From an uncultured SAR324 cluster bacterium (GTDB taxonomy: Bacteria; SAR324; NAC60-12), in NCBI GenBank assembly GCA_902513935.1, contig CABXOR010000001.1:18306-82305 (forward strand): a stretch of DNA of 64,000 nucleotides, in the 5' to 3' direction. The notes under the pieces were generated by a model, which was not told the origin of the DNA, did not search any database, and saw only the letters and a list, made by a program, of their open reading frames with translations. Positions 1 through 64,000 of the stretch are shown here, piece by piece (positions within the stretch are counted from its first letter, which is position 1; each line of letters begins with the position of its first letter). The position numbers and the translations under genes were made by a program.

Positions 1-145
1 GTTAATGATTAAAAAACAATCATTTCTAGGTTTATTTAATAGAAACAGTAACTACTCTAAAAAAATATTTATACTTTCTCATTTTCCGTAATTTTTTATA
101 ATACAAAATTCATTTAAAACGCATATATCAATTCTAATATAATAA

Positions 146-532
146 TTAATCGACAAACGCAAAATTATTTTCTAAAAAAAAAGACTTCAATTTTTCCAAT
201 TGTATTGTTTTAACAAGAAAATAATCTGTGTTGAAAGTTGTAACTGTTAGTACTGCGCAACCACAATTTGAGCAAGCCGAAGTGATTCGAGACCAAATTC
301 CTGTTTCTTCGACATTTAATTGTCCAACAAGTTTTATGCATGTCCATTTATCATCTCTTAAACTATCTTTTATTTTTAAAGTAGAGTCGCAGATTAAAGA
401 TGTCTCTTCGTCTGTAGAAGTAAAAGAAAAAAAACTATTCTTTTTATAAAGAGAATAAGGCAATTCATGTTTGGGCAATAACTTATGAATCGAATATTGA
501 TTTGGTAATATTTTTAATCTTAGTGTTTGCAT
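146..532 (-). CDS. Small ACT-domain protein
   Basis: A 128-residue soluble protein without signal peptide or membrane segment. The segment N-T-D-Y-F-L-V-K at residues 101-108, the preceding T-V-T-T-F strand, and the N-terminal L-R-L-K-I-L-P-x-Q-Y-S-I start are typical of small stand-alone ACT-domain proteins, which bind amino acids or similar small ligands. It is the last gene of a minus-strand run beginning with the aldo/keto reductase at 7.9 kb, 31 bases after the DapA-family gene, so a ligand-sensing role linked to amino-acid-like substrate breakdown is possible. That role is inference; no catalytic residues are expected. The region is AT-rich like the rest of this cluster, and bases 1-145 upstream hold nothing I can recognise. 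Confidence 0.75.
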   Translation of the reverse strand: MQTLRLKILPNQYSIHKLLPKHELPYSLYKKNSFFSFTSTDEETSLICDSTLKIKDSLRDDKWTCIKLVGQLNVEETGIWSRITSACSNCGCAVLTVTTFNTDYFLVKTIQLEKLKSFFLENNFAFVD

Positions 533-563
533 TAAAAGTATATGAATTTTAAATCAAAATTTT

Positions 564-1499
564 TTATTGGTTCCAGTTTTGCCACCAATCCTTAAATAAT
601 TTAAACTGTTTTTTTGCAAATATGGATTGACTTTCGCTTAGTTTGTCAGAGTTATTAAAATGGAAATCATATTCATCTTCCCCTTTTAGTTTTAATAAAT
701 ACTTGTAAAAAAGGACTAAGTCTGGTCCTTCGTCAAATGTTGATAAAACTTTAAGTGCATCGTTTAATTCTAAAGCAAGTTGTCTTGATTTTACACTTCC
801 ATTTGCAGCTTCAATGCATAACTCGTAAAGTTTGAGGACAGCTTCTGGAATAACATTTCCAATGCCAGTTATAACTCCAATTGCTCCACAATTCACAATT
901 CCATGAAAAACCTGGGTATCGACTCCTACAACTAGTGCAAGTTCTTCTTGTGCCTCTGTAATATTTTCAGCAGCATAACTTAGTGCTACTGCTCCACCAA
1001 ATTCCTTGAAACCAACAAGCTGAGGATATTTCTCACGGAGATTAAAAAAGAGATCTGCCTTCGTCTCAAAACCATAGTATGGACTATTGTAGATGACGGA
1101 TGGAAGTCCTTTACCAGCTTCTAAAATAGACTCAAAATGTTTTTTTTGTGCGGATGGGGAACTCCCGCGAGATAGTACTCTAGGTATAATCATTAAACCT
1201 ATAGCTCCATTTTCCAAAGCGTGTTTAGAATGAAGTGAAGCTTTTAATGTGTTTTGAGCTCCAGTTCCTACAATCACAGGAATACCAGCATTAATCAAAG
1301 AAGAAACCCCTTCCTGCCTTTGTTCATCTGTTAAAAGCGGCCAATCACCCATCGAGCCACAATAGACAACGGATTGCATGCCAGCTTTTATCAATTGTTT
1401 TGCTTTTCTTACAAGTGCTTCAAAATCAGGTTCACCTATAGAATTACATGGTGTCATTATGGCTGGTATACAGCCTTTAAAAACATGTTCATTTTCCAT
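564..1499 (-). CDS. DapA-family lyase/deaminase (possible hydroxypyrroline-carboxylate deaminase)
   Basis: 311-residue TIM-barrel protein of the dihydrodipicolinate synthase/N-acetylneuraminate lyase family. The Schiff-base lysine is Lys165 (L-V-G-F-K-E-F-G-G) and the partner tyrosine is Tyr137 (V-I-Y-N-S-P-Y-Y-G), almost the numbering of E. coli DapA. The usual G-G-T-T-G-E loop is replaced by Y-C-G-S-M-G-D-W, so it is not a lysine-biosynthesis DapA. Family members of this kind sit next to proline-racemase-type epimerases and act as 4-hydroxy-1-pyrroline-2-carboxylate deaminases in hydroxyproline breakdown. The proline-racemase-family gene and TRAP transporter in the same run support that reading, but the substrate is inferred. 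Another 2-keto-acid aldolase activity is possible. Confidence 0.85.
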   Translation of the reverse strand: MENEHVFKGCIPAIMTPCNSIGEPDFEALVRKAKQLIKAGMQSVVYCGSMGDWPLLTDEQRQEGVSSLINAGIPVIVGTGAQNTLKASLHSKHALENGAIGLMIIPRVLSRGSSPSAQKKHFESILEAGKGLPSVIYNSPYYGFETKADLFFNLREKYPQLVGFKEFGGAVALSYAAENITEAQEELALVVGVDTQVFHGIVNCGAIGVITGIGNVIPEAVLKLYELCIEAANGSVKSRQLALELNDALKVLSTFDEGPDLVLFYKYLLKLKGEDEYDFHFNNSDKLSESQSIFAKKQFKLFKDWWQNWNQ

Positions 1500-1524
1500 A
1501 TTTAAACTCCATTACATTTAAATC

Positions 1525-1992
1525 TTAATTATTATTTTTTATTAAAACTAAATATATTCCAAAAATTATAAATAATGTGCCTAGAATTTTTTGATAGTTA
1601 TAAGATTCTCGAAAAATATAAAAGGAAAAAATCATTGTTATCAAGATAGTTCCACCTAATATGACAGGAATTGCTGTATTAGCAGTTAATGGTCCATTTG
1701 GATTGGATGCATTAAATAAATAAAAGTATCCTATTTCAGCAAATCCGATTGAAATTCCAGCAAAGATAGCATATAGATATGTCTTTGAAGTTAGAACAAA
1801 AATTCTTTCACCTTTTGAAAATAAATAAACAGAAAAGATAGAAGTAACTATTAAGGCAAATATTTGTAGGCATAATGTAGCAGCAATACTATTAGTATTA
1901 TTAATATTTTGAGAGCTAGCTAACTTAATAAATAAATTGTAACCTGCATATGACAGAGTGACAATAACGAGCAAAAGCAAATTGTTGATCAT
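1525..1992 (-). CDS. Single-domain EamA/DMT-superfamily membrane protein
   Basis: 155-residue, strongly hydrophobic inner-membrane protein with about five predicted transmembrane segments (near residues 3-25, 35-57, 70-92, 103-125 and 133-152). It matches one half of a ten-helix EamA transporter, so it would need to dimerise as SMR-type proteins do. The repeated G-x-x-x-(A/G) helix motifs and the terminal F-I-I-F-G-I-Y-L-V segment are typical of the drug/metabolite transporter superfamily. It starts 4 bases after the stop of the SDR gene, so the two are almost certainly cotranscribed. The substrate is unknown; export of an intermediate or overflow product of the cluster is a guess. Confidence 0.7.
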   Translation of the reverse strand: MINNLLLLVIVTLSYAGYNLFIKLASSQNINNTNSIAATLCLQIFALIVTSIFSVYLFSKGERIFVLTSKTYLYAIFAGISIGFAEIGYFYLFNASNPNGPLTANTAIPVILGGTILITMIFSFYIFRESYNYQKILGTLFIIFGIYLVLIKNNN

Positions 1993-1996
1993 GTAA

Positions 1997-2740
1997 TTAA
2001 CTCATATATTCACCACCATTTACATAAAATGTAGCCCCAGTTGTGAAACTAGAAGATAATATACAATTTACCATTTGCGCCACGTCTTCGGTTTTACCAA
2101 GCCTACCCATTGGTATCCCATTTACAACAGAATCAAATCCCTCTTTTGTATCAAGTTTATATCGCTCTCTAACTTCAGGAGTATCAACTGCACTTGGTAT
2201 TAAACAATTTACTTGAATTCTAGGGGATAATTCCAAAGCTAAGCATTTAGTAAGAGCCAAAATACCTGCTTTTGCGCTACAAAAATTTGCCCCATTTTTT
2301 CTCCCTTGTATTCCGCATGCTGCCGATACATTTATTATATGCCCATTACCTTGAGATTTAGAATTAACAAATTCTTGACAACAAATAAATGTCCCCTTTA
2401 GATGAACAGAAATTACACTGTCCCAGTCTTCATCACTCATCTCTATAAAAGGTGAATCCCTATTTATTCCAGCAAAATTTATAAGATAATCTATTTTTCT
2501 AAATTTTTTCAAAGCTAAATTAAACATTTCTTTTACTTCCAATCTATTTGAAACATCAACTTGATGAGACATGATATTCTCAGAACAATTTAATTCAGAT
2601 TTATTATTGTATTTGTTAATATCAATTTTATGTATATCTGCAATCACAACACACATATCTTTTGATAGTAAATCTACAGCGACAGCCTCTCCCAAACCTC
2701 TGCCAGCACCTGTTACTAAAGCAACTTTTTTATCAACCAA
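1997..2740 (-). CDS. SDR-family oxidoreductase with Phe at the catalytic Tyr position
   Basis: 247-residue classical short-chain dehydrogenase/reductase. The cofactor loop is T-G-A-G-R-G-L-G (residues 10-17), followed by N-F-A-G at 88-91 (usually N-N-A-G), the active-site Ser139, and the C-terminal V-N-G-G end. The catalytic Y-x-x-x-K motif reads F153-C-S-A-K157: the codon is TTT, so the tyrosine is phenylalanine. In well-studied SDRs this change abolishes or strongly reduces activity. The protein may have lost catalysis, use another acid/base, or contain a recent mutation. It lies between the DMT permease (4-base gap) and the TRAP permease dctM in one minus-strand run. Confidence 0.85.
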   Translation of the reverse strand: MVDKKVALVTGAGRGLGEAVAVDLLSKDMCVVIADIHKIDINKYNNKSELNCSENIMSHQVDVSNRLEVKEMFNLALKKFRKIDYLINFAGINRDSPFIEMSDEDWDSVISVHLKGTFICCQEFVNSKSQGNGHIINVSAACGIQGRKNGANFCSAKAGILALTKCLALELSPRIQVNCLIPSAVDTPEVRERYKLDTKEGFDSVVNGIPMGRLGKTEDVAQMVNCILSSSFTTGATFYVNGGEYMS

Positions 2741-2765
2741 ATGGTCTCCTTTTTTATAATTTTAA

Positions 2766-4049
2766 TTAATTTACATAACCTAGTAGTCTAGGGATAAACA
2801 ATGTTATTTCTGGTACAAAACTGATTAACATCATAGTGGTCAGTAAAACTGCGAAGAAGGGGAGAAGGGGTTTGACGACATCCTCAATAGGCAATTTACT
2901 CAATCCACATGCCACATATAGACAAACTCCAACAGGAGGAGTAAACATGGATAAGGCTACATTTGACTCAATCAGAATTCCAATATGTATGGGATCCATT
3001 CCTAGAGCTACTCCTGCAGGGACTAATATCGGCATGAGAATTATCAAAGCGGGGAGCGCATCCATCAGCATTCCTAAGATCAAAAAAACCACATGAACGA
3101 TAATTACGAAAACCACCCAATTGTTGGAATGTTCAACAATAAATTCAGCTATGTCATGGGGAATTCGTTCAAAAGCAAGGAGGAACGAAAAAGCAGAAGC
3201 CATTCCTAAAACTAGCATTACCACCCCTGTAAGTTTGCATGCTTCAAGAAAAACATCAGGCAAATCCCTAAGTTTGAGTTCCTTGTATATGAAAAGGGAT
3301 ACTACCAATCCATATACTACCGCTACAGATGAAGCTTCAGTGGGAGTGAATATACCTCCTAAAATCCCTCCAAGAATAATGACGGGCATGAGTAACGCAA
3401 AAATTCCATCTGCAAAAACTTTTACTTTTTCTCTTAGACTCATTGCTTCAATCAGAGGAAGATTAAGTTTTTTACCGTAATAATATACTAGGCCAATTAA
3501 AGCCAGAGCATTGACTAAACCAGGTAAGAATCCAGCGGCAAAGAGTCCTCCAATTGAAATACTGGCTACAACACCGATAATAATGAGGTCAATTGAAGGG
3601 GGAACAATAGTAGCAGTACCTCCTGCAGCAGCTAGCAGAGCAGTAGCAAAAGGGGCTGGATACTTTCGTTTCAACATTTCCGGCATTGTGATAGAACCAA
3701 TTGCTGCGGTGTCTGCGCTTGCTGAACCACATACTCCTGAAAAAAACATTGTGCCAAAAACCACTACCATGCCTAAACCACCTCGAACACGCCCTACCAG
3801 TACTAAAGACATGTTTACAATGCGTCCTGCTATCCCTCCATGACCCATAATAGTTCCAGCAAAAATGAAAAGGGGTACGGCTAAGAGAGTGAAAGAGTCC
3901 ATGCCGCTAAGTACTTTTTGAGGCATTGTTACCAAAAACTCTGGTGATAAAATGAACATACCAACAAAAGTAGCAATACCTAAAGATATAGCAATAGGAA
4001 CAGATGAAACCAAACAAATTAGTAAAATAAAAAGAACGATAATTCCCAT
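2766..4049 (-). CDS. dctM: TRAP transporter large permease
   Basis: 427-residue DctM-family integral membrane protein with about 12 hydrophobic segments, the usual length for this subunit. Family signatures include the early M-D-S-F-T-L-L-A-V-P-L-F-I-F-A-G segment and the T-P-P-V-G-V-C-L-Y motif near the C-terminus. It forms the Na+-dependent translocation channel of a tripartite ATP-independent periplasmic importer with DctQ and DctP. It lies 15 bases after dctQ and is followed by the SDR gene. The substrate is unknown; neighbouring enzymes suggest a hydroxyproline-like amino acid or a small organic acid. Confidence 0.93.
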   Translation of the reverse strand: MGIIVLFILLICLVSSVPIAISLGIATFVGMFILSPEFLVTMPQKVLSGMDSFTLLAVPLFIFAGTIMGHGGIAGRIVNMSLVLVGRVRGGLGMVVVFGTMFFSGVCGSASADTAAIGSITMPEMLKRKYPAPFATALLAAAGGTATIVPPSIDLIIIGVVASISIGGLFAAGFLPGLVNALALIGLVYYYGKKLNLPLIEAMSLREKVKVFADGIFALLMPVIILGGILGGIFTPTEASSVAVVYGLVVSLFIYKELKLRDLPDVFLEACKLTGVVMLVLGMASAFSFLLAFERIPHDIAEFIVEHSNNWVVFVIIVHVVFLILGMLMDALPALIILMPILVPAGVALGMDPIHIGILIESNVALSMFTPPVGVCLYVACGLSKLPIEDVVKPLLPFFAVLLTTMMLISFVPEITLFIPRLLGYVN

Positions 4050-4064
4050 ATTTTATTTTTTTTG

Positions 4065-4535
4065 TTACTTCATGGTGGTGTTAGAACTTATGTCTTTTAT
4101 AAATGTTTTTAACACATAAAAAAGCATAAGCATACTTCCCACGATGCATGCTGAATAAGGTATTTCCATTGGAATCTGAAGTGCCGGTGCAAGATGGCCT
4201 TCCACCCCCAGGACAAATTTAAAAGAATTGTAAAGAAAACCAACAAGAAATAAAATAACCAGCAGTGAAACAAACTGTGAAATAATTTTTTGCATTTTTT
4301 GGGGAACGGAATTGACCACAAACTGTAGGGCAAAATGTGCTTTAATTTTAAAGGCATATGCTGCACTTAGCATTGCCAGCCACAATAGAAGAAACCGGGC
4401 TAGTTCTTCTGACCATGACAAAGGAGCTTCAAAAACGTAACGTGCAACCACTTGACTGAATGTGACAATAGAAAGAAAAGCAATCAAAACACATAGAACA
4501 CTTTCAAGTGGATTCCTAAAAATTGTTTTTAGCAT
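4065..4535 (-). CDS. dctQ: TRAP transporter small permease
   Basis: 156-residue membrane protein with four hydrophobic segments (about residues 10-32, 44-64, 85-107, 122-145). It carries the conserved W-S-E-E-L-A-R-F-L-L-L-W motif of DctQ subunits at the second helix. It pairs with DctM to dock the loaded DctP binding protein. It sits between dctP and dctM; the longer spacer upstream (about 158 bases) contains a hairpin that may reduce read-through from dctP. The AT content is similar to its neighbours. Confidence 0.93.
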   Translation of the reverse strand: MLKTIFRNPLESVLCVLIAFLSIVTFSQVVARYVFEAPLSWSEELARFLLLWLAMLSAAYAFKIKAHFALQFVVNSVPQKMQKIISQFVSLLVILFLVGFLYNSFKFVLGVEGHLAPALQIPMEIPYSACIVGSMLMLFYVLKTFIKDISSNTTMK

Positions 4536-4626
4536 AGGAGATCTGTAAATTTAAAAGAATCATTTAATTAAATGAACAAGAAATTATTGATTATTAGTTA
4601 AGATATTTCTTGTTTAAAATGGGGGA

Positions 4627-4655
4627 AAAGGGTGGCACTATTTTAGCCACCCTTT
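4627..4655 (-). terminator. Intercistronic hairpin between dctP and dctQ
   Basis: Ten-base perfect inverted repeat (4627-4636 with 4646-4655, arms AAAGGGTGGC/GCCACCCTTT) around a nine-base loop, just downstream of dctP on the minus strand. The 3' arm ends in TTTT before a C-run, so termination would be partial. A partial terminator or mRNA-stabilising hairpin here is a common way to make more binding protein than permease. The structure is seen in the sequence; its effect is inferred. Confidence 0.7.
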
Positions 4656-4693
4656 AAAAATGATATAGAAAGATGTTATTTAACTAATAAAAT

Positions 4694-5674
4694 CTACTGT
4701 TTTGAGACAAGTTCAATTACACTCATGCCTCCAACCTTTTCTGCGTTCTTTCTATAAACTGAGCCGACTTTAGCTTGAAAAGGTGCAACGTCTACAGAAT
4801 AGAATTTCAAACCTTTCTTTTTCAATTTTGCTAATGCATCACCTGTCATAATCTCCATTGCATCACGTTGCGTTTGTACTGACGCTTGACCAGCATGAAG
4901 AAGAGCAAGTTTATATTTCGCAGGAAGTTTGTCGTAAACCTTTTTACTACAAACTAATCCTGCTGCAAGGTATAGGTGACCAGTAAGGGAGACATGCTTC
5001 GTAACTTCATAGAATTTTTCTACCAAGAGATCTACATGGTCAGTTTCTGCACCATCAATAACTCCTTGTTGCAGACTGGTATAAACTTCACCCCATGACA
5101 TAGGGGTAGCTTGGGCTCCAAGTGCATTGAATGTATCGATCAAAACTGGACTACCCATTACTCTGATTTTCAATCCTTTCAAATCATCAGGTGTCATTAC
5201 GGGACGTTTCCCATTCCACTCATTACGTATTCCCGAAAACCACCAGCCTAGAAAAACTGAGTCCAATTTATCCTCTACATCTCTAGCTATGAGGTCACCT
5301 ACAGGACCATCTAAAACCCTATAAAAATGTGGAACATCTCTGAAGAGAAAGGGTAAGTTAAAAAGATCAGCAGATGAAACAAAAGGAGCGAGCCCTCCAC
5401 CAGCACTTTCCACAGCACAAGCTAGTGTCCCTTGTTTAATCATTTGACTTGTCTCTTCCTCAGACCCCAACTGTTCGCCAGGAAAAATCTGCACTGTAAC
5501 AGCACCGTCAGTCTCTTCCTCCATCACTTGTTTAAAACGTTCGGCACCATTTTGGAATGGATGTTGTTCTGGTCCATTGTGGGCTAGTTTTAAAACAAAA
5601 TCTGCAGCATAAATTGTTGTAGTAAACATAGTTATAGAAACAAACAATGTTACAATATTTTTTAGGTTTTTCAT
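4694..5674 (-). CDS. dctP: TRAP transporter substrate-binding protein
   Basis: 326-residue DctP-family periplasmic binding protein. An N-terminal signal peptide (K-N-L-K then a hydrophobic core, likely cut after T-T-I-Y-A-A near residue 24) precedes the family pattern: G-S-E-E-E-T near residue 70 and the L-K-G-L-K-I-R-V segment that carries the conserved carboxylate-binding arginine. The next motif, S-W-G-E-V-Y-T-S-L-Q-Q-G-V-I-D-G-A-E, is the DctP hallmark. It captures the ligand for DctQM. Transcription probably starts from the roughly 100-base AT-rich spacer before the racemase gene or comes from further upstream. The ligand is probably a carboxylated compound; nothing here identifies it more closely. 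Confidence 0.93.
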   Translation of the reverse strand: MKNLKNIVTLFVSITMFTTTIYAADFVLKLAHNGPEQHPFQNGAERFKQVMEEETDGAVTVQIFPGEQLGSEEETSQMIKQGTLACAVESAGGGLAPFVSSADLFNLPFLFRDVPHFYRVLDGPVGDLIARDVEDKLDSVFLGWWFSGIRNEWNGKRPVMTPDDLKGLKIRVMGSPVLIDTFNALGAQATPMSWGEVYTSLQQGVIDGAETDHVDLLVEKFYEVTKHVSLTGHLYLAAGLVCSKKVYDKLPAKYKLALLHAGQASVQTQRDAMEIMTGDALAKLKKKGLKFYSVDVAPFQAKVGSVYRKNAEKVGGMSVIELVSKQ

Positions 5675-5773
5675 AAAAACTCCTTTAATAGAATTAATTG
5701 TTTAAATAAGATGATTTAGTTAAATTTATATTAATTTTACATTTTTTTTACCTCCTTTCTTTTTTTAAATTAA

Positions 5774-6835
5774 TCAATTGCCACCCCAAATATCTCCAAT
5801 TGTATAACCTTCTGGAAAAGGATCATTTGCATCTAAAACATATTGAGCAAAACCAGTAATCCATGCTCTACCAGTAATTGTTGGTACTACTGCGTCATAA
5901 TTTCCTACTTTAGTTTTTCTCAAAAGCCTACCTGTAAAAGTAGTACCTAAAATACCTTCATGAATAAAATCTGTATCTAGCTCTAACTTGTTTTTTTCAA
6001 ATAGTGATGCCATTTTTGCGCAGGTACCTGTGCCACAAGGAGATCTATCTATTACCCCTTTCCATGTTTCTCGGCGGTCCCAATCTAACTTCCCAGTGGA
6101 TACTACAACGGCGTTTTTCAATGTTGCATCAGGATTTTCCGGTGGGCCTGAAACCACTGCTATTGTTATCCCAGAAATATCTTTATTCTCAGGATGTACA
6201 ACTGGCAAATTTTCTGAAGCTATTGCTTTTACCATTTCCGCAATACGAACAATTTCACCCCCATTTTCTGGACTTAATTTCAAGCCTAATTCTTCTGAAT
6301 CTAAAATAACATAAAACATTCCCCCGTAAGCTACATCAACTCTCACTTCTCCAATTTCAGGCACAAGTATAGATTTATTAGTATAAACTGAAAATGCTGG
6401 AACATTTTCAAATGTCACATTTTTTGCCTTACCATTGCTAACTTCTGCTTTTATTGATATTAATCCTGCTGGAGTATCCAATTTAAACTCAGTGAATGGT
6501 TCATTTACCTCTACCATTCCAGTTTCAATTAGAGTAGTAACAACACAAATAGTATTGGTTCCAGACATTCCTGGATATTCAGTTTGTTCCATAATAACAA
6601 AGCCAGCTACAGCTTCAGGATTATTTGATGGTAAAATCAAGTTACAGTTTGCAGCAGGGTATCCTCTTGGTTCGCGAAGCATTCTTAAACGTAATGAATC
6701 TGCTTTTTGAGATAAATGTTGCATTTTTTCAAACATTGATTCACCAGGAACATCAAGGATTCCCCCAACAATTACTCTTCCTGGTTCTCCGCAGGCGTGA
6801 AGATCTACTGCATGTATCATATTTGAGATCTTCAT
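5774..6835 (-). CDS. Proline racemase-family enzyme, Ser/Cys type (4-hydroxyproline epimerase or dehydratase)
   Basis: 353-residue proline racemase-fold cytosolic enzyme. In the racemase, two cysteines act as acid and base. Here the first sits in the M-S-G-T-N-T motif and is Ser91; the second is Cys267 in D-R-S-P-C-G-T-G-T. Ser/Cys pairs are known among 4-hydroxyproline 2-epimerases and trans-3-hydroxyproline dehydratases, whereas true proline racemases use Cys/Cys. With the DapA-family gene and TRAP importer in the same run, the likely job is the first step of hydroxyproline breakdown. The gene overlaps the stop of the upstream aldo/keto reductase by one base (TAATG), showing tight coupling. 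Epimerase and dehydratase cannot be told apart from sequence alone. Confidence 0.88.
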   Translation of the reverse strand: MKISNMIHAVDLHACGEPGRVIVGGILDVPGESMFEKMQHLSQKADSLRLRMLREPRGYPAANCNLILPSNNPEAVAGFVIMEQTEYPGMSGTNTICVVTTLIETGMVEVNEPFTEFKLDTPAGLISIKAEVSNGKAKNVTFENVPAFSVYTNKSILVPEIGEVRVDVAYGGMFYVILDSEELGLKLSPENGGEIVRIAEMVKAIASENLPVVHPENKDISGITIAVVSGPPENPDATLKNAVVVSTGKLDWDRRETWKGVIDRSPCGTGTCAKMASLFEKNKLELDTDFIHEGILGTTFTGRLLRKTKVGNYDAVVPTITGRAWITGFAQYVLDANDPFPEGYTIGDIWGGN

Positions 6836-7881
6836 TATTTAATCTCCCAGTCTATATTTGTTTTCATCCATTCTGCAGTATTATGAAAGTTGGCGATTAC
6901 ACTTCCAGGAGGCACTAAATTGTCACATGCAATACGAATATCATCACTCAATTTCATACCAGCAACTGGTAATAGATTTTCTAAATGAGCTAATGTTCTT
7001 GGTCCTATAAGTGGAGCAGCAATACCCACTTGATCCTTTACCCACAAAATTGCAAGTTGTGCTGCAGTTAAGCCTATCTGTTCAGCTAATTTTGAAAAAA
7101 TAATACCTACTTCAATCCCTTTTTTAGTTACACGATCAGCATAAAACCCCCCTCTTAAGGAAGCCCGAGAATTTTCAGGATAATCATCAAAACTTTTATA
7201 TCGTCCTGCAAGAACACCCATGGCCATAGGTGCCCATGTAATCAGTCCTATTCCTTGTTTCTGACACATTGGTATTAGTTCATTTTCAATACGTCTATCT
7301 AATAAATTATATGGGGGTTGTTCAAAAACTACTCGAGAATATCCTTTTAATTCACTGCACATAATTGATTCCATAACCATCCAAGAGGGATGTGTTGAGC
7401 AGCCAATGTAACGTACTTTCCCTTGACGAACTAGGTCGGTCATTGCCCCAAGTATTTCATCAAAATGTATTTCAGGAGAAGGACGATGCAATTGATAAAT
7501 ATCTATGTAGTCGGTTTGTAATCGTTTGAGAGATTTTTCGCAAGCTCTAATTATGTTTAATCTACTATGTCCGTGATCATTAGGGCCAGAAAGTGATGGG
7601 TCGTCTATTGAATAGCCAGGGCGTCTTTTCCCGTGATCTACTTTTGTTGCTATTAAAACATGATCTCTTTTCTTAGATCTTTTTAGAGTTTTGCCAATTA
7701 TTTTTTCACCTTCTCCATCTGCGTATACATCACCAGTATCTACCAAGTTGATTCCAGCATCAATTGAAGCTTCCAGGATAATAGATGATTCTTTTTCAGG
7801 TGTTGGATCTGCAAAATTATCAGTCCCAAGCGCCAAACAAGATATTTTAAGTCCTGTTTTACCAATTAATCTATAGTCCAT
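6835..7881 (-). CDS. Aldo/keto reductase
   Basis: 348-residue NAD(P)H-dependent aldo/keto reductase with a (beta/alpha)8 fold. The catalytic tetrad is intact: Asp48 and Tyr53 (D-T-G-D-V-Y), Lys80 (I-A-T-K) and His132 (Y-Q-L-H-R-P). The protein belongs to the long AKR group related to YajO/Tas and to L-glyceraldehyde 3-phosphate reductases. It is the first gene of the minus-strand hydroxyproline-like run and is translationally coupled to the racemase-family gene. Its place suggests reduction or oxidation of an aldehyde or ketone intermediate; the substrate is unknown. Confidence 0.9.
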   Translation of the reverse strand: MDYRLIGKTGLKISCLALGTDNFADPTPEKESSIILEASIDAGINLVDTGDVYADGEGEKIIGKTLKRSKKRDHVLIATKVDHGKRRPGYSIDDPSLSGPNDHGHSRLNIIRACEKSLKRLQTDYIDIYQLHRPSPEIHFDEILGAMTDLVRQGKVRYIGCSTHPSWMVMESIMCSELKGYSRVVFEQPPYNLLDRRIENELIPMCQKQGIGLITWAPMAMGVLAGRYKSFDDYPENSRASLRGGFYADRVTKKGIEVGIIFSKLAEQIGLTAAQLAILWVKDQVGIAAPLIGPRTLAHLENLLPVAGMKLSDDIRIACDNLVPPGSVIANFHNTAEWMKTNIDWEIK

Positions 7882-8201
7882 AAGAAATGATTTCTAATTT
7901 TAATGGTTCAAAGAAAAAATATTGATTCCAACAAGGCAAGTAAATTAGGTTGGCTCAAATCTGAATTTTTAAAAAATACTTTAATGTTAAAGGTTCCTAA
8001 AAACTTCTTTAATTCCTCTAATATCGATTAAATTTGTCAATTTTGCAAACATCATTTGTATTCAAACCCCAAACTAATTGATAATATGGTCCCTCTCTCT
8101 TTTGCATATTTAATTCACAAGATCCTTGGCCTCTAATATAAAACCTGACGAATTCATGGACGAAACAGAAAATTAATAAATAGTAACAAAATTGCTGATT
8201 A
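7882..8201. other. Spacer between aldo/keto reductase and nagA, with a possible gene remnant
   Basis: About 320 bases separate the two genes. The only coding-like stretch is on the minus strand from 8018 to 8212 (64 codons, overlapping the nagA stop). Its second half, from about codon 20 on (R-G-Q-G-S-C-E-L-N-M-Q-K-R-E-G-P-Y-Y), looks like real protein sequence, while the first 20 codons look like chance hydrophobic sequence. It could be the C-terminal remnant of a lost gene. I cannot name its family. Bases 7882-8017 are AT-rich and carry the presumed promoter region of the downstream minus-strand run. Confidence 0.35.
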
Positions 8202-9296
8202 TCAATTCTCAAAGAAAAACTTTCCGCTCCGAGCAGCTTTTACCTGCCACTCCTCTTCCTCTTCTTTCCACCAAACGGTTTGCTCCAGTGCTGATAATTG
8301 AGTTTTAACTTTTGCTGAGTTGAGCAATTTGAGTGGATTATCGGCTGCCCAGCTTATGGCTTCTTTCAAAGGCATGTCATACCAGTTAATTACGTTTCGC
8401 ACACACTGATCGAGCGTTACAGCAGAACCTACTGGTCTAGATGTTTGTGGGTCTAAAATGACGGGTTCCGTTTCAAGCTGCAATTCAGAATTTCCTAACT
8501 TGTAACGTCCTTGAGGCGCCGCTGCTCCGGCTGTAGCGTCTGTTACCAGAATCACTCGTTCAGTACATTTTGCTCTTAGATAGGCTTTCAACACATCCGG
8601 AGAAAGATGATAGCCGTCCGCGATAAAACTTGCGCTTAGTCTGTCCTCACTCAATTGTGCTATGATCGGATTATTGTTTTTGTGCAGTTCTTGACAGGTG
8701 CCGTTTCCCAGGTGTGTTGAAAGTCTTGCACCTGCATCTACAGCTTGTTGGGTGGTTTCATTGTCAGCAGCTGTGTGTCCTAAGGAAACAATGATTTGAT
8801 CCTGAACTAATTTTTCAATGAAAGCTATAGCACCTTCAACTTCAGGAGCCAACGTCACCAGCCGGATATTACCTCCAGCAGCTTGTTGTAGACGCAAAAA
8901 CATTTCCGGATCAGCCGCACACATAGCCTCAACCGGGTGACAACCTGAATATCCGGGAAGTTTTGATAGAAAGGGCCCTTCCAGATGATAGCCGGCTACC
9001 ATGGTTTTTGCTAATCGAGAGGATTTTCTTGCTTTTTCCAAAGCCGAAAAGCATGTATGCAAATGTGCCTCAGATCCAGTAATGATTGTGGGCAGACAGG
9101 CCGTCACACCCGTTGCCAGCATTGCTTCAAGAGACAGTTGAAGAGAATCTGAAGTTAGACCTGGTGAGTTAAAATCCACCCCTGCAAAACCATTTACCTG
9201 TAAATCTACCAGTCCTGGAGTTTTCACCCATTTGTTTGCTTTACTTTTAAACGTAGAGGCAGTTAAGTCTGCAGTAGGTAATTCGATAAACGCCAT
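8202..9296 (-). CDS. nagA: N-acetylglucosamine-6-phosphate deacetylase
   Basis: 364-residue amidohydrolase-superfamily enzyme that hydrolyses GlcNAc-6-phosphate to glucosamine-6-phosphate and acetate. The P-G-L-V-D-L-Q-V-N-G-F-A-G segment is diagnostic. Metal and catalytic residues are all present: Glu106 in H-L-E-G-P-F, His174 in L-G-H-T, His195 in T-H-L-G-N-G, and catalytic Asp253 in V-T-D-A-T. The N-terminal strand region is some 15-20 residues shorter than in many NagA proteins, which may be natural or reflect a start further upstream. It lies downstream of nagB, divergent from the hexosaminidase/ABC genes, and supplies the NagB substrate. Confidence 0.95.
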   Translation of the reverse strand: MAFIELPTADLTASTFKSKANKWVKTPGLVDLQVNGFAGVDFNSPGLTSDSLQLSLEAMLATGVTACLPTIITGSEAHLHTCFSALEKARKSSRLAKTMVAGYHLEGPFLSKLPGYSGCHPVEAMCAADPEMFLRLQQAAGGNIRLVTLAPEVEGAIAFIEKLVQDQIIVSLGHTAADNETTQQAVDAGARLSTHLGNGTCQELHKNNNPIIAQLSEDRLSASFIADGYHLSPDVLKAYLRAKCTERVILVTDATAGAAAPQGRYKLGNSELQLETEPVILDPQTSRPVGSAVTLDQCVRNVINWYDMPLKEAISWAADNPLKLLNSAKVKTQLSALEQTVWWKEEEEEWQVKAARSGKFFFEN

Positions 9297-9368
9297 GTAT
9301 TTCTTTTGCCTTAGTTAAAAACCCACAAATAATCATCCTAAACAGCGATAGTCCCGGGTCTTTGTACC

Positions 9369-9379
9369 GGGGGGGGGGG
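9369..9379. repeat. Run of 11 G (C on the coding strand) between nagB and nagA
   Basis: An uninterrupted tract of 11 G residues in the 131-base spacer between nagB and nagA. On the transcribed minus strand it is poly-C, 73 bases upstream of the nagA start. Runs this long slip during replication and are also prone to sequencing length error. It lies outside both reading frames, so any effect would be on spacing, mRNA folding or termination. Confidence 0.85.
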
Positions 9380-9427
9380 AGGTAAAGAATTATGTGAGGG
9401 TTAGTATATTGTTGTATGCTTGTTTTA

Positions 9428-10210
9428 TTAGTAACGTTGCCAGTCAAGTTTGTTTTTTTCAATCCACTTGTAATGATCTTTTAATGTCAATAAATAGGCG
9501 GACTCTTCGTCAAGAACTATAGTTACACGTGGATGCATCTGTAGAATTGAGGCTGGACAACTGGCAGAAATTGGGCCCTCAATCATCTTCCGGATCGCAT
9601 CTGCCTTCTTTGCACCATTGGCCAGCAACAGGCAATGACGGGATTCCATGATGGTGGCAATGCCCATCGTCACCACATGTCGCGGAACTTCCTCCAGTTT
9701 GTCAAAGTAGATTGAATTATCCTGTATGGTTTGCTCACTGAGAATTTTTACCCACGTGCGTGAGGCAAAAGAGCCGGTTGGTTCGTTAAAACCGATATGG
9801 CCGTTGGCACCTATACCGAGTACCTGCAGATCAATTCCGCCTGCGTTTTTGATTTGCTGTTCATATTTGCGGCAGGCCTCCCGCAGGTCTTTTGCGTTAC
9901 CATCCGGAAGGTGTACCCGCTCGCGGTTAATATCCAGATGATCGAATAAATTGATCATCATGTAATAATAATAGGAGCGTTTATCTTCACGGGGCAATCC
10001 TGCATATTCATCTAAATTGAAAGTTGTACATTTTTGAAAACTTAATTCTCCGGACTTATTCATCCGGATTAATTCATGATACATTCGGAGCGGTGTTCCT
10101 CCGGTAGCCAGACCCAAAACAGAATTTTCTTTTGAATTAATAATTTTTTTGACAACACTTGCGGCCACCTCAGCAGCCGCTTCCAGGGAATCACGAATAA
10201 GTATTTCCAT
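9428..10210 (-). CDS. nagB: Glucosamine-6-phosphate deaminase
   Basis: 260-residue NagB/SugarP_isomerase-family enzyme that converts glucosamine-6-phosphate to fructose-6-phosphate and ammonia. The substrate loop A-T-G-G-T-P (residues 35-40), catalytic Asp67 in N-L-D-E-Y, and the G-I-G-x-N-G-H-I-G-F-N-E-P motif with His138 and Glu143 are all present, and the length is normal. It begins divergently from the GH20 gene across a 230-base promoter region and is followed by nagA. It channels GlcNAc taken up by the neighbouring ABC system into glycolysis. Confidence 0.96.
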   Translation of the reverse strand: MEILIRDSLEAAAEVAASVVKKIINSKENSVLGLATGGTPLRMYHELIRMNKSGELSFQKCTTFNLDEYAGLPREDKRSYYYYMMINLFDHLDINRERVHLPDGNAKDLREACRKYEQQIKNAGGIDLQVLGIGANGHIGFNEPTGSFASRTWVKILSEQTIQDNSIYFDKLEEVPRHVVTMGIATIMESRHCLLLANGAKKADAIRKMIEGPISASCPASILQMHPRVTIVLDEESAYLLTLKDHYKWIEKNKLDWQRY

Positions 10211-10243
10211 AAAAAATTTCAGTAGGGAAATATGTTGTTGTCA

Positions 10244-10263
10244 TTTACTTTGTAAACATTTAC
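10244..10263. promoter_or_regulatory. Overlapping inverted repeats in the nagB/GH20 divergent promoter
   Basis: In the 230-base divergent spacer, TTTAC-N3-GTAAA (10244-10256) overlaps GTAAA-CA-TTTAC (10252-10263), giving three alternating half sites. Such symmetric AT-rich half sites fit a dimeric repressor of GntR or LacI type controlling both directions. No regulator gene is present in the window. Symmetry is seen; binding is inferred. Confidence 0.4.
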
Positions 10264-10440
10264 GTTTGGTATAGTAGTTAAATTAACTTTAACAGATTTA
10301 TTCTGCTCAGAATGCAGGACTTTAAAGGATTAATTTGATTTTGTCCAGACATATTTTAGATTCATGATTACTATTAAACAGTATTTTGTTCTAAAAATGT
10401 ATTTGATGTTCAGGACAAAAATAAATCAGAGAAAGATGAG

Positions 10441-12330
10441 ATGAGACTTATTACAGAGACAGATGGGGATGGAGTGATTTTAGCTAGATTTTGCTATAGC
10501 GGCAGTGATGAGATCAATGGATTCAAAATTTGCTTTAGCCTGCTTTCAAAATGTTCGGTTGTTTCAGGATGTAAGTTGATGCATCAATTTGGTGGATATG
10601 CGGAACTGGCTCCAGATTATACAAGAAGCCTGATGAATGGTGATGAATGGAACTTTTCCTTTAAATATGAATTTGAACGACATGCGCCTGTAAATGTTTC
10701 CTGGGGGCCAATGGGCACTTTTCTGAAATTAAAAGATGGTCAGACTGTAGAAGTTTTAAATGAAAAGTTGAAATTCCTCAACGGTACAACTAAGAAAAGG
10801 AAGAAGCTTTCCGCAGAAGAACCTCCACTCCGCTTAATACCTCATCCTCTTTCGTGGGAACAAGAAGCTGAAACATGCGATTTGTCTGAAGGTTTCAAAA
10901 TTTCCGGATTCTCCTCTGAAACCCAGAAAAAGGTCGTTAGTTCTTTTAAATCACTAATTGAGCGATGTGATTTAAAAGGAATTCTCAGTAATCAAGGTGT
11001 TAAGGTCTGTTTTGAGAAAGATAAGCAAAATTTCGGGGAAGAAGGTTATGAAATGCTAATCAAGCCAGATAAAGTGAAGATCCATGCCTCTCAGTACACT
11101 GGATATTTTTACGGTCTCATCAGCCTGCTGCAGTTGCTTAAAACCTACAATTCCTTGATTCCATGTGGGCAAATTAAGGATCTCCCTCAATTTAGCTGGA
11201 GAGGACAGCATCTGGACTGTGCCAGACATTTTTATAAGGTGGACAGTGTCCTTAGATTACTTGATCTGATGGCTTTTTTGAAACTGAACCGATTTCACTG
11301 GCACATGATTGATGATGAGTCTTTCCGACTTGAACTTACAAGTTTTCCGGAATTAGCCGATAAAACCGGAATGCGTGGAAATGGCTGCGTAATTCCCGCA
11401 GTGTTTGGTGGAGGAATGGGTCCTACAGGTGGAACATACTCTGCGGATGATGTGAGGAGGATTATCGATCATGCTGCCAGCCTTGGTATATCAGTTATGC
11501 CGGAAGTAGAAATTCCGGCTCATGCAAAGGCGCTGCTGAAAGTTATTCCGGAGTTGAGAGATCAGAAAGATAAAAGCTATGAAGAATCGGTTCAGGGATA
11601 TGTTGAAAATACGATCAATCCGGCAATGCCGGCAACTTGGGAATTACTGAATAAGGTGATTCCGGAAATAATAAGCATGTTTCCATTTGGAGTAATTCAC
11701 CTTGGATGTGATGAATTACCACAAAAAATGTGGCAAAAATCACCTGCCATAAATAAGTTGAAAGAGCAGGAAGGTTTGGAGTCAACGGAAGATGTTCAGG
11801 AATGGACCATGCAACGTGCGGCAGGAATTGTTATTGAAGCGGGAGGACGCCCTGCTGGCTGGGAACAGGCCGGGCTAGGTAAAAATGGCGGAATTGGACA
11901 AGGGACGCTGCTCTTTTCATGGAGTGGTAAAGAACCAGGACTGAAAGCTGCCCGGGCAGGTTATGATGTTGTCATGTGTCCTGCACAACACATTTATTTT
12001 GATATGGCACATACTTCTGAGCCGCATGAAGTTGGTGTGATGTGGGCTGCTTTTGTTTCAATGGCGGACGCATTGGAATGGGACCCAGTTCCAGTTAATG
12101 AACCTGAACTTGAACAGAGGATTATTGGAGTTCAAGGTGAACTCTGGTCAGAAACCATAATTAAAGACAGTGATATGGAAGCAATGCTTGCTCCAAGAAT
12201 ACTTGCACTTTCTGAAGTAGCATGGTCTACTCCAGGGAGAAAAAGAAAGTTGAGTGAATTTTTGGGTGCAGTAGGACACTTCCAAAGTATATTTGACCAA
12301 CTGGACTGGCAAAGTCACAAACCGGATTGA
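10441..12330 (+). CDS. Glycoside hydrolase family 20 beta-N-acetylhexosaminidase
   Basis: 629-residue GH20 enzyme releasing terminal GlcNAc or GalNAc by substrate-assisted catalysis. Residues 1-130 form a beta-rich N-terminal domain, 131-245 a GH20b-like domain beginning R-L-I-P-H-P, and 250-620 the TIM-barrel catalytic domain (W-R-G-Q-H-L-D-C-A-R-H-F, H-W-H-M-I-D-D-E-S-F-R). The catalytic Asp-Glu pair is Asp424-Glu425 in H-L-G-C-D-E; the usual G-G-D-E is G-C-D-E. No signal peptide is visible, so it probably works in the cytoplasm on imported oligosaccharides such as chitobiose or glycan fragments. It opens an ABC-transporter operon divergent from nagBA. Confidence 0.93.
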   Translation: MRLITETDGDGVILARFCYSGSDEINGFKICFSLLSKCSVVSGCKLMHQFGGYAELAPDYTRSLMNGDEWNFSFKYEFERHAPVNVSWGPMGTFLKLKDGQTVEVLNEKLKFLNGTTKKRKKLSAEEPPLRLIPHPLSWEQEAETCDLSEGFKISGFSSETQKKVVSSFKSLIERCDLKGILSNQGVKVCFEKDKQNFGEEGYEMLIKPDKVKIHASQYTGYFYGLISLLQLLKTYNSLIPCGQIKDLPQFSWRGQHLDCARHFYKVDSVLRLLDLMAFLKLNRFHWHMIDDESFRLELTSFPELADKTGMRGNGCVIPAVFGGGMGPTGGTYSADDVRRIIDHAASLGISVMPEVEIPAHAKALLKVIPELRDQKDKSYEESVQGYVENTINPAMPATWELLNKVIPEIISMFPFGVIHLGCDELPQKMWQKSPAINKLKEQEGLESTEDVQEWTMQRAAGIVIEAGGRPAGWEQAGLGKNGGIGQGTLLFSWSGKEPGLKAARAGYDVVMCPAQHIYFDMAHTSEPHEVGVMWAAFVSMADALEWDPVPVNEPELEQRIIGVQGELWSETIIKDSDMEAMLAPRILALSEVAWSTPGRKRKLSEFLGAVGHFQSIFDQLDWQSHKPD

Positions 12331-12356
12331 AAGACATAAAAATTTTTTAAAGCAAA

Positions 12357-13280
12357 ATGAGTTCAAAGAACTTAGCTTATAATTCATTGTGGCAGAGGCT
12401 GGTGAGATCCCATGCTTTTTATGCCTGGCTGCTCATTGCGCCTGCTGCTCTTTTTCTGTTCACAATTGTTGGTTGGCCCCTTATTGAAACGGTACGACTC
12501 TCATTTACCAATGCAGGACTTGGCGGTGAAGAGTACATAGGCTTTTACAATTATGAAAAATTATTTAGTAACCGGAAATATCCAGGAATTGTAGGCAGGA
12601 CATTTTATTGGATGTTTCTTTCGGTCAGTCTGAAAATGATTTTGGGGACAATTGGTGCTCTCTTGATAAACGTAAAACTTAGAGGTCAGGCATCTTTTCG
12701 TGTCCTTGTAATGCCTCCTTGGGTGGTCCCGATGGCGATCGGCTGTATAGGTTGGCTCTGGGTATATAATGGTCACTTCGGTATCCTCGCCGGAGTATTG
12801 ATGCATTTGGGTATTCTGGATGGCCCCTTTGGATTCTTAGCATATAAAACCAGTGCGTTTTATTCTGCAGTCGTAACTGATGTATGGGTAGGTACGCCAA
12901 TGGTAACAGTTTTTTTCCTGGCTGCAATGCAGGGTGTTTCGCAAGATCTGTACGAAGCAGCTTATGTGGACGGCGCATCGAGATGGTATCGGTTTCGAAG
13001 AATTACTATTCCACAGATCATGCCTGTTATTTTATCGATGGCTATATTGTCTGCGATCTGGACTTTTAATTCCTTCGAAATAATCTGGATCCTGACTGAA
13101 GGAGGACCACGTGGAGCCACTACGACAATGATTATTGATACTTATAAAATGGCAATTGCAAATTACAAGTTTGGTTATGGTGCTACACGGGCATTGATGG
13201 TGGTCATATTTTTAGCTTTTTTTTCACTACTTTACCTTGTTTTATTGAACAAAGTAAATGAACGATTCAAAGTAAAATAA
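12357..13280 (+). CDS. Sugar ABC transporter permease (UgpA/MalF type)
   Basis: 307-residue inner-membrane permease with six predicted transmembrane helices and the ABC-permease EAA loop Y-E-A-A-Y-V-D-G-A-S near residue 200, which contacts the ATPase. It belongs to the CUT1 carbohydrate uptake family. It starts 26 bases after the GH20 gene and ends 2 bases before the second permease. With that protein, the binding protein at 14.3 kb and the ATPase at 15.6 kb, it forms a complete importer, probably for GlcNAc-containing oligosaccharides given nagAB, GH20 and the GlcNAc kinase nearby. Confidence 0.93.
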   Translation: MSSKNLAYNSLWQRLVRSHAFYAWLLIAPAALFLFTIVGWPLIETVRLSFTNAGLGGEEYIGFYNYEKLFSNRKYPGIVGRTFYWMFLSVSLKMILGTIGALLINVKLRGQASFRVLVMPPWVVPMAIGCIGWLWVYNGHFGILAGVLMHLGILDGPFGFLAYKTSAFYSAVVTDVWVGTPMVTVFFLAAMQGVSQDLYEAAYVDGASRWYRFRRITIPQIMPVILSMAILSAIWTFNSFEIIWILTEGGPRGATTTMIIDTYKMAIANYKFGYGATRALMVVIFLAFFSLLYLVLLNKVNERFKVK

Positions 13281-13282
13281 TT

Positions 13283-14122
13283 ATGGAGAGATTTACTTTT
13301 GTCCAGAAGTTTTTTCTTTATTTAGGAATAGCAGTTTTTTTGACATTCATACTGCTTCCGTTTTTTGAAATGTTCATGACTTCATTGAGGCCTTTGGAAC
13401 ATCTTTTTCGTTCTCCATATCAGTTCTGGTCTGATGACATGTCTTTTCAGGCATATTTGGATATATGGGATACTGTCCCCCTACTGGGGAGATATATTTC
13501 CAACAGTGTTTTCTTGGCATCTGTAACGACTTTTCTGTGTATGATGTTTGTCATTCCAGCGGCCTATTCTTTTGCACGATTCAAGTTTAAAGGAAGAACT
13601 ATCAGTCTGGGTTTATTTCTTGGAGTTAACATGTTTGCGGGAGCGGTGCTTCTGATTCCTCTATACAAATTGCTGCGCTCAATGGGTTTACTAAACACCT
13701 ATGCCGCAATGTTTGTTCCCGGAGCTGCATTTCTGGTTCCAACAGGAATTTGGCTGCTGAAAGCTTATCTTGAAAAAATTCCCATTGAGCTCGAGGAATC
13801 AGCATGGATTGATGGTGCATCCAGAATATATATTCTCATGAGGGTTGTTCTTCCCCTTTCGGTACCAGGCCTGATTGTGGTAGGAGTATACTCATTCATC
13901 GGCGCATATGCACAGCAATTCCTTTTTGCAATCACATTCAACCAAAAAAGAGAATACATGCCCTTACCTGCAGGAATCTTTGAATTCGTAGGTTATCAAA
14001 GCGTGATTTGGAATCAGTTGATGGCAGCAAGTATTGTGGGTATTATTCCGGTTTTACTAATTTTTCTTTTTTTGCAGAAATATCTTGTTGAAGGTTTGAC
14101 TAAAGGTGCAGTCAAAGGATGA
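13283..14122 (+). CDS. Sugar ABC transporter permease (UgpE/MalG type)
   Basis: 279-residue second CUT1 permease with six predicted helices and an EAA loop E-E-S-A-W-I-D-G-A-S. The C-terminal F-L-Q-K-Y-L-V-E-G-L-T-K-G-A-V-K-G is the classic MalG-family ending. It is separated from the first permease by two bases. It is followed by a roughly 210-base spacer containing a palindrome and its own AAAGGAGG-like sequence before the binding-protein gene, so the binding protein may have a separate promoter. Confidence 0.93.
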   Translation: MERFTFVQKFFLYLGIAVFLTFILLPFFEMFMTSLRPLEHLFRSPYQFWSDDMSFQAYLDIWDTVPLLGRYISNSVFLASVTTFLCMMFVIPAAYSFARFKFKGRTISLGLFLGVNMFAGAVLLIPLYKLLRSMGLLNTYAAMFVPGAAFLVPTGIWLLKAYLEKIPIELEESAWIDGASRIYILMRVVLPLSVPGLIVVGVYSFIGAYAQQFLFAITFNQKREYMPLPAGIFEFVGYQSVIWNQLMAASIVGIIPVLLIFLFLQKYLVEGLTKGAVKG

Positions 14123-14153
14123 ATCTTGTCTAGTCAGCGGGATTCATTGTTTA

Positions 14154-14165
14154 TCCGTTAACGGA
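14154..14165. promoter_or_regulatory. 12-bp perfect palindrome upstream of the sugar-binding protein gene
   Basis: TCCGTTAACGGA, perfectly symmetric with a CG-containing LacI-like form, lies 32 bases after the permease stop. Further downstream CGCGTTT (14241-14247) and AAACGCG (14286-14292) form a widely spaced inverted pair. The spacer may hold an internal promoter with operator sites for the binding-protein gene. Only symmetry supports this. Confidence 0.4.
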
Positions 14166-14338
14166 CTTTATAAGAAAGGAGGTGCAGAGAGAAATATTAA
14201 ATGTTTCATCTTTTTTAATGTTGAAATTTTTCTTTAATCACGCGTTTGGATTTGAAAGTTTGTTTATCAATATAGAAACAGGTTTAAACGCGAAATTCTA
14301 CAGGTCTATGACCTATCATTCTAACAATAAAGGTGAAG

Positions 14339-15562
14339 ATGAAGTTGAATAAAAAATTGCAGCGGTTTTCGCTGTTAAGTGCAGGTCTCTTCCTGTTGAC
14401 GGGTTTGTTCCAAATTCAGGCTCAGGAATTGAAATTTGTTATGTGCGGAGGAGAAGTCCGTGCGGCTGATCAAAAAGTGATCGATGCCTTTCAGGCCAGT
14501 AATTCTGGTGTAAAAGTAAATATGGAAGCCGTCCCCTGGGGAACTTGCCAGGACAAATCCATGACGCTTGCTGCAGCAGGTGATCCTGTAAGCTTGTCTT
14601 ACATGGGTTCAAGAACATTGAAACAGTTGGCTAAAAACGGCCTGATTGTTTCAGTAAACATTTCTGAGGCGGATCAGGCAAAATATCAGCCTGGTATCTT
14701 AGACACCGTCAGCTACAAAGGGAAATTTTGGGGATTCCCTCACGCTTTCTCGACGAAAGCTCTGTTTATTAATTGCGGTTTGATTGAGAAAGCCGGAATG
14801 CAGTGTGTGCAACCTCATACTTGGGAAGGTATGTATCAAATGGCTAAGACTGTTAAAGACAAACTCGGCATTGCCGGTGTTGGTTTGGCTGCCAAAGATT
14901 TTGATAATACTATGCACCAATTCCTGAACTACCTTTACAGCAACGGTGGACAGGTAATTGATTCGGCCACCAACAAAATCACGTTAAACAGTCCGGAAAC
15001 TGTTGAAACACTTTCATTTTATGGCAAGTTAGTCAGTGTTGCTCAGGAAGGGCCGACGGCATTTGAGAGATCACAATTAAAAGATCTCTTTAATGACGAA
15101 AAGATAGCCATGTACATCGATGGTCCTTGGGGAGGTGGTCAGCACAAAAAGACACTGAAAACCATTGCAGTCCCGATTCCTGCCGGACCCAGCGGCACCA
15201 ACGGAACTCTGCTAATTACAGATTCACTTGCTGTCTTTAAAGGAACTGGACACGAAGACGTAGCGATGGAACTCGCACGTGCCCTTTCTTCAGGAGATGC
15301 ACAGTATGACCTTGATTCCAGTTGGGGTTTGACGCCGATCATGAAGTATGAAGGTATGGTCGCTAACCCTTACTACGTCAATAGTTCGTATTGGAGCGTT
15401 TTCGTTGAACCGATCGGATCAGGTGGCCCTGAGCCCCTGTTCGTAGAATACAAATCTCTGCAAACTGTGATGAACAGTATGATTCAGGGAATTGTACTTG
15501 GTGAAGGTACTGCAAAAGATTTGGTTGCCACTGCCGCTGAAGAACTTGAGGAATTCAAGTAA
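14339..15562 (+). CDS. Sugar ABC transporter substrate-binding protein
   Basis: Family 1 extracellular solute-binding protein, 407 residues from the ATG at 14339. A GTG two codons earlier is possible, but AAAGGTGA sits at the right distance for the ATG. The signal peptide has K-L-N-K-K-L-Q-R then a hydrophobic core, with likely cleavage after I-Q-A. The mature protein has the family pattern A-A-G-D-P-V-S-L-S-Y near residue 80, K-G-K-F-W-G-F-P near 125 and I-D-G-P-W near 262. It binds the sugar for the flanking permeases; chitobiose or another GlcNAc glycoside is the likely ligand by context. Confidence 0.9.
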   Translation: MKLNKKLQRFSLLSAGLFLLTGLFQIQAQELKFVMCGGEVRAADQKVIDAFQASNSGVKVNMEAVPWGTCQDKSMTLAAAGDPVSLSYMGSRTLKQLAKNGLIVSVNISEADQAKYQPGILDTVSYKGKFWGFPHAFSTKALFINCGLIEKAGMQCVQPHTWEGMYQMAKTVKDKLGIAGVGLAAKDFDNTMHQFLNYLYSNGGQVIDSATNKITLNSPETVETLSFYGKLVSVAQEGPTAFERSQLKDLFNDEKIAMYIDGPWGGGQHKKTLKTIAVPIPAGPSGTNGTLLITDSLAVFKGTGHEDVAMELARALSSGDAQYDLDSSWGLTPIMKYEGMVANPYYVNSSYWSVFVEPIGSGGPEPLFVEYKSLQTVMNSMIQGIVLGEGTAKDLVATAAEELEEFK

Positions 15563-15569
15563 AACTAAT

Positions 15570-15600
15570 AAAAGGCGGGCCAAAAGTCAGCTCGCCTTTT
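15570..15600 (+). terminator. Hairpin after the binding-protein gene
   Basis: Eleven-base inverted repeat with one G-T pair (15570-15580 with 15590-15600) and a nine-base loop, ending in TTTT, 8 bases after the stop of the binding-protein gene. It looks like a Rho-independent terminator or attenuator that raises binding-protein mRNA over the ATPase gene, which starts 43 bases downstream. Confidence 0.75.
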
Positions 15601-15642
15601 AAGTCCTATTTCACATCTATAACGGCGTAACAGTAAAATTTC

Positions 15643-16743
15643 ATGGCAACAGTTTCTCTAAAATCAATCAACAAGTTATTCGATACTACACAGGTTCTTT
15701 ATGATGTTAGTCTTGATATTGAAGATAAGGAATTTGTCGTTTTTGTCGGTCCTTCGGGATGTGGAAAAACAACTTTGTTGCGAATCATTGCCGGACTAGA
15801 AGAAGCGACAAGCGGAGAAATAGAGATTGACGGAATAGAGGTTTCAAAGGCTCATCCAATTGAGCGTGGTATTTCTATGGTTTTTCAATCTTACGCTCTC
15901 TATCCACATTTGAATGTTTATGAAAATATCGCTTTTCCGCTTCGTGTTGCCAAACTTCACAAAACTAAAATTGAAAAAATGGTGCAACGCGCCGCAGAGA
16001 CTTTGCAATTGACGGATCGATTGCAATACAAACCAGGACAATTATCCGGAGGTCAGCGACAGCGTGTTGCGATTGGTCGCTCAATTGTCCGGAATCCAAA
16101 GGTCTTTCTTTTTGATGAACCTCTTTCCAATCTTGATGCGGCATTGCGCGGTGATATGCGGGTTGAATTGTCCAAACTTCACAAAAATTTGGACACAACC
16201 ATGATTTATGTGACGCACGATCAAGTGGAGGCCATGACCATGGCAGACCGGATTGTTGTTATTTCTGAAGGAAAATTAGAACAATTCGGAACACCGATGG
16301 AATTGTATCATCGGCCAGAAAGCAAATTTGTCGCCGGATTCATTGGACACCCCAAAATGAATTTTTTGTCAGTACCCCACCTTTCTAGAAATTCAAGCGG
16401 AGTTACTGTTGAGTTGCCGGAAATCGGGGAGCAATTACTTCCGGTTGATGCAATTGACATGAATGATGGTGAAAATCTTGAAGTGGGTATCAGACCTGAA
16501 GATTTGATGTTGTCAACAATCGAAACTGGTTTGCCTATGAAAGTTGAAGTTTTGGAACGTTTGGGAGGCAGCACTTTGGTTTATGGAAGTGTCCAAGGAA
16601 ATCAAAATTTTTGTGCATTACTTCCGGGAGATACCGTAGTTCGCGAAGAAGAAATCATTAAGTTAGCAGTAAATCCTGCCAACGTCCATGTCTTTGACTC
16701 CAAAGGAACAGCCATGAAACGACGCGAAGCCCCGATTGTCTGA
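15643..16743 (+). CDS. Sugar ABC transporter ATP-binding protein (UgpC/MsmX/MalK type)
   Basis: 366-residue ATPase of a CUT1 importer. It has Walker A G-P-S-G-C-G-K-T-T (about residues 37-45), signature L-S-G-G-Q-R-Q-R, Walker B V-F-L-F-D-E-P-L-S-N-L-D and the T-H-D-Q-V-E-A-M H-loop. Its C-terminal region from about residue 235 is an OB-fold/TOBE domain typical of MalK-like proteins. ATPases of this type often energise several importers, so it might also serve the ATPase-less system at 32-35 kb. It lies within the GlcNAc utilisation run. Confidence 0.95.
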   Translation: MATVSLKSINKLFDTTQVLYDVSLDIEDKEFVVFVGPSGCGKTTLLRIIAGLEEATSGEIEIDGIEVSKAHPIERGISMVFQSYALYPHLNVYENIAFPLRVAKLHKTKIEKMVQRAAETLQLTDRLQYKPGQLSGGQRQRVAIGRSIVRNPKVFLFDEPLSNLDAALRGDMRVELSKLHKNLDTTMIYVTHDQVEAMTMADRIVVISEGKLEQFGTPMELYHRPESKFVAGFIGHPKMNFLSVPHLSRNSSGVTVELPEIGEQLLPVDAIDMNDGENLEVGIRPEDLMLSTIETGLPMKVEVLERLGGSTLVYGSVQGNQNFCALLPGDTVVREEEIIKLAVNPANVHVFDSKGTAMKRREAPIV

Positions 16744-16765
16744 ATAAATCAAATTTCAAAATTAA

Positions 16766-17605
16766 ATGAAAATCAGTGCAAATTATTGGATTTTTGAAGG
16801 CGGTCTCGATGGAACTTTGCCAATAGCTGATGCCATGAAACAAGCCGCTCAATTGGGTTTTGACGGCATTGAATTGTGCATAGCGAGTCAAGGAGTTTTG
16901 ACTCAGAAAACGACTCAAGTAGAATGCGAAACGTTTTGTGAAGAAGCACAAAAAAACGGCCTCGAAATTTCCGGTGTTGCCAGTGGAGAAAGTTGGGGGT
17001 GTTCACCAACATCCTACGATCCGGAGGTGCGACAATCCATCATCGACTTCACTAAAAAATCTCTTCAAATCACGAAATGGTTGGGAACGGACGCGTATTT
17101 ATTTGTTCCAGGTGCAGTTGATGTTTTCTTTTTGCCAGACGGAGAAGTGGTTCCGTATGATGTCTGTTATCAAAGAGCGACGGACTCTATTTTTCAAATT
17201 GCACCGACTGCTGAAAAACTGGGGGTCTCCATTGCGGTGGAAAATGTTTGGAATAAATTTTTGTTGAGTCCATTGGAAATGCGGAGTTTCATCGATCAGT
17301 TTCATTCAAGAAATGTTGGTGCTTATTTTGATGTGGGCAATGTTTTATTGACGGGTTATCCGGAACAATGGATTCGCATTTTAGGCTCTCGTATCAAACG
17401 CATTCACATCAAAGATTTCAAACGTTCTATCGGAACCATTGACGGTTTTGTGGATTTACTTGAAGGCGATGTAGATTTTGAAGCGGTCAATAAAGCATTG
17501 GCTGAGATTGGTTATGACGGTTTTGTAACGGCAGAAATGTTGCCTTTTGTGCCTGGACGTCCGGAAAAAACAGCAAAGGCCATGAAACAAATTTTCAAAA
17601 ACTAA
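16766..17605 (+). CDS. Sugar phosphate isomerase/epimerase family protein (TIM barrel)
   Basis: 279-residue xylose-isomerase-like TIM barrel (AP-endonuclease-2 family). Metal-site carboxylates and histidines appear in order: A-V-E-N-V-W-N-K-F near residue 155, F-D-V-G-N near 190, R-I-H-I-K-D-F near 212 and T-A-E-M near 257. Enzymes of this fold isomerise or epimerise sugars, or act on keto-sugars made by the neighbouring Gfo/Idh/MocA dehydrogenase. It begins 22 bases after the ATPase gene. The exact reaction is unknown. Confidence 0.88.
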   Translation: MKISANYWIFEGGLDGTLPIADAMKQAAQLGFDGIELCIASQGVLTQKTTQVECETFCEEAQKNGLEISGVASGESWGCSPTSYDPEVRQSIIDFTKKSLQITKWLGTDAYLFVPGAVDVFFLPDGEVVPYDVCYQRATDSIFQIAPTAEKLGVSIAVENVWNKFLLSPLEMRSFIDQFHSRNVGAYFDVGNVLLTGYPEQWIRILGSRIKRIHIKDFKRSIGTIDGFVDLLEGDVDFEAVNKALAEIGYDGFVTAEMLPFVPGRPEKTAKAMKQIFKN

Positions 17606-17632
17606 AAACGGTTTCTGTAGGAAGAGAACAAA

Positions 17633-18652
17633 ATGTTGAGAATTGGTATTGTCGGTTGGGGCTTTATGGGCAAAATGCACTTTCGTTGCTACACGTCCGA
17701 TACAAATGTGGAGGTTACAGCAATTTGTGATGCCGACGCAAAGCAATTACAAAATTCTTCTGAAGTCTCCGGTAATATTTCCGGGGCAGAAAATGATCTG
17801 GATTTAAGCAATATTACGCTTTATTCTGATTTATCCAAAATGATCGCGGACGAAAAATTAGATGCGTTGTCCATTGCATCCCCAACTTTTTTGCATGCTT
17901 CACAAACGATTGAGGCACTCAACGCAGGAGTTCATGTGTTTTGCGAAAAACCGATGGCCTTGAATTCTGGCGATTGCAGAGAAATGGCTGAAGTAGCAAA
18001 ACAGTCCGGAAAGACACTTCAAATTGGTCATTGTATCCGGTTTTGGCCGGAATATGTGCAAGCAAAAGAAATCATCGACTCACAAAAATACGGCAAAGTT
18101 TTGGCCGCAACTTTTCAACGACTTAGCCTCACACCAACTTGGAGTTGGGATAATTGTTTTCTCGATGGCAAACGGAGTGGCGGAGCAATGCTGGATTTGC
18201 ACATTCATGATACGGATTATGTACAATATGTTTTTGGAATGCCCAAAGAAGTTGTTAGTCGCGGCGTAATTGGGCCGAGCGGAGAATTTGACCACACCGT
18301 TACACAATATTTTTATGGAAATGATTGTGTCATCACAGCCGAAGGCGGCTGGATTATGGCTCCGGGATTTGGTTTTGAGATGAGTTTCAAAATTATGCTG
18401 GAAAAGGCAACTTTGGTTTATAGTTCCGCACAAGAACCGACCTTCCGGATTTTTCCAATAGACGGAGAAACAGTCATCCCTGAAATACCGACAGGAGATG
18501 GTTATTCTTTTGAAATTCAACATTTTGTTGCTACTCTTTCCGGAGATTCAGTTCCGTCAATCATCACTCCGGAACAATCTGGAGATTCGGTAAAAATAAT
18601 TGAAGCGGAAAAAGAATCTATCCAAAACAATGTTAAAATTTCACTTCTCTGA
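17633..18652 (+). CDS. Gfo/Idh/MocA family oxidoreductase
   Basis: 339-residue NAD(P)-dependent sugar dehydrogenase. The N-terminal Rossmann fold starts G-I-V-G-W-G-F-M-G (residues 4-12), and the C-E-K-P-M-A motif near residue 105 has the conserved lysine-proline pair. The substrate-binding domain carries D-L-H-I-H-D-T-D-Y near residue 190, with the catalytic aspartate and histidine. The pairing with two TIM-barrel isomerases suggests an oxidation, isomerisation and reduction series on a sugar or glycoside. The substrate is not identifiable from sequence. Confidence 0.92.
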   Translation: MLRIGIVGWGFMGKMHFRCYTSDTNVEVTAICDADAKQLQNSSEVSGNISGAENDLDLSNITLYSDLSKMIADEKLDALSIASPTFLHASQTIEALNAGVHVFCEKPMALNSGDCREMAEVAKQSGKTLQIGHCIRFWPEYVQAKEIIDSQKYGKVLAATFQRLSLTPTWSWDNCFLDGKRSGGAMLDLHIHDTDYVQYVFGMPKEVVSRGVIGPSGEFDHTVTQYFYGNDCVITAEGGWIMAPGFGFEMSFKIMLEKATLVYSSAQEPTFRIFPIDGETVIPEIPTGDGYSFEIQHFVATLSGDSVPSIITPEQSGDSVKIIEAEKESIQNNVKISLL

Positions 18653-18666
18653 AAACAAAAATCACA

Positions 18667-19476
18667 ATGCTTTCTTGTCAAAATTGGCCTGTCGGAATTT
18701 GCACTTGGTCGTTGGGGAATGACATTACGGTTTTAGAACAAGCGATGATTGCTTCCGGGATGACGCATCTTCATCTTTCCCTTGATCCTGCTTTGTCTGC
18801 TGATAACCGTGATTATCTGAATTCTATTGAAAAAAATCAATGGCAACCGACCGCCTCGATGATAAGTTTTTCGCAAGAAGATTATTCAACACTTGAAACA
18901 ATAAAAAAAACTGGCGGAATAGTTCCGGATCAACATTGGGAAAAAAATAAAGAAAAAATTTTACAAGCCATTGAGTTGACAGCTTCTCTCAATATTAAAT
19001 TTTTGACATTCCATTTTGGCTTTATCGAAAATTTTGATGATGAATTACGGGAAAAGGTTCGTTTTTTGGGCGATGTCGCAGAGCAAAATAGTATAATGAT
19101 TTTGATGGAAAGCGGACAAGAAAGCGCAGAAAGTTTAAAAGATTTTTTAGTAAAACTTTCTCATCCGGCGTTGGGTGTAAATTTTGATCCGGCAAACATG
19201 ATTTTGTACAATAAAGGTGATCCGGTTTTGGCTTTGGAAACGCTTACTCCGTGGGTCAAACACATTCATATCAAAGATGCTCGGCGGAGTGCTGTTGCCG
19301 GACAATGGGGTGAGGAAGTACCGTGGGGGGATGGCGATTGTAATAACTATGAATTCTTGAAAGCCTTAAACCGAATCGGCTACCAGGGTGCCCTGGCCAT
19401 TGAACGCGAAGCCGGTTCAAAGCGTCTGGAAGACATTCAACACGCCGCCCTTAGCTTGAGTCAGTTTCCTTTTTGA
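18667..19476 (+). CDS. Second sugar phosphate isomerase/epimerase family protein
   Basis: 269-residue TIM barrel of the same superfamily as the 16.8-kb gene but only distantly similar. Key residues are F-L-T-F-H-F-G near residue 118, the glutamate in I-L-M-E-S-G near 143, N-F-D-P-A-N near 177, H-I-H-I-K-D-A near 200 and the terminal I-E-R-E-A-G near 254. The W-G-E-E-V-P-W-G-D-G-D loop is a common signature of this group. Spacing is 14 bases from the oxidoreductase and 10 bases to the kinase, so they are cotranscribed. The function is probably in processing the imported glycoside. Confidence 0.87.
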   Translation: MLSCQNWPVGICTWSLGNDITVLEQAMIASGMTHLHLSLDPALSADNRDYLNSIEKNQWQPTASMISFSQEDYSTLETIKKTGGIVPDQHWEKNKEKILQAIELTASLNIKFLTFHFGFIENFDDELREKVRFLGDVAEQNSIMILMESGQESAESLKDFLVKLSHPALGVNFDPANMILYNKGDPVLALETLTPWVKHIHIKDARRSAVAGQWGEEVPWGDGDCNNYEFLKALNRIGYQGALAIEREAGSKRLEDIQHAALSLSQFPF

Positions 19477-19486
19477 GAAAAATACA

Positions 19487-20383
19487 ATGATTTCGATAGG
19501 AATTGATGGAGGCGGTTCCACTTTGCGGGTTGGGATTTACACTAAAAATATGGAATGTCTCCATCTTCACGAATTAGCTGAAACCGCCAACCCCAGTGTC
19601 CTCGGATATTCGCAAGCAGAAGAACTACTACGTTCTTCATTGACACAAACGATTTCTGACGCAGGGATTACCTCTTCTAAAGTGCATTACGTAGGCGCAG
19701 GAATGGCAGGTGCAGCTCAAAATCCTGAATGGCTGAGAAACATTCTTACTTCCGTTCTTTCCCACGCGCAAATCACAGTAGCTCCGGATTATGAAATTGC
19801 GTTGATTGGAGCACATGGAAAACGCTACGGTATGCTTGTGCTTTCCGGAACAGGAAGTGTGGCCTTTGGAATTGATGCATCCGGAGAATCGACACATTCA
19901 GGAGGTTGGGGTTATCTTTTGGATGACGGTGGCAGCGGCTATTGGCTTGGTTTGGAAACGCTTAAATCAGCAACTCGGATTGCGGATGGCCGTGAAGAGG
20001 AAACTGGGGTTTATAAACAAACCTTCGCTCATTTAAAAATATCTGCTCCGGATGAATTGATAAGCTGGATCTATGCACCAGAACGAAACACTAAGGAAAT
20101 CTCGCAAATGGCGACTCTTGTTTTAAAAGCAGCCTCAACTGGTGATTCAAATGCAGTACGAATTATCGAAGCTGGAGCAGAACATTTACACCAACTTTAT
20201 TTAAGTGTAGTTAAACGGCTTTATTTTAGAGAGCCTCCGGTGATGTTTGCAGGGAGTTTATTGAGCTCCGACACACTCCTGCGCCGTCTGTTGATGCAGA
20301 AAATAGGTCTTAATACTGCTCCTTCACCAAAATATTCTCCCGTTGCCGGCGCTGCTTTAATGGCCTACTTATCAAATTCATAA
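19487..20383 (+). CDS. N-acetylglucosamine kinase, BadF/BadG family
   Basis: 298-residue ASKHA-fold kinase. The phosphate-1 loop is G-I-D-G-G-G-S-T (residues 5-12), the phosphate-2 region L-S-G-T-G-S-V-A, and G-G-W-G-Y-L-L-D-D-G-G-S-G-Y-W-L-G is the hallmark of bacterial and eukaryotic GlcNAc kinases of the BadF/BadG/BcrA/BcrD group. It would phosphorylate GlcNAc released by the GH20 enzyme, giving the NagA substrate and completing the route GlcNAc to GlcNAc-6-P to GlcN-6-P to fructose-6-P within the locus. It is the last gene before an AT-rich terminator. Confidence 0.9.
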   Translation: MISIGIDGGGSTLRVGIYTKNMECLHLHELAETANPSVLGYSQAEELLRSSLTQTISDAGITSSKVHYVGAGMAGAAQNPEWLRNILTSVLSHAQITVAPDYEIALIGAHGKRYGMLVLSGTGSVAFGIDASGESTHSGGWGYLLDDGGSGYWLGLETLKSATRIADGREEETGVYKQTFAHLKISAPDELISWIYAPERNTKEISQMATLVLKAASTGDSNAVRIIEAGAEHLHQLYLSVVKRLYFREPPVMFAGSLLSSDTLLRRLLMQKIGLNTAPSPKYSPVAGAALMAYLSNS

Positions 20384-20430
20384 AAATAAAAAATTTGTCA
20401 AAACAGATCGAATACATATTTATTTTAAGA

Positions 20431-20459
20431 AATATTAATTTTTTTAATATTTTTTTTTG
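20431..20459 (+). terminator. AT-rich hairpin with T-run after the GlcNAc kinase gene
   Basis: Nine-base perfect stem AAATATTAA/TTAATATTT (20431-20439 and 20445-20453) with a five-base loop, followed by six T. The stem has no GC pairs, so it is weak, but position and T-tail fit the end of the GlcNAc operon. Confidence 0.5.
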
Positions 20460-20519
20460 AAGAAGTTGATCCAGACAAAATTTCATAATTCTCATTAACT
20501 TTAACAGAAAGACGAAAAC

Positions 20520-21851
20520 ATGACTCTGACTGCTCAGTTAATTGAACTGATTGAAAGCAAAGCAATTGGGAAAAAAGAGAGCGAGGTTGCATCTTGGTTT
20601 GTATTGGACGCAATAGCTAATTTTGTTGCAGGTCGCAATTCTGAACAGGGAAGAATACTTGAAGGCTGGTATCTGGACGAACCTGCGGAAACTTCACGCA
20701 CGGCGTTCTGGATGGGCGCATCAATGCATATCCAGGAAGTAGATGATCTGCACCGACAATCAGTGGTTCATCCGGGATGTGTGGTCATTCCGACGGTACT
20801 TGCACTTGGAATGCGTGAAGACATCAGTGGACTTCAGATGCTGGAAGCAGTAGTCAAAGGATTTGAAGCCTGTACGAGGATCGGTAATTCAGTGGGTCCG
20901 ACGCATTACAAGATTTGGCATAACACTGCAACTTGTGGTCCTTTCGGTGCGGCTTATGCGGCGGGGACACTCTTTGGACTTGAGAAGGAACAATTCCGGG
21001 ATGCTCTTGGAAATGCCGGGACACAGTCCTCTGGGCTCTGGGAATTTTCAGAAAATGGTGCGATGAGTAAGCACCTTCATGCGGGTCGTGCGGGACAATC
21101 CGGATTACTTTCCGCAGAACTGGCCAAACTTGGTTTCAGCGGTTCACCCACCATTTTGGAAGGCAAGCGAGGTTTTTATGCGGCTTGCTGTCCCGACGCA
21201 AATCAGGATGCTCTGCTTGTTGATCCGGAAGGTTCCTGGCAAATTCATAAAACTTCAATTAAACCCTGGCCCTGTTGTCGACACACACATCCAGCTATTG
21301 ATGCGGCTTTGGAAATTTCAACTAAGTTGGATGGCGGAAATATTGAATCCATCGAACTTGGAGTAACACAGGCTACCCTGGATGTCTGTGATAAACCGAC
21401 TCCGGAAACGCTTTACGATGCCAAGTTTTCCTTGCAGCATTGTGTCTCTGTTGCCATACTTGATGGTCAAGTCGGTTTCGATGCTTTTGAATCCGATGCT
21501 CGCCAACGGGTTGCCAAAATGGCGATGAAAATCAGTCTGGAACACAACGAAGAAATTGAAAAGGCCTACCCGAATGCCTGGGGTGCAGAGGTTAAAGTCA
21601 AATTAACGAATGGAAAAGAATTTAGCATCCGTCGGAAACACGCCAAAGGTGATCCGGATGCCCCGCTTTCACCGACTGAATTTAAGGAAAAAGCAACCAT
21701 GCTTTTCCGTTTCGGAGGAGTTTACGAACCTGAGGCATGGGTGGAACGCATTCTTAAACTCGATCGTGTGTCATCGTTTCGTGATAGTGAATTAATTGAC
21801 TTGCTGAATGTTCCCGCGAAGGGAAGCATCGGCAAATCTTTTAAAATTTAA
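20520..21851 (+). CDS. MmgE/PrpD family protein
   Basis: 443-residue protein of the 2-methylcitrate dehydratase/cis-aconitate decarboxylase superfamily. The N-terminal helical domain contains E-V-D-D-L-H-R-Q-S-V-V-H-P-G (about residues 72-85), including the conserved aspartate and histidine region of the active site. The H-A-G-R-A-G-Q-S-G motif follows near residue 187, and K-P-W-P-C-C-R-H-T-H-P at about 250-260 matches the family K-x-x-P-x-x-x-x-x-H pattern. Known members dehydrate or decarboxylate tricarboxylates, but many act on unknown acids. It starts a new run with the CMD, BKACE and ATPase genes and has no prp neighbours, so a methylcitrate role is unlikely. Confidence 0.9.
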   Translation: MTLTAQLIELIESKAIGKKESEVASWFVLDAIANFVAGRNSEQGRILEGWYLDEPAETSRTAFWMGASMHIQEVDDLHRQSVVHPGCVVIPTVLALGMREDISGLQMLEAVVKGFEACTRIGNSVGPTHYKIWHNTATCGPFGAAYAAGTLFGLEKEQFRDALGNAGTQSSGLWEFSENGAMSKHLHAGRAGQSGLLSAELAKLGFSGSPTILEGKRGFYAACCPDANQDALLVDPEGSWQIHKTSIKPWPCCRHTHPAIDAALEISTKLDGGNIESIELGVTQATLDVCDKPTPETLYDAKFSLQHCVSVAILDGQVGFDAFESDARQRVAKMAMKISLEHNEEIEKAYPNAWGAEVKVKLTNGKEFSIRRKHAKGDPDAPLSPTEFKEKATMLFRFGGVYEPEAWVERILKLDRVSSFRDSELIDLLNVPAKGSIGKSFKI

Positions 21852-21879
21852 ACTAACAAACTCAAACCAAGAAATAAAT

Positions 21880-22263
21880 ATGGACAAAGAACGTTTTGAA
21901 CGTGGACTGGTTGCAAGAAAATCTGTACTCGGAGCTGAATATGTGGAAAAAGCACTGGCGAAGGCCGACGACTTTAACCGTGAATTTCAGGAACAACTCA
22001 CAGAGTTCTGTTGGGGTTCTTGCTGGGGGAACGAAACATTAGACCGACGCCAGCGAAGCTTACTCAACCTGGGTATGATTGCGGCACTCAACCGTATGGT
22101 TGAGTGGGAAATTCACTTCAGGGGTGCCATCAAGAACGGTATCACACGCGAAGAACTCAAGGCCATCCTGCTCCAAATTTCAGTATACTGTGGAATGCCC
22201 ACCGGAGTGGAGTGCTTCCGTATCGCCCAAAAAGTGTTTGCTGAACTAGATGCTGTTGAGTAA
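21880..22263 (+). CDS. Carboxymuconolactone decarboxylase family protein
   Basis: 127 residues from the ATG at 21880. Upstream in-frame codons overlap the PrpD-family gene and are not needed. The all-helical CMD fold is shown by the L-D-R-R-Q-R-S-L-L-N-L-G-M-I segment, the E-W-E-I-H-F-R-G-A-I-K-N-G helix, and the E-E-L-K-A-I-L-L-Q-I-S-V-Y-C-G-M-P motif like that of PcaC. There is no C-x-x-C-H peroxidase motif, so it is a gamma-CMD-type lactone decarboxylase relative rather than AhpD. No aromatic catabolic genes are nearby, so the substrate is unknown. Confidence 0.88.
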   Translation: MDKERFERGLVARKSVLGAEYVEKALAKADDFNREFQEQLTEFCWGSCWGNETLDRRQRSLLNLGMIAALNRMVEWEIHFRGAIKNGITREELKAILLQISVYCGMPTGVECFRIAQKVFAELDAVE

Positions 22264-22305
22264 ACAAAATCTATTTTTAAAAACTTATGATTAAGAGGTT
22301 GAATT

Positions 22306-23190
22306 ATGAATTATGAAGTAATTGTTTCATGTGCAGTCACAGGGGCCGGCGACACCGTCGGAAAAAGTCCCCTCATTCCGGTAACACCAGAAGAAGTTGC
22401 GAATGCCGCTATTGAAGCCGCCAAAGCAGGTGCGGCGATCGCGCACATACATGTCCGTGATCCTGAAACCGGAAAAGGATCACGCGATCCGGAATTGTTC
22501 AAGAAAGCGGTAGACCGCATTCGTTCCAGTGACACCGATGTTGTTATAAATTTGACTTCCGGAATGGGTGGTGATTGGACTCCGAGCGACGACGAGCCGG
22601 CGATGCCCGGTCCCGGAACAGATATGATTGGACCGCTTGAGAGACTTGCCCATGTGAAGGAATTGCTTCCGGAAATATGCAGTCTTGATTGCGGAACTTT
22701 GAATTTTGGTGACGGAAATGATATTTACATCGCAACACCACCTTACCTCAGAAAGATGGCCGAACTGACGAAAGAGTGGGGCGTCAAACCTGAACTAGAA
22801 GTCTTTGAACTCGGGCATCTTCGTTTCGCCAAACAAATGATTGCCGAAGGTCTGATTGCCGAACCGCCGATGTTTCAAATTTGTCTCGGAATTCCTTGGG
22901 GTGCAGATCATAGCGTGGACATGCTGAAGGTTATGAAGGACGAACTTCCTGGTGAAGCGGTTTGGGGAGGATTCGGAATTTCACGCATGCAGATGCCAAT
23001 CGCGGCTGCAACAGTCGCAATGGGCGGAAATGTTCGTGTCGGTCTTGAGGACAATATATATCTTGAGCGTGGTGTGCATGCAACTAATGCGCAGCTTGTT
23101 GAAAAAGTGATTGGAATTATCGATCGGATGGGGGCGAGGGCAGTAACTCCAGCTGAGGCTCGAAAAAAACTAGGGTTGCGGAATGCTTGA
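22306..23190 (+). CDS. Beta-keto acid cleavage enzyme (BKACE), likely dehydrocarnitine type
   Basis: 294-residue TIM-barrel Zn enzyme of the Kce/DUF849 family, which condenses a beta-keto acid with acetyl-CoA to give acetoacetate and a new CoA ester. Zn ligands correspond to His47, His49 (A-H-I-H-V-R-D-P) and Glu248 (V-G-L-E-D-N). The opening [11 protein letters not shown] and the N-L-T-S-G-M-G-G-D stretch match the subgroup acting on 3-dehydrocarnitine, found beside L-carnitine dehydrogenases. A carnitine-dehydrogenase-like gene is in this window at 49.2 kb, but about 26 kb away. AGAGG precedes the start. The family call is firm; the substrate is inferred. Confidence 0.9.
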
Positions 23191-23227
23191 ATTATTTTGA
23201 TGATTGATAACCAATAACTTGATTGAC

Positions 23228-24373
23228 ATGAAAAATCCATCTGCAATCGGAGCCACAGATGACAATGGACTAAGACTTGAGAGGTTGGGCAAGAACTTCG
23301 GTGAGTTCATCGCAGTTGAGGATGTGAACCTCCACATTAGGCGAGGAGAATTTCTGACCATCTTGGGACCATCTGGCTCCGGCAAAACCACCTTGCTCAT
23401 GATAATAGCTGGATTTTTGGAAGCAACAACTGGCGATATTCAGTTCGATGGCTTGTCAATCATGTCGCTAAGGCCAGAAAAACGCAATTTTGGAATGGTT
23501 TTTCAAGGTTATGCATTATTTCCTCACATGACGGTGAGACAAAATATCGCCTATCCCTTAGAAGTGCGTAAGGGAGCCCGTGATGAAATCGTCAAGCGGG
23601 TAGACGAAATGCTGGAACTCGTTCAACTTGAAACTTTTGGTGATCGTTTGCCACGCCAGCTTTCAGGTGGCCAGCAGCAACGTGTCGCTTTGGCTAGGGC
23701 TTTGATTTTTGATCCGCTTGTGCTTTTGCTTGACGAACCTCTGGGTGCTCTCGATAAGAAACTGCGCTCCAATGTCCAGACTCAGTTGAAACATCTGCAC
23801 CGAAAAGTTGGAAAAACATTTGTTTATGTAACACACGATCAGGAGGAGGCACTGTCAATGTCTGATCGTGTGGTAATTATGAACCATGGTCGAGTTGTTC
23901 AGGTTGGATCGCCACAAGAACTATATGAAAGGCCTTCCACGGTATTTGCCTCAAAATTCATTGGAAAGAGTAATATTCTGCGGGGAGTAGTTAATCAAGT
24001 GGATGGAAATGAAGTTCTATATGCCATTGCAGATAAATATTTCCAACAATTTGTTTCGAACGAGAAGTTTTCTAAAAATGATGAAATCATTTTAGCACTC
24101 CGACCAGAGAAAATAAAAATCGCTCGCAGTAAAATTGCATCAAATGAAGTTAATATTTTAGTTGGACGAATTATTGATATTACATATTTTGGTTCGACAA
24201 TTTTAGTGAATGTAGAAACAGATTCAGTTGGTGAATTCATAGTAGAAGTCCAAGCATGGAATAACCAAGAAACACTTGAGGAAGGGCAAAATATTTCACT
24301 CACATGGTCACCGGATGCAGCTTTTACAGTTAAAGATATTGAATCTTCATTTAAAGTCAGATTACAACGGTAA
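23228..24373 (+). CDS. ABC transporter ATP-binding protein, PotA/spermidine type
   Basis: ABC ATPase of the polyamine/opine/quaternary-amine (POPT-like) group, 381 residues from the ATG at 23228. A TTG at 23204 would add eight residues; neither start has a good ribosome-binding site. Walker A is G-P-S-G-S-G-K-T-T, signature L-S-G-G-Q-Q-Q-R, Walker [14 protein letters not shown]-loop T-H-D-Q-E-E-A-L, and residues from about 290 form a TOBE domain. It has no permease or binding-protein gene beside it. The PotD/B/C genes at 42.2-45.0 kb lack an ATPase and are of the matching family, so this is their probable partner. Confidence 0.93.
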
Positions 24374-24654
24374 ATCACAACAAAGCACAATAGATTAAAG
24401 ATGTAATATCAGTTAGATGAGTAATCAACAACAAACTACAATATTGTACTTATTTGTGGCCTAGTGCAACAAATTTGCGACATTATAGACACCACCAACC
24501 CCTACGGGGTACCCCCATACTTCGTTATTTAGAGAGAGACACAATCCTCCTCAAAAAATCAGGCTAACAATAAGATCTTTTTTCGACCTATCAAGGTATT
24601 GCATTTGCATCTCATATGAGGTGCTATTACCATGTCATTTACTTGATAATATTA
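24374..24654. other. Spacer with GC-rich overlapping palindromes
   Basis: A 281-base gap between the orphan ATPase and the amidohydrolase. It contains ACCCCTACGGGGTACCCCC (24498-24516), in which CCCC-TAC-GGGG and GGGGTACCCC are two overlapping inverted repeats, in an otherwise AT-rich stretch. No reading frame, tRNA or insertion-sequence end could be recognised. The gap marks the change from the BKACE run to the block ending at 41.8 kb and may be a junction scar. Confidence 0.4.
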
Positions 24655-25566
24655 ATGAAACTATTGGATTCACACCACCATTTCTGGAACCTTCAGGTTC
24701 TAGATTACATCTGGCTCAAACAAATTGGGAAACCAAAACCGTTCGGTGATCCGACTCCGATTCAAAAGGATTACGTCAAGAAAGATTTCCTAAGTGACGT
24801 TGCCAATACTAATAAAATAAAATTGGCCGGGTCTGTTCACATTCAAGTCGACAGTGCACTTGCTGATCCAGTATCGGAAACCAGTTGGCTAAGTAAATTT
24901 GTGCCAGCTGGAATACCCTCAGCTATAGTCGGTTACGTAGACCTAACAAAAGAAGATGCTGGAGATGTCCTCAAACGTCATCTAACCTATCCTAAATTTC
25001 GAGGTGTACGCCAAATCATCGGTAAGCTGGAAAAACGTCCAGATCTTTCTTTTACCAATGAAAACCTACTTCTAAATAAATCTTGGCAAAAAAACTTTGC
25101 GCTATTGGAAAAACATAATCTCAGTTTTGACCTCCAGCTTTATCCTGAACAAATGAATGAATCTGCTGAATTTCTGAGTGACTTTCCTGGAATTCCAGTC
25201 GTTATAGACCACGCAGGTTGTCCTTACGATCAAAGCGATTCCGGACTTCGCATTTGGAAAAGGAGCCTAACCAGCCTGGCAGCACTCCCAAACCTTCACA
25301 TCAAACTCTCTGGTTTTGGAATGTATGATAAAAACTGGTCCTCAGAATCTACTCAAATAATTTTCGATACAATCCTAGAAAATTTTAACCCAAATCGTAT
25401 TATGTGGGGTAGCAATTTTCCTGTTGAACGATTGATGAAGCCTTACAGCTTTTGTGTCAAACAACTTTTAAATTGGCTCACTCCTCTTTCGACTAAAGAT
25501 AAAAATAGTATAGCCTCAGAAACAGCACTAAATTACTACAATATCGGTGAAAATTCTGAGCTTTAA
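24655..25566 (+). CDS. Amidohydrolase-2 family metal-dependent hydrolase
   Basis: 303 residues from the ATG at 24655; in-frame codons upstream lack a good start. It is a TIM-barrel amidohydrolase of the L-fuconolactonase/2-pyrone-4,6-dicarboxylate lactonase group. The H-x-H metal motif is D-S-H-H-H-F-W (residues 5-11), followed by the H-I-Q-V-D strand near 64, V-I-D-H-A-G-C-P near 180, the H-I-K-L-S-G-F strand near 212 and M-W-G-S-N-F-P-V near 257, where the family has its catalytic aspartate but this protein has Asn. The gene converges on the RraA-like gene with a 1-base gap. A lactone or cyclic ester substrate is the usual case. Confidence 0.88.
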   Translation: MKLLDSHHHFWNLQVLDYIWLKQIGKPKPFGDPTPIQKDYVKKDFLSDVANTNKIKLAGSVHIQVDSALADPVSETSWLSKFVPAGIPSAIVGYVDLTKEDAGDVLKRHLTYPKFRGVRQIIGKLEKRPDLSFTNENLLLNKSWQKNFALLEKHNLSFDLQLYPEQMNESAEFLSDFPGIPVVIDHAGCPYDQSDSGLRIWKRSLTSLAALPNLHIKLSGFGMYDKNWSSESTQIIFDTILENFNPNRIMWGSNFPVERLMKPYSFCVKQLLNWLTPLSTKDKNSIASETALNYYNIGENSEL

Positions 25567-25567
25567 A

Positions 25568-26269
25568 CTATCGAATTTTTGCGGAATCCTGAATTGCTTT
25601 TTTGAGTATCTCAAAATTAAAGTCTTGTCTTTTACAAGCATCTAGTATGATCTTTTCTTTACGAATCATGAGATCGATCGCTGTCGGAAGTTTTTCCGCA
25701 AGTTCTGCTGGTATGACTACGGAGCCATGTCGGTCTGCATGGATCAGGTCATTGTGCTGAACATTCATTCCAAAAATGTTTACCGGTATGCCTGTTTCTT
25801 CTATGCGCACATAAGCGTGGGCTGGTCCAATTTTACCTGCCAGCACTTGAAATCCTGCTGAAAGGACATCAAGGTCCCGAACCGAGCCATTGGTAACCAC
25901 ACCAATAACCCCAAGTGCATTATGAATGTTTGAATTAACCTCTCCCCAGAAAGCCCCAAATCCCGGACTTTCATCAATATCCTGGATAACGCTGATGAAT
26001 GGTGCTGTTCCGGAAGACACATATTCGTAATAAGCTAAACTTCGATCACGTTTTGTATTTGGATCCACTTCAGAAGATGCTCTGATTGTTGCTGTTCGGG
26101 CATAACCGACAATCGGAGGTAGAGTGGTATCCGCACAAATCATCTGTTCGGTTGTAAAACAGCTGGTACGGAATTTCGAATCGAGGAGTTCAAGCGAATT
26201 CACGATTGTAGGTGTGTCATATTTGCTGAAAGTATTAAGCAAGCTTTCCGGGATTTGTTTCATCGGCAA
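25568..26269 (-). CDS. RraA-like family protein (possible keto-acid aldolase/decarboxylase)
   Basis: 233-residue protein of the RraA/4-hydroxy-4-methyl-2-oxoglutarate aldolase fold. The G-V-V-T-N-G-S-V-R-D-L-D segment (about residues 124-135) carries the conserved arginine-aspartate pair that binds Mg2+ and pyruvate in the aldolases, and N-D-L-I-H-A-D-R-H-G follows near 175. It lies at the end of a minus-strand run behind an SDR and an HpsN-type dehydrogenase, so a carbon-carbon cleavage or oxaloacetate-decarboxylase step is plausible. A role as RNase E regulator is unlikely in this setting. Confidence 0.82.
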   Translation of the reverse strand: MPMKQIPESLLNTFSKYDTPTIVNSLELLDSKFRTSCFTTEQMICADTTLPPIVGYARTATIRASSEVDPNTKRDRSLAYYEYVSSGTAPFISVIQDIDESPGFGAFWGEVNSNIHNALGVIGVVTNGSVRDLDVLSAGFQVLAGKIGPAHAYVRIEETGIPVNIFGMNVQHNDLIHADRHGSVVIPAELAEKLPTAIDLMIRKEKIILDACKRQDFNFEILKKAIQDSAKIR

Positions 26270-26305
26270 TCATTTTTAGTGTTTAAGTAATTTGACTTGT
26301 TGGGA

Positions 26306-27061
26306 TTACACTGCGGTCCAGCCTCCATCAACCTTGATGGTAGAACCGGTCACCATTTTACTCATGTCAGAGGCAAGAAACAAAACCGCGTCTGCCACAT
26401 CCTCTGTCTGTCCAACGTGTCCAAGCGGGATTCGACTTAAAATATAATCTTTGAACTCATTTTCTTCCATAAAGGGCCTTGTCAAATCCGTCTCAATGAA
26501 AGTTGGGCTTACCGTGTTCACCCTGATTCCATTTTCTGCCAAATCCAAAGCCATGCTTTTGCAAAAACCTTCCATTGCATGTTTGGATGCGCAGTAGACA
26601 GTTCTGTTTCGTCCTCCAACGATGCCCATCTGACTTGAGATGTGGATTATGGATCCTCTGATTCCCGATTCAACCATACCTCTTGCCACAACCTGGGCAA
26701 CAAAAAAGGCTGATTTGACATTAAGGTCCATGACTTTGTCGAACCTCTCTTCAGTGACCTCACAGAAGTGTTCCGGAATGTTGTTGCCTGCGTTGTTGAC
26801 AAGAATGTTAAAATGACCTAACTTTTTTAAATTATTAACAGCTTCCATTGAGCAAATATCGGCCGCATGAACTGAGGCTTTTCCTCCGGACTTAATGATT
26901 TCATCCCTGACCTGTTCCAGCTGTTTTTCTGTCCTGGCAGTCAGCACAACTTCCGCTCCTGCAGCGGCCAGGGTTTTGGCACAAGCTTCACCAATACCTC
27001 TGCCTGCGCCTGTAACCAGAGCCCGCTGTCCCCGTAAATCGTAAACTTTTGCGGTTGTCAC
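26306..27061 (-). CDS. SDR-family oxidoreductase
   Basis: 251-residue classical SDR with intact motifs: T-G-A-G-R-G-I-G at residues 17-24, N-N-A-G near 88, active-site serine in H-I-S-S-Q-M-G, Y-C-A-S-K near 154 and a C-terminal V-D-G-G-W. It is similar to gluconate 5-dehydrogenase and 3-oxoacyl reductase types. Its start overlaps the stop of the HisD-family gene by four bases (GTGACAACC context on the minus strand), showing tight coupling. In sulfonate pathways HpsN works with SDR partners; that is a possible, unproven role here. Confidence 0.92.
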
Positions 27062-28344
27062 GCAGCTTCTCCACTATATCGTCTAACCCTGAGATCTGCC
27101 TGTTCCTGGTGTCCGGCAAATCCTTCAAGCTTGCATAATCTTGAACAGTATTCTCCCACCTTTACACTGGCTTCGTTGTTGAGAATTTTCTGGTAGGTGC
27201 ATGTTTTGAGAAATTTCCCAACCCAGAGACCTCCGGTGTATCGTGCGGCTTTTAATGTAGGCAAAGTATGGTTTGTACCTATGACCTTGTCTCCGTATGA
27301 AACATTGGTACGAGGCCCAAGGAAAAGTGCGCCGTAATTTATCATGTTTTCCAGAAACCAGTCATCTTTTTTGGTCATTACCTGAACATGTTCGAAGGCG
27401 AGTTCATTTGCTATCTCAAGCATTTCATCATAAGAGTCTGCTACAATAATCTGTCCATAGTTTTGCCATGCAGGCGCTGCCGTGTCTCTGGTTGAAAGAG
27501 TTTTCATCTGTTTCTCTACCTCCTCCAATGTCTGCCTGGCAAGATTCATGGAATTTGTTAAAAGGACAGCAGGAGACGTTGGACCGTGTTCGGCCTGGCC
27601 CAACAGGTCTGTAGCGCACATTTCTCCGTCTACTGTTTCATCTGCTATGACAAGAGTTTCGGTTGGACCGGCAAAAAGATCAATACCGACTCGTCCATAT
27701 AGCTGCCTCTTAGCTTCTGCTACATAGGCATTGCCAGGACCAACTAGCATGTCCACAGCAGGTATCGTTTCAGTTCCTAATGCCATGGCCGCAACTGCCT
27801 GGACACCTCCAATCACGAAAATATCGTCTGCTCCTCCAAGATGCTGAGCTGCAACGATGGCATCAGATGGGCGTCCCTCATAAGGGGGAGCGCAGGTAAT
27901 GATTTCCTTCACACCTGCAACATTTGCAGTTACAACTGACATGTGAGCAGAGGCTACCATTGGGAACTTACCTCCTGGTACATAACTCCCTACACGGTTG
28001 GTCGGAATATTCCTGTGACCAAGAATCACTCCCGGAAGCGTTTCCTCTTCAACGTCTTTCATGGAATCCCGCTGAATCTGGGCGAAGTTCCTGATCTGCT
28101 CCTGTGCAAAGCGGATGTCACCAATTGTTTGTGCATCAAGTCTATCAATACAGGATTGGATTTCTTTTTCAGAAAGCCGGAATTCATCCGGTGACCAGTT
28201 GTCAAAACGTTTCGAAAGTTCCCTGACGGCTGTGTCTCCTCGTTTGTCAATATCCTCAAGCAATTTTTCTACAGTATCACGTATTTGTATCTGGGCTTCG
28301 TCCCGTTGTTCTTCTGAAATTGCTTCCTTTATCCAGTTTGCCAT
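27058..28344 (-). CDS. HisD-family dehydrogenase, HpsN (sulfopropanediol dehydrogenase) type
   Basis: 428-residue Zn-dependent, NAD-linked four-electron alcohol dehydrogenase of the histidinol dehydrogenase family. Conserved features are Y-V-P-G-G-K-F-P at residues 121-128, V-G-P-G-N-A-Y-V-A near 201, D-L-F-A-G-P-T-E-T near 222, Zn ligands Gln250 and His253 (G-Q-A-E-H-G-P), and the Glu316-His317 catalytic pair. The long C-terminal part after the [12 protein letters not shown] motif and the absence of his genes point to the HpsN-like branch, which oxidises 2,3-dihydroxypropane-1-sulfonate to sulfolactate, or to a related polyol dehydrogenase. Substrate assignment is tentative. Confidence 0.88.
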
Positions 28345-28408
28345 AATTCTCCCTATTTTATTGAACGATTTTTGTACTTAATTTATTTTTAACCGGTTTA
28401 TCGATGTA

Positions 28409-29383
28409 TTAACTCATGGAATAGCTGCTGATTTGCATCCATAGTGAGATCTCATCAATCGCATTATATTCCCTTACAACCAAACCTTCCTGCATTTCAG
28501 CATGGGTCATGGCCATTATTACCACAGGAGCACCTGTTGGTTCGCCGAAACTTCCAAATCCGGTATGTTTAGCGGAATAGCTCCAGCGTAAAGCAATTCT
28601 GGTGTTTTTTCCTTCCTCCTCATTGAGAATCCAATGATGAACCCTGAAACTTCCTTTTGGGAAAGATTTAGTGTAGCCTGTGAGAAATTCAATAAGCTGA
28701 TCACGGCCATAAATAACTTTTTCTTCAGGAGCATGAATCTGGCAGGCCCTGTTGTGTGATTTTTCTAGAGCGATGAATTCTGATTGCTCCCATACCGCCT
28801 GGTAAGTCTGAGCGAGATTTTTTGCTACTCCTGAAAGTGGTCCTGAGTCAGGAGGGCCTTCCCAGCGTTTAACGTAGCACTCAGCACTTGGAACTACATT
28901 CCCGGTCTCCTTTAGGTTTAAAGCCAACTGCTGGCCGAATTCACTGGGTTCGAGTCCAACCTGTTTCACAATGGCGGACTGATCTCGCACCATCCACTCA
29001 TCAATCACCTTGTTTCCCCTGCAGACGCAGTCGGCGATGACTCTGTAATTAACTTTTGAACCTGTAGGAGATCCACAAAAGCCGTCGCCAAGATGTGTTG
29101 CTGAACTGAGGATCCTGTGTGATGAATAGAATGTGCCTGGCTCGTCCTCAGAACCAATAACATCTTCTCCCAGCAACTCCCTGTCTGGAAACATCTGCAA
29201 GGTCTTGTAGGTGGAGCTAATTACATCTTCAACATTGTCTGAGACACTTGTGGGGGTCTTCACTGGAGCTTTTTCCCCATAATAATCTCTTATTCGTTCC
29301 ACTCCACGTTCCTCCCAGATACGATAAGTGATCTTGAGGATGTAATCTTTTAAATTCTTAAATTCTGAGTCAAATCCTTCCAT
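28409..29383 (-). CDS. Two-domain SnoaL/NTF2-like protein (divergent member)
   Basis: 324-residue soluble protein made of two NTF2-like (SnoaL, ester-cyclase-like) cone folds, about residues 20-150 and 185-320. No signal peptide is present. Folds of this kind bind hydrophobic or aromatic ligands and catalyse cyclisation, isomerisation or hydrolysis. It lacks the W-Y-G-P motif shared by the four other SnoaL-like proteins nearby, so it is the most distant member. It lies 22 bases after a broken permease gene and 64 bases before the HpsN-type gene on the same strand. The position parallels the SnoaL gene at 31.0 kb, which also follows a permease. Confidence 0.75.
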   Translation of the reverse strand: MEGFDSEFKNLKDYILKITYRIWEERGVERIRDYYGEKAPVKTPTSVSDNVEDVISSTYKTLQMFPDRELLGEDVIGSEDEPGTFYSSHRILSSATHLGDGFCGSPTGSKVNYRVIADCVCRGNKVIDEWMVRDQSAIVKQVGLEPSEFGQQLALNLKETGNVVPSAECYVKRWEGPPDSGPLSGVAKNLAQTYQAVWEQSEFIALEKSHNRACQIHAPEEKVIYGRDQLIEFLTGYTKSFPKGSFRVHHWILNEEEGKNTRIALRWSYSAKHTGFGSFGEPTGAPVVIMAMTHAEMQEGLVVREYNAIDEISLWMQISSYSMS

Positions 29384-29405
29384 TTTAATAACATTCTTAT
29401 AATTT

Positions 29406-29753
29406 TCATACCCTTACTGGACCTGCGGTCAAACCGTTGACTATCTGACGCTGGAAGAACATTAACAGCACAAAAAGAGGTAAAGTTGTTGATACAACTG
29501 CAGCAACTGCAGACATCACTTCACCTTCCTGTTGTGTTGATCCCAGAAAACTGGCTATCTTTGGTACCATAGTCTGGTTTTTCTGACTTAGAAGTATTGC
29601 TGTAACCGCAAAGTCATTGTAGGCAAGGAGGAATGAGAACAGGCCAGTAGTTATGAAAAAGAGCCACATCACCAGAATGATTACATGGCAAAAGGCTTGA
29701 AAACGATTACAACTGTCAACCAAGGAAATTTCATAAAGTTCTTTTGAGGAAGT
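29406..29753 (-). pseudogene. C-terminal fragment of an ABC transporter permease
   Basis: An open frame of about 116 codons bounded upstream by TAG at 29754-29756. It matches only the C-terminal third of the intact permease at 32.0-32.9 kb: K-E-L-Y-E-I-S-L-V-D-S-C-N-R-F-Q-A-F corresponds to K-E-L-D-E-S-G-M-I-D-G-C-S-H-F-Q-A-F. The later L-A-Y-N-D-F, M-V-P-K and Q-x-Q-I-x-x-G-L-T segments are also shared. The first four helices are missing, and the only in-frame start near the break is TTG at 29723, so it cannot make a working permease. Homology stops exactly where the repeated 34-bp element begins. Confidence 0.88.
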
Positions 29754-29757
29754 CTAG

Positions 29758-29791
29758 AAAAAATTATACGTAAATTTTGTAAACGAGATGT
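29758..29791 (+). repeat. 34-bp element, copy A (partner at 35607-35640)
   Basis: 30 of 34 bases match the stretch at 35607-35640, including AAAAAATTATA and TTGTAAACGA. In both places the element lies between an importer gene on the left (minus strand) and a SnoaL-like gene on the right (plus strand), in the same orientation. It is probably part of the divergent promoter of a duplicated cassette, possibly a regulator site. Confidence 0.7.
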
Positions 29792-29792
29792 T

Positions 29793-29939
29793 CAGCACTT
29801 CATGACGTCAGGATGGCATAGTATTAATACAATTCATGTCAATGAAAATTTGTTGGGTTATGACGCTTCAAGAAAAACCGTGACAAAGCGTGTGATGAAT
29901 TTTTATTTGTATGATAAAAGACTTTTTCGAGAGAACTGA
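29793..29939 (+). pseudogene. C-terminal fragment of a SnoaL-like gene, interrupted by a stop
   Basis: On the plus strand, the frame starting near 29793 encodes T-S-G-W-H-S-I-N-T-I-H-V and then M-N-F-Y-L-Y-D-K-R-L-F-R-E-N-stop. This aligns with the second domain of the 35.9-kb SnoaL-like protein (V-T-G-W-P-N-M-I-Q-T, then L-D-F-W-R-L-E-N-E-L-I-R-E-N-W). The invariant tryptophan codon of E-N-W is TGA (29937-29939), a one-base change from TGG. The remaining two thirds of the gene are absent. It is too short and degraded to be functional and is read as the right half of a collapsed cassette copy. Confidence 0.78.
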
Positions 29940-29991
29940 GTCCCACATGTTATTTTGCTCATTCCTGAACAAACTATGTATTTTGAAGAAT

Positions 29992-31017
29992 TTAGTTATC
30001 CTCAAATAATATTTCAATATCCACCGCTTTGAAAACGTCGTAATCAAGCTGTTTTAACATATCAACAAGATCAACGAATACCCAATTCTCGACAAGTTTA
30101 TTCCCTTCTCTTCTCCACCAATCTGAAATTCGACAAGTAAATTGTTGCCCTTTAGCTTCAATTCCTAACCATTCTTTACATAAATGTCCTCCGTGTGAAG
30201 GCCAACCGCCTGATGCAACGAAATTTCCTTCAGCAAATCTCGCAAAATGGCCTTTAACAGCTAAATCAAGCTTTGATCCTTTTTCACAAGTCATGGTTGT
30301 AGAAGATTTACGATAGGGATCAAAAACACTTTCATAGGGTAATTGAAAACGAGCAAAACCATCTACACCTATATAACTTCCATAGCCTGATGGACCATAC
30401 CACATCATATTTGGGTGCCAATATTTTCTCCAATATTGTTCTTTGGTATGAAGATTTCTAAGCATTTCTTCAACCATTACAAGGCTGGTTTTAGTTTCTT
30501 CTGAATTTTGAGCTTCTAATATAATCCCATCTGAAGTTATTGGACCAGGAATAAATCTCTCATCTCCCAAACTTTTAGTAAGCAACGGCCACTTGCCAAT
30601 TTGGCGAAGTAAATCAATTAAATCAAAAAATAAATAAGTTTCAACTGCTTGGCCATTTTGCATTCGATGAAACTCACCAAAACGTAAATACGTTAACTTA
30701 TTATTTGCTGGAATTCCCATCCAATCCTTTGCAAATGTTCCAACATAGTGACCAGAGCCTGTCACCCATTCTTCTTCATTAATAATTCCACCAAAAAGAA
30801 TATCTGTTCGTCGATAAAAGTCTGGAAAAGCATATAACATTGGTAAAAAAAATTTTTTTATAAGTTCTTCTGACCCATTGATTTCATTTATAGGATCTAC
30901 AATATTAATTATTGCATCCTTTTTAAAAAACTTATTAATTGCACTTTCATGGTTTTTTTGAGCATCGTATAAAAATGTATCACAAAAATATTTATAAATT
31001 TTTTTATTATTTTCCAA
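29992..31017 (-). CDS. Two-domain SnoaL/NTF2-like protein (member 2)
   Basis: 341-residue soluble protein with two tandem NTF2-like domains (about 10-165 and 185-335). Shared motifs with the three other main members are D-W-M-G-I-P-A-N-N-K then L-R-F-G-E-F-H-R-M in domain 1, and M-W-Y-G-P-S-G-Y-G, A-E-G-N-F and V-E-N-W-V-F-V-D in domain 2. Family knowledge suggests a polyketide-cyclase or ester-cyclase-like small-molecule enzyme; no substrate is known. It lies 4 bases after the 31.0-kb paralogue, at the end of the minus-strand importer run. Nothing is seen between its stop and the SnoaL remnant. Confidence 0.82.
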   Translation of the reverse strand: MENNKKIYKYFCDTFLYDAQKNHESAINKFFKKDAIINIVDPINEINGSEELIKKFFLPMLYAFPDFYRRTDILFGGIINEEEWVTGSGHYVGTFAKDWMGIPANNKLTYLRFGEFHRMQNGQAVETYLFFDLIDLLRQIGKWPLLTKSLGDERFIPGPITSDGIILEAQNSEETKTSLVMVEEMLRNLHTKEQYWRKYWHPNMMWYGPSGYGSYIGVDGFARFQLPYESVFDPYRKSSTTMTCEKGSKLDLAVKGHFARFAEGNFVASGGWPSHGGHLCKEWLGIEAKGQQFTCRISDWWRREGNKLVENWVFVDLVDMLKQLDYDVFKAVDIEILFEDN

Positions 31018-31021
31018 CTTA

Positions 31022-31996
31022 CTATTTCAATTTAGCAAATAAATCGTAGTCAATTTGTAACAAAAGATCTGGAACATCAACAAACACCCAATTTTCTACT
31101 AATAAATTTCCTTCACGACGCCACCAATCGCATACACGCATAGAAACATCTTTGTTTGTAGGTTCTTGATCAAGAAAACGCTTTACATGTTTACCGTTTA
31201 CTGACAACCAACCACCATTGGTGGCATAATTGCCATCTGCTACACGAATAAAATCTTTTATAATAGTATTATTATTAGATAACTCTACCGTCCATCCTTG
31301 AAAACAAGATTCAAATGGTACCTGAAAATTTTCAAAATTTTTGATCCCAATATAAGATCCAAATCCAGCAGGGCCGTACCATAACATGTTTTCGTGCCAA
31401 TAAGGATACCACTCTTTGTTTGGAGTATTTAATTTTGATAGCATTTTTTCTACAATTGTAAGCGTTTTGCTCGATTCAATCGGATCACTTTCTCCATAAA
31501 CTAAACCATCATGCGTTGCAGGTCCAGGTATGTGACCTGAATAACCGGGGCTAGGAGATAGTGGCCATATTCCAAGCTCCATCATCAATTCTGGTAAGTC
31601 ATAAAAGATATAAGACTCAACACATTTGTTATTCTGCATCCGATGAAACTCACCAAACCGTATGTAAACAAGTCTATTATTTGCTCTCATCCCCAACCAA
31701 TCATTGATCATTTTTCCAGCAAAATAACCTGTAGATGTAATCCAATCATTGCCCTCATAATTTCCTCCTATAACTATATAGTCACTTCGATAAAGCCCTT
31801 CAAATGCTTTCATCATTGGTTTTAAAACCTTATCTATATAACCTTGCGAACCTTGAATTTTATTAATTGGATGAACAACATTTATTGATGCTTCTTCAGA
31901 AAAAAAATTATGTACTGCATTTTTGTAATTAGTTTCATTTGGGTAAGAAAACTCTCTAAGGTAGGATTTATATAATTGTTTATTTTCTAATATCAT
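31022..31996 (-). CDS. Two-domain SnoaL/NTF2-like protein (member 3)
   Basis: 324-residue paralogue of the 30.0-kb protein. Domain 1 has D-W-L-G-M-R-A-N-N-R then I-R-F-G-E-F-H-R-M; domain 2 has L-W-Y-G-P-A-G-F-G-S-Y-I-G, A-D-G-N-Y-A and V-E-N-W-V-F-V-D. A conserved W-R-R-E-G-N-L-L precedes the last motif in both. The gene starts 5 bases after the permease at 32.0 kb and is followed within 4 bases by member 2, so both are cotranscribed with the importer. Keeping two copies in tandem suggests heteromeric or sequential action on the imported compound. Confidence 0.82.
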   Translation of the reverse strand: MILENKQLYKSYLREFSYPNETNYKNAVHNFFSEEASINVVHPINKIQGSQGYIDKVLKPMMKAFEGLYRSDYIVIGGNYEGNDWITSTGYFAGKMINDWLGMRANNRLVYIRFGEFHRMQNNKCVESYIFYDLPELMMELGIWPLSPSPGYSGHIPGPATHDGLVYGESDPIESSKTLTIVEKMLSKLNTPNKEWYPYWHENMLWYGPAGFGSYIGIKNFENFQVPFESCFQGWTVELSNNNTIIKDFIRVADGNYATNGGWLSVNGKHVKRFLDQEPTNKDVSMRVCDWWRREGNLLVENWVFVDVPDLLLQIDYDLFAKLK

Positions 31997-32001
31997 TCTA
32001 T

Positions 32002-32883
32002 TTACCCTTTAACTGCTCCAGTAGTCAATCCACTTATAATTTGTTTTTGAAAAAACATAACAACCATAAATAAAGGTGCTGTTGCAGAAACCACTGATGA
32101 AACAGCCCACATCATATTTCCTTCATGTTGATTGGTACCTAAATAACTTGCAAGTTTGGGGACCATCGTATGGTTTTCATAACTTAACAACATTGCTGTA
32201 ACAGTGAAATCATTATAGGCAAGCATCAGACTAAATAATCCTGCTGTTATCACCCCAGGCCACATGACAGGCATTATGATATATCTAAATGCTTGAAAAT
32301 GTGAGCACCCATCTATCATGCCACTTTCATCTAGCTCTTTTGGAACGGTTTTAAAAAAAGAATATAATAACCATAAAGTGAATGGTTGATTAATCGCAAC
32401 AAGAACGATAATAGTTGTTGGAAGAATACCCCAAATGTTTAATTGAAAAAAGGGGAAAAGATATCCTGAAACAAGCGTAATATGTGGCATAGCACGAAAA
32501 ACAAGTGCAGCTATTAATATCCAAAATGCATATCGATAAGGTGAGCGTGAGAGAGCATACCCTCCAAGAGTTCCTAGAAATAAAGAGATCGTAACAACAA
32601 AGAAAGTTACAATTACTGAATTTCTTGCTGCATACAAAAATTCTCCTTCAATCCAAGCTTCTCTAAATGCATTTAAAGTGTATCGTCCGCCAGTCTCAAT
32701 AATTGTATGAAAACCTGAGATTACATACCACCAATCAGATCTTGAAAAAAAATCCTCACGAACCTTAAATGATCCTAAGAAAGTCCAGATAAATGGAAAA
32801 GCTGCTATAATAAGCCAGGCTAAAATAAATATACTATTTATAATTAATAATTTTTTAGATTTTTTGTCTGCTAAAGTTGCCAT
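32002..32883 (-). CDS. ABC transporter permease (MalG type) of the SnoaL cassette
   Basis: 293-residue CUT1-type permease with six predicted helices, an EAA loop E-L-D-E-S-G-M-I-D-G-C-S and the family ending I-I-S-G-L-T-T-G-A-V-K-G. It is 6 bases from the partner permease gene upstream. A second, truncated gene for the same subunit lies at 29.4 kb. No ATPase gene accompanies this importer; one of the MsmX-like ATPases at 15.6 or 57.4 kb is a likely energiser. Confidence 0.92.
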   Translation of the reverse strand: MATLADKKSKKLLIINSIFILAWLIIAAFPFIWTFLGSFKVREDFFSRSDWWYVISGFHTIIETGGRYTLNAFREAWIEGEFLYAARNSVIVTFFVVTISLFLGTLGGYALSRSPYRYAFWILIAALVFRAMPHITLVSGYLFPFFQLNIWGILPTTIIVLVAINQPFTLWLLYSFFKTVPKELDESGMIDGCSHFQAFRYIIMPVMWPGVITAGLFSLMLAYNDFTVTAMLLSYENHTMVPKLASYLGTNQHEGNMMWAVSSVVSATAPLFMVVMFFQKQIISGLTTGAVKG

Positions 32884-32889
32884 GTTTTA

Positions 32890-33918
32890 TTATCTTGATT
32901 CACCAAATTCACGCCATGTTTTAATAAGTACTGGAGTTAAAAGTATTCCAACCATGATGATAGTTAAAATAGATGTTGAAGCCGCAGAACCAAAATTCAT
33001 TACCTCAATATTTCGAAGATCATTATAAATTAACCATGAGAATGATTGAGCACTAGCCTCAGCACTAAATCCAAGTATCGGTTCGAAAACTCTAATATTA
33101 TCCATCATTGAAATAAGAGCAATAAAAACTGCTACTGGGTACAGATGTGGAATAACAACATGTCGAATTCTTTGCCAGCGATCTGCCCCATCTATTATCG
33201 CAGCTTCTATGGGATCTTGTGGAACTGTTTGAAGGGCAGCATAAAAAACTATAAAGGCAAAAGGAGAATGGTGCCATATTCCATAAGTTATTAATGTAAT
33301 CCAAGTAAGATTAGTTGAAGCTTTTAAAGATAGATAAGGATCATTGAATAAATCTTGAATTGTTGATCCAATTATACCTTCTGCGTCAATCATCCAGAAT
33401 AATACTAGAGAACCCATGAGAGGTGTAACAATCATTGGCAAGATTGTTACGAAAATAGTTGGACCTTTTATCTTCTGTGACAAAGCATTAATGCAAAGCG
33501 CTATAATAAAACCTAAACATATGACAAAAGGTGTAACAAATAACGTATAAGTTAATGTAAATATTAATGCCTTATAAAAAGGTAAATTAAAAAAAGTGCT
33601 AGAAAATTCGCTAAATGTTTTTGAATTACTCCATCCTTCATACAATTCTTTAAATGCTAAATGATTTCTATCGATATAAGTTTTAAAACCATTAAATCTC
33701 CCCAAAGGTTTTTCTTTATTCAGAGCAGCATACGCTTCAACATCTACACCTATCTCTTTTTTACAGCCAAATGGATCACATATCTCCATTTCAATTGTAG
33801 GTTTTTGATGTTCAATAAAAAGTGATTGAACAAAAATTGAAACAATAGGAATTGCAATGAACAAAACCATTGCTACACAAGTAGGAAGCATGAACCAAAA
33901 AAAAGTTTTATGTTTCAC
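32890..33918 (-). CDS. ABC transporter permease (MalF type) of the SnoaL cassette
   Basis: 342-residue permease, longer than usual because of an insertion of about 85 residues between the first and second helices (about residues 38-120). This periplasmic loop holds a cysteine pair, C-D-P-F-G-C, that could form a disulfide. The EAA loop reads I-E-A-A-I-I-D-G-A-D. The extra loop may contact the binding protein. It is separated from the binding-protein gene upstream by a terminator and a spacer of about 278 bases that otherwise shows no features. Confidence 0.9.
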   Translation of the reverse strand: MKHKTFFWFMLPTCVAMVLFIAIPIVSIFVQSLFIEHQKPTIEMEICDPFGCKKEIGVDVEAYAALNKEKPLGRFNGFKTYIDRNHLAFKELYEGWSNSKTFSEFSSTFFNLPFYKALIFTLTYTLFVTPFVICLGFIIALCINALSQKIKGPTIFVTILPMIVTPLMGSLVLFWMIDAEGIIGSTIQDLFNDPYLSLKASTNLTWITLITYGIWHHSPFAFIVFYAALQTVPQDPIEAAIIDGADRWQRIRHVVIPHLYPVAVFIALISMMDNIRVFEPILGFSAEASAQSFSWLIYNDLRNIEVMNFGSAASTSILTIIMVGILLTPVLIKTWREFGESR

Positions 33919-34151
33919 GTAAGCAACTCTATCAGAAATTTATATGTTGAAATTGGTTGAATCCTTGAATATTCTTGAAGTGTCGAAAACTACCGTACTC
34001 TACCTTGCAACCTGAGCAAGAGAAAGTACAGGAATTATAAATAGGCTACTGAGGAGCAGAGCGTTGGCCACGGTTGTACATCTAGCGTTTTTAGTTTAGA
34101 AAGAACAGATGTAACCCAAAATCATGAATTTGGTCAGGTTGGAAAAAGTAA

Positions 34152-34182
34152 AAAAGGTGGAAATATTATCTTTCCACCTTTT
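34152..34182 (-). terminator. Strong hairpin terminator after the binding-protein gene
   Basis: Twelve-base perfect inverted repeat AAAAGGTGGAAA/TTTCCACCTTTT (34152-34163 and 34171-34182) with a seven-base loop, followed on the minus strand by a T-rich tail, 15 bases after the stop of the binding-protein gene. It should end or strongly reduce transcription into the two permease genes, giving excess binding protein. Confidence 0.85.
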
Positions 34183-34196
34183 AGCATTTTTTTAAT

Positions 34197-35432
34197 TTAC
34201 AGGAAGCCTTTTTCTTTAGCTTTACCTCTATAAGCAGCTTCAGTGTCTGCAAGTGCTTGTTGAGCTGTTTCTTTGCCTTGTAAGAAATCAACAATTTCTG
34301 AGCCAAGTGCTCCATGCATAAGTGACATGTGAGGCAACATAGGATAAGGTTTTGCTCCCATCTTAGCTGCAGCAAGTACTCCAACTGATTTTGGACCAGG
34401 TTTAAATCCCTCCACTAGCCACACTGCTTGATCTGATGCATCATTTGCCATTTTCTTAGAAGTTGCTGCATGAACAAGTACTTGAAAGCTAGCTTCCGCA
34501 TCTTTATCTGATCTATTTGTTGCTAAAGTAAAGCCATCCCACCATAGAGTGGCTGCTGGAATAGAGCCTCCTCCAACAGTTGCGGGTGCTCCTAATTTTG
34601 TTGCAGCAGTAATTGCCGGATCACCTTCATCATCAAGCAAAGTCCCTGATCTTGAAGCCCATAAAGTCATAAGACCAACTTTTCCTGATTCCCACTCAAC
34701 TTTGATAGCTTCTGAGTCATGAGTTAGGAAATCTGGATTGCTATAACCAGCAAGTGTTTTTAACATCTTAAGTGTTGCAATGCCTTTCGGGTTGTTGATA
34801 TTTGGCTCTGCAGAACCAGATTTGAAAAACTCTCCACCATGACCGAGAAACATGTTTACAAATTCTTCTGCTAAATTCCATCCAGCTTTATAAGCTGCAG
34901 CATATGGATTTAGTAATTTACCTGAAGAACGCATTTTTTCAGCTGCTGCTACCACTTCTTCATAAGTTTTTGGTACAGCTATACCAAGTTCATTAAGAAT
35001 ATCTTCACGGTAATACAAATGCTGTGTATTTGCCATAAAAGCAACAGCCATCACTTTTCCATTTATTGTAATTAACTGTGATTTTTGTAAGCCTTCTCCG
35101 TATTTAGCAACAAGGTCATCCATTGGTCTAATTAAACCTTCATTCATTAAAGGCACAATAGAACTGTTAGCACCAATTCTAGCTGAATATTCTGCAGGAT
35201 TAGCCGATAGAGCTGCCATTGCTAAATTGCTATGTTCAGATGTGTGATTCACTCTGAAATCAGCACCAGCTCCTGCACATGCTTTTGCTGTATCCGTGTA
35301 TGTACGTAACGCAGGAAAATCATTTGCCAAAATATTTATTGATCCACTAGTTATCCCACAAGCAGCATAGGTTGTATGCACTAATAGAAACATGAATGTT
35401 GATGTTAGGGTTATTTTAGATAGCATTTTCAT
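34197..35432 (-). CDS. ABC transporter substrate-binding protein of the SnoaL cassette
   Basis: 411-residue family 1 solute-binding protein. The signal peptide (M-K-M-L-S-K-I-T-L-T then a hydrophobic core) is probably cut after T-Y-A, leaving A-C-G-I. Four bases upstream of a good spacing lies AAGGAGAG. The mature part has the expected L-Y-Y-R-E-D-I-L near residue 140, P-K-T-Y-E-E-V near 153 and W-W-D-G-F-T-L-A-T near 297. The ligand is unknown; four SnoaL-like proteins encoded on both sides suggest it is the precursor of their substrate. It is transcribed divergently from the SnoaL gene at 35.95 kb. Confidence 0.9.
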   Translation of the reverse strand: MKMLSKITLTSTFMFLLVHTTYAACGITSGSINILANDFPALRTYTDTAKACAGAGADFRVNHTSEHSNLAMAALSANPAEYSARIGANSSIVPLMNEGLIRPMDDLVAKYGEGLQKSQLITINGKVMAVAFMANTQHLYYREDILNELGIAVPKTYEEVVAAAEKMRSSGKLLNPYAAAYKAGWNLAEEFVNMFLGHGGEFFKSGSAEPNINNPKGIATLKMLKTLAGYSNPDFLTHDSEAIKVEWESGKVGLMTLWASRSGTLLDDEGDPAITAATKLGAPATVGGGSIPAATLWWDGFTLATNRSDKDAEASFQVLVHAATSKKMANDASDQAVWLVEGFKPGPKSVGVLAAAKMGAKPYPMLPHMSLMHGALGSEIVDFLQGKETAQQALADTEAAYRGKAKEKGFL

Positions 35433-35951
35433 GATCTCTCTCCTTTATGATGGGGGTTATTAAAAGGGGCTTAATTTAATGGCAACCCCCAATGATTAAT
35501 TGATCTGGAATGTTTAATACAAACAATTCTTCCACCAATCTGTTTAGACATAGAATGTGAATTATACAAAGGTATTCATTTTATGCAAGAAAAATATTGC
35601 AGATATAAAAAATTATATGTAATTATTGTAAACGATATGTAGTTCCATCAAAAAATGTTTCGTAAATTCATGTAAATCTAGGAAAAAATAACATATCGTG
35701 AAAATATGGAAAAGGATCGCCATTGAAGTATAAACAGGTCTAAATTAATCAAATTTAATACAATTTCTGAAGTATGATATGAAAGGATTTCACTCACCTC
35801 AGTCAGAAATGAAGAAAAACTGTATGTTGTTGAATCAATAGTAAAGGTTGAGAGGATTTTGATATGTGAGAAATATATATATAAAAAATGAAATTTGTTG
35901 CAGTTATTTTCAATGTTAAGAATTTTTTTTCCTATTGGTAAAGGAGTTAAT
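35433..35951. promoter_or_regulatory. Divergent promoter region of the SnoaL/ABC cassette
   Basis: About 520 AT-rich bases between the binding-protein gene (minus) and a SnoaL-like gene (plus). It contains copy B of the 34-bp repeat at 35607-35640 and an AAAGGAG ribosome-binding site at 35940-35946 for the rightward gene. Several open frames on both strands here look like chance AT-rich sequence. No regulator gene is present. Confidence 0.6.
35607..35640 (+). repeat. 34-bp element, copy B (partner at 29758-29791)
   Basis: Matches copy A at 30 of 34 positions with the core TTGTAAACGA identical. It lies 175 bases upstream of the binding-protein start and about 312 bases upstream of the rightward SnoaL start. 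It may be an operator for a cassette-specific regulator or simply conserved promoter DNA. Confidence 0.7.
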
Positions 35952-37001
35952 TTGGATAGGCACACAAAGAATAAAGAACTGATTTCTGCTTTGAGAATGG
36001 CAATGTACGATTTCAGCGAAAGTAGTGTACGCAAAGTACTTGATAGGCTTTTTATTTCAGAGACCGTATTACGCCTTTGCTATCCACTTGGAGAGAAAGT
36101 TGGAGTAGATAATTTTTACATGGATGTTTTTGCTCCACTTCTTTTGGCTTTACCTGATTTAGAGCGGCGTGACACTATTGTGATGGCTGGACCAACTCAA
36201 GAAGGTACTGATTGGGTAGGTTGCTGTGGTTATTACACAGGAACATTCAGTAAGGCATGGTTGGACATTCCACCGACAGGGCATCAAGTTGCCATGAGAT
36301 TCCACGAGTTCTACCGCTTTGAAGATGACAGAGTGACCGAAGTACAGGCTATATGGGACATCCCTGAGGTCATGATGCAGGCGGGAGCTTGGCCAATGGC
36401 TCCTAGTCTTGGTCGTGAATGGCAGGTTCCTGGACCTGCAACGCAAGATGGAATTATACAAGGTCCCTATGATGAATCAAGTAGCTCAGCAACCTGCCAG
36501 TTAATAATTGACATGCTTACCGCAATGAAGAGGCATCCTTTAGAGGGAGGGCCTGAAGTAATGGAAATGAATAAATTTTGGCACCCAAAAATGAACTGGT
36601 ATGGTCCCTCTGGTATCGGAACAGGCCGAGGTATAGAAGGATTTCGAAATTGGCATCAGATTCCTTTTCTTGCAGCCATGCCGGACCGAGGTCAGTTTGT
36701 TGATCAGATTACGAACCATTTTTTTGGTGATGGAGATTATGTAGGAGTTACAGGTTGGCCAAACATGATACAGACTATGTCTGATGGAGGCTGGATGGGT
36801 ATTGCTCCGTCAGGAAAGAGAATTACTTTGCGAAGTTTGGATTTCTGGAGACTGGAAAATGAACTGATCCGAGAAAACTGGGTTCTGGTAGATTTGCTTG
36901 ACGTCTATGACCAGATCGGTGTTGATGTCTTTGCCAGAATTCGTGAGTTCAATAAGGTACGAAGAGGTTTTGTTCCTGAGACTGGTGTTGCACTGAAATA
37001 G
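35952..37001 (+). CDS. Two-domain SnoaL/NTF2-like protein (member 4)
   Basis: Protein of 349 residues if it starts at TTG 35952, which follows AAAGGAG by five bases. An earlier in-frame TTG at 35895 would add 19 AT-coded residues with no ribosome-binding site. Two NTF2-like domains are seen: domain 1 with A-W-L-D-I-P-P-T-G then M-R-F-H-E-F-Y-R-F, and domain 2 with N-W-Y-G-P-S-G-I-G-T, G-D-G-D-Y-V-G-V-T-G-W-P and R-E-N-W-V-L-V-D. It is the closest relative of the broken fragment at 29.8 kb. It is transcribed away from the importer and 9 bases before member 5. Confidence 0.82.
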   Translation: MDRHTKNKELISALRMAMYDFSESSVRKVLDRLFISETVLRLCYPLGEKVGVDNFYMDVFAPLLLALPDLERRDTIVMAGPTQEGTDWVGCCGYYTGTFSKAWLDIPPTGHQVAMRFHEFYRFEDDRVTEVQAIWDIPEVMMQAGAWPMAPSLGREWQVPGPATQDGIIQGPYDESSSSATCQLIIDMLTAMKRHPLEGGPEVMEMNKFWHPKMNWYGPSGIGTGRGIEGFRNWHQIPFLAAMPDRGQFVDQITNHFFGDGDYVGVTGWPNMIQTMSDGGWMGIAPSGKRITLRSLDFWRLENELIRENWVLVDLLDVYDQIGVDVFARIREFNKVRRGFVPETGVALK

Positions 37002-37010
37002 TAAATTAAA

Positions 37011-38018
37011 ATGAAAAGCTATCAAGATCAAAAATCATTGATTTTATCATTTTATGATGAGCTAGAAGCAGCAAATGCAGACAGTGTTGGAAAGGTCATC
37101 AGTCAGTTTACAAACCCTGACTTTCAATGGTACGGTGTCTACCCGTTTAACGAGCAGAATGGCGGAGATGCGGTAGCAAAAGTTTTCTGGATCCCTTTTC
37201 TCTCTGCCTGGTCTAATGTTAAGCGCAGGCAGGACGTTTTTCTGGCAGGTACCAGTGAGATTGACAATACTGACTGGGTTATCAGCATGGGACACTTTAT
37301 GGGCCTTCTGGATGGAAATTGGTTAGGTTTTCCTGCCAGCCGAAAAATAGCTTTCCTGCGTTATGCTGATTTCAATTGCATTAAAGATGGTAAAATAATA
37401 ATAAGCAGTTTTTTCTGCGATCTAATTGGCTTCATGCATCAATTGGGCATCAATCCCCTACCTCCTCAAACGGGCGCTTCTTTCATTTATCCCGGTCCAA
37501 GAACACATGACGGACTATTATTTGAACCTCAGGACCAGAGAGAGTCTCAGAAGACTCTTGAATTGGTAAACCGAATGATAGGCGATCTTACAGATCTTAA
37601 TAAAAATGAAAATGACTGCCCCCCTCCAGATTTGCTAACAAAAACTTGGCACGATGATATGATCTGGTACGGTCCAGCTGGTATTGGAGCATCTTACACT
37701 ATTCCGCGATACCAGGAACAACACCAGTACCCATTCAGGAGAGGGCTGAAAAATAAGGTTTTTAATGGCCACATCTGCCGATTTGCTGAGGGTAACTATG
37801 CTGGTTTCTTTGGTTGGCCCAATCTGACCAACACGGCTACAGGTGGTTTTTTGGGGCTGCCTGCGAGTGGTACTGCTGCAGATATGAGGGTTGTGGATAT
37901 CTACCGCCGGCAAGGAGAAAAACTCTCTGAAAACTGGGTGTTGATTGACCTGCCTTGGTGGTTAAAACAGCAAGGAGTCGATGTTCTAGAAAGAACAAAG
38001 AAAATTATTAATAACTAA
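37011..38018 (+). CDS. Two-domain SnoaL/NTF2-like protein (member 5)
   Basis: 335-residue paralogue with domain 1 motifs N-W-L-G-F-P-A-S-R then L-R-Y-A-D-F-N and domain 2 motifs I-W-Y-G-P-A-G-I-G-A, A-E-G-N-Y-A-G-F-F-G-W-P and S-E-N-W-V-L-I-D. The histidine of the E-F-H-R motif found in members 2 and 3 is lost here. It forms an operon pair with member 4 and converges on the PLP-enzyme gene with a 25-base gap. Sequence drift between the pairs on either side of the importer suggests they act on different intermediates. Confidence 0.82.
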   Translation: MKSYQDQKSLILSFYDELEAANADSVGKVISQFTNPDFQWYGVYPFNEQNGGDAVAKVFWIPFLSAWSNVKRRQDVFLAGTSEIDNTDWVISMGHFMGLLDGNWLGFPASRKIAFLRYADFNCIKDGKIIISSFFCDLIGFMHQLGINPLPPQTGASFIYPGPRTHDGLLFEPQDQRESQKTLELVNRMIGDLTDLNKNENDCPPPDLLTKTWHDDMIWYGPAGIGASYTIPRYQEQHQYPFRRGLKNKVFNGHICRFAEGNYAGFFGWPNLTNTATGGFLGLPASGTAADMRVVDIYRRQGEKLSENWVLIDLPWWLKQQGVDVLERTKKIINN

Positions 38019-38043
38019 GCTTGCTTCCTATGAAGTTGTATAT

Positions 38044-39219
38044 TCAATACTGTAAAGCCTGTTCAAGATCTTCAATTAAGTCCTCCATCGATTCGATACC
38101 AACGGACAGACGTATAAGACCATCCACTAAGCCTATTTTCTCCCTGCGTTCTAGTGGAATAGCTGCATGTGTCATGGATGCTGGATGTTGAATTAGGCTC
38201 TCCACTCCTCCAAGACTGACCGCAAAATGAAACAAATTGCAACGTTGAAGTACAGTATCTGCTCGTTTAAGACCTCCTTCTAAAACTATCGTGATGATTG
38301 AGCCAAACCCATCCATCTGACTTTTTGCGATTTCGTATCCAGGATGATCTTTTAACCCCGGATAGTTTATAGATGCAATCCCAAGTCGAGATTGGTTTTC
38401 AAGCAAAAAGTTTGCAATACACTCTGCATTATAGAAATGCCTCTCCATCCGTACCGGGAGGGTTTTTAAAGATCTTAGCAATGTGGCGCAGTCGTTGGGA
38501 CTTAAGACCGAGCCCAAAGCATTCTGAAGAAATCGGAGTTGATCTACCATACCTTCCGGAGCATAGCCTGAAATAGCCGCTACACCGGCTAACAAATCCG
38601 AATGACCATTCAGGAATTTGGTGGCTGAATGAACTACCATATCTATCCCATGTTCAAGGGGTCTTTGGCAATATGGCGAGGCAAAAGTGTTGTCACACAC
38701 GCTAATTGCTTTAATCGATTTGGATAAAGCAGCTATTTTTTCCAGATCAACGATTTGCAATAGAGGATTAGAAGGTGTTTCAAACCAGAGCATCTTGGTT
38801 TCTTCTTTAATCGACTTACGTACTGAATCCAAATCAGAAAAATCGACAAAACTTACTTGATGGCCGCTGGATCTTCCTCTCACATTTGCAAAGAGACGGT
38901 ATATTCCACCATAAAGATCATCGTGCACTACAAGATGTGAACCTGCATCCATTAATTCAAGGACAGTGGCTGCTGCTGCTAGACCAGATGGGAAAGCAAA
39001 CGCTGCTTGAGCTCCCTCTAAATCTGCAAGGCACGCCTCCAGAGTCAGACGGGTCGGATTAGCAGTTCTCGAATAGACAAAGCCCTTATTCTTACCAATA
39101 CCCTCCTGCACATAAGTCGATGCTGTATATACTGGTGCAATGATAGCTCCTGTTAGAGGGTCAGGTACCTGTCCGGCATGGATAGCTCTTGTGTTAAAAT
39201 TTCTATGCTTAGTGGCCAT
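38044..39219 (-). CDS. Cystathionine gamma-synthase/gamma-lyase family PLP enzyme
   Basis: 391 residues from the ATG at 39219, which gives the usual start A-T-K-H-R-N-F-N-T-R-A-I-H-A-G. An in-frame ATG 17 codons upstream adds non-conserved sequence. It is a fold-type I trans-sulfuration enzyme: PLP lysine Lys201 in H-S-A-T-K-F-L-N-G-H-S-D, phosphate-binding Y-S-R-T-A-N-P-T at 49-56, and D-N-T-F-A-S-P at 176-182. Such proteins make or break cystathionine, or release methanethiol or H2S. The MetE-like gene divergently upstream suggests sulfur amino acid or organosulfur metabolism. Synthase and lyase cannot be separated by eye. Confidence 0.9.
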   Translation of the reverse strand: MATKHRNFNTRAIHAGQVPDPLTGAIIAPVYTASTYVQEGIGKNKGFVYSRTANPTRLTLEACLADLEGAQAAFAFPSGLAAAATVLELMDAGSHLVVHDDLYGGIYRLFANVRGRSSGHQVSFVDFSDLDSVRKSIKEETKMLWFETPSNPLLQIVDLEKIAALSKSIKAISVCDNTFASPYCQRPLEHGIDMVVHSATKFLNGHSDLLAGVAAISGYAPEGMVDQLRFLQNALGSVLSPNDCATLLRSLKTLPVRMERHFYNAECIANFLLENQSRLGIASINYPGLKDHPGYEIAKSQMDGFGSIITIVLEGGLKRADTVLQRCNLFHFAVSLGGVESLIQHPASMTHAAIPLERREKIGLVDGLIRLSVGIESMEDLIEDLEQALQY

Positions 39220-39544
39220 GATTGTGTTTAAAAATAAAATTTGGATTGGTAATGAATTATTAAGAATCATTGCTTGTATGCATAACTACATCATCCAAGT
39301 AATTTGAGTCAAGTTTTAATCAAATTCAAACATTTGGTTATTTTTAAATAAAACAGTAATTATTAATTATGGAATGAACAAAAATGATATTTTTACTGGT
39401 AAATTTATTAAGAAGATATCAACATGACATACGTATACAATGGAATTCACTATAAAATTTTCTTATAAAAAGTTTGATACGCCGATATATAATAGTATTC
39501 TTCAGACGAACGATTAAAGAACAAAAGAAAGGAGAAAAATAAAT
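39220..39544. promoter_or_regulatory. Divergent intergenic region between PLP enzyme and MetE-like gene
   Basis: About 325 AT-rich bases driving genes in both directions. An AGGAG ribosome-binding site (near 39531) serves the rightward gene. I see no clear riboswitch, operator palindrome or RNA gene. Confidence 0.5.
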
Positions 39545-40687
39545 ATGAAATTAAGTAAAGATAGAATACTGACCACACATGTTGGCAGCCTTCCTCGTTC
39601 TGAAAAAGTTTTTAAACTTGTCTTCGCAAAGGAGGATGGAAAAAATCTAGACAAAAAAGAATATGACGAAGTTATTGCTGACGCTGTTAAAACAGTGGTA
39701 AAAAAACAAGAGGAAGTAGGAATAGATGTTGTAAGTGATGGAGAGCAAAGTAAGATCAGTTATGCCACATATATCAAAGACCGTCTGAATGGATTCGAGG
39801 GTGACAGTCCTCGACTCACTCCAAAAGATCTTGAAGAATTCCCAACATTTTCCTCGAGAGCATCAAAATCCGGCGGTGTTCCAACATACACCCGTCCACG
39901 TTGTACTGGGCCAGTTACAGTAAAGGACATGAAACCACTTGAAATCGATCTCGCAAATTTACGAAAGGCACTTGATGGGACTAGTTTCTCTGAAGCTTTC
40001 ATGAACGCTGCTTCACCAGGTGTGATCGCTCTATTCCAGCCAAATGAATATTATCCCGATCACAAAAGATACCTCTATGCTTTAGCAGATTCAATGAAAG
40101 CCGAATATGAAGGGATTGCGAAAGCGGGCTTTCTAATTCAGATTGATAGCCCTGATTTAGCTCTTGGACGTCATGTACTTTTCAAGGACAAAAGTGACGA
40201 AAAGTTCCTTTCTATGATTCAACTCCACATCGAAGCCCTAAATCATGCACTTGAGAACATATCCTCAGAAAAACTTCGTCTGCATGTCTGTTGGGGTAAC
40301 TACCAGGGTCCTCACCACTGTGATATCGAGATGAAGAAAATTCTTCCTACAGTCCTAAAAGCCAAACCTCAGGCTCTTTCATTTGAAGGATCTAACCCAC
40401 GACACAGTCACGAATGGACTGTTTTCAGAGATTTCAAAATTCCTGAGGAGAAGATTTTGATTCCAGGTGTACTCGATTCGACAACAAACTTTGTAGAGCA
40501 CCCTGAACTGGTTTCAGAACGAATTTGTCGATTTGCAGATATTGTTGGAAGAAATAGGGTAATTGCTGGCTCCGACTGCGGATTTTCTACATTCGCCGGT
40601 TTTGGAACAGTCGATGCTGACATAACCTATGCAAAACTTTCATCGCTGGCAAAAGGTGCAGAAATAGCTTCAAAAAAGCTTTGGTAA
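39545..40687 (+). CDS. MetE C-terminal-like (cobalamin-independent methionine synthase family) protein
   Basis: 380-residue protein similar to the catalytic C-terminal half of MetE and to epoxyalkane:CoM transferases. The start H-V-G-S-L-P-R-S (residues 12-19) is typical. Zn-binding residues fit H-V-C-W-G-N near 250 and the cysteine in A-G-S-D-C-G-F-S-T near 347. The V-S-D-G-E-Q motif near residue 64 is also conserved. It transfers alkyl groups to or from thiols; without the N-terminal MetE domain, folate is not necessarily the donor. It precedes a double-cupin gene on the same strand. Confidence 0.88.
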   Translation: MKLSKDRILTTHVGSLPRSEKVFKLVFAKEDGKNLDKKEYDEVIADAVKTVVKKQEEVGIDVVSDGEQSKISYATYIKDRLNGFEGDSPRLTPKDLEEFPTFSSRASKSGGVPTYTRPRCTGPVTVKDMKPLEIDLANLRKALDGTSFSEAFMNAASPGVIALFQPNEYYPDHKRYLYALADSMKAEYEGIAKAGFLIQIDSPDLALGRHVLFKDKSDEKFLSMIQLHIEALNHALENISSEKLRLHVCWGNYQGPHHCDIEMKKILPTVLKAKPQALSFEGSNPRHSHEWTVFRDFKIPEEKILIPGVLDSTTNFVEHPELVSERICRFADIVGRNRVIAGSDCGFSTFAGFGTVDADITYAKLSSLAKGAEIASKKLW

Positions 40688-40798
40688 AATCTTTCCAGCA
40701 TGGTGTGAAATTATTAACAAAAACACCCAACAGAGACCGCTTGACAAATTTTTGAAACTGTTTTCTTCACCAAAAAATAATAAATTTTTGTGTCATCT

Positions 40799-41803
40799 AT
40801 GAAAACACTTGAAACTATGGGAAAAAGACTAGTTCGTAGGAGTGAAATGGTTCCCTGTAAAAGTGCCTTTATAGATGCTCATACTCCTGGGAGTCATCTC
40901 AAGGACAACTTTAGTATTATTGGGCCAGGTGTAACAGAAAATAAAGAACAGTTCATCAATATACGCGAACCACATGGATTCAACATCGGAGCAGCTGGTC
41001 AGCCACCTCACATCAAAAACTCACTACATAGCCACTTCACAGCTGAGGTATTCATGATTCAAAAAGGAGCTTTCGAAATTTACTGGGGGTTGAAGGCTGA
41101 AAACCGGACAACTCTGTCTGAGGGAGACGTTATTTCTATACCAACAAATTGTTTTCGCGGTTTTGAAAACATAGGTAATAAATATGGATTCATGTTCGCA
41201 ATTCTTGGAGGAGATGATACAGGCGGTGTTGAATGGGCTCCTCAAGTATTCGAAGAAGCTGAAGATCATGGACTAGTATTGCTTGAAGATTATGGAGTGT
41301 GGGATTCCAATAAGCATCCCATTCCAAAAGGTGCAAAACCAGTTAGACCTATGAGTCATGAAAAAGCCGCAACTTATGAGAACTACTCTACTGAAGAGAT
41401 GGAGCTACGAATATGCCGCTCAGACTCTCTAAAACCACTAAAGAATCATTCTTTAAAACCTGGAGAATTCGGTTCAATTCAATTACATCGTTTAATAGGA
41501 ACAAAAGAATCTGTTATTCCTGGTGGAGATGGATTTGAATTATTACTCTCCGTCGCCAAACCAGGAGGAGGATTTAAAACGTTTTGCAGACCTGAAAAAG
41601 AAGTCCTAATCTGTTATGAAGGAATCTGGAAAGTCGATTGGACTGGTGAGGGCCAAAAAGGAAGTTTTTTGCTCAATGCCGGTGATTTGTTTTCAGTACC
41701 TGATCACTTTGAAAGGTCAATGGAATGTGTTGGGAAAAATGAGGGATCTCTATACTCTGTCATAAATGAAAACTCACCGAAAGATCCTAGTTGGACTAAC
41801 TGA
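40799..41803 (+). CDS. Double-cupin domain protein
   Basis: 334 residues from ATG 40799; a GTG at 40790 is the alternative and neither has a clear ribosome-binding site. Two cupin barrels are visible. The first has K-N-S-L-H-S-H-F-T-A-E-V-F (near residues 75-87), with the H-x-H and glutamate metal ligands, and a G-D-V-I-S-I-P-T-N second motif. The second barrel, about 235-330, has weaker motifs. Bicupins of this kind include dioxygenases and isomerases. Its place behind the MetE-like gene suggests a shared pathway, not identified. Confidence 0.78.
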   Translation: MKTLETMGKRLVRRSEMVPCKSAFIDAHTPGSHLKDNFSIIGPGVTENKEQFINIREPHGFNIGAAGQPPHIKNSLHSHFTAEVFMIQKGAFEIYWGLKAENRTTLSEGDVISIPTNCFRGFENIGNKYGFMFAILGGDDTGGVEWAPQVFEEAEDHGLVLLEDYGVWDSNKHPIPKGAKPVRPMSHEKAATYENYSTEEMELRICRSDSLKPLKNHSLKPGEFGSIQLHRLIGTKESVIPGGDGFELLLSVAKPGGGFKTFCRPEKEVLICYEGIWKVDWTGEGQKGSFLLNAGDLFSVPDHFERSMECVGKNEGSLYSVINENSPKDPSWTN

Positions 41804-42236
41804 TTTTATCACCCTTTGTCTATTTTCTTGCGGTCTCCACTTAAGTTGCTAAATATATTAGCAAAAAAGTGGTGGGTCGGTAGGGATTCGAACTCCGGAC
41901 CACCGGATTAAAAGAAAAAAAGTCATTTGGTAATCTTATTTTCACATAAGATTGCATCGTATAAAATAAAATTCAATAATATAATTAATAATTATATCAA
42001 TAAAATATGTATAGTATAACGAATAATGTTGGAGCTTTACGAGGACATCAAACAAAAACAGGAATTTTTAATTGACTTTAACAATAATGAAAGATAAATT
42101 AAATCCCGTAAAGCAACTAGTCTGAGCCTGTTAAAGTATCACTTGCTCAATGAGTTGTTTATGTAGACCGTAAACGGTTCAGTGAATTGTTTGCTATAAA
42201 ATCAATTTGTTAAAAATCCTAAAAAGGAGATGACAT
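41804..42236. promoter_or_regulatory. Intergenic junction and promoter region before potD-like gene
   Basis: A 433-base gap holding a stem-loop TTGCTAA/TTAGCAA (41846-41864), the tRNA-Lys fragment, and about 200 AT-rich bases. ACCGT-AA-ACGGT (42167-42178) is a symmetric operator-like site 58 bases before the start codon, and AAAAGGAG supplies a strong ribosome-binding site. A 23-codon frame starting at 42005 is too short to interpret. Confidence 0.55.
41870..41914 (-). pseudogene. 3' fragment of a tRNA-Lys(UUU) gene (attachment-site-like scar)
   Basis: On the minus strand, 45 bases correspond one-to-one to tRNA positions 32-76: anticodon loop CTTTTAA (anticodon TTT), 3' anticodon stem TCCGG, variable loop TGGTC, T-loop TTCGAAT, 3' acceptor strand CCGACCC, then A and an encoded CCA. 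The 5' half (acceptor, D-arm, 5' anticodon stem) is absent. The 5' T-stem strand reads CGGAG where pairing with CCCTA needs TAGGG, so the fragment has decayed. Tyrosine recombinases often use exactly this part of tRNA genes as att core. No integrase is in the window. Confidence 0.8.
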
Positions 42237-43346
42237 ATGCAAGACAAGATGTTTTATAAAGACCTGGCATTCACAGGGGCGAAGGACTTCAAGAGCGGTA
42301 AGTTGGGCAGACGAGACTTCTTGTACCTTTGTGCCTTGGCTGGAGTTGCCACATCATCCGTGATCGCCGGCGATGCTGAAGCGGCAGCAAACGAAATTGT
42401 GTTGTGGAACTGGGGGGGCGATGCCGTCAAATGCCATACTAGTGCTTTTGGTGCCGCATTCACAAAAGAATCCGGTCTTCCAGTCAAATACGATACCTCA
42501 GGACCATTACAAGGGAAAATCAAGGAAATGGTGAATTCCGGAAATGTTACCGCTGATGTCGCAGATGCCGATGCCTTCGATGCAATTTCACTAGGCAAGT
42601 CCGGTCATTTGGAGAAAATTGATTATTCCGTCGTTGACAAGAAAAAGGTACTCAAGGGCTTCGCTTGGGATTACGGAGTCTCGATTATCTTTTATGGTTA
42701 TGCGTTCATGTATGATACAAAAAAATTCAAAGGCAACCCACCTAGCACTTGGGCGGATTTTTTCAATACCAAGAAATATCCCGGCAAGCGATCCTTGTAT
42801 AAATGGGCGAATGGTTCGCTCGAAGGTGCCCTGATGGCCGATGGCGTGTCAAAAGACAAGGTCTATCCAATGGATCTTGACCGTGCGATCAACAAGATCA
42901 AGTCGATCAAATCCGATACAATTTTCTGGGGTTCTGGTTCTGCAGCACAACAAATGATTGTGAATGGTGAAGTTTCTATGGGCATGGTTTGGCTCAACCG
43001 CGCAAAGGCGGTAGAGGCTGACACCAACGGACGCTATCGACTCAACATGAATGAGGCGATTGCAATGCCCGGAGCTTATCTAGTTCCTAAGGGGAATCCG
43101 GCTGGACGTGCAAATGTAATGAAATTTATTGCCTCGTGCCAAGTAGCTGAACGTCAAATCGAAATTCTTAGATGTCATGGGATGACTCCATCTAACCCCG
43201 AAGCCTTCGGAATGATCCCAGACGACCTCAAGCGTTTTGCAGTGACTTCGAAAGAGAATCTTTCGCGAGTTCTCCTTAACGATCCTATTTGGTGGGCGAA
43301 AAATGGTGGAAATGCCGTCAATAAGTTTCTCGAAGCCATTGGCTAA
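42237..43346 (+). CDS. PotD-like ABC substrate-binding protein with Tat signal
   Basis: 369-residue spermidine/putrescine-type (family 8-like) binding protein. A twin-arginine signal, L-G-R-R-D-F-L-Y-L-C-A-L-A-G (residues 23-36), precedes the cleavage region A-G-D-A-E-A-A. The mature start V-L-W-N-W-G-G is typical, with aromatic residues that form the cation-binding cage in this group. Ligands of relatives include polyamines, opines and quaternary amines such as carnitine or betaine. The genes downstream (CaiD-like, carnitine-dehydrogenase-like) favour a carnitine or gamma-butyrobetaine ligand. The ribosome-binding site AAGGAG is ideal. Confidence 0.9.
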   Translation: MQDKMFYKDLAFTGAKDFKSGKLGRRDFLYLCALAGVATSSVIAGDAEAAANEIVLWNWGGDAVKCHTSAFGAAFTKESGLPVKYDTSGPLQGKIKEMVNSGNVTADVADADAFDAISLGKSGHLEKIDYSVVDKKKVLKGFAWDYGVSIIFYGYAFMYDTKKFKGNPPSTWADFFNTKKYPGKRSLYKWANGSLEGALMADGVSKDKVYPMDLDRAINKIKSIKSDTIFWGSGSAAQQMIVNGEVSMGMVWLNRAKAVEADTNGRYRLNMNEAIAMPGAYLVPKGNPAGRANVMKFIASCQVAERQIEILRCHGMTPSNPEAFGMIPDDLKRFAVTSKENLSRVLLNDPIWWAKNGGNAVNKFLEAIG

Positions 43347-43420
43347 CGACGTGCAAGAGTAGGACGATCGGCCCGATAATATTTAATTGGAAAACCAGTA
43401 ATGCGTCAAACGCCTACTGG

Positions 43421-44230
43421 TTGCTCGTGGTACCATTGTTTGGGCTGATCATTGTTCTCTATGCTTGGCCGGTAATAAATATTCTTTGGCTTGGAGTTTC
43501 TGACCCGGAACTAGGTATACAAAATTACAAGCTACTATTCACAAAGTCATCGCTGGTCAAGATTCTCTGGACTACAATACGTGTGTGCCTCATCACGACA
43601 ATCTTTAGCGTGGTGATTGGTTATCTGATTGCCTATGCCATGGTTCATCTAGTTGGACGAGAGCGAAGCTGGATGCTGACACTCGTACTGATTTCCTTCT
43701 GGGTCTCGGTCTTGGTCAGAGCTTTTTCTTGGCTGACACTGCTTAGTAGAAACGGTCTCGTCAACGCTGCACTGGTAGGCAGCGGACTGGCGGAAGAACC
43801 GATTAGCATGATTCGCAATGAATTTGGAGTTTTAATCGGCATGGTCCACTACATGGTTCCGTATGCGGTTCTCCCCCTGCTCGCAAATATGCAAGGAATT
43901 GATCATCGGGTTATGGATGCGTCCCGTAGTCTTGGTGCTGGCCCATTACTAACATTCGTGAGAATTTACCTGCCATTGACGAAACCGGGAGTAATTGCAG
44001 CATCACTGCTCGTTTTCATTATCAGCTTGGGTTTTTATGTTACTCCAGCCTTGCTGGGTGGAGGACGGGTGCTCATGATTGCGGAATATGTGAGTGTGCA
44101 GATTCTCGTAACAGTACAATGGGGAGTGGCGGCAATGTTAGCAACTCTGTTACTTTCTGGGGTTCTTGCCCTTTTATACATCATGTCCAGATTTATGAAC
44201 ATTGGTGAAGTTTTCGGGGCTAGAGCATGA
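43421..44230 (+). CDS. PotB-like ABC transporter permease (non-ATG or unclear start)
   Basis: 269 residues from the TTG at 43421, which falls at the start of the first helix. The frame stays open leftward through W-K-T-S-N-A-S-N-A-Y-W-L-L to the potD stop, and those residues look like a natural permease N-terminus, but no ATG or GTG is in that frame. The ATG at 43401 is out of frame. Either an unusual start codon is used or there is a base error or frameshift near 43.40 kb. Six helices, and an EAA-like loop V-M-D-A-S-R-S-L-G-A, place it in the PotB family. It overlaps potC by four bases. Confidence 0.88.
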   Translation: MLVVPLFGLIIVLYAWPVINILWLGVSDPELGIQNYKLLFTKSSLVKILWTTIRVCLITTIFSVVIGYLIAYAMVHLVGRERSWMLTLVLISFWVSVLVRAFSWLTLLSRNGLVNAALVGSGLAEEPISMIRNEFGVLIGMVHYMVPYAVLPLLANMQGIDHRVMDASRSLGAGPLLTFVRIYLPLTKPGVIAASLLVFIISLGFYVTPALLGGGRVLMIAEYVSVQILVTVQWGVAAMLATLLLSGVLALLYIMSRFMNIGEVFGARA

Positions 44231-45048
44231 CAAAAGAGAACAGTTCAGGTCGGAAATTTCTTCGTGGTTTTGCTTGGGCCGGACTTGCTTTCCTCGTCCT
44301 GCCAACGTTGATCGCCGTGCCAGTCTCACTGACACCAAAGCGTTATCTTTCTATGCCGACAGGAGAGGTTTCCCTGCGCCACTACATCAATCTTTTTAGT
44401 AGTACGGAGTGGATGTCGAGCATTGGACAGAGTACGATTATAGCTGGTTTTTCAGCACTAATTGCTACTGTACTTGGGACGCTCTGCGCCATTGGCCTGT
44501 GGCGAATATCATCTAGGGCATCGGAAGTTATCCGGGGGATTCTGTTGCTGCCCTTGATCATTCCGCCGATCATTTCGGCGATGGCCTTCTATCGAATTTG
44601 GGTAAAACTAGGACTGCTGGACAGTTACTCGGGTATGATCATTGCCCATGCGATTCTAGCAGCACCAATAGTGTTGATCACAGTTTCTGCCTCGCTCGCT
44701 AATTTCGACCTGAGACTCGAACAGGCTTCGTGTAATCTTGGTGCATCGATTGGTACAACGTTGCGGCGTGTAGTTCTGCCGTCAATTAAACCGGGAATTT
44801 GGGCCGGCGCAATTTTCGCCTTTATTCTTTCGTGGGATGAAATTGTCGTTGCCTTGTTTATTGCCAAGTTTCGGATTATGACTCTCCCACGAAGAATGTG
44901 GGACGGCATTCGTGAAAATACTGATCCGACTGTGGCCGCTTCTGCTGTTGTTTTGGTTCTTGTCACTATCAGCGCACTGACAATTTACACCATTATGACT
45001 AATCACGTTAGGATACAGGGAAGTTCTGAGCGGGAAGAGAATAGTTAA
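44227..45048 (+). CDS. PotC-like ABC transporter permease
   Basis: 273-residue permease with six predicted helices and the EAA-like loop L-E-Q-A-S-C-N-L-G-A-S. Its ATG overlaps the potB-like stop (ATGA), so both are coupled. Together with the 42.2-kb binding protein it makes the membrane part of a polyamine/quaternary-amine-type importer. No ATPase gene follows; the PotA-like gene at 23.2 kb is the only ATPase of matching family in the window. The acyl-CoA dehydrogenase gene starts 25 bases downstream. Confidence 0.92.
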   Translation: MTKENSSGRKFLRGFAWAGLAFLVLPTLIAVPVSLTPKRYLSMPTGEVSLRHYINLFSSTEWMSSIGQSTIIAGFSALIATVLGTLCAIGLWRISSRASEVIRGILLLPLIIPPIISAMAFYRIWVKLGLLDSYSGMIIAHAILAAPIVLITVSASLANFDLRLEQASCNLGASIGTTLRRVVLPSIKPGIWAGAIFAFILSWDEIVVALFIAKFRIMTLPRRMWDGIRENTDPTVAASAVVLVLVTISALTIYTIMTNHVRIQGSSEREENS

Positions 45049-45073
45049 ACATATTATAAAATATTAGACGGAA

Positions 45074-46234
45074 ATGGATATCGAGCTTAGCCACGAACAA
45101 CGGATGTTGTTGGAGACAGTACAAGGATTTTTGGAGAAAGAAATTTACCCCCACGAAGAGGAGGTTGATCGTCTGGGGCGAGTACCATTAGAACTTGGTC
45201 GGCAGATTGAGAAACGCGCGATAGATATCGGATTGTTTGCCGCAAATCTGCCGGAATCTGTTGGCGGAGGTGGACTCGACTATCAGAGTTTGGTACTGAT
45301 TGAACGGGAATTCGGAAAAACCACCCATGCGCTTCATTCTTGGATTGCACGCCCTGCTGAAATTCTAATGGCTTGTGAAGGAGATCAGGTTGAGAAGTAT
45401 TTGATACCTTGTGCTAGGGCAGAAAAACGGGAACTATTTGCCCTTACTGAACCGGAGGCGGGCTCCGACATCATGTCCATGAAGACCAACGCCCGTCTTG
45501 ACGGAGAGGACTGGATTCTTAACGGTTCAAAACACTTCATTTCTGGTCCCGTCATGCCAGACTTCGCCATCGTTTTTGCAGTAACTGGAATGGACGAAAC
45601 CGAACGCGGCCGTCGCAAACGGATTACCGCTTTCCTTGTCGATGTTGGAACTGAGGGCTTCGATATATCCGAGGGAACCCGTTCAGTTAGTTATCGTGGA
45701 TATCTGACTTTCCAACTTGGTTTTTCGGATGCCCGCTTAGGTTCTGGTCAGATTCTAGGTGAAGAAGGGCGTGGTCTGGAACTATCTGGAAAATGGTTGT
45801 CTATGAATCGCGTCTGGGTCGGTGCGAGTTGTTGCGGCAAAGCTGAACGGCTTTTAAATTTAGCCGCTGAGTGGGCCGCAACTCGAAAACAATTCGGTCA
45901 GCCTATTGGTAAATTTCAGGCAACAGGTTTCAAACTTGCTGATATGGCGGTTGAGTTAAAAGCCGCAGATCTCCTTGTGATGGATGCAGTTGCAAAGGGA
46001 GATAAAGGCAATATGTCCGATTCTGATGCGGCTATGGTTAAACTCTTCTGTTCGGAAATGTTGAACCGCACTGCAGACCATACGGTGCAAATATATGGCG
46101 GCATGGGGCTGATGGAGGAAATGCCGATCCAGCGCCTTTGGCGAGATTCCCGCCTCGAACGCATCTGGGACGGAACCTCTGAAATCCAGCGTCACATCAT
46201 TTCGCGTGCGATCCTCAGACCGCTTGGAGCATGA
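45074..46234 (+). CDS. Acyl-CoA dehydrogenase (possible gamma-butyrobetainyl-CoA dehydrogenase)
   Basis: 386-residue FAD enzyme. The L-T-E-P-E-A-G-S-D motif (about residues 129-137) binds FAD and substrate, R-K-Q-F-G-Q-P-I near 277 is the second signature, and G-G-M-G-L-M-E-E-M-P-I-Q-R follows near 342. In medium-chain acyl-CoA dehydrogenase the catalytic glutamate lies in Y-E-G-T; here it is W-D-G-T, with aspartate. It sits between the importer and an ADP-forming acyl-CoA synthetase whose ATG overlaps its stop. This order fits import, CoA activation and alpha,beta-desaturation of a small acid such as gamma-butyrobetaine. Confidence 0.9.
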   Translation: MDIELSHEQRMLLETVQGFLEKEIYPHEEEVDRLGRVPLELGRQIEKRAIDIGLFAANLPESVGGGGLDYQSLVLIEREFGKTTHALHSWIARPAEILMACEGDQVEKYLIPCARAEKRELFALTEPEAGSDIMSMKTNARLDGEDWILNGSKHFISGPVMPDFAIVFAVTGMDETERGRRKRITAFLVDVGTEGFDISEGTRSVSYRGYLTFQLGFSDARLGSGQILGEEGRGLELSGKWLSMNRVWVGASCCGKAERLLNLAAEWAATRKQFGQPIGKFQATGFKLADMAVELKAADLLVMDAVAKGDKGNMSDSDAAMVKLFCSEMLNRTADHTVQIYGGMGLMEEMPIQRLWRDSRLERIWDGTSEIQRHIISRAILRPLGA

Positions 46235-48366
46235 ACCTGACGCAACACCAAAATTTTGAAAAACTACTAAAACCACGCCATCTGGCAATCATAGGTGGCC
46301 GCGATGCTGAAGCGGTTGTCAAAGAATGTGTGAGAATCGGTTTTACCGGTCAGATTTGGCCGGTGAATCCGAAAAGAGAAAAGATTGGTGGGTTCAAATG
46401 TTTCGCCAGTGTCGATGACTTGCCTGAAGCACCCGATGCAGTTTATCTTGCGATTCCACGAGAGGCCGCAATATACACATTGAAACGGCTTGCCGAAATG
46501 GGCGCGAGCGGTGTTGTCTGCTATACAGCGGGGTTCAGTGAAGTCGGTGCAGAAGGCACGGAGTTGGAAAAATCACTTGTCTCAGCTTCCGGAGACCTTG
46601 CTCTAGTTGGTCCGAATTGCTACGGAGTCATCAATTATATTGATAAGGTTGCACTGTGGCCGTTCCCACACGGTGGTACCAGTCCAGGTTATGGTGCGGC
46701 AATCATAACTCAGAGTGGGATGCTTTCTTCCGACCTTACAATGAGCCAGCGATCATTGCCGTTTGCCTATATGATTTCGGTAGGGAACCAATCAGTGCTG
46801 AGGCTGGAAGACTTCATTGATGTTCTTTGTACTAAGCCAGAAGTCAAAGCAATCGGTCTGCACATTGAAGGTGTAAAGGACATTTCTCGTTTTAGTGAAG
46901 TTGTTCTCAAGGCACTGGAAGCCGGAGTTCCAATCGTTGCTCTGAAAACAGGTTCTTCGGAGATTGGCTCGGAATTGACGGTCAGCCATACGGCATCTTT
47001 ATCAGGTAGCGACGACCTTTTTCAGGCACTCTTTGACCGCTTGGGTATAATCCGTGTTTCACATCCGGTGCAGCTGGTCGAAACTTTAAAATATCTTTGT
47101 GTCGCAGGTATACCAAAGGGAAAAAGGCTAGTGGGGCTGACTTGCTCTGGTGGAGGTGCAACATTGCTCGCCGACCATGCGGAAAAAATTGGTATGGAAT
47201 TTACACGACCCTCAAAAAAAACCGCGAAACGACTCACTCGCTTGCTTCACTACACGGCTACTGTGTCAAACCCACTAGATTACACAACTCCAATTTGGGG
47301 CATTCCGGAGCGTGTCCTACCAGTCTTCGAGACTATGTTAACTGATCCTTATGATGCCGCTATTTTTGTCCAGGATTACCCGCCTCCTGAGCTTGACGAA
47401 AGCAAACCATTTTATTTAAGCGATGCGAAATCTTTTATTGAAGCAAGCTCGAAAGTCCGGATACCTTCTGCAATTTGCAGTACACTTCCGGAAAATATGG
47501 ATCAATCGACGCGGGAAATGTTAGTCGAAAACGGTGTTGCTCCTATGCAGGGTATCCACGAAGCACTAGAAGCCATTTCCTCCTCTGTTTGGTATTTCGG
47601 TCGCCGTGAAGCAATACGGAAGGATGGTATTGAAAAATTGCGAATTAAACCTTTTTCCGGAATTTCAACTGCGGGAATTGTTTCAACTTTGATAGATGAA
47701 TGGGAGGGGAAAAAAAACTTGCAGGAAATCGGATTGAGCGTGCCGGAGGGGGACATTGCCGACTTTGCGGAAGTTCCGGAAGTAGCAGAGAAGATAGGCT
47801 TTCCGGTTGTTGTCAAAATGGTCAGCAAAAATTTGGCACATAAGACCGATGCCGGTGCAATAGCTTTGAATCTTTTAAGTTGGGAGGAGGTCAAAGTCGC
47901 TGTTGACCGTATGAAAAAGGATGTAGAATATTTTGATCCTGCTGCGGTTTCGGAGAAATTTCTTGTTGAAAAGATGCTTGAGAGACCTATTGCTGAATTG
48001 TTGGTTAATGTTAGAACTGATCCTCAGTTCGGAATGGCCATGACACTGGCCGCTGGTGGAATTCTGACAGAACTGCTTAACGACGCAGTTACAATTCTAC
48101 TACCGACGAATCGCAATGACTTGAAAAATGCGCTTAAGAGTTTGAAAATATCGAAACTATTTGATGGTTTCCGAGGTGGCGAAATGATTGGCACAGAACA
48201 ACTCGTTACGGTACTTCTTAACCTTGTGGAGGGAGTCATGAACCCAGAAATCGGTATCAAAGAAATTGAAATCAATCCGCTATTCGTTTATAAGGAGAAG
48301 GTGTGTGCGGTTGATGTCTTGATGCGTATTGCAACCGTAACGTCAGGTGCAGTTAGCAGCAAATAG
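46231..48366 (+). CDS. ADP-forming acyl-CoA synthetase family protein
   Basis: 711-residue single-chain protein of the acetate-CoA ligase (ADP-forming) family. Domain order is CoA-binding (about 1-130, opening R-H-L-A-I-I-G-G), succinyl-CoA-ligase-like (150-290), ligase-CoA (300-460) and ATP-grasp (480-700). The phosphohistidine is in S-H-T-A-S-L-S-G-S-D near residue 253. The E-I-N-P-L-F-V segment near 682 is the ATP-grasp metal site. It would activate the carboxylate handled by this operon. It overlaps the dehydrogenase by four bases, and the CaiD-like gene follows after 53 bases. Confidence 0.92.
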   Translation: MNLTQHQNFEKLLKPRHLAIIGGRDAEAVVKECVRIGFTGQIWPVNPKREKIGGFKCFASVDDLPEAPDAVYLAIPREAAIYTLKRLAEMGASGVVCYTAGFSEVGAEGTELEKSLVSASGDLALVGPNCYGVINYIDKVALWPFPHGGTSPGYGAAIITQSGMLSSDLTMSQRSLPFAYMISVGNQSVLRLEDFIDVLCTKPEVKAIGLHIEGVKDISRFSEVVLKALEAGVPIVALKTGSSEIGSELTVSHTASLSGSDDLFQALFDRLGIIRVSHPVQLVETLKYLCVAGIPKGKRLVGLTCSGGGATLLADHAEKIGMEFTRPSKKTAKRLTRLLHYTATVSNPLDYTTPIWGIPERVLPVFETMLTDPYDAAIFVQDYPPPELDESKPFYLSDAKSFIEASSKVRIPSAICSTLPENMDQSTREMLVENGVAPMQGIHEALEAISSSVWYFGRREAIRKDGIEKLRIKPFSGISTAGIVSTLIDEWEGKKNLQEIGLSVPEGDIADFAEVPEVAEKIGFPVVVKMVSKNLAHKTDAGAIALNLLSWEEVKVAVDRMKKDVEYFDPAAVSEKFLVEKMLERPIAELLVNVRTDPQFGMAMTLAAGGILTELLNDAVTILLPTNRNDLKNALKSLKISKLFDGFRGGEMIGTEQLVTVLLNLVEGVMNPEIGIKEIEINPLFVYKEKVCAVDVLMRIATVTSGAVSSK

Positions 48367-48419
48367 AACAGGTAATTAAAAAAGATTAAAAAATTTCTTT
48401 AATTGAAAGGAAATATTAT

Positions 48420-49217
48420 ATGGAAGAAGTAACCGTTGTTAAGAAAGGGAGAGTTCTTGAAATTCTCCTGAACAGGCCAAAAGTCAATGCAATTGATCTT
48501 GCTACCAGCCGGAAATTAGGGGATGCTTTTGTTTTGTTGCGGGATGATCCGGAACTGTGGGTGGGAATCCTGACAGCCGCAGGGGATAGAATTTTTTCTG
48601 CAGGTTGGGATCTCAAGTCACTGAATCAGGGAGATATGTCCTTAGATGATTGGTGGGAAAATGACTATGGAGCCGGAGGTTTTGCAGGATTGACCGAAAT
48701 GTGGGATTTGAATAAACCCGTGATTGGGGCTCTCAACGGCTTGGCAATTGGTGGTGGATTTGAAATGGCAATGGCCTGTGATTTAATCATCGCTGCCGAA
48801 CATGTGGAATTTGGGTTACCGGAACTACCATTAGGGATCGTCCCTGATGCAGGTGCCATTCAGCGCCTTCCTAGACGGATTCCGTATAATGTCGCAATGG
48901 AAATGTACCTCCTCGGTCGACGGATGACGGCCAGCGAGGCACAAGGATATGGTTTTGTGAATAAGGTTGTCTCCAATGAGATACTGATGGAAACGGCCAG
49001 AGAATGGGCCAATCAAATTGCCGAATCAGCTCCGCTTGCTTTGCAGACGGTCAAGGAAGTTTTGCGTGCCATCGAAGGAGATACCATTGAACAGTCTTTT
49101 CAAACAATGCGAAAAGCAGATTTGCCTGTTTATAGAAAAATGTTAGGATCAGATGATGCCAAAGAAGGGGTAAAAGCATTTGTGGAAAAACGTAAACCGG
49201 ATTTTAAGGGTTTATGA
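48420..49217 (+). CDS. caiD: CaiD-like enoyl-CoA hydratase (carnitinyl-CoA dehydratase)
   Basis: 265-residue crotonase-fold enzyme. Similarity to E. coli CaiD is strong over the full length: F-S-A-G-W-D-L-K at 59-66, G-G-F-A-G-L-T-E at 86-93, and L-G-I-V-P-D at 138-143. The C-terminal E-K-R-x-x-x-x-K-G ending is also shared. Catalytic glutamates correspond to Glu115 (G-G-G-F-E) and Glu135 (L-P-E-L-P). The likely reaction is hydration of crotonobetainyl-CoA to L-carnitinyl-CoA, which links the upstream desaturation step to the carnitine-dehydrogenase-like enzyme downstream. A ribosome-binding site GAAAGGA is present. Confidence 0.85.
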   Translation: MEEVTVVKKGRVLEILLNRPKVNAIDLATSRKLGDAFVLLRDDPELWVGILTAAGDRIFSAGWDLKSLNQGDMSLDDWWENDYGAGGFAGLTEMWDLNKPVIGALNGLAIGGGFEMAMACDLIIAAEHVEFGLPELPLGIVPDAGAIQRLPRRIPYNVAMEMYLLGRRMTASEAQGYGFVNKVVSNEILMETAREWANQIAESAPLALQTVKEVLRAIEGDTIEQSFQTMRKADLPVYRKMLGSDDAKEGVKAFVEKRKPDFKGL

Positions 49218-49247
49218 ATTGTCTATTTTATTAACAAGAAAAACATT

Positions 49248-50219
49248 ATGACACAAGAATTTTCAGGTAAAGATCCAAAGTCAGTGCAAAAAGTTACTAG
49301 CATTGGCGCAGGTCCCATTGGAGCAGGGTGGGCAGCATATTTTCTCTCACAGGGCTATATAGTATCTGTCTATTTGCATGAGGAATCTGAGAAAGATGTA
49401 TTACATAATTTAATAAATACTGCTTGGATCAGTTTGGAAGCATTGGGACTCGCGGAAGGAGCATCACGAGACAATCTTTATTGCAGCACCGATCTTGCAG
49501 ACGCAGTTAACGGTTCGGAATTCATTCAGGAAAGTGTGCCTGAGAATCTTGCTCTTAAGCAAAAGATTTTTGCACAACTTGGTGAACTTGTTCCAGAAAA
49601 TGTTGTTATCGCTTCCAGCACTTCGGGCTTGCCCATGAGCGAAATTCAAGCCCACTGTTCCACACCTCAACGAACGGTAGTTGGCCACCCTTTTAATCCT
49701 CCTTATTTGCTTCCGTTGGTAGAAATTGTCAGAGGCAGTCAAACATCAGCGGAAGCGGTAAAATGGTTGGTTAAGTTTTATCAAGTTGCAGGGAAGGCTC
49801 CTTTAGTTTTGAGCAAAGAAATCCCAGGTTTCATTGCAACTCGTTTGCAGGAAGCAATCTGGCGCGAAGCCTTGCACATGGTGGACAACGATGAAGCAAC
49901 GGTTGAGCAAATCGACTTTGCCATAACAAATGGACCTGGACCGCGTTGGGCATTGATGGGGCCTTGTATGGCTTTCCATCTTGGTGGTGGAGAAGGTGGC
50001 ATGGCTTACACCCTTGATCAATTCGGTCCTGCTTTGAAACTTCCCTGGACTCGTCTGAAAGCTCCTGAACTGACTAAGAAACTGCGTAATAAGATGGTTG
50101 ATGGATGTCTGCGTGAAGCTGATGGCCGAGAAATCTCTGAGATGAATCGTGATCGAGACCGTGGCCTCGTCGCTATCCGCAATGCTCTGAAAACCTCAGG
50201 ATCGCAAGTAGATTCCTGA
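49248..50219 (+). CDS. L-carnitine 3-dehydrogenase-like 3-hydroxyacyl dehydrogenase
   Basis: 323-residue NAD-dependent enzyme of the 3-hydroxyacyl-CoA dehydrogenase family. The Rossmann loop is G-A-G-P-I-G-A-G (residues 20-27). The V-V-G-H-P-F-N-P-P-Y-L-L-P-L-V-E stretch near 145, P-G-F-I-A-T-R-L near 188, R-E-A-L-H-M-V and the L-P-W-T-R-L-K-A-P-E-L-T region near 265 agree with bacterial carnitine 3-dehydrogenases, as does the length. It would oxidise L-carnitine to 3-dehydrocarnitine, the substrate of dehydrocarnitine-type BKACE enzymes such as the candidate at 22.3 kb. A paralogous hydroxy-acid substrate cannot be excluded. Confidence 0.82.
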   Translation: MTQEFSGKDPKSVQKVTSIGAGPIGAGWAAYFLSQGYIVSVYLHEESEKDVLHNLINTAWISLEALGLAEGASRDNLYCSTDLADAVNGSEFIQESVPENLALKQKIFAQLGELVPENVVIASSTSGLPMSEIQAHCSTPQRTVVGHPFNPPYLLPLVEIVRGSQTSAEAVKWLVKFYQVAGKAPLVLSKEIPGFIATRLQEAIWREALHMVDNDEATVEQIDFAITNGPGPRWALMGPCMAFHLGGGEGGMAYTLDQFGPALKLPWTRLKAPELTKKLRNKMVDGCLREADGREISEMNRDRDRGLVAIRNALKTSGSQVDS

Positions 50220-50328
50220 CTTTACTCCGGAATGGAATTAATAAATGAAATCTGAAAAATGAAAATTTTAAAGGTGAAAACCCTTACATTAAAAAATTTT
50301 TTTCTAACTAACTTATAAGGAGAAGACA

Positions 50329-51492
50329 ATGGATTTTGGATATTTTGCTAATATCAGCAACCCCGGATTGATTAAGTCTTATGGTCAAATTTTAAACGAA
50401 GTTCGAGACCTCTCTGTGACAATTGAAGATGCCGGTTGGGATTCGATTTGGTTTACAGAACATCACTTCGGTCACGAAGGTTTTGAGGTTTGTCCTAACC
50501 CAATTATGTTGTGTGCAGACATTGCAGCCCGTACCTCTAACCTACGTCTTGGTCAGGCAGCAAACATTGTTACTTTCTGGAATCCTTTACGTTTCGTTGA
50601 GGATATCGCTGTGCTTGATCACATGAGCAATGGTCGAGTTGAAGTAGGGATTGGTCGTGGTGTTTATGGAAGGGAAGCCTCAAATTTGAACAAAGATGCG
50701 GACTTAAAAGATCAGGCAAAGAATTTCCGTTTATTTGCTGAAACCGTCGAACTCATGAAGAAAGCCTGGACGCAGGATTTTATTTCTCATCAGGGTGAAT
50801 TTTTCACTTACTCGGAGCCAGGACTGATTTGGAGTCATCCGGACAGTCCGAAATCTGAAACCTTCATGAACATGGAAACCAATGAAATCGAGAAAATTTC
50901 CATATTACCAAAACCGTTGCAAAAGCCTCACCCACAACTTTGGCAGGTAGTAGATTCAACAAGCTCCATTGAGTGGGCAGCAAAGAACGACATCAATGTG
51001 ATTATGTGGATTCCAACTGTGAAAACTTTGAAAAAACGTTTTGAAATATATCGAGATGCTCGCTCGGAAAAGTTGGGGCGGGAAGTACCTTTAGGCGCAG
51101 GCATTTCATTGGTTCGCGATATGTTTTGCGCAGAAAATATGGAAGATGCTCAGCGTTTGGGCGGGGACGGCATTCTAAAATATCTCAAATGGATTTGTCA
51201 TTGGCGCGGCTTGGGGAATCATCTTGACCCCGGAGAAGAACTTCCGGACACTCAGGGTAAACTGGATGCTCTGACCTATGAGTGGTTACACCCGCGTAAC
51301 ATGCTGTTTGGAACTCCGGAATACATTGTTGAAAAGATAAAAGAGTTACAGTCAGAATTGAATCTTCAGTCGTTGATGCTTTGGTCTCATTTTCCGGATG
51401 TTCCACATGAGACTGCAATGTGCAGTATCAAGCTGTTCAACGAAGAAGTGCTGCCGCATTTCAAATCCGGTACTGTCACGCTGGCTAATTAG
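50329..51492 (+). CDS. LLM-class flavin-dependent monooxygenase
   Basis: 387-residue luciferase-like TIM barrel that uses reduced FMN. Typical parts are F-T-E-H-H-F-G near residue 43, the D-H-M-S-N-G-R-V-E-V-G-I-G-R-G segment at about 97-111 and a P-K-P-L-Q-K-P-H-P-Q-L-W stretch near 196. The length and R-G-V-Y-G-R-E place it with alkanal-monooxygenase-like proteins rather than RutA. AAGGAG precedes the start and a 110-base spacer separates it from the dehydrogenase. Its followers (alpha/beta hydrolase, RidA, ALDH) suggest it oxygenates a substrate that is then hydrolysed, as in the Rut pyrimidine pathway. Confidence 0.9.
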   Translation: MDFGYFANISNPGLIKSYGQILNEVRDLSVTIEDAGWDSIWFTEHHFGHEGFEVCPNPIMLCADIAARTSNLRLGQAANIVTFWNPLRFVEDIAVLDHMSNGRVEVGIGRGVYGREASNLNKDADLKDQAKNFRLFAETVELMKKAWTQDFISHQGEFFTYSEPGLIWSHPDSPKSETFMNMETNEIEKISILPKPLQKPHPQLWQVVDSTSSIEWAAKNDINVIMWIPTVKTLKKRFEIYRDARSEKLGREVPLGAGISLVRDMFCAENMEDAQRLGGDGILKYLKWICHWRGLGNHLDPGEELPDTQGKLDALTYEWLHPRNMLFGTPEYIVEKIKELQSELNLQSLMLWSHFPDVPHETAMCSIKLFNEEVLPHFKSGTVTLAN

Positions 51493-51506
51493 GCCGAAAT
51501 GACGAT

Positions 51507-52307
51507 ATGAACGATATAAAACACGGTTCATTTCAAGGTACTTCCTGGAGCAAAGAAGGGACCGGTTCGCCTGTGATTTTGGTGCATGGCTTGGGAATGA
51601 ACCGTCAAATGTGGCAGTGGCAAATGGACAGTCTTACGCCTCATTTCTCTGTGATTTGTTTCGATTTGCTGGGACACGGCGAAAGTGTGAATCCGGAGAT
51701 TCCTTGTCAGTTGAGTCAATTCTCCGGGCAATTGTTAGCGTTGATGGACGGACTGAATTTAGAGAGTTGTGCCTTAGTTGGGTTTTCGCTTGGAGGTTTG
51801 ATAGTCCAGGACTTTACTCTGAATCATCCTGAAAAAGTAAATGCTTTAGCGCTGCTCAATACAGCACATGGTCGCACAAAATCAGAAAGAAAGGCGGTAT
51901 TAGCACGAGTTCAACAAGCCGGAGAACACGGCCCTGCATCAACTGTGGAGGGTGCATTGGAACGCTGGTTTAGCGCTGATTTTTCAGCAAAAAATCCTGA
52001 AATTCTGGGAAAAATACGTTGCTGGATCATGGCAAATGACAAAGAGATTTATCCGAAAATCTATCGTCTTTTAGCAGAATGTGATGAACCACTGACAAAT
52101 TCCATCAGTGCCATCAATTGCCCAACTTTGGTTATGACAGGAGAAGACGATCATGGTAATTCTCCAGAAATGACGCAACGCATGGCAGCATTGATACCGG
52201 CTGCTCGTGCTGTAATACTTCCCGGATTGAGACACATGGGATTGGCCGAAAATCCTCAATCAGTCAACTCTCAACTTGTATCGTTTTTTCAGGAGATGTT
52301 GAAATGA
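51507..52307 (+). CDS. Alpha/beta hydrolase (RutD-like position)
   Basis: 266-residue serine hydrolase. The oxyanion motif V-H-G-L-G lies at 26-30, nucleophile Ser94 in G-F-S-L-G-G, acid near Asp214-Asp215 in G-E-D-D-H, and His243 in L-R-H-M-G. It resembles RutD, PcaD and related small-molecule hydrolases or decarboxylases. It lies 15 bases after the monooxygenase and overlaps the RidA gene by four bases, so the three are made together. The probable role is hydrolysis of an ester, carbamate or lactone formed by the monooxygenase. Confidence 0.9.
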   Translation: MNDIKHGSFQGTSWSKEGTGSPVILVHGLGMNRQMWQWQMDSLTPHFSVICFDLLGHGESVNPEIPCQLSQFSGQLLALMDGLNLESCALVGFSLGGLIVQDFTLNHPEKVNALALLNTAHGRTKSERKAVLARVQQAGEHGPASTVEGALERWFSADFSAKNPEILGKIRCWIMANDKEIYPKIYRLLAECDEPLTNSISAINCPTLVMTGEDDHGNSPEMTQRMAALIPAARAVILPGLRHMGLAENPQSVNSQLVSFFQEMLK

Positions 52308-52729
52308 ATGAACTAGTTCAAGAAGAAAGATCCAAAATTAAAACCGGCAAAGAAATTATTGGCGGGCCACTGATCATCAATGGTCGTCAATTAACATTAT
52401 CGAAAGCAGTGCGCGCAGGTGATTTTATTTTCCTGACCGGTCAAGTACCAATGAAGGACGGCGCTCCGATGACCGATGGAACTATTGAAGAACAGACGCG
52501 AGCCTGCATCGAATTGATTAGCGAGACGCTCAAAGATGCCGGATGCACTTTAAACGATGTTGTTAAATCTATGGTTTGGCTCAAGAATCGTGATGATTTT
52601 CCTGGATTTAATTCAGTTTACGGAGAATACTTCAGCGAAGGTCCGCCCGCTCGTTCCGCTTTGGTTTGCGACTTTTTGGTCGACATTAAAGTAGAAATAG
52701 AATGCACGGCCTACAAACCTGGAAATTAA
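52304..52729 (+). CDS. RidA-family enamine/imine deaminase or related hydrolase
   Basis: 141-residue Rid-family (YjgF/YER057c/UK114) protein, likely a trimer with active sites at subunit interfaces. The catalytic arginine is Arg117 in P-P-A-R-S-A-L, with the later E-I-E-C-T-A segment at 131-136. The N-terminal F-L-T-G-Q-V-P strand is at 43-49. In the Rut pathway RutC of this family handles 3-aminoacrylate. A Rid enzyme here implies that the pathway makes an enamine or imine, so the substrate probably contains nitrogen. Confidence 0.92.
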   Translation: MNELVQEERSKIKTGKEIIGGPLIINGRQLTLSKAVRAGDFIFLTGQVPMKDGAPMTDGTIEEQTRACIELISETLKDAGCTLNDVVKSMVWLKNRDDFPGFNSVYGEYFSEGPPARSALVCDFLVDIKVEIECTAYKPGN

Positions 52730-52752
52730 GTAACCCAAAAAGGAAAAACAAG

Positions 52753-54237
52753 ATGACAGATTTAAAAAAATACCAAATGTACATTGATGGACAATGGGTC
52801 AATTCTGAAAGTGAGAAAACCTTTGAGAGTTTTAATCCTGCCACAGAAGAATCATGGGCGATCATTCCGGAGGCAGGAGCCAATGATGTGGATCGTGCGG
52901 TTAAAGCCGCGTACCGTGCTTTTACTGAGGGGCCATGGGCCAACATGACGGCTACAGAACGAGGCAAGTTATTGCGACGCCTTGCGGAAGTACTGGCCGA
53001 ACATTCAGAATCGTTGGGACGGACAGAGACTACAGATACCGGTAAATTATTAAAGGAAACACAGTGGCAAGCGCGTTATATCTCAGATTTTTTTCAATAT
53101 TATGCTGGACTTGCCGACAAGGTTCATGGCGACACACTTCCCATTGACAAGCCAAACATGTGGACAATGACGGTTCGCGAGCCACTTGGAGTCGTGGCGG
53201 CAGTTGTGCCTTGGAACTCGCAACTGTTTTTAGTTGCTGTCAAAATCGGGCCAGCGTTGGCGGCCGGAAATACGGTGGTGCTGAAAGCCTCTGAACATGC
53301 ATCTGCGCCTATGCTAGAATTTGCCAAAGTTTTTGAAGAAGCCGGTTTCCCTCCGGGAGTGATGAATATCGTCACTGGATATGGAGAACCCTGCGCCAAA
53401 GCCTTGACCTCTCATCCTCTTGTTGCCCGTGTCAGCTTTACCGGCGGGCCGGAAACTGCGAGAAATGTTGTCCGGAACTCTGCGGATAATTTGGCTCAGG
53501 TTTCTTTGGAGTTGGGCGGAAAATCGCCGATGATTATTTTTGAAGATGCTGATTTGGAAAGTGCGACTAATGGAGTCTTACTCAGTATTTTCAGTGCAAG
53601 TGGTCAGAGTTGTGTGGCTGGTTCGCGGCTTTTACTGCATGAAAGAATCCATGACAAAATTCTGGCTGAAGTTGCCAGGAGAGCAAAAGAAATTCGCATT
53701 GGAGATCCATTGGCCGAAACAAGTCAAATGGGCCCCTTAGCAACACTTGCTCAACTCAATAATATTAAAAATACGGTCAAAGACGCAACCGCCAATGGAG
53801 CCACTTTGATTCATGGCGGGGGGCAACCAGCTTATCTAGACAAGGGTTGGTATTGCGAACCCACTATTGTCGATTGTCCTAATCAGAATTTAGGAATTGT
53901 TCAACGCGAAATGTTTGGACCGGTGGTTAGTGTGTTACGTTTTCGCGACGAAGCAGAAGCCATTAAATTAGCAAACGATAGCCGCTACGGATTGGCTTCA
54001 GGAGTATTCACGACAAATATTGGTAGAGCATTGAGAGTGACAAAAGCATTACGTGCAGGAATTGTGTGGGTCAACACTTATCGCATGGTTTCACCTTTGG
54101 CTCCGTTTGGTGGTTTTAAAGACAGCGGTTACGGACGCGAGTCCGGACTGGATGCAATTTACGATTATACTCGTCCCAAAACAGTCTGGCTAAACACCTC
54201 ACCCGATCCCATCGCCGACCCTTTTATAATGCAATAG
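52753..54237 (+). CDS. NAD(P)-dependent aldehyde dehydrogenase
   Basis: 494 residues from the ATG at 52753, which follows AAAAAGGAA; codons upstream overlap the RidA gene. All class features are present: Asn155 in P-W-N-S, Lys178 in V-L-K-A-S, Glu253 in L-E-L-G-G-K and nucleophile Cys287 in S-G-Q-S-C. The end F-K-D-S-G-Y-G-R-E resembles betaine-aldehyde and hydroxymuconic-semialdehyde dehydrogenases. In context it oxidises an aldehyde released by the LLM monooxygenase and hydrolase. Trimethylaminobutyraldehyde or betaine aldehyde would fit the carnitine theme but is not shown. Confidence 0.94.
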   Translation: MTDLKKYQMYIDGQWVNSESEKTFESFNPATEESWAIIPEAGANDVDRAVKAAYRAFTEGPWANMTATERGKLLRRLAEVLAEHSESLGRTETTDTGKLLKETQWQARYISDFFQYYAGLADKVHGDTLPIDKPNMWTMTVREPLGVVAAVVPWNSQLFLVAVKIGPALAAGNTVVLKASEHASAPMLEFAKVFEEAGFPPGVMNIVTGYGEPCAKALTSHPLVARVSFTGGPETARNVVRNSADNLAQVSLELGGKSPMIIFEDADLESATNGVLLSIFSASGQSCVAGSRLLLHERIHDKILAEVARRAKEIRIGDPLAETSQMGPLATLAQLNNIKNTVKDATANGATLIHGGGQPAYLDKGWYCEPTIVDCPNQNLGIVQREMFGPVVSVLRFRDEAEAIKLANDSRYGLASGVFTTNIGRALRVTKALRAGIVWVNTYRMVSPLAPFGGFKDSGYGRESGLDAIYDYTRPKTVWLNTSPDPIADPFIMQ

Positions 54238-54283
54238 GACTTTTTTAAAAATTTTTACTTAGAAATACCGTCAAAAAAATTCC

Positions 54284-55444
54284 ATGTTTAACGAAGATCA
54301 GGATATCAAAGCAATCCGGGAGGGGATTAAAGCCCTGTGTCTCAAGTTTCCAAACGAGTATTGGAGGGAAAAAGATCGAACGCGGGTATATCCAACAGAG
54401 TTTGTGAAGTCCCTGTCCGATCATGGATATCTTGGTTGTTTGATTCCGGAAGAATATGGAGGGAGTGGTTTATCGCTTAGAGCCGCTGCGGTTATTTTAG
54501 AGGAAGTACATCATTCCGGAGGAAACGGTGCGGCATGTCATGCGCAAATTTACATCATGGGAACACTGTTGCGGCACGGTTCTGACGAACAAAAAAAGAG
54601 ATACCTTCCAGGAATTGCTGATGGGAGTCTGCGTTTACAGGCATTTGGAGTAACCGAACCTAGTAGCGGAACGGAAACACTTGCATTGAAAACAACGGCT
54701 CGCAAAGATGGAGATTTTTACATCATTAATGGTCAGAAAGTCTGGACCTCACGTGCAGAACATTCAGATTTAATGTTGTTGCTGGCCCGGACCACTCATC
54801 GTGATAAAGTGGAGAAACGCACTGATGGTTTGTCGGTTTTTATTGTGGACATACGCAATCCCAATGGGAACGGTTTAACGATTCGACCCATCAGGACAAT
54901 GATCAACCATGCGACAACAGAAGTATTTTTTGACGATTTGCGAGTTCCACAAGAAAATTTGATCGGCCAAGAAGGAAAAGGTTTTCGCTACATCATTGAC
55001 GGTATGAATGTGGAGCGGATTCTCATTGCGTCAGAGTGCATTGGTGATTCGCGCTGGTTTATCGAAAAAGCAACTGCTTATGCCAACCAGCGTATCGTTT
55101 TTGATCGTCCCATCGGCAAAAATCAGGGCATTCAGTTCCCCCTCGCTCAAGCCTATGCGGCAACTGAGGCCGCGGCCTTGATGACTGAAAAAGCAACACT
55201 TTTGTATGAAGACGGGAAACGCCCCGGAGCGGAAGCAAATATGGCGAAATTACTTGCTTCTGATGCAAGTTGGAAATCTGCAGAAGCCTGTTTGCAAACT
55301 CACGGTGGTTATGGATTTGCCGAAGAATATGATGTTGAGCGCAAGTTCAGAGAAACCAAACTATATCAAATTGCGCCAATTTCTACCAATCTCATTCTTT
55401 CCTACATTGCCGAGCATGTGCTGGGTCTGCCGAGGTCATACTGA
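54284..55444 (+). CDS. Acyl-CoA dehydrogenase (second)
   Basis: 386-residue FAD-dependent dehydrogenase. G-V-T-E-P-S-S-G-T-E-T near residue 126 is the substrate/FAD signature, and the H-G-G-Y-G-F-A-E-E-Y-D-V-E-R-K-F-R-E motif lies near 340. The C-terminal Y-Q-I-A-P-I-S-T-N-L-I-L replaces the usual E-G-T region, so the catalytic base must lie elsewhere. That pattern is found in a branch of acyl-CoA dehydrogenases paired with CaiB-type CoA-transferases. Its final base overlaps the ATG of the CoA-transferase gene, showing tight coupling. Confidence 0.92.
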   Translation: MFNEDQDIKAIREGIKALCLKFPNEYWREKDRTRVYPTEFVKSLSDHGYLGCLIPEEYGGSGLSLRAAAVILEEVHHSGGNGAACHAQIYIMGTLLRHGSDEQKKRYLPGIADGSLRLQAFGVTEPSSGTETLALKTTARKDGDFYIINGQKVWTSRAEHSDLMLLLARTTHRDKVEKRTDGLSVFIVDIRNPNGNGLTIRPIRTMINHATTEVFFDDLRVPQENLIGQEGKGFRYIIDGMNVERILIASECIGDSRWFIEKATAYANQRIVFDRPIGKNQGIQFPLAQAYAATEAAALMTEKATLLYEDGKRPGAEANMAKLLASDASWKSAEACLQTHGGYGFAEEYDVERKFRETKLYQIAPISTNLILSYIAEHVLGLPRSY

Positions 55445-56565
55445 TGGGAGCGCTGGACGGATTGTTGGTCGTCAGTTTGGAGCAGGCGGTTGCAGCTCCG
55501 TTTGTGTCTTCGAGATTGGCTGATGCCGGTGCGAGAGTGCTTAAAATTGAACGTCTGGAAGGAGATTTTGCCCGTAATTATGACCATGTTGTCAACGGAC
55601 AGTCTGCCTATTTTGTCTGGCTCAATCGAGGAAAAGAGTCAATTTCAATGGATTTGAAACGTCCTGAAGAAATTCAACTTTTGTGTTCCATTCTTCAAAA
55701 AGCAGATGTATTGATTGAAAACTTTAAGCCGGGTTCTTTGAAAAGACTGGGACTTGATTTTAATAAGTTGCGTGAGACAAACAAAAAACTAATCACCTGC
55801 TCCATCAGCGGTTACGGGAGTAAGGGAGATTGGGCTAAAATGAAGGCCTATGATTTGCTGATTCAGGCGGAAACTGGGCTTGCTTCAATCACAGGATCGG
55901 CAGATGCACCGGGGCGTGTCGGCATTTCAGTGGCTGATATTGCAACAGGAATGTATGCCTGGTCAGCAATTCTGGAAGCACTGATTGCGAGAGGCATAAA
56001 CGAATACGGCCAGCACATCGAGGTTTCGCTCTTCGATTCTCTAGCTGACTGGATGGCAGTACCGTTATTGTGGCAAGACTATGGCGGAAAAGCTCCGGAA
56101 AGAGTCGGGCTTTCCCACCCCTCGATTTGTCCTTATGGAGCCTTCAAAACTGCAGACGGAAAAACGATTTTGCTGTCCATTCAAAACGAAAGGGAATGGC
56201 AACGTTTTTGTGTAGAAATTCTTGTTGATGCAGATTTTGCGGAACAGTATCCGGACAATTCTTCTCGCTTAGCAAACCGTTCCGTAGTAGACGGTTGTGT
56301 TGAAACTGCTCTTGGAAAATTGTCTCATACTGAGGCTTCTGCCAAATTAAAAAAATCGGAGATTGCTTACAGTACTCTCAACGATGTGCAGGAGCTTTCC
56401 AGTCATCCGATTCTGAGGCGCGCCGTCATTTCCAATCCGGAAGGAAAAATTAATGTTCCGGCACCTCCGGCTATTTTTAACGATGCACCGCAAGATTCAC
56501 TCAAAGAAGTCCCCAGTCTAAATCAGCACGGTGTGGCAATTCGTGCAGAATTTTCTGAAAATTAA
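55444..56565 (+). CDS. Family III CoA-transferase (CaiB/BaiF type)
   Basis: 373-residue interlocked-dimer CoA-transferase. The N-terminal L-S-L-E-Q-A-V-A-A-P region, R-G-K-E-S-I-S-M-D-L-K near residue 60 and the catalytic aspartate in S-V-A-D-I-A-T-G near 160 define the family. It moves CoA between carboxylic acids without using ATP. With the overlapping acyl-CoA dehydrogenase upstream and the hydratase downstream it forms a second CoA-ester oxidation unit. By analogy with CaiB it could recycle CoA among betaine derivatives; a dicarboxylate substrate is equally possible. Confidence 0.92.
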   Translation: MGALDGLLVVSLEQAVAAPFVSSRLADAGARVLKIERLEGDFARNYDHVVNGQSAYFVWLNRGKESISMDLKRPEEIQLLCSILQKADVLIENFKPGSLKRLGLDFNKLRETNKKLITCSISGYGSKGDWAKMKAYDLLIQAETGLASITGSADAPGRVGISVADIATGMYAWSAILEALIARGINEYGQHIEVSLFDSLADWMAVPLLWQDYGGKAPERVGLSHPSICPYGAFKTADGKTILLSIQNEREWQRFCVEILVDADFAEQYPDNSSRLANRSVVDGCVETALGKLSHTEASAKLKKSEIAYSTLNDVQELSSHPILRRAVISNPEGKINVPAPPAIFNDAPQDSLKEVPSLNQHGVAIRAEFSEN

Positions 56566-56583
56566 CAATTTTGAGAAAGGTAA

Positions 56584-57420
56584 ATGAATTCCGAATACAA
56601 CAAATGGTTAGGCAAATCGGAGGTTTTCCATGAACAGATTTCCGAGGTAAACGCCAAACGTCTCCACCACACATTAACTCAAAACGGCAATCCTCCATCT
56701 TCCGGAGAAGCTGTCTTTTCGTTGTTTTTGCTGACCTTAGGTGAACCTTCTGTTCCGCCAAATCAGCTTGGAGAAGACGGACATCCGAAGCGAGGTTCAT
56801 TCATGCCGCCCATTCCGTTAAAACGCCGGATGTTTGCCGGAGCTGAATACGAATTTCATAGGGCGCTGCGAGTTGGAGATGAAGTGAAAACAACTTGGAA
56901 CATCACAGATATCACTCGAAAAAACGGCAGCAGTGGTGAGTTGGTCTTTATTAATATCCTTCGAGAGTTCCATGTTGGGGAAACTCTCTGTGCCACAGAA
57001 AACCGGAATATTGTTTTTACAGATTCAAACCCGAAGATTCGAGAACTTAATGATCCGGAAGAGTCTGGGGAGTGGATGGAAGAGATGAGCACGAATCCAT
57101 TACAACTGTTCCGCTACTCAGCGCTTACTTTCAACGGTCATCGCATCCATTATGACAGGCCATATGCTACAGAGGTTGAAGCATATCCCGGACTTGTTGT
57201 TCATGGTCCATTGCTGGCAACGTGGCTTTCGTTATTTGCAGCCAGGAAATCCGGACGGGAGTTAAAAAAATTCCGCTTCAGGGCAAAACGGCCGGTTTTC
57301 GATTTACATCATTTTAATCTAACCGGCGACCTAAGTGATAACGATTCTGCAAAACTGCGTGTGCTGGATCACCAGTCTCAATTGGCAATCGCAGCCGAAG
57401 CCGAGTTTATACCGTTGTAA
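56584..57420 (+). CDS. MaoC-like/FAS1-type hydratase (mesaconyl- or itaconyl-CoA hydratase-like)
   Basis: 278-residue double hot-dog protein. The first half (about 1-140) holds an FAS1-dehydratase-like domain with P-P-I-P-L-K-R-R-M-F-A-G-A-E-Y-E-F near 79. The second half has N-G-H-R-I-H-Y-D-R-P-Y-A near 179 with the catalytic histidine-aspartate pair, and G-L-V-V-H-G-P-L near 199. Close family members hydrate mesaconyl-C4-CoA or itaconyl-CoA. It completes the dehydrogenase, CoA-transferase and hydratase unit and ends the rightward run. It converges on the ATPase gene with a 9-base gap. Confidence 0.87.
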   Translation: MNSEYNKWLGKSEVFHEQISEVNAKRLHHTLTQNGNPPSSGEAVFSLFLLTLGEPSVPPNQLGEDGHPKRGSFMPPIPLKRRMFAGAEYEFHRALRVGDEVKTTWNITDITRKNGSSGELVFINILREFHVGETLCATENRNIVFTDSNPKIRELNDPEESGEWMEEMSTNPLQLFRYSALTFNGHRIHYDRPYATEVEAYPGLVVHGPLLATWLSLFAARKSGRELKKFRFRAKRPVFDLHHFNLTGDLSDNDSAKLRVLDHQSQLAIAAEAEFIPL

Positions 57421-57429
57421 CAGGAAAAT

Positions 57430-58527
57430 TCAGGCCGCTAACTTTTCAAAAACCTGGCCCTGTCCGTCAAAAAGATGGCAGGACTCTGGAGCAAATCCTA
57501 TTGATACAGAATCACCTACGCTGACTATCTTGTCGCCCGTCGCATGAACGGTAAGTTCTTTATTTTGTTCAGTTTGTACATAAAGATATGTTTCCCCGCC
57601 AAGACGCTCCACCGCAAAAACTTCTCCCTGTAAAATTGCATCACTGTCTCCGGCTAATACAAGGTGTTCTGGTCGAACACCTGCTTTGATTGAACTCCCT
57701 GCAGCAGCCTGTTCTCCCGGCTGACAGGGGACTTGAATTTTTTGCTTACTTTGTAATTCAAATTCAACTGCCTGATCAGATATTCCTGAAATCTTTCCAT
57801 CCATAAAATTCATTGCCGGAGAACCGATAAACCCTGCAACAAACATGTTTGCAGGGTTATGATACAAGTCTAATGGAGCACCAACCTGTTCAACATAACC
57901 CTCTCTAAGTACAACAATTTTGTCTGCCATAGTCATGGCTTCAACCTGGTCATGTGTGACGTATACCATAGTTGCATTGAGTTCCCGGTGCAACTTTGTC
58001 AACTCAATTCGCATCTGCACTCTAAGTTTTGCATCGAGATTAGAGAGTGGTTCGTCGAAAAGAAAAACTTTTGGATCCCTGACAATTGCCCTGCCGATAG
58101 CAACTCTTTGCCTTTGTCCCCCGGAAAGTTCTTTTGGTTTTCGTTCCAACAATTCGGTAATTTGTAAAACTTCTGCTGCATCCCGGACTTTTTGATCAAC
58201 AATTTGTTTGTCTGTCTTTGCCAGTCTCAAACCAAATGACATGTTCTGGTAAACATTCATGTGAGGGTAAAGTGCATATGACTGAAAAACCATTGCTATT
58301 CCGCGTTTGGCTGGTGGTAGATAGTCGACTCTAACACCATCAATTTCAATCTCTCCACTCGTCACGTCTTCTAAGCCTGCAATCAAACGCAAAAGGGTTG
58401 ATTTGCCGCAGCCGGAAGGTCCGACTAAAACAACAAACTCATTATCATCAACCTCCAAATCAACTCCATGAATCACTTCAGTATTGCCAAACTGTTTATA
58501 GATTGACTGCATTTTTACTTCTGCCAT
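57430..58527 (-). CDS. Sugar ABC transporter ATP-binding protein (UgpC/MsmX/AglK type)
   Basis: 365-residue CUT1 ATPase: Walker A G-P-S-G-C-G-K-S-T, signature L-S-G-G-Q-R-Q-R, Walker B V-F-L-F-D-E-P-L-S-N-L-D, H-loop T-H-D-Q-V-E-A-M and a MalK-like TOBE domain after residue 235. Alpha-glucoside systems of the Agl type use such an ATPase (AglK). The aglEFG-like genes begin 600 bases away on the other strand, so this is the obvious partner, though it may also serve other importers. A 600-base divergent region containing a GH1 remnant separates them. Confidence 0.94.
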   Translation of the reverse strand: MAEVKMQSIYKQFGNTEVIHGVDLEVDDNEFVVLVGPSGCGKSTLLRLIAGLEDVTSGEIEIDGVRVDYLPPAKRGIAMVFQSYALYPHMNVYQNMSFGLRLAKTDKQIVDQKVRDAAEVLQITELLERKPKELSGGQRQRVAIGRAIVRDPKVFLFDEPLSNLDAKLRVQMRIELTKLHRELNATMVYVTHDQVEAMTMADKIVVLREGYVEQVGAPLDLYHNPANMFVAGFIGSPAMNFMDGKISGISDQAVEFELQSKQKIQVPCQPGEQAAAGSSIKAGVRPEHLVLAGDSDAILQGEVFAVERLGGETYLYVQTEQNKELTVHATGDKIVSVGDSVSIGFAPESCHLFDGQGQVFEKLAA

Positions 58528-58689
58528 ACATTATTCCTGTCTTACCGATATAATAAGTGTAAATAAATGTGATTTTAATATCCTTCGTTTATCTATGTGT
58601 AGAATTTCACAAGTTTGGGGTACTGTCAAGAAAATTAAAGTTTGTTGTGTATGGAAGGATCTAAATATGATTGTTATGAAATATATTTT

Positions 58690-58986
58690 TCAAACATAAA
58701 ACGAATCTTTGGGAATACGTTTTTGTGTTGCAAAGTCAACATAATTGATTCCGAAACGCTGTGTATAACCTTCAGCCCATTCAAAATTATCTAAAAGCGA
58801 CCAGGCAAAATAGCCTTTCAAATTCACTCTGTCTTCAATTGCAAGCGAAGCGGCGTGTAAATAATCTCGGAAATAGGCAACACGATCTGGATCGGAAACC
58901 AGTCCCTCCACATTTAGTTTCTCCGGAGATGCACAGTCGCTCTCCGTAATGTAAACAGGGGGATTCCCGTAGTATTTTGTTGACTT
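58690..58986 (-). pseudogene. C-terminal remnant of a GH1 beta-glucosidase
   Basis: 98 codons between a stop at 58987 and the terminal TGA. It encodes the last fifth of a family 1 glycosidase: Y-G-N-P-P-V-Y-I-T-E-S with the nucleophile glutamate (usually I-T-E-N-G), then L-K-G-Y-F-A-W-S-L-L-D-N-F-E-W-A, R-F-G-I-N-Y-V-D-F and R-I-P-K-D-S. The N-terminal 350 or so residues are missing, so it cannot be active. Bases 58528-58689 to its left show nothing recognisable. It is evidence that a beta-glucoside gene once stood next to the agl operon. Confidence 0.88.
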
Positions 58987-59037
58987 TTAAATAATATAAC
59001 CATACTCTTTTACGGCATGTGTAGTTTTAAACTTTTT

Positions 59038-59051
59038 CCAAAACGTTTTGG
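59038..59051. promoter_or_regulatory. 14-bp LacI-type operator upstream of aglE
   Basis: CCAAAACGTTTTGG is a perfect palindrome with the central CG that LacI-family regulators read. It lies 80 bases before the aglE start; AAACGATT and AACGGTTT half sites follow at about 59063-59081. Agl operons are often controlled by a LacI-family AglR. No such regulator gene is in the window, so it is presumably encoded elsewhere. Confidence 0.65.
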
Positions 59052-59130
59052 GGAAAAAATTAAAACGATTAAAAACGGTTTGGTTGGTTGCCATGCCGGA
59101 ATTGTTAATCTAAAGAAAAGGAGTTAGATT

Positions 59131-60447
59131 ATGAAATATTTCATGAATGCCATGAAAGGTGCGTTGCTGGCAGTATTTGCCACCGCACTGATTAGTGTGC
59201 CTGCAATGGCAGGTGAGTACAAAGGACCAAGCCTGAGTGGGCAAACGGTCACCATTTCAGGGCCGTGGTTGACGGCAGACGAAGAAAGTTTTGAAGCAGT
59301 CATTGCATATTTCGAAAAGGTCACAGGGGCCAAGGTCGAATATGCAGGTTCTGACAGTTTTGAACAGCAAATCGTCATTGACATCAAGGCGGGTAGTCCA
59401 CCAAACTTGGCGGCATTTCCTCAGCCAGGACTTGCGGCAAATATGGCAGCCATCGGCGGTTTGGTTCCTTTGGGAAGTGGTACCGCAAATTGGGTCAAAA
59501 GCAATTATGCCGCTGGACAGTCCTGGGTTGATTTGGGAACTTATCCCAGCAAAAGCGGAAAGAAAGAGTTTTACGGCTTTTTCTTTAATGTGAACGTCAA
59601 ATCCTTGGTTTGGTATTCTCCGGAAAACTTTGAAGCCGGAGGATATTCTGTTCCGAATACAATGGAAGAATTGATTGCATTGAGCGATCAAATTGTTAAA
59701 GACGGCGGAACTCCATGGTGTATCGGACTTGGTTCCGGAGACGCAACCGGATGGCCGGCAACGGACTGGGTCGAAGACCTGATGTTGCGCACACAACCGC
59801 CATCAGTTTATGACGGATGGGTGACAAACGACGTGAAATTCAACGATCCGCGTGTGGTTGCGGCGATTGAAACTTTTGGTAAATTTGCCAAAAACAGCAA
59901 GTATGTTGACGGCGGAATGGCGGCAGTCGGTTCGACCGATTTCCGTGACAGCCCCAAAGGATTGTTCACTGTGCCACCGCGTTGCTACATGCATCGTCAA
60001 GCCAGTTTCATTCCGGCTTTCTTTCCAAAAAGAGTGAAGGTTGGCGAAGATGCTGATTTCTTCTACTTCCCGTCTTACTCCACAAAAAAATTGGGGAATC
60101 CAGTTTTAGGAGGCGGAACATTGTTGGCAATGGCTAAAGACAGCAAAGCCACCCGCGAATTCATCAAGTATCTGCAACATCCTAAATCCCATGAAATTTG
60201 GATGGCTCGTGCCGGATTCTTGACTCCGCACAAGGGCGTGGATCTGAGCAAATATTCCAGTGGCACGTTGCGTAAGCAAGGTGAAATTTTGCAAAATGCA
60301 ACTACCTTCCGTTTTGACGGTTCCGACCTGATGCCGGGAGCAATTGGTGCCGGTGCATTTTGGAGCCAAATGGTTTATTATGTGAGCGGTGCATCTGCAA
60401 AGAAAGTTGCAGACAATGTGCAGTCCACATGGGATTCGATTAAGTAA
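59131..60447 (+). CDS. aglE: Alpha-glucoside ABC transporter substrate-binding protein
   Basis: 438-residue periplasmic solute-binding protein with a clear signal peptide (M-K-Y-F-M-N-A-M-K-G-A-L then a hydrophobic core, cut after A-M-A). The mature opening G-P-S-L-S-G-Q-T-V-T-I-S-G-P-W and the W-C-I-G-L-G-S-G-D-A-T-G-W-P motif near residue 190 are typical of AglE-type proteins. Three tryptophan- and glycine-rich stretches form the sugar site. It is the first gene of aglEFGA, behind a LacI-type operator and a GGAG ribosome-binding site, and probably binds alpha-glucosides such as trehalose, sucrose or maltose. Confidence 0.9.
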   Translation: MKYFMNAMKGALLAVFATALISVPAMAGEYKGPSLSGQTVTISGPWLTADEESFEAVIAYFEKVTGAKVEYAGSDSFEQQIVIDIKAGSPPNLAAFPQPGLAANMAAIGGLVPLGSGTANWVKSNYAAGQSWVDLGTYPSKSGKKEFYGFFFNVNVKSLVWYSPENFEAGGYSVPNTMEELIALSDQIVKDGGTPWCIGLGSGDATGWPATDWVEDLMLRTQPPSVYDGWVTNDVKFNDPRVVAAIETFGKFAKNSKYVDGGMAAVGSTDFRDSPKGLFTVPPRCYMHRQASFIPAFFPKRVKVGEDADFFYFPSYSTKKLGNPVLGGGTLLAMAKDSKATREFIKYLQHPKSHEIWMARAGFLTPHKGVDLSKYSSGTLRKQGEILQNATTFRFDGSDLMPGAIGAGAFWSQMVYYVSGASAKKVADNVQSTWDSIK

Positions 60448-60463
60448 AATTTCCAACACAACG

Positions 60464-60489
60464 GGTCGCATTCACATTTCAATGCGGCC
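60464..60489 (+). other. Stem-loop between aglE and aglF
   Basis: Nine-base stem with one G-T pair (GGTCGCATT/AATGCGGCC) and an eight-base loop, 17 bases after the aglE stop and without a T-tail. Its position matches intercistronic hairpins that protect binding-protein mRNA from decay, such as malE-malF. The structure is seen; the role is inferred. Confidence 0.6.
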
Positions 60490-60524
60490 TAATCTCAATC
60501 ACCGATCTCAACCGATTTTTCGGG

Positions 60525-61529
60525 ATGCTTGAACAGCTTCTAAACGCACTCCTCGCTGTATTTTTAGGCGTTGGTGCGTGTACGCTTTATTACGTAGGAA
60601 GTAATTTTTTGCTCGACCAAGTTTTTGCTGATTCCGGAGAAAACGCAGTTCGCAACAGTCGCCAGCGAACGGCCATTCGACCTTGGTTGTTTTTGGCTCC
60701 TGCCCTTTTGATACTCTCCATTTACCTCGTTTATCCTGTTTTAGAAACGCTTCGATTGAGCTTTTACAATTTCGGCGGATTTGAATTTGTCGGCCTGAAA
60801 AATTACATTTGGGCGACGAAAAATCCGGAATTATTGCAGGCCATCGGCAACAATTTTATGTGGCTGATTGTTGTGCCGACATTAAGCGTCGCTTTTGGTT
60901 TGGCGGTTGCCGTTTTGGCAGACAAACTTTGGTGGGGAACGATTGCCAAATCCTTGATTTTTATGCCGATGGCGATTTCATTTGTCGGTGCAAGTGTAAT
61001 TTGGAAATTCGTTTATGATTATCGTGGACCGGATACCGATCAAATCGGCAGTTTGAATGCTTTTGTGATGATGTTTGGTTTTGAACCACAGGCCTGGATA
61101 ACGCTGCCGTTTTGGAATAATTATTTCCTGATGGTGATTTTGGTTTGGATTCAAACCGGATTTGCAATGGTCATTTTCAGTGCGGCGTTACGCGGAATTC
61201 CGGAAGCAACTTTGGAAGCTGCACGTATCGACGGAGCTTCAGGAATTCAGATATTTTTCAAGATCATGATTCCGCAAATTATGGGAACAATTGTGGTGGT
61301 TTGGACAACCATTACAATCATTGTTCTCAAAGTTTTCGACATTGTTTTGGCAATGACCAACGGTCAATGGAACACCGATGTTTTAGCAAATTTGATGTTT
61401 GACTGGATGTTTCGCGGCGGCGGAGATTCCGGACGCGGAAGCATTGTGGCCTTAATGATTATGATGGCTGTGATTCCGATTATGTTTTGGAATATCCGTA
61501 ACTTCCGGAAAGAAGAGGAGGCAAGATGA
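60525..61529 (+). CDS. aglF: Alpha-glucoside ABC transporter permease AglF
   Basis: 334-residue CUT1 permease with an extra N-terminal helix (about residues 5-30, L-L-N-A-L-L-A-V-F-L-G-V-G-A-C) before the usual six, a feature of AglF. The EAA loop is L-E-A-A-R-I-D-G-A-S near residue 234. The stop overlaps the aglG start (ATGA). With AglE, AglG and an AglK-type ATPase it imports alpha-glucosides for the GH13 enzyme encoded downstream. Confidence 0.92.
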   Translation: MLEQLLNALLAVFLGVGACTLYYVGSNFLLDQVFADSGENAVRNSRQRTAIRPWLFLAPALLILSIYLVYPVLETLRLSFYNFGGFEFVGLKNYIWATKNPELLQAIGNNFMWLIVVPTLSVAFGLAVAVLADKLWWGTIAKSLIFMPMAISFVGASVIWKFVYDYRGPDTDQIGSLNAFVMMFGFEPQAWITLPFWNNYFLMVILVWIQTGFAMVIFSAALRGIPEATLEAARIDGASGIQIFFKIMIPQIMGTIVVVWTTITIIVLKVFDIVLAMTNGQWNTDVLANLMFDWMFRGGGDSGRGSIVALMIMMAVIPIMFWNIRNFRKEEEAR

Positions 61530-62674
61530 CATTCCGGAAACCACAACATCTTAGCCTGGGACGATTGTTCAACCATCTGGCTTTGCTGGTGCTGGTTTTG
61601 CTGTGGATTATGCCATCCATCGGCTTGCTCGTCAGTTCATTTAGAGACAAAGATCAACTCACCTACTCCGGATGGTGGACTGCACTTTCGACCTCAGAAC
61701 AAAACGCCTGGGGCAGAACTGGAAAAGCAGAAGATCAAATAGAAAAATCCGGAAATTATGTCATTTCGGGAACAATTCTGGAACCCGGTGAAAAAACAAT
61801 TCTCTCTTTCAATACCAACTTCCGGAACCTTTCCGCCTACAAATCTGGAGAAACGATGATTTTCAAAGACAATTCTCACTTTACTTTACAAGCAGACGGA
61901 AAGTACGAATGGATTTCTCAAAAACCTTTCACTCACAAACGTGGTAAACGGATTTTCTATGTCGCTAATGTTCCGCCCTCGTTTTCGTTGGACAATTACC
62001 GTGAAGTTTTGGCTTCCGAAAATGTTGGACAATCCTTTGTCAACACCTTCACCGTCACCATTCCCGCAACAATTATTCCGATAATGATTGCGGCATTTGC
62101 GGCTTATGCTTTTGCATGGATGGAATTTCCCGGACGACAATTCCTTTTTGTTTGTGTGGTGGGTTTGTTGGTGGTACCTTTGCAAATGTCGCTAATTCCG
62201 TTGTTGACAATGTACAACAAGATCGGTACATTTTTCGGCACAGAAGCAAAATCGTATTTAGGAATTTGGCTGGCTCATACCGGTTTTGGGCTTCCACTCG
62301 CCATTTATTTGCTCCGAAATTACATGGGCAGTCTTCCGCGTGACATAATCGAATCCGCCCGCATTGACGGTGCATCGCATTTCCAAATTTTTACACGTCT
62401 CGTTTTGCCGTTATCGATTCCGGCATTGGCTTCATTTTGTATTTTTCAATTTTTGTGGGTTTGGAATGACTTGTTAGTGGCACTCGTTTTCCTCGGCAAA
62501 CAAGATAACCAAATCGTACTGACCTCAAAGCTGCGTGAACTGCTTGGTTCGCGCGGCGACAACTGGGAAATTTTAACGAGCAGTGCCTTCATTTCGATTG
62601 TGGTTCCTTTGCTGGTCTTTTTCGCCTTGCAACGTTATTTTGTGCGAGGATTGGTTACTGGCTCTGTGAAATAA
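61526..62674 (+). CDS. aglG: Alpha-glucoside ABC transporter permease AglG
   Basis: 382-residue permease, longer than most MalG proteins because of a periplasmic insertion of about 110 residues after helix 1 (from R-D-K-D-Q-L-T-Y-S-G-W-W to about residue 155). That insertion, the R-D-K-D-Q-L motif and the length match AglG. The EAA loop is I-E-S-A-R-I-D-G-A-S, and the C-terminus ends R-G-L-V-T-G-S-V-K. It is followed after 43 bases by the GH13 gene. Confidence 0.93.
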   Translation: MTFRKPQHLSLGRLFNHLALLVLVLLWIMPSIGLLVSSFRDKDQLTYSGWWTALSTSEQNAWGRTGKAEDQIEKSGNYVISGTILEPGEKTILSFNTNFRNLSAYKSGETMIFKDNSHFTLQADGKYEWISQKPFTHKRGKRIFYVANVPPSFSLDNYREVLASENVGQSFVNTFTVTIPATIIPIMIAAFAAYAFAWMEFPGRQFLFVCVVGLLVVPLQMSLIPLLTMYNKIGTFFGTEAKSYLGIWLAHTGFGLPLAIYLLRNYMGSLPRDIIESARIDGASHFQIFTRLVLPLSIPALASFCIFQFLWVWNDLLVALVFLGKQDNQIVLTSKLRELLGSRGDNWEILTSSAFISIVVPLLVFFALQRYFVRGLVTGSVK

Positions 62675-62717
62675 TGAGACGTTTTTACTCTTCAAAAAAT
62701 AAAAAATACAATAAATT

Positions 62718-64000
62718 ATGCAAAAATCATTAAATCTCAAATCCAGTCCACTTTCTGAAAACTGGTGGGAATCAGCCGTTTTCTATCAAATTTATCCTCG
62801 CAGTTTCAAAGACTCTAACAATGATGGAATCGGTGATTTAGCAGGAGTTATTGAAAAACTCGATCACCTCAATGACGGCAAAGGCGGAGGTTTAGGAATT
62901 GATGCAATTTGGTTTTCTCCATTTTTTTCATCACCGCAAGCAGATTTTGGTTATGATGTAAGTGATTATTGCAACATAGATTTAGATTACGGAACACTCG
63001 AAGATTTCGATCAATTGGTAGAAGAATCTCATCGACGTGGAATCAAAATTGTTTTGGATTTAGTTTTGAACCATTCTTCAGATCAGCACAAGTGGTTTCA
63101 AGAATCTCGGAAAAACAGCACCAATTCCAAAGTAGATTGGTATGTCTGGGCTGACCCAAAACCTGACGGATCGCCTCCTAATAATTGGTTGGCGGTTTTT
63201 GGCGGAGCAGCATGGACTTTTGAGCCGCAACGAGGACAGTATTACTTACACAATTTTCTTCCAGAACAGCCGGATTTGAATTGGTATAATCCGGAAGTTC
63301 GAGAAGCTTTGGCAGATGTGGTTCGCTTTTGGATGAAGCGTGGAGCAGATGGATTTCGTTTGGACACAGCAAATTATTATGCTTATGACCGGCAGTTGCG
63401 TGACAATCCAAAACGACCGGGAAACTCTGAACTCATGGAGGATGGACAAGAAGCAAATCCGCTCAGTCAATACATCACAAAATACTCAAAAGATCGTCCC
63501 GAAAATTTGGAATTCATCCACTATTTGCGAAAAATATTTGACGAAAGTGGAGCTGTTTCAATAGGAGAAATTGGAAGTGCAGAGGGTTTGGAGTCAACTT
63601 TGAAGTTGGGAACGGATTATGTTAAAAAAGGCAGGGGATTACATTTGGCTTATACTTTTTCGATGTTGAACAAAAACATGAATGCTGAGTACCTGGAGCA
63701 TGTGCTGCGGGTCACAGAAGAATCAATCGAGGACGGCTGGCCTTGTTGGTCTTTGAGCAATCACGATTGTATGCGAATGATCAGCCGATTTGATTGTTTT
63801 GGAGAGCGTGATGGTTTCCAACAAATGATGCTTTTATTGCTTTTGTCTTTGCGAGGAACACCGATTATTTATTACGGCGAGGAAGTTGATATGCAGGAAT
63901 ATGAAATCAAAAAAGATGAGTTACGAGATCCTCAAGGTATTCGTTTTTGGCCGGATATCAAGGGTCGCGACGGATGTCGGCTTCCGTTCCCGTGGGATTC
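62718..64000 (+). CDS. aglA: GH13 alpha-glucosidase (cut by the window end)
   Basis: 427 codons of an enzyme that continues past the window. The start W-W-E-S-A-V-F-Y-Q-I-Y-P-R-S-F-K-D is diagnostic of GH13 oligosaccharide hydrolases. Conserved regions are D-L-V-L-N-H-S-S (about 114-121), G-F-R-L-D-T with nucleophile Asp216, I-G-E-I-G with acid/base Glu284, and L-S-N-H-D with Asp350. The D-T-A-N-Y-Y context resembles GH13_23-type alpha-glucosidases that act on small alpha-glucosides. No signal peptide is seen, so it hydrolyses sugars after import by AglEFG. About 110-125 C-terminal residues are expected beyond base 64000. Confidence 0.93.
   Translation, partial: MQKSLNLKSSPLSENWWESAVFYQIYPRSFKDSNNDGIGDLAGVIEKLDHLNDGKGGGLGIDAIWFSPFFSSPQADFGYDVSDYCNIDLDYGTLEDFDQLVEESHRRGIKIVLDLVLNHSSDQHKWFQESRKNSTNSKVDWYVWADPKPDGSPPNNWLAVFGGAAWTFEPQRGQYYLHNFLPEQPDLNWYNPEVREALADVVRFWMKRGADGFRLDTANYYAYDRQLRDNPKRPGNSELMEDGQEANPLSQYITKYSKDRPENLEFIHYLRKIFDESGAVSIGEIGSAEGLESTLKLGTDYVKKGRGLHLAYTFSMLNKNMNAEYLEHVLRVTEESIEDGWPCWSLSNHDCMRMISRFDCFGERDGFQQMMLLLLLSLRGTPIIYYGEEVDMQEYEIKKDELRDPQGIRFWPDIKGRDGCRLPFPWD

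What the first reader, a model, noticed from the sequence alone, without database searches (positions are those of the whole stretch)
29406..37001. Collapsed second copy of the SnoaL/ABC cassette
Left of the intact cassette lie, in the same order and orientation, a permease C-terminus (29406-29753, minus), a 34-bp element 30/34 identical to one in the intact divergent promoter, and a SnoaL C-terminus (29793-29939, plus) ending where TGG became TGA. The intact cassette runs permease, permease, binding protein (minus), 34-bp element, SnoaL (plus). This is what is left if a second copy lost the interior between mid-permease and mid-SnoaL. Protein divergence suggests an old duplication or two related acquisitions. 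The SnoaL gene at 28.4 kb matches by position only, not by close sequence.
Basis: partly seen in the sequence, partly recalled or inferred. Interest (0 to 1): 0.72.

Follow-up and report, generated by a model that had tools for sequence, protein, structure and literature searches.

The report
Relic of a displaced transporter operon
The broken pieces are real, but they look like the remains of a different, resident sugar-type transporter module that decayed in place beside an AT-rich one of another lineage, rather than a collapsed duplicate of that neighbour; related sequences carry the same scar.

Summary
In detail: a permease C-terminus (29406-29753, minus), a promoter-like element (E1, 29755-29792; 32/38 identical to E2 at 35604-35641) and a SnoaL C-terminus (plus) lie side by side. 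The "second copy" reading does not. The permease piece is 95/111 identical to a full-length metagenomic permease but 67/114 to its neighbour, and trees keep them apart (borderline p-AU). The SnoaL piece fits a separate subfamily (D, 42.6 bits; 15.1 for that of the SnoaL gene at 35.9 kb). Of 121 loci it finds 13; in all 13 the match is divergent from a binding-protein gene, about 3.9 kb from the matching permease, and 11 have HisD and/or SDR downstream. So the remnant is most likely the resident transporter half of the SDR-HisD operon, shrunk from about 3.9 kb to 42 bp between the pieces. The intact cassette (GC3 0.19-0.25; ten flanking genes 0.29-0.46) is of another lineage, with nearest genomes in an AT-rich alphaproteobacterial order. 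Eleven protein clusters share the junction, and three run on into S30, so the arrangement is inherited. Only E looks duplicated. How the cassette arrived is unproven. Ordinary in kind, well documented.

The parts
29406..29753 (-). C-terminal ~115 aa of an inner-membrane ABC permease (BPD_transp_1), 5' part deleted; in-frame stop just upstream (29754-29756)
29755..29792 (+). E1, promoter-like element (safe core 29764-29792), direct repeat of E2
29793..29939 (+). C-terminal part of a subfamily-D SnoaL gene (divergent partner of SBP in relatives), ending in TGA; faint similarity to ~29966
28409..29383 (-). S28, SnoaL-clan gene of its own subfamily; taken as resident from composition, but in the 13 D-type relatives this type does not stand between permease and HisD
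27058..28344 (-). HisD-like dehydrogenase, taken as resident operon
26306..27061 (-). SDR oxidoreductase, taken as resident operon
25568..26269 (-). RraA-like gene, same run (name from recall; relatives by tblastn only)
29992..31017 (-). S30, SnoaL-like, AT-rich block (GC3 0.21)
31022..31996 (-). S31, SnoaL-like, AT-rich block (GC3 0.25)
32002..32883 (-). perm2, intact permease, AT-rich block (GC3 0.23)
32890..33918 (-). perm1, intact permease, AT-rich block (GC3 0.19)
34197..35432 (-). SBP, solute-binding protein, AT-rich block (GC3 0.21)
35604..35641 (+). E2, copy of the element in the intact divergent promoter
35895..37001 (+). S36, SnoaL subfamily of the gene beside SDR/HisD in relatives, not D; ORF as listed, true start uncertain
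37011..38018 (+). S37, further SnoaL subfamily

Best explanation
The remnant is what is left of the resident transporter module of the SDR-HisD operon: [D SnoaL, divergent] | SBP' - perm1' - perm2' - ... - HisD - SDR. It lost about 3.9 kb by deletions on both sides of a short promoter piece (E1), leaving the perm2' C-terminus, E1 and the D C-terminus, and has gone on decaying. Beside it stands a different, AT-rich cassette (S30, S31, perm2, perm1, SBP) of another phylogenetic lineage, co-directional with S28-HisD-SDR, which probably took over the transport role (displacement in place). Shown: the identity of both fragments, their different kinship from the neighbouring cassette, the size of the loss relative to relatives, the inherited scar. 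Inferred: that the module belonged to the HisD-SDR operon next to it, that the AT-rich cassette was acquired laterally and replaced the resident in function, that one leftward transcript now runs from it through the scar into S28-HisD-SDR, and that E1 is a retained piece of the old promoter.
For: Fragment 95/111 identical to P0245 (293 aa), 84/111 to an Ensifer plasmid permease, 67/114 to perm2. Trees: perm2 in a 100/100 group without the fragment, fragment with P0121-P0136 (99/97); joining rejected at p-AU 0.048 and 0.030. SnoaL fragment: tblastn at E<=1e-5 on 95 loci finds 13, and all 13 are the gene divergent from SBP; profile bits D 42.6, S31 21.0, S36 15.1, S37 5.1, S28 -1.3. HisD and/or SDR downstream on the same strand in 11 of these 13; L048 and L079 end soon after the permease. 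Distance 3,814-4,052 bp in 13 of 13, 42 bp here (and coordinates). GC3 of the block 0.19-0.25, of ten flanking genes 0.29-0.46, permease fragment 0.38 and SnoaL fragment 0.375. perm2 kin: 72 of 162 genomes of one order at E<=1e-140, 74-80% identity, against 68% at best among the listed matches of 292 genomes of another order. Shared junction in 11 of the 341 proteins fetched; P0142 matches 169 of 196 aa over window 30035-29448, through the scar into the S30 3' end. The fragment's 87-aa ORF is listed for 14 contigs, with four 98-99% variants, so an assembly artefact is unlikely.
Against: The p-AU values are borderline and the trees have 115 columns. D clade support is 90, not starred, in a quick tree. 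In all 13 D-type relatives an ATPase gene follows perm2, and in none does an S28-type gene stand between the permease and HisD; there it lies beyond SDR or LacI where it is seen. The window differs in both. The 26 later loci, mostly of the AT-rich order and 17 of them short, gave no SnoaL-fragment hit at E<=1e-4. The AT-rich order's SnoaL neighbours differ from S30/S31, so no exact donor is known. Four of the 48 other window genes have GC3<=0.24, so low GC3 alone does not prove foreign origin. E is not upstream of SBP in 84 loci tested (best 19/29), which a promoter brought along by each cassette would not predict. The host is not identified and no contig of the undeleted close relatives could be read.
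Confidence: 0.78

Rival explanations
1. Old tandem duplication of the intact cassette followed by collapse of one copy.
For: Same order and orientation of permease, element, SnoaL; E1 and E2 32/38 identical in direct orientation.
Against: Permease fragment much nearer to outside permeases than to perm2; trees; SnoaL fragment in another subfamily than S36.
Confidence: 0.07
2. Promoter capture (a finer version of the best explanation, not exclusive of it): the AT-rich cassette entered by a single crossover at E, through a circle or tandem intermediate, so that E1 and E2 are the two copies of one crossover site flanking the insert, and the resident module decayed afterwards.
For: E1 and E2 are direct repeats flanking the insert; E is absent (best 19/29) upstream of SBP in 84 other loci, so it looks local to this lineage; the coding parts differ far more than E does.
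Against: E1-E2 similarity is limited to about 30-38 bp and E1 is cut on both sides by the deletions; the donor's promoter is unknown; D would have to be assigned to one side or the other.
Confidence: 0.25
3. E1 is not a retained promoter but a templated filler copied from E2 at a single deletion junction.
For: E1 exactly fills the gap between the two truncated genes; E resembles E2 more than the coding parts resemble each other.
Against: E1 has the right place and the right orientation between permease and SnoaL, which a filler would have only by chance.
Confidence: 0.1
4. Chance similarity or assembly artefact.
For: The SnoaL piece is weak against window proteins alone.
Against: Simulations, profile scores, 11 clusters with the same junction, the ORF listed for 14 contigs.
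Confidence: 0.01

Closest known systems
Displacement in place within operons (xenologous displacement, 'mosaic operons'; recalled; the terms were seen only in a search listing)
   Same: Part of an operon is replaced by a homologous module of another lineage while the neighbours stay
   Different: Here the displaced module's scar is still readable beside the newcomer and is shared by related sequences; functional replacement was not tested
Carbohydrate-type ABC uptake cassette with SnoaL-like 'ester cyclase' genes, e.g. Octadecabacter arcticus pOA238_160, Ruegeria conchae plasmid, Ensifer adhaerens plasmid AB
   Same: SBP, two permeases and SnoaL-like genes; in the Octadecabacter and Ensifer stretches HisD, SDR and LacI lie close by
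   Different: The window has two such modules of different lineages, one reduced to fragments, and no LacI or cassette ATPase beside it
Bacterial pseudogene decay by stepwise deletion (general knowledge)
   Same: Truncation, in-frame stops, related sequences at an earlier stage of decay
   Different: Nothing essential

Membership tests
Tandem duplicate of the intact cassette | Permease fragment is sister to perm2 | tested here: not met
   95/111 to P0245 against 67/114 to perm2; p-AU 0.048, 0.030
Tandem duplicate of the intact cassette | SnoaL fragment belongs to the subfamily of S36 | tested here: not met
   D 42.6 bits, S36 15.1 bits; S36 in a separate clade, 97 starred
Remnant of a D|SBP-perm1-perm2...HisD-SDR module | Divergent SnoaL of subfamily D | tested here: met
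   13 of 13 hits are the gene divergent from SBP; profile
Remnant of a D|SBP-perm1-perm2...HisD-SDR module | Permease followed by HisD/SDR on the same strand | tested here: met
   Window layout and 11 of 13 relatives; two end soon after the permease
Remnant of a D|SBP-perm1-perm2...HisD-SDR module | ATPase gene directly after perm2 (13 of 13 relatives) | tested here: not met
   Window ATPase matches lie at 15.6, 23.3 and 57.5 kb, 43-46% identity to the Ensifer one
Displacement in place | Newcomer module of different phylogenetic origin | tested here: met
   Trees, kinship, GC3
Displacement in place | Newcomer takes over the function | not testable with these tools
   Needs transport or transcript data

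The most novel reading that the evidence does not exclude
Promoter capture: an AT-rich transporter cassette from another lineage was spliced into a resident operon through a crossover at a ~30-bp promoter element, which now stands on both sides of it, and the resident transporter then collapsed; in related sequences the scar stays open as a fused frame of 111-199 aa that might be translated.
Probability: 0.22. Interest if true: 0.5.

Novelty: new member of a known kind. Interest (0 to 1): 0.3.

Why it matters
It is a well-resolved case of how a bacterium may swap the transporter half of a catabolic operon: displaced module, newcomer, scar and undeleted relatives can be told apart, and related sequences show an earlier stage of decay. 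It also warns that neighbouring fragments in the same order and orientation as an intact cassette need not be its duplicate.

Tried and rejected
Rejected: tandem duplicate. Rejected: E as the LacI-type operator of relatives. Palindromes upstream of SBP in 75 loci show a recurrent TTGCATACGTATGCAA-like site, but against a matrix of 25 hand-picked sites E2 scores 4.6 of 28.9, with one extra base allowed, rank 14 in the window, and E1 has no score of zero or more. The half motif TGTAAACG lies upstream of SBP in 2 of 78 loci. E-like sequence upstream of SBP: best 19/29 in 84 loci tested. The plasmid search with the remnant matched only the permease part (33 records).

Host: not found. HisD at E<=1e-205: 0 of 369 genomes drawn from the class of a Thioglobus locus and 0 of 299 from its phylum; the tool says an empty answer shows nothing without a known positive. 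Alphaproteobacteria were searched with HisD only in the handles (9 of 10 genomes match, best 66%) and in whatever one search drew. Viral contigs with P0124 gave nothing.

Papers: two searches aimed at the gene cluster (15 of 16 papers listed, titles and abstract starts seen; 0 papers) and two at the kind of event (8 of 41 listed; 8 of 11 listed). I recognised none as describing this remnant or the cluster's substrate; no paper was read, and one look-up failed.

Dropped rows and selection: the SnoaL tree left out the S28 clan (61 of 170 ORFs). The profiles left out three long-branch rows and four wrong-frame rows; the D profile is the 13-row clade, that is 12 of the 13 hit loci plus L015, and lacks L006. 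L015 has a D gene that the SnoaL piece did not hit at E<=1e-5. One search used 111 permease rows, a chosen 47. The 11 junction clusters were picked by a short motif among 341 fetched proteins, which are only the listed best hits of three searches. In this check the confidence of the best explanation was lowered from 0.80 to 0.78, because one search showed the ATPase in 13 of 13 relatives and the different place of S28.
Full report
Observation. The minus-strand permease piece (29406-29753) is 67/114 identical to the intact permease at 32002-32883. The element repeats at 35604-35641 with 32 of 38 bases identical, in direct orientation, and no other place in the window matches E1 in more than 24 of 38; 0 of 5000 simulations reach 32. 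The plus-strand SnoaL piece is weak against the window's own SnoaL proteins but clear against a profile of one subfamily.

What the permease piece is. It is not a close sister of the neighbouring permease. An Ensifer plasmid permease is 84/111 identical, and the metagenomic permeases P0245 and P0252 (293 aa), P0247 (261 aa) and P0248 (270 aa) are 93-95/111 identical. In a tree of 47 rows the intact window permease sits in a 100/100 group without the piece, while the piece nests among P0121-P0136. Forcing the piece together with the window permease or its group costs 27 log-likelihood units (p-AU 0.048, 0.030): a rejection, but a borderline one on 115 columns. The distances are the stronger evidence.

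What the SnoaL piece is. Among 95 loci (fetched) a tblastn search with the piece finds 13 at E<=1e-5, and in all 13 the match is the SnoaL gene that stands divergent to the solute-binding-protein gene; 26 later loci, mostly of the AT-rich order and 17 of them short, gave none at E<=1e-4. A profile of the 13-row clade of such genes (12 of the hit loci plus L015) gives 42.6 bits; profiles of the other SnoaL subfamilies give 21.0 (S31), 15.1 (S36), 5.1 (S37) and -1.3 (S28). The gene that holds the divergent place in the intact cassette, S36, belongs to another clade. So both pieces point to one module type, D | SBP-perm1-perm2-ATPase-...-HisD-SDR, and S28, HisD and SDR genes lie to the left of the remnant in the window. 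HisD and/or SDR are found downstream in 11 of the 13 loci; the other two (L048, L079) end soon after the permease. In the 13 relatives the distance between the two matched places is 3,814-4,052 bp; in the window it is 42 bp (and coordinates). Against this stand two differences: all 13 relatives have an ATPase gene after perm2, and none has an S28-type gene between permease and HisD.

What stands beside it. The genes S30, S31, perm2, perm1 and SBP have GC3 0.19-0.25; the ten flanking genes have 0.29-0.46, and the permease and SnoaL pieces 0.38. Four of the 48 other genes of the window are also at or below 0.24. The nearest genomes found for perm2 are in one order with 0.9-1.6 Mb genomes among the matches: 72 of 162 genomes match at E<=1e-140, 74-80% identical. 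The order is not named by the tool; it was reached as part of the class of L008's genome, which is recorded as an uncultured alphaproteobacterium. Nine loci read from it are 31-33% GC. Their SnoaL neighbours differ from S30 and S31, so the exact donor is not known.

The scar is inherited. A search with the permease piece lists the window's own 87-aa ORF with 14 contigs, and four 98-99% variants. Eleven of the 341 fetched protein clusters carry the same junction, the reverse of E1 fused to the permease C-terminus. P0142 matches the window over 169 of 196 residues from 30035 down to 29448, that is from the 3' end of S30 through the spacer, the SnoaL piece and E1 into the permease piece; P0241 (155 of 198) and P0242 (137 of 163) behave likewise. 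So S30, SnoaL piece, E1 and permease piece were most likely already side by side in a common ancestor. In these relatives the frame is open; in the window it has three stops in this stretch. Ascertainment must be borne in mind: only open frames are listed as proteins.

How it came about. Since E1 lies between the two truncated genes in the place and orientation of a divergent promoter, it is best read as a kept piece of the old promoter between two deletions. That E1 and E2 are so alike although the coding parts are not, and that E was not found upstream of SBP in 84 other loci (best 19/29), suggests that E itself was doubled locally, for instance by a crossover at E when the AT-rich cassette entered. 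This is an inference and could not be tested without contigs of undeleted relatives. The newcomer is co-directional with S28-HisD-SDR, so it may now drive them; that too is inferred.

Verdict. The fragments are real and more than chance; the 'collapsed duplicate' reading is replaced by 'relic of a displaced resident transporter module'. This is a known kind of event, documented here rather completely.

Noticed in passing
window 39425-39440: TTGTATACGTATGTCA (minus strand), a near-palindrome between CGL (38044-39270, minus) and a MetE-like gene (39545, plus), resembles the LacI-type palindrome TTGCATACGTATGCAA that recurs upstream of SBP in relatives; it ranks third in a matrix scan of the window.
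   Followed up: partly
window 564-7881: A second AT-rich stretch: four genes (starts 564, 1997, 5774, 6835) with GC3 <= 0.24 against a mean of 0.37 for the 48 genes outside the cassette.
   Followed up: no
L001-L083: A widespread cluster with several SnoaL-like proteins, HisD, SDR, LacI, cupin, MetE-like and RraA genes around a carbohydrate-type ABC transporter; two paper searches aimed at it gave nothing that I recognised as naming its substrate.
   Followed up: partly
L057 3830-4000: Read by eye, the frame here looks like an MttB-type methyltransferase close to a SnoaL gene, a hint at methylated substrates (the name is recalled, no family search done).
   Followed up: no
P0142, P0241, P0242: In related sequences the scar is an open frame of 169-199 aa that fuses sequence overlapping the S30 end, the antisense of the SnoaL piece and the permease C-terminus; P0142 stands for 111 member sequences.
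   Followed up: partly
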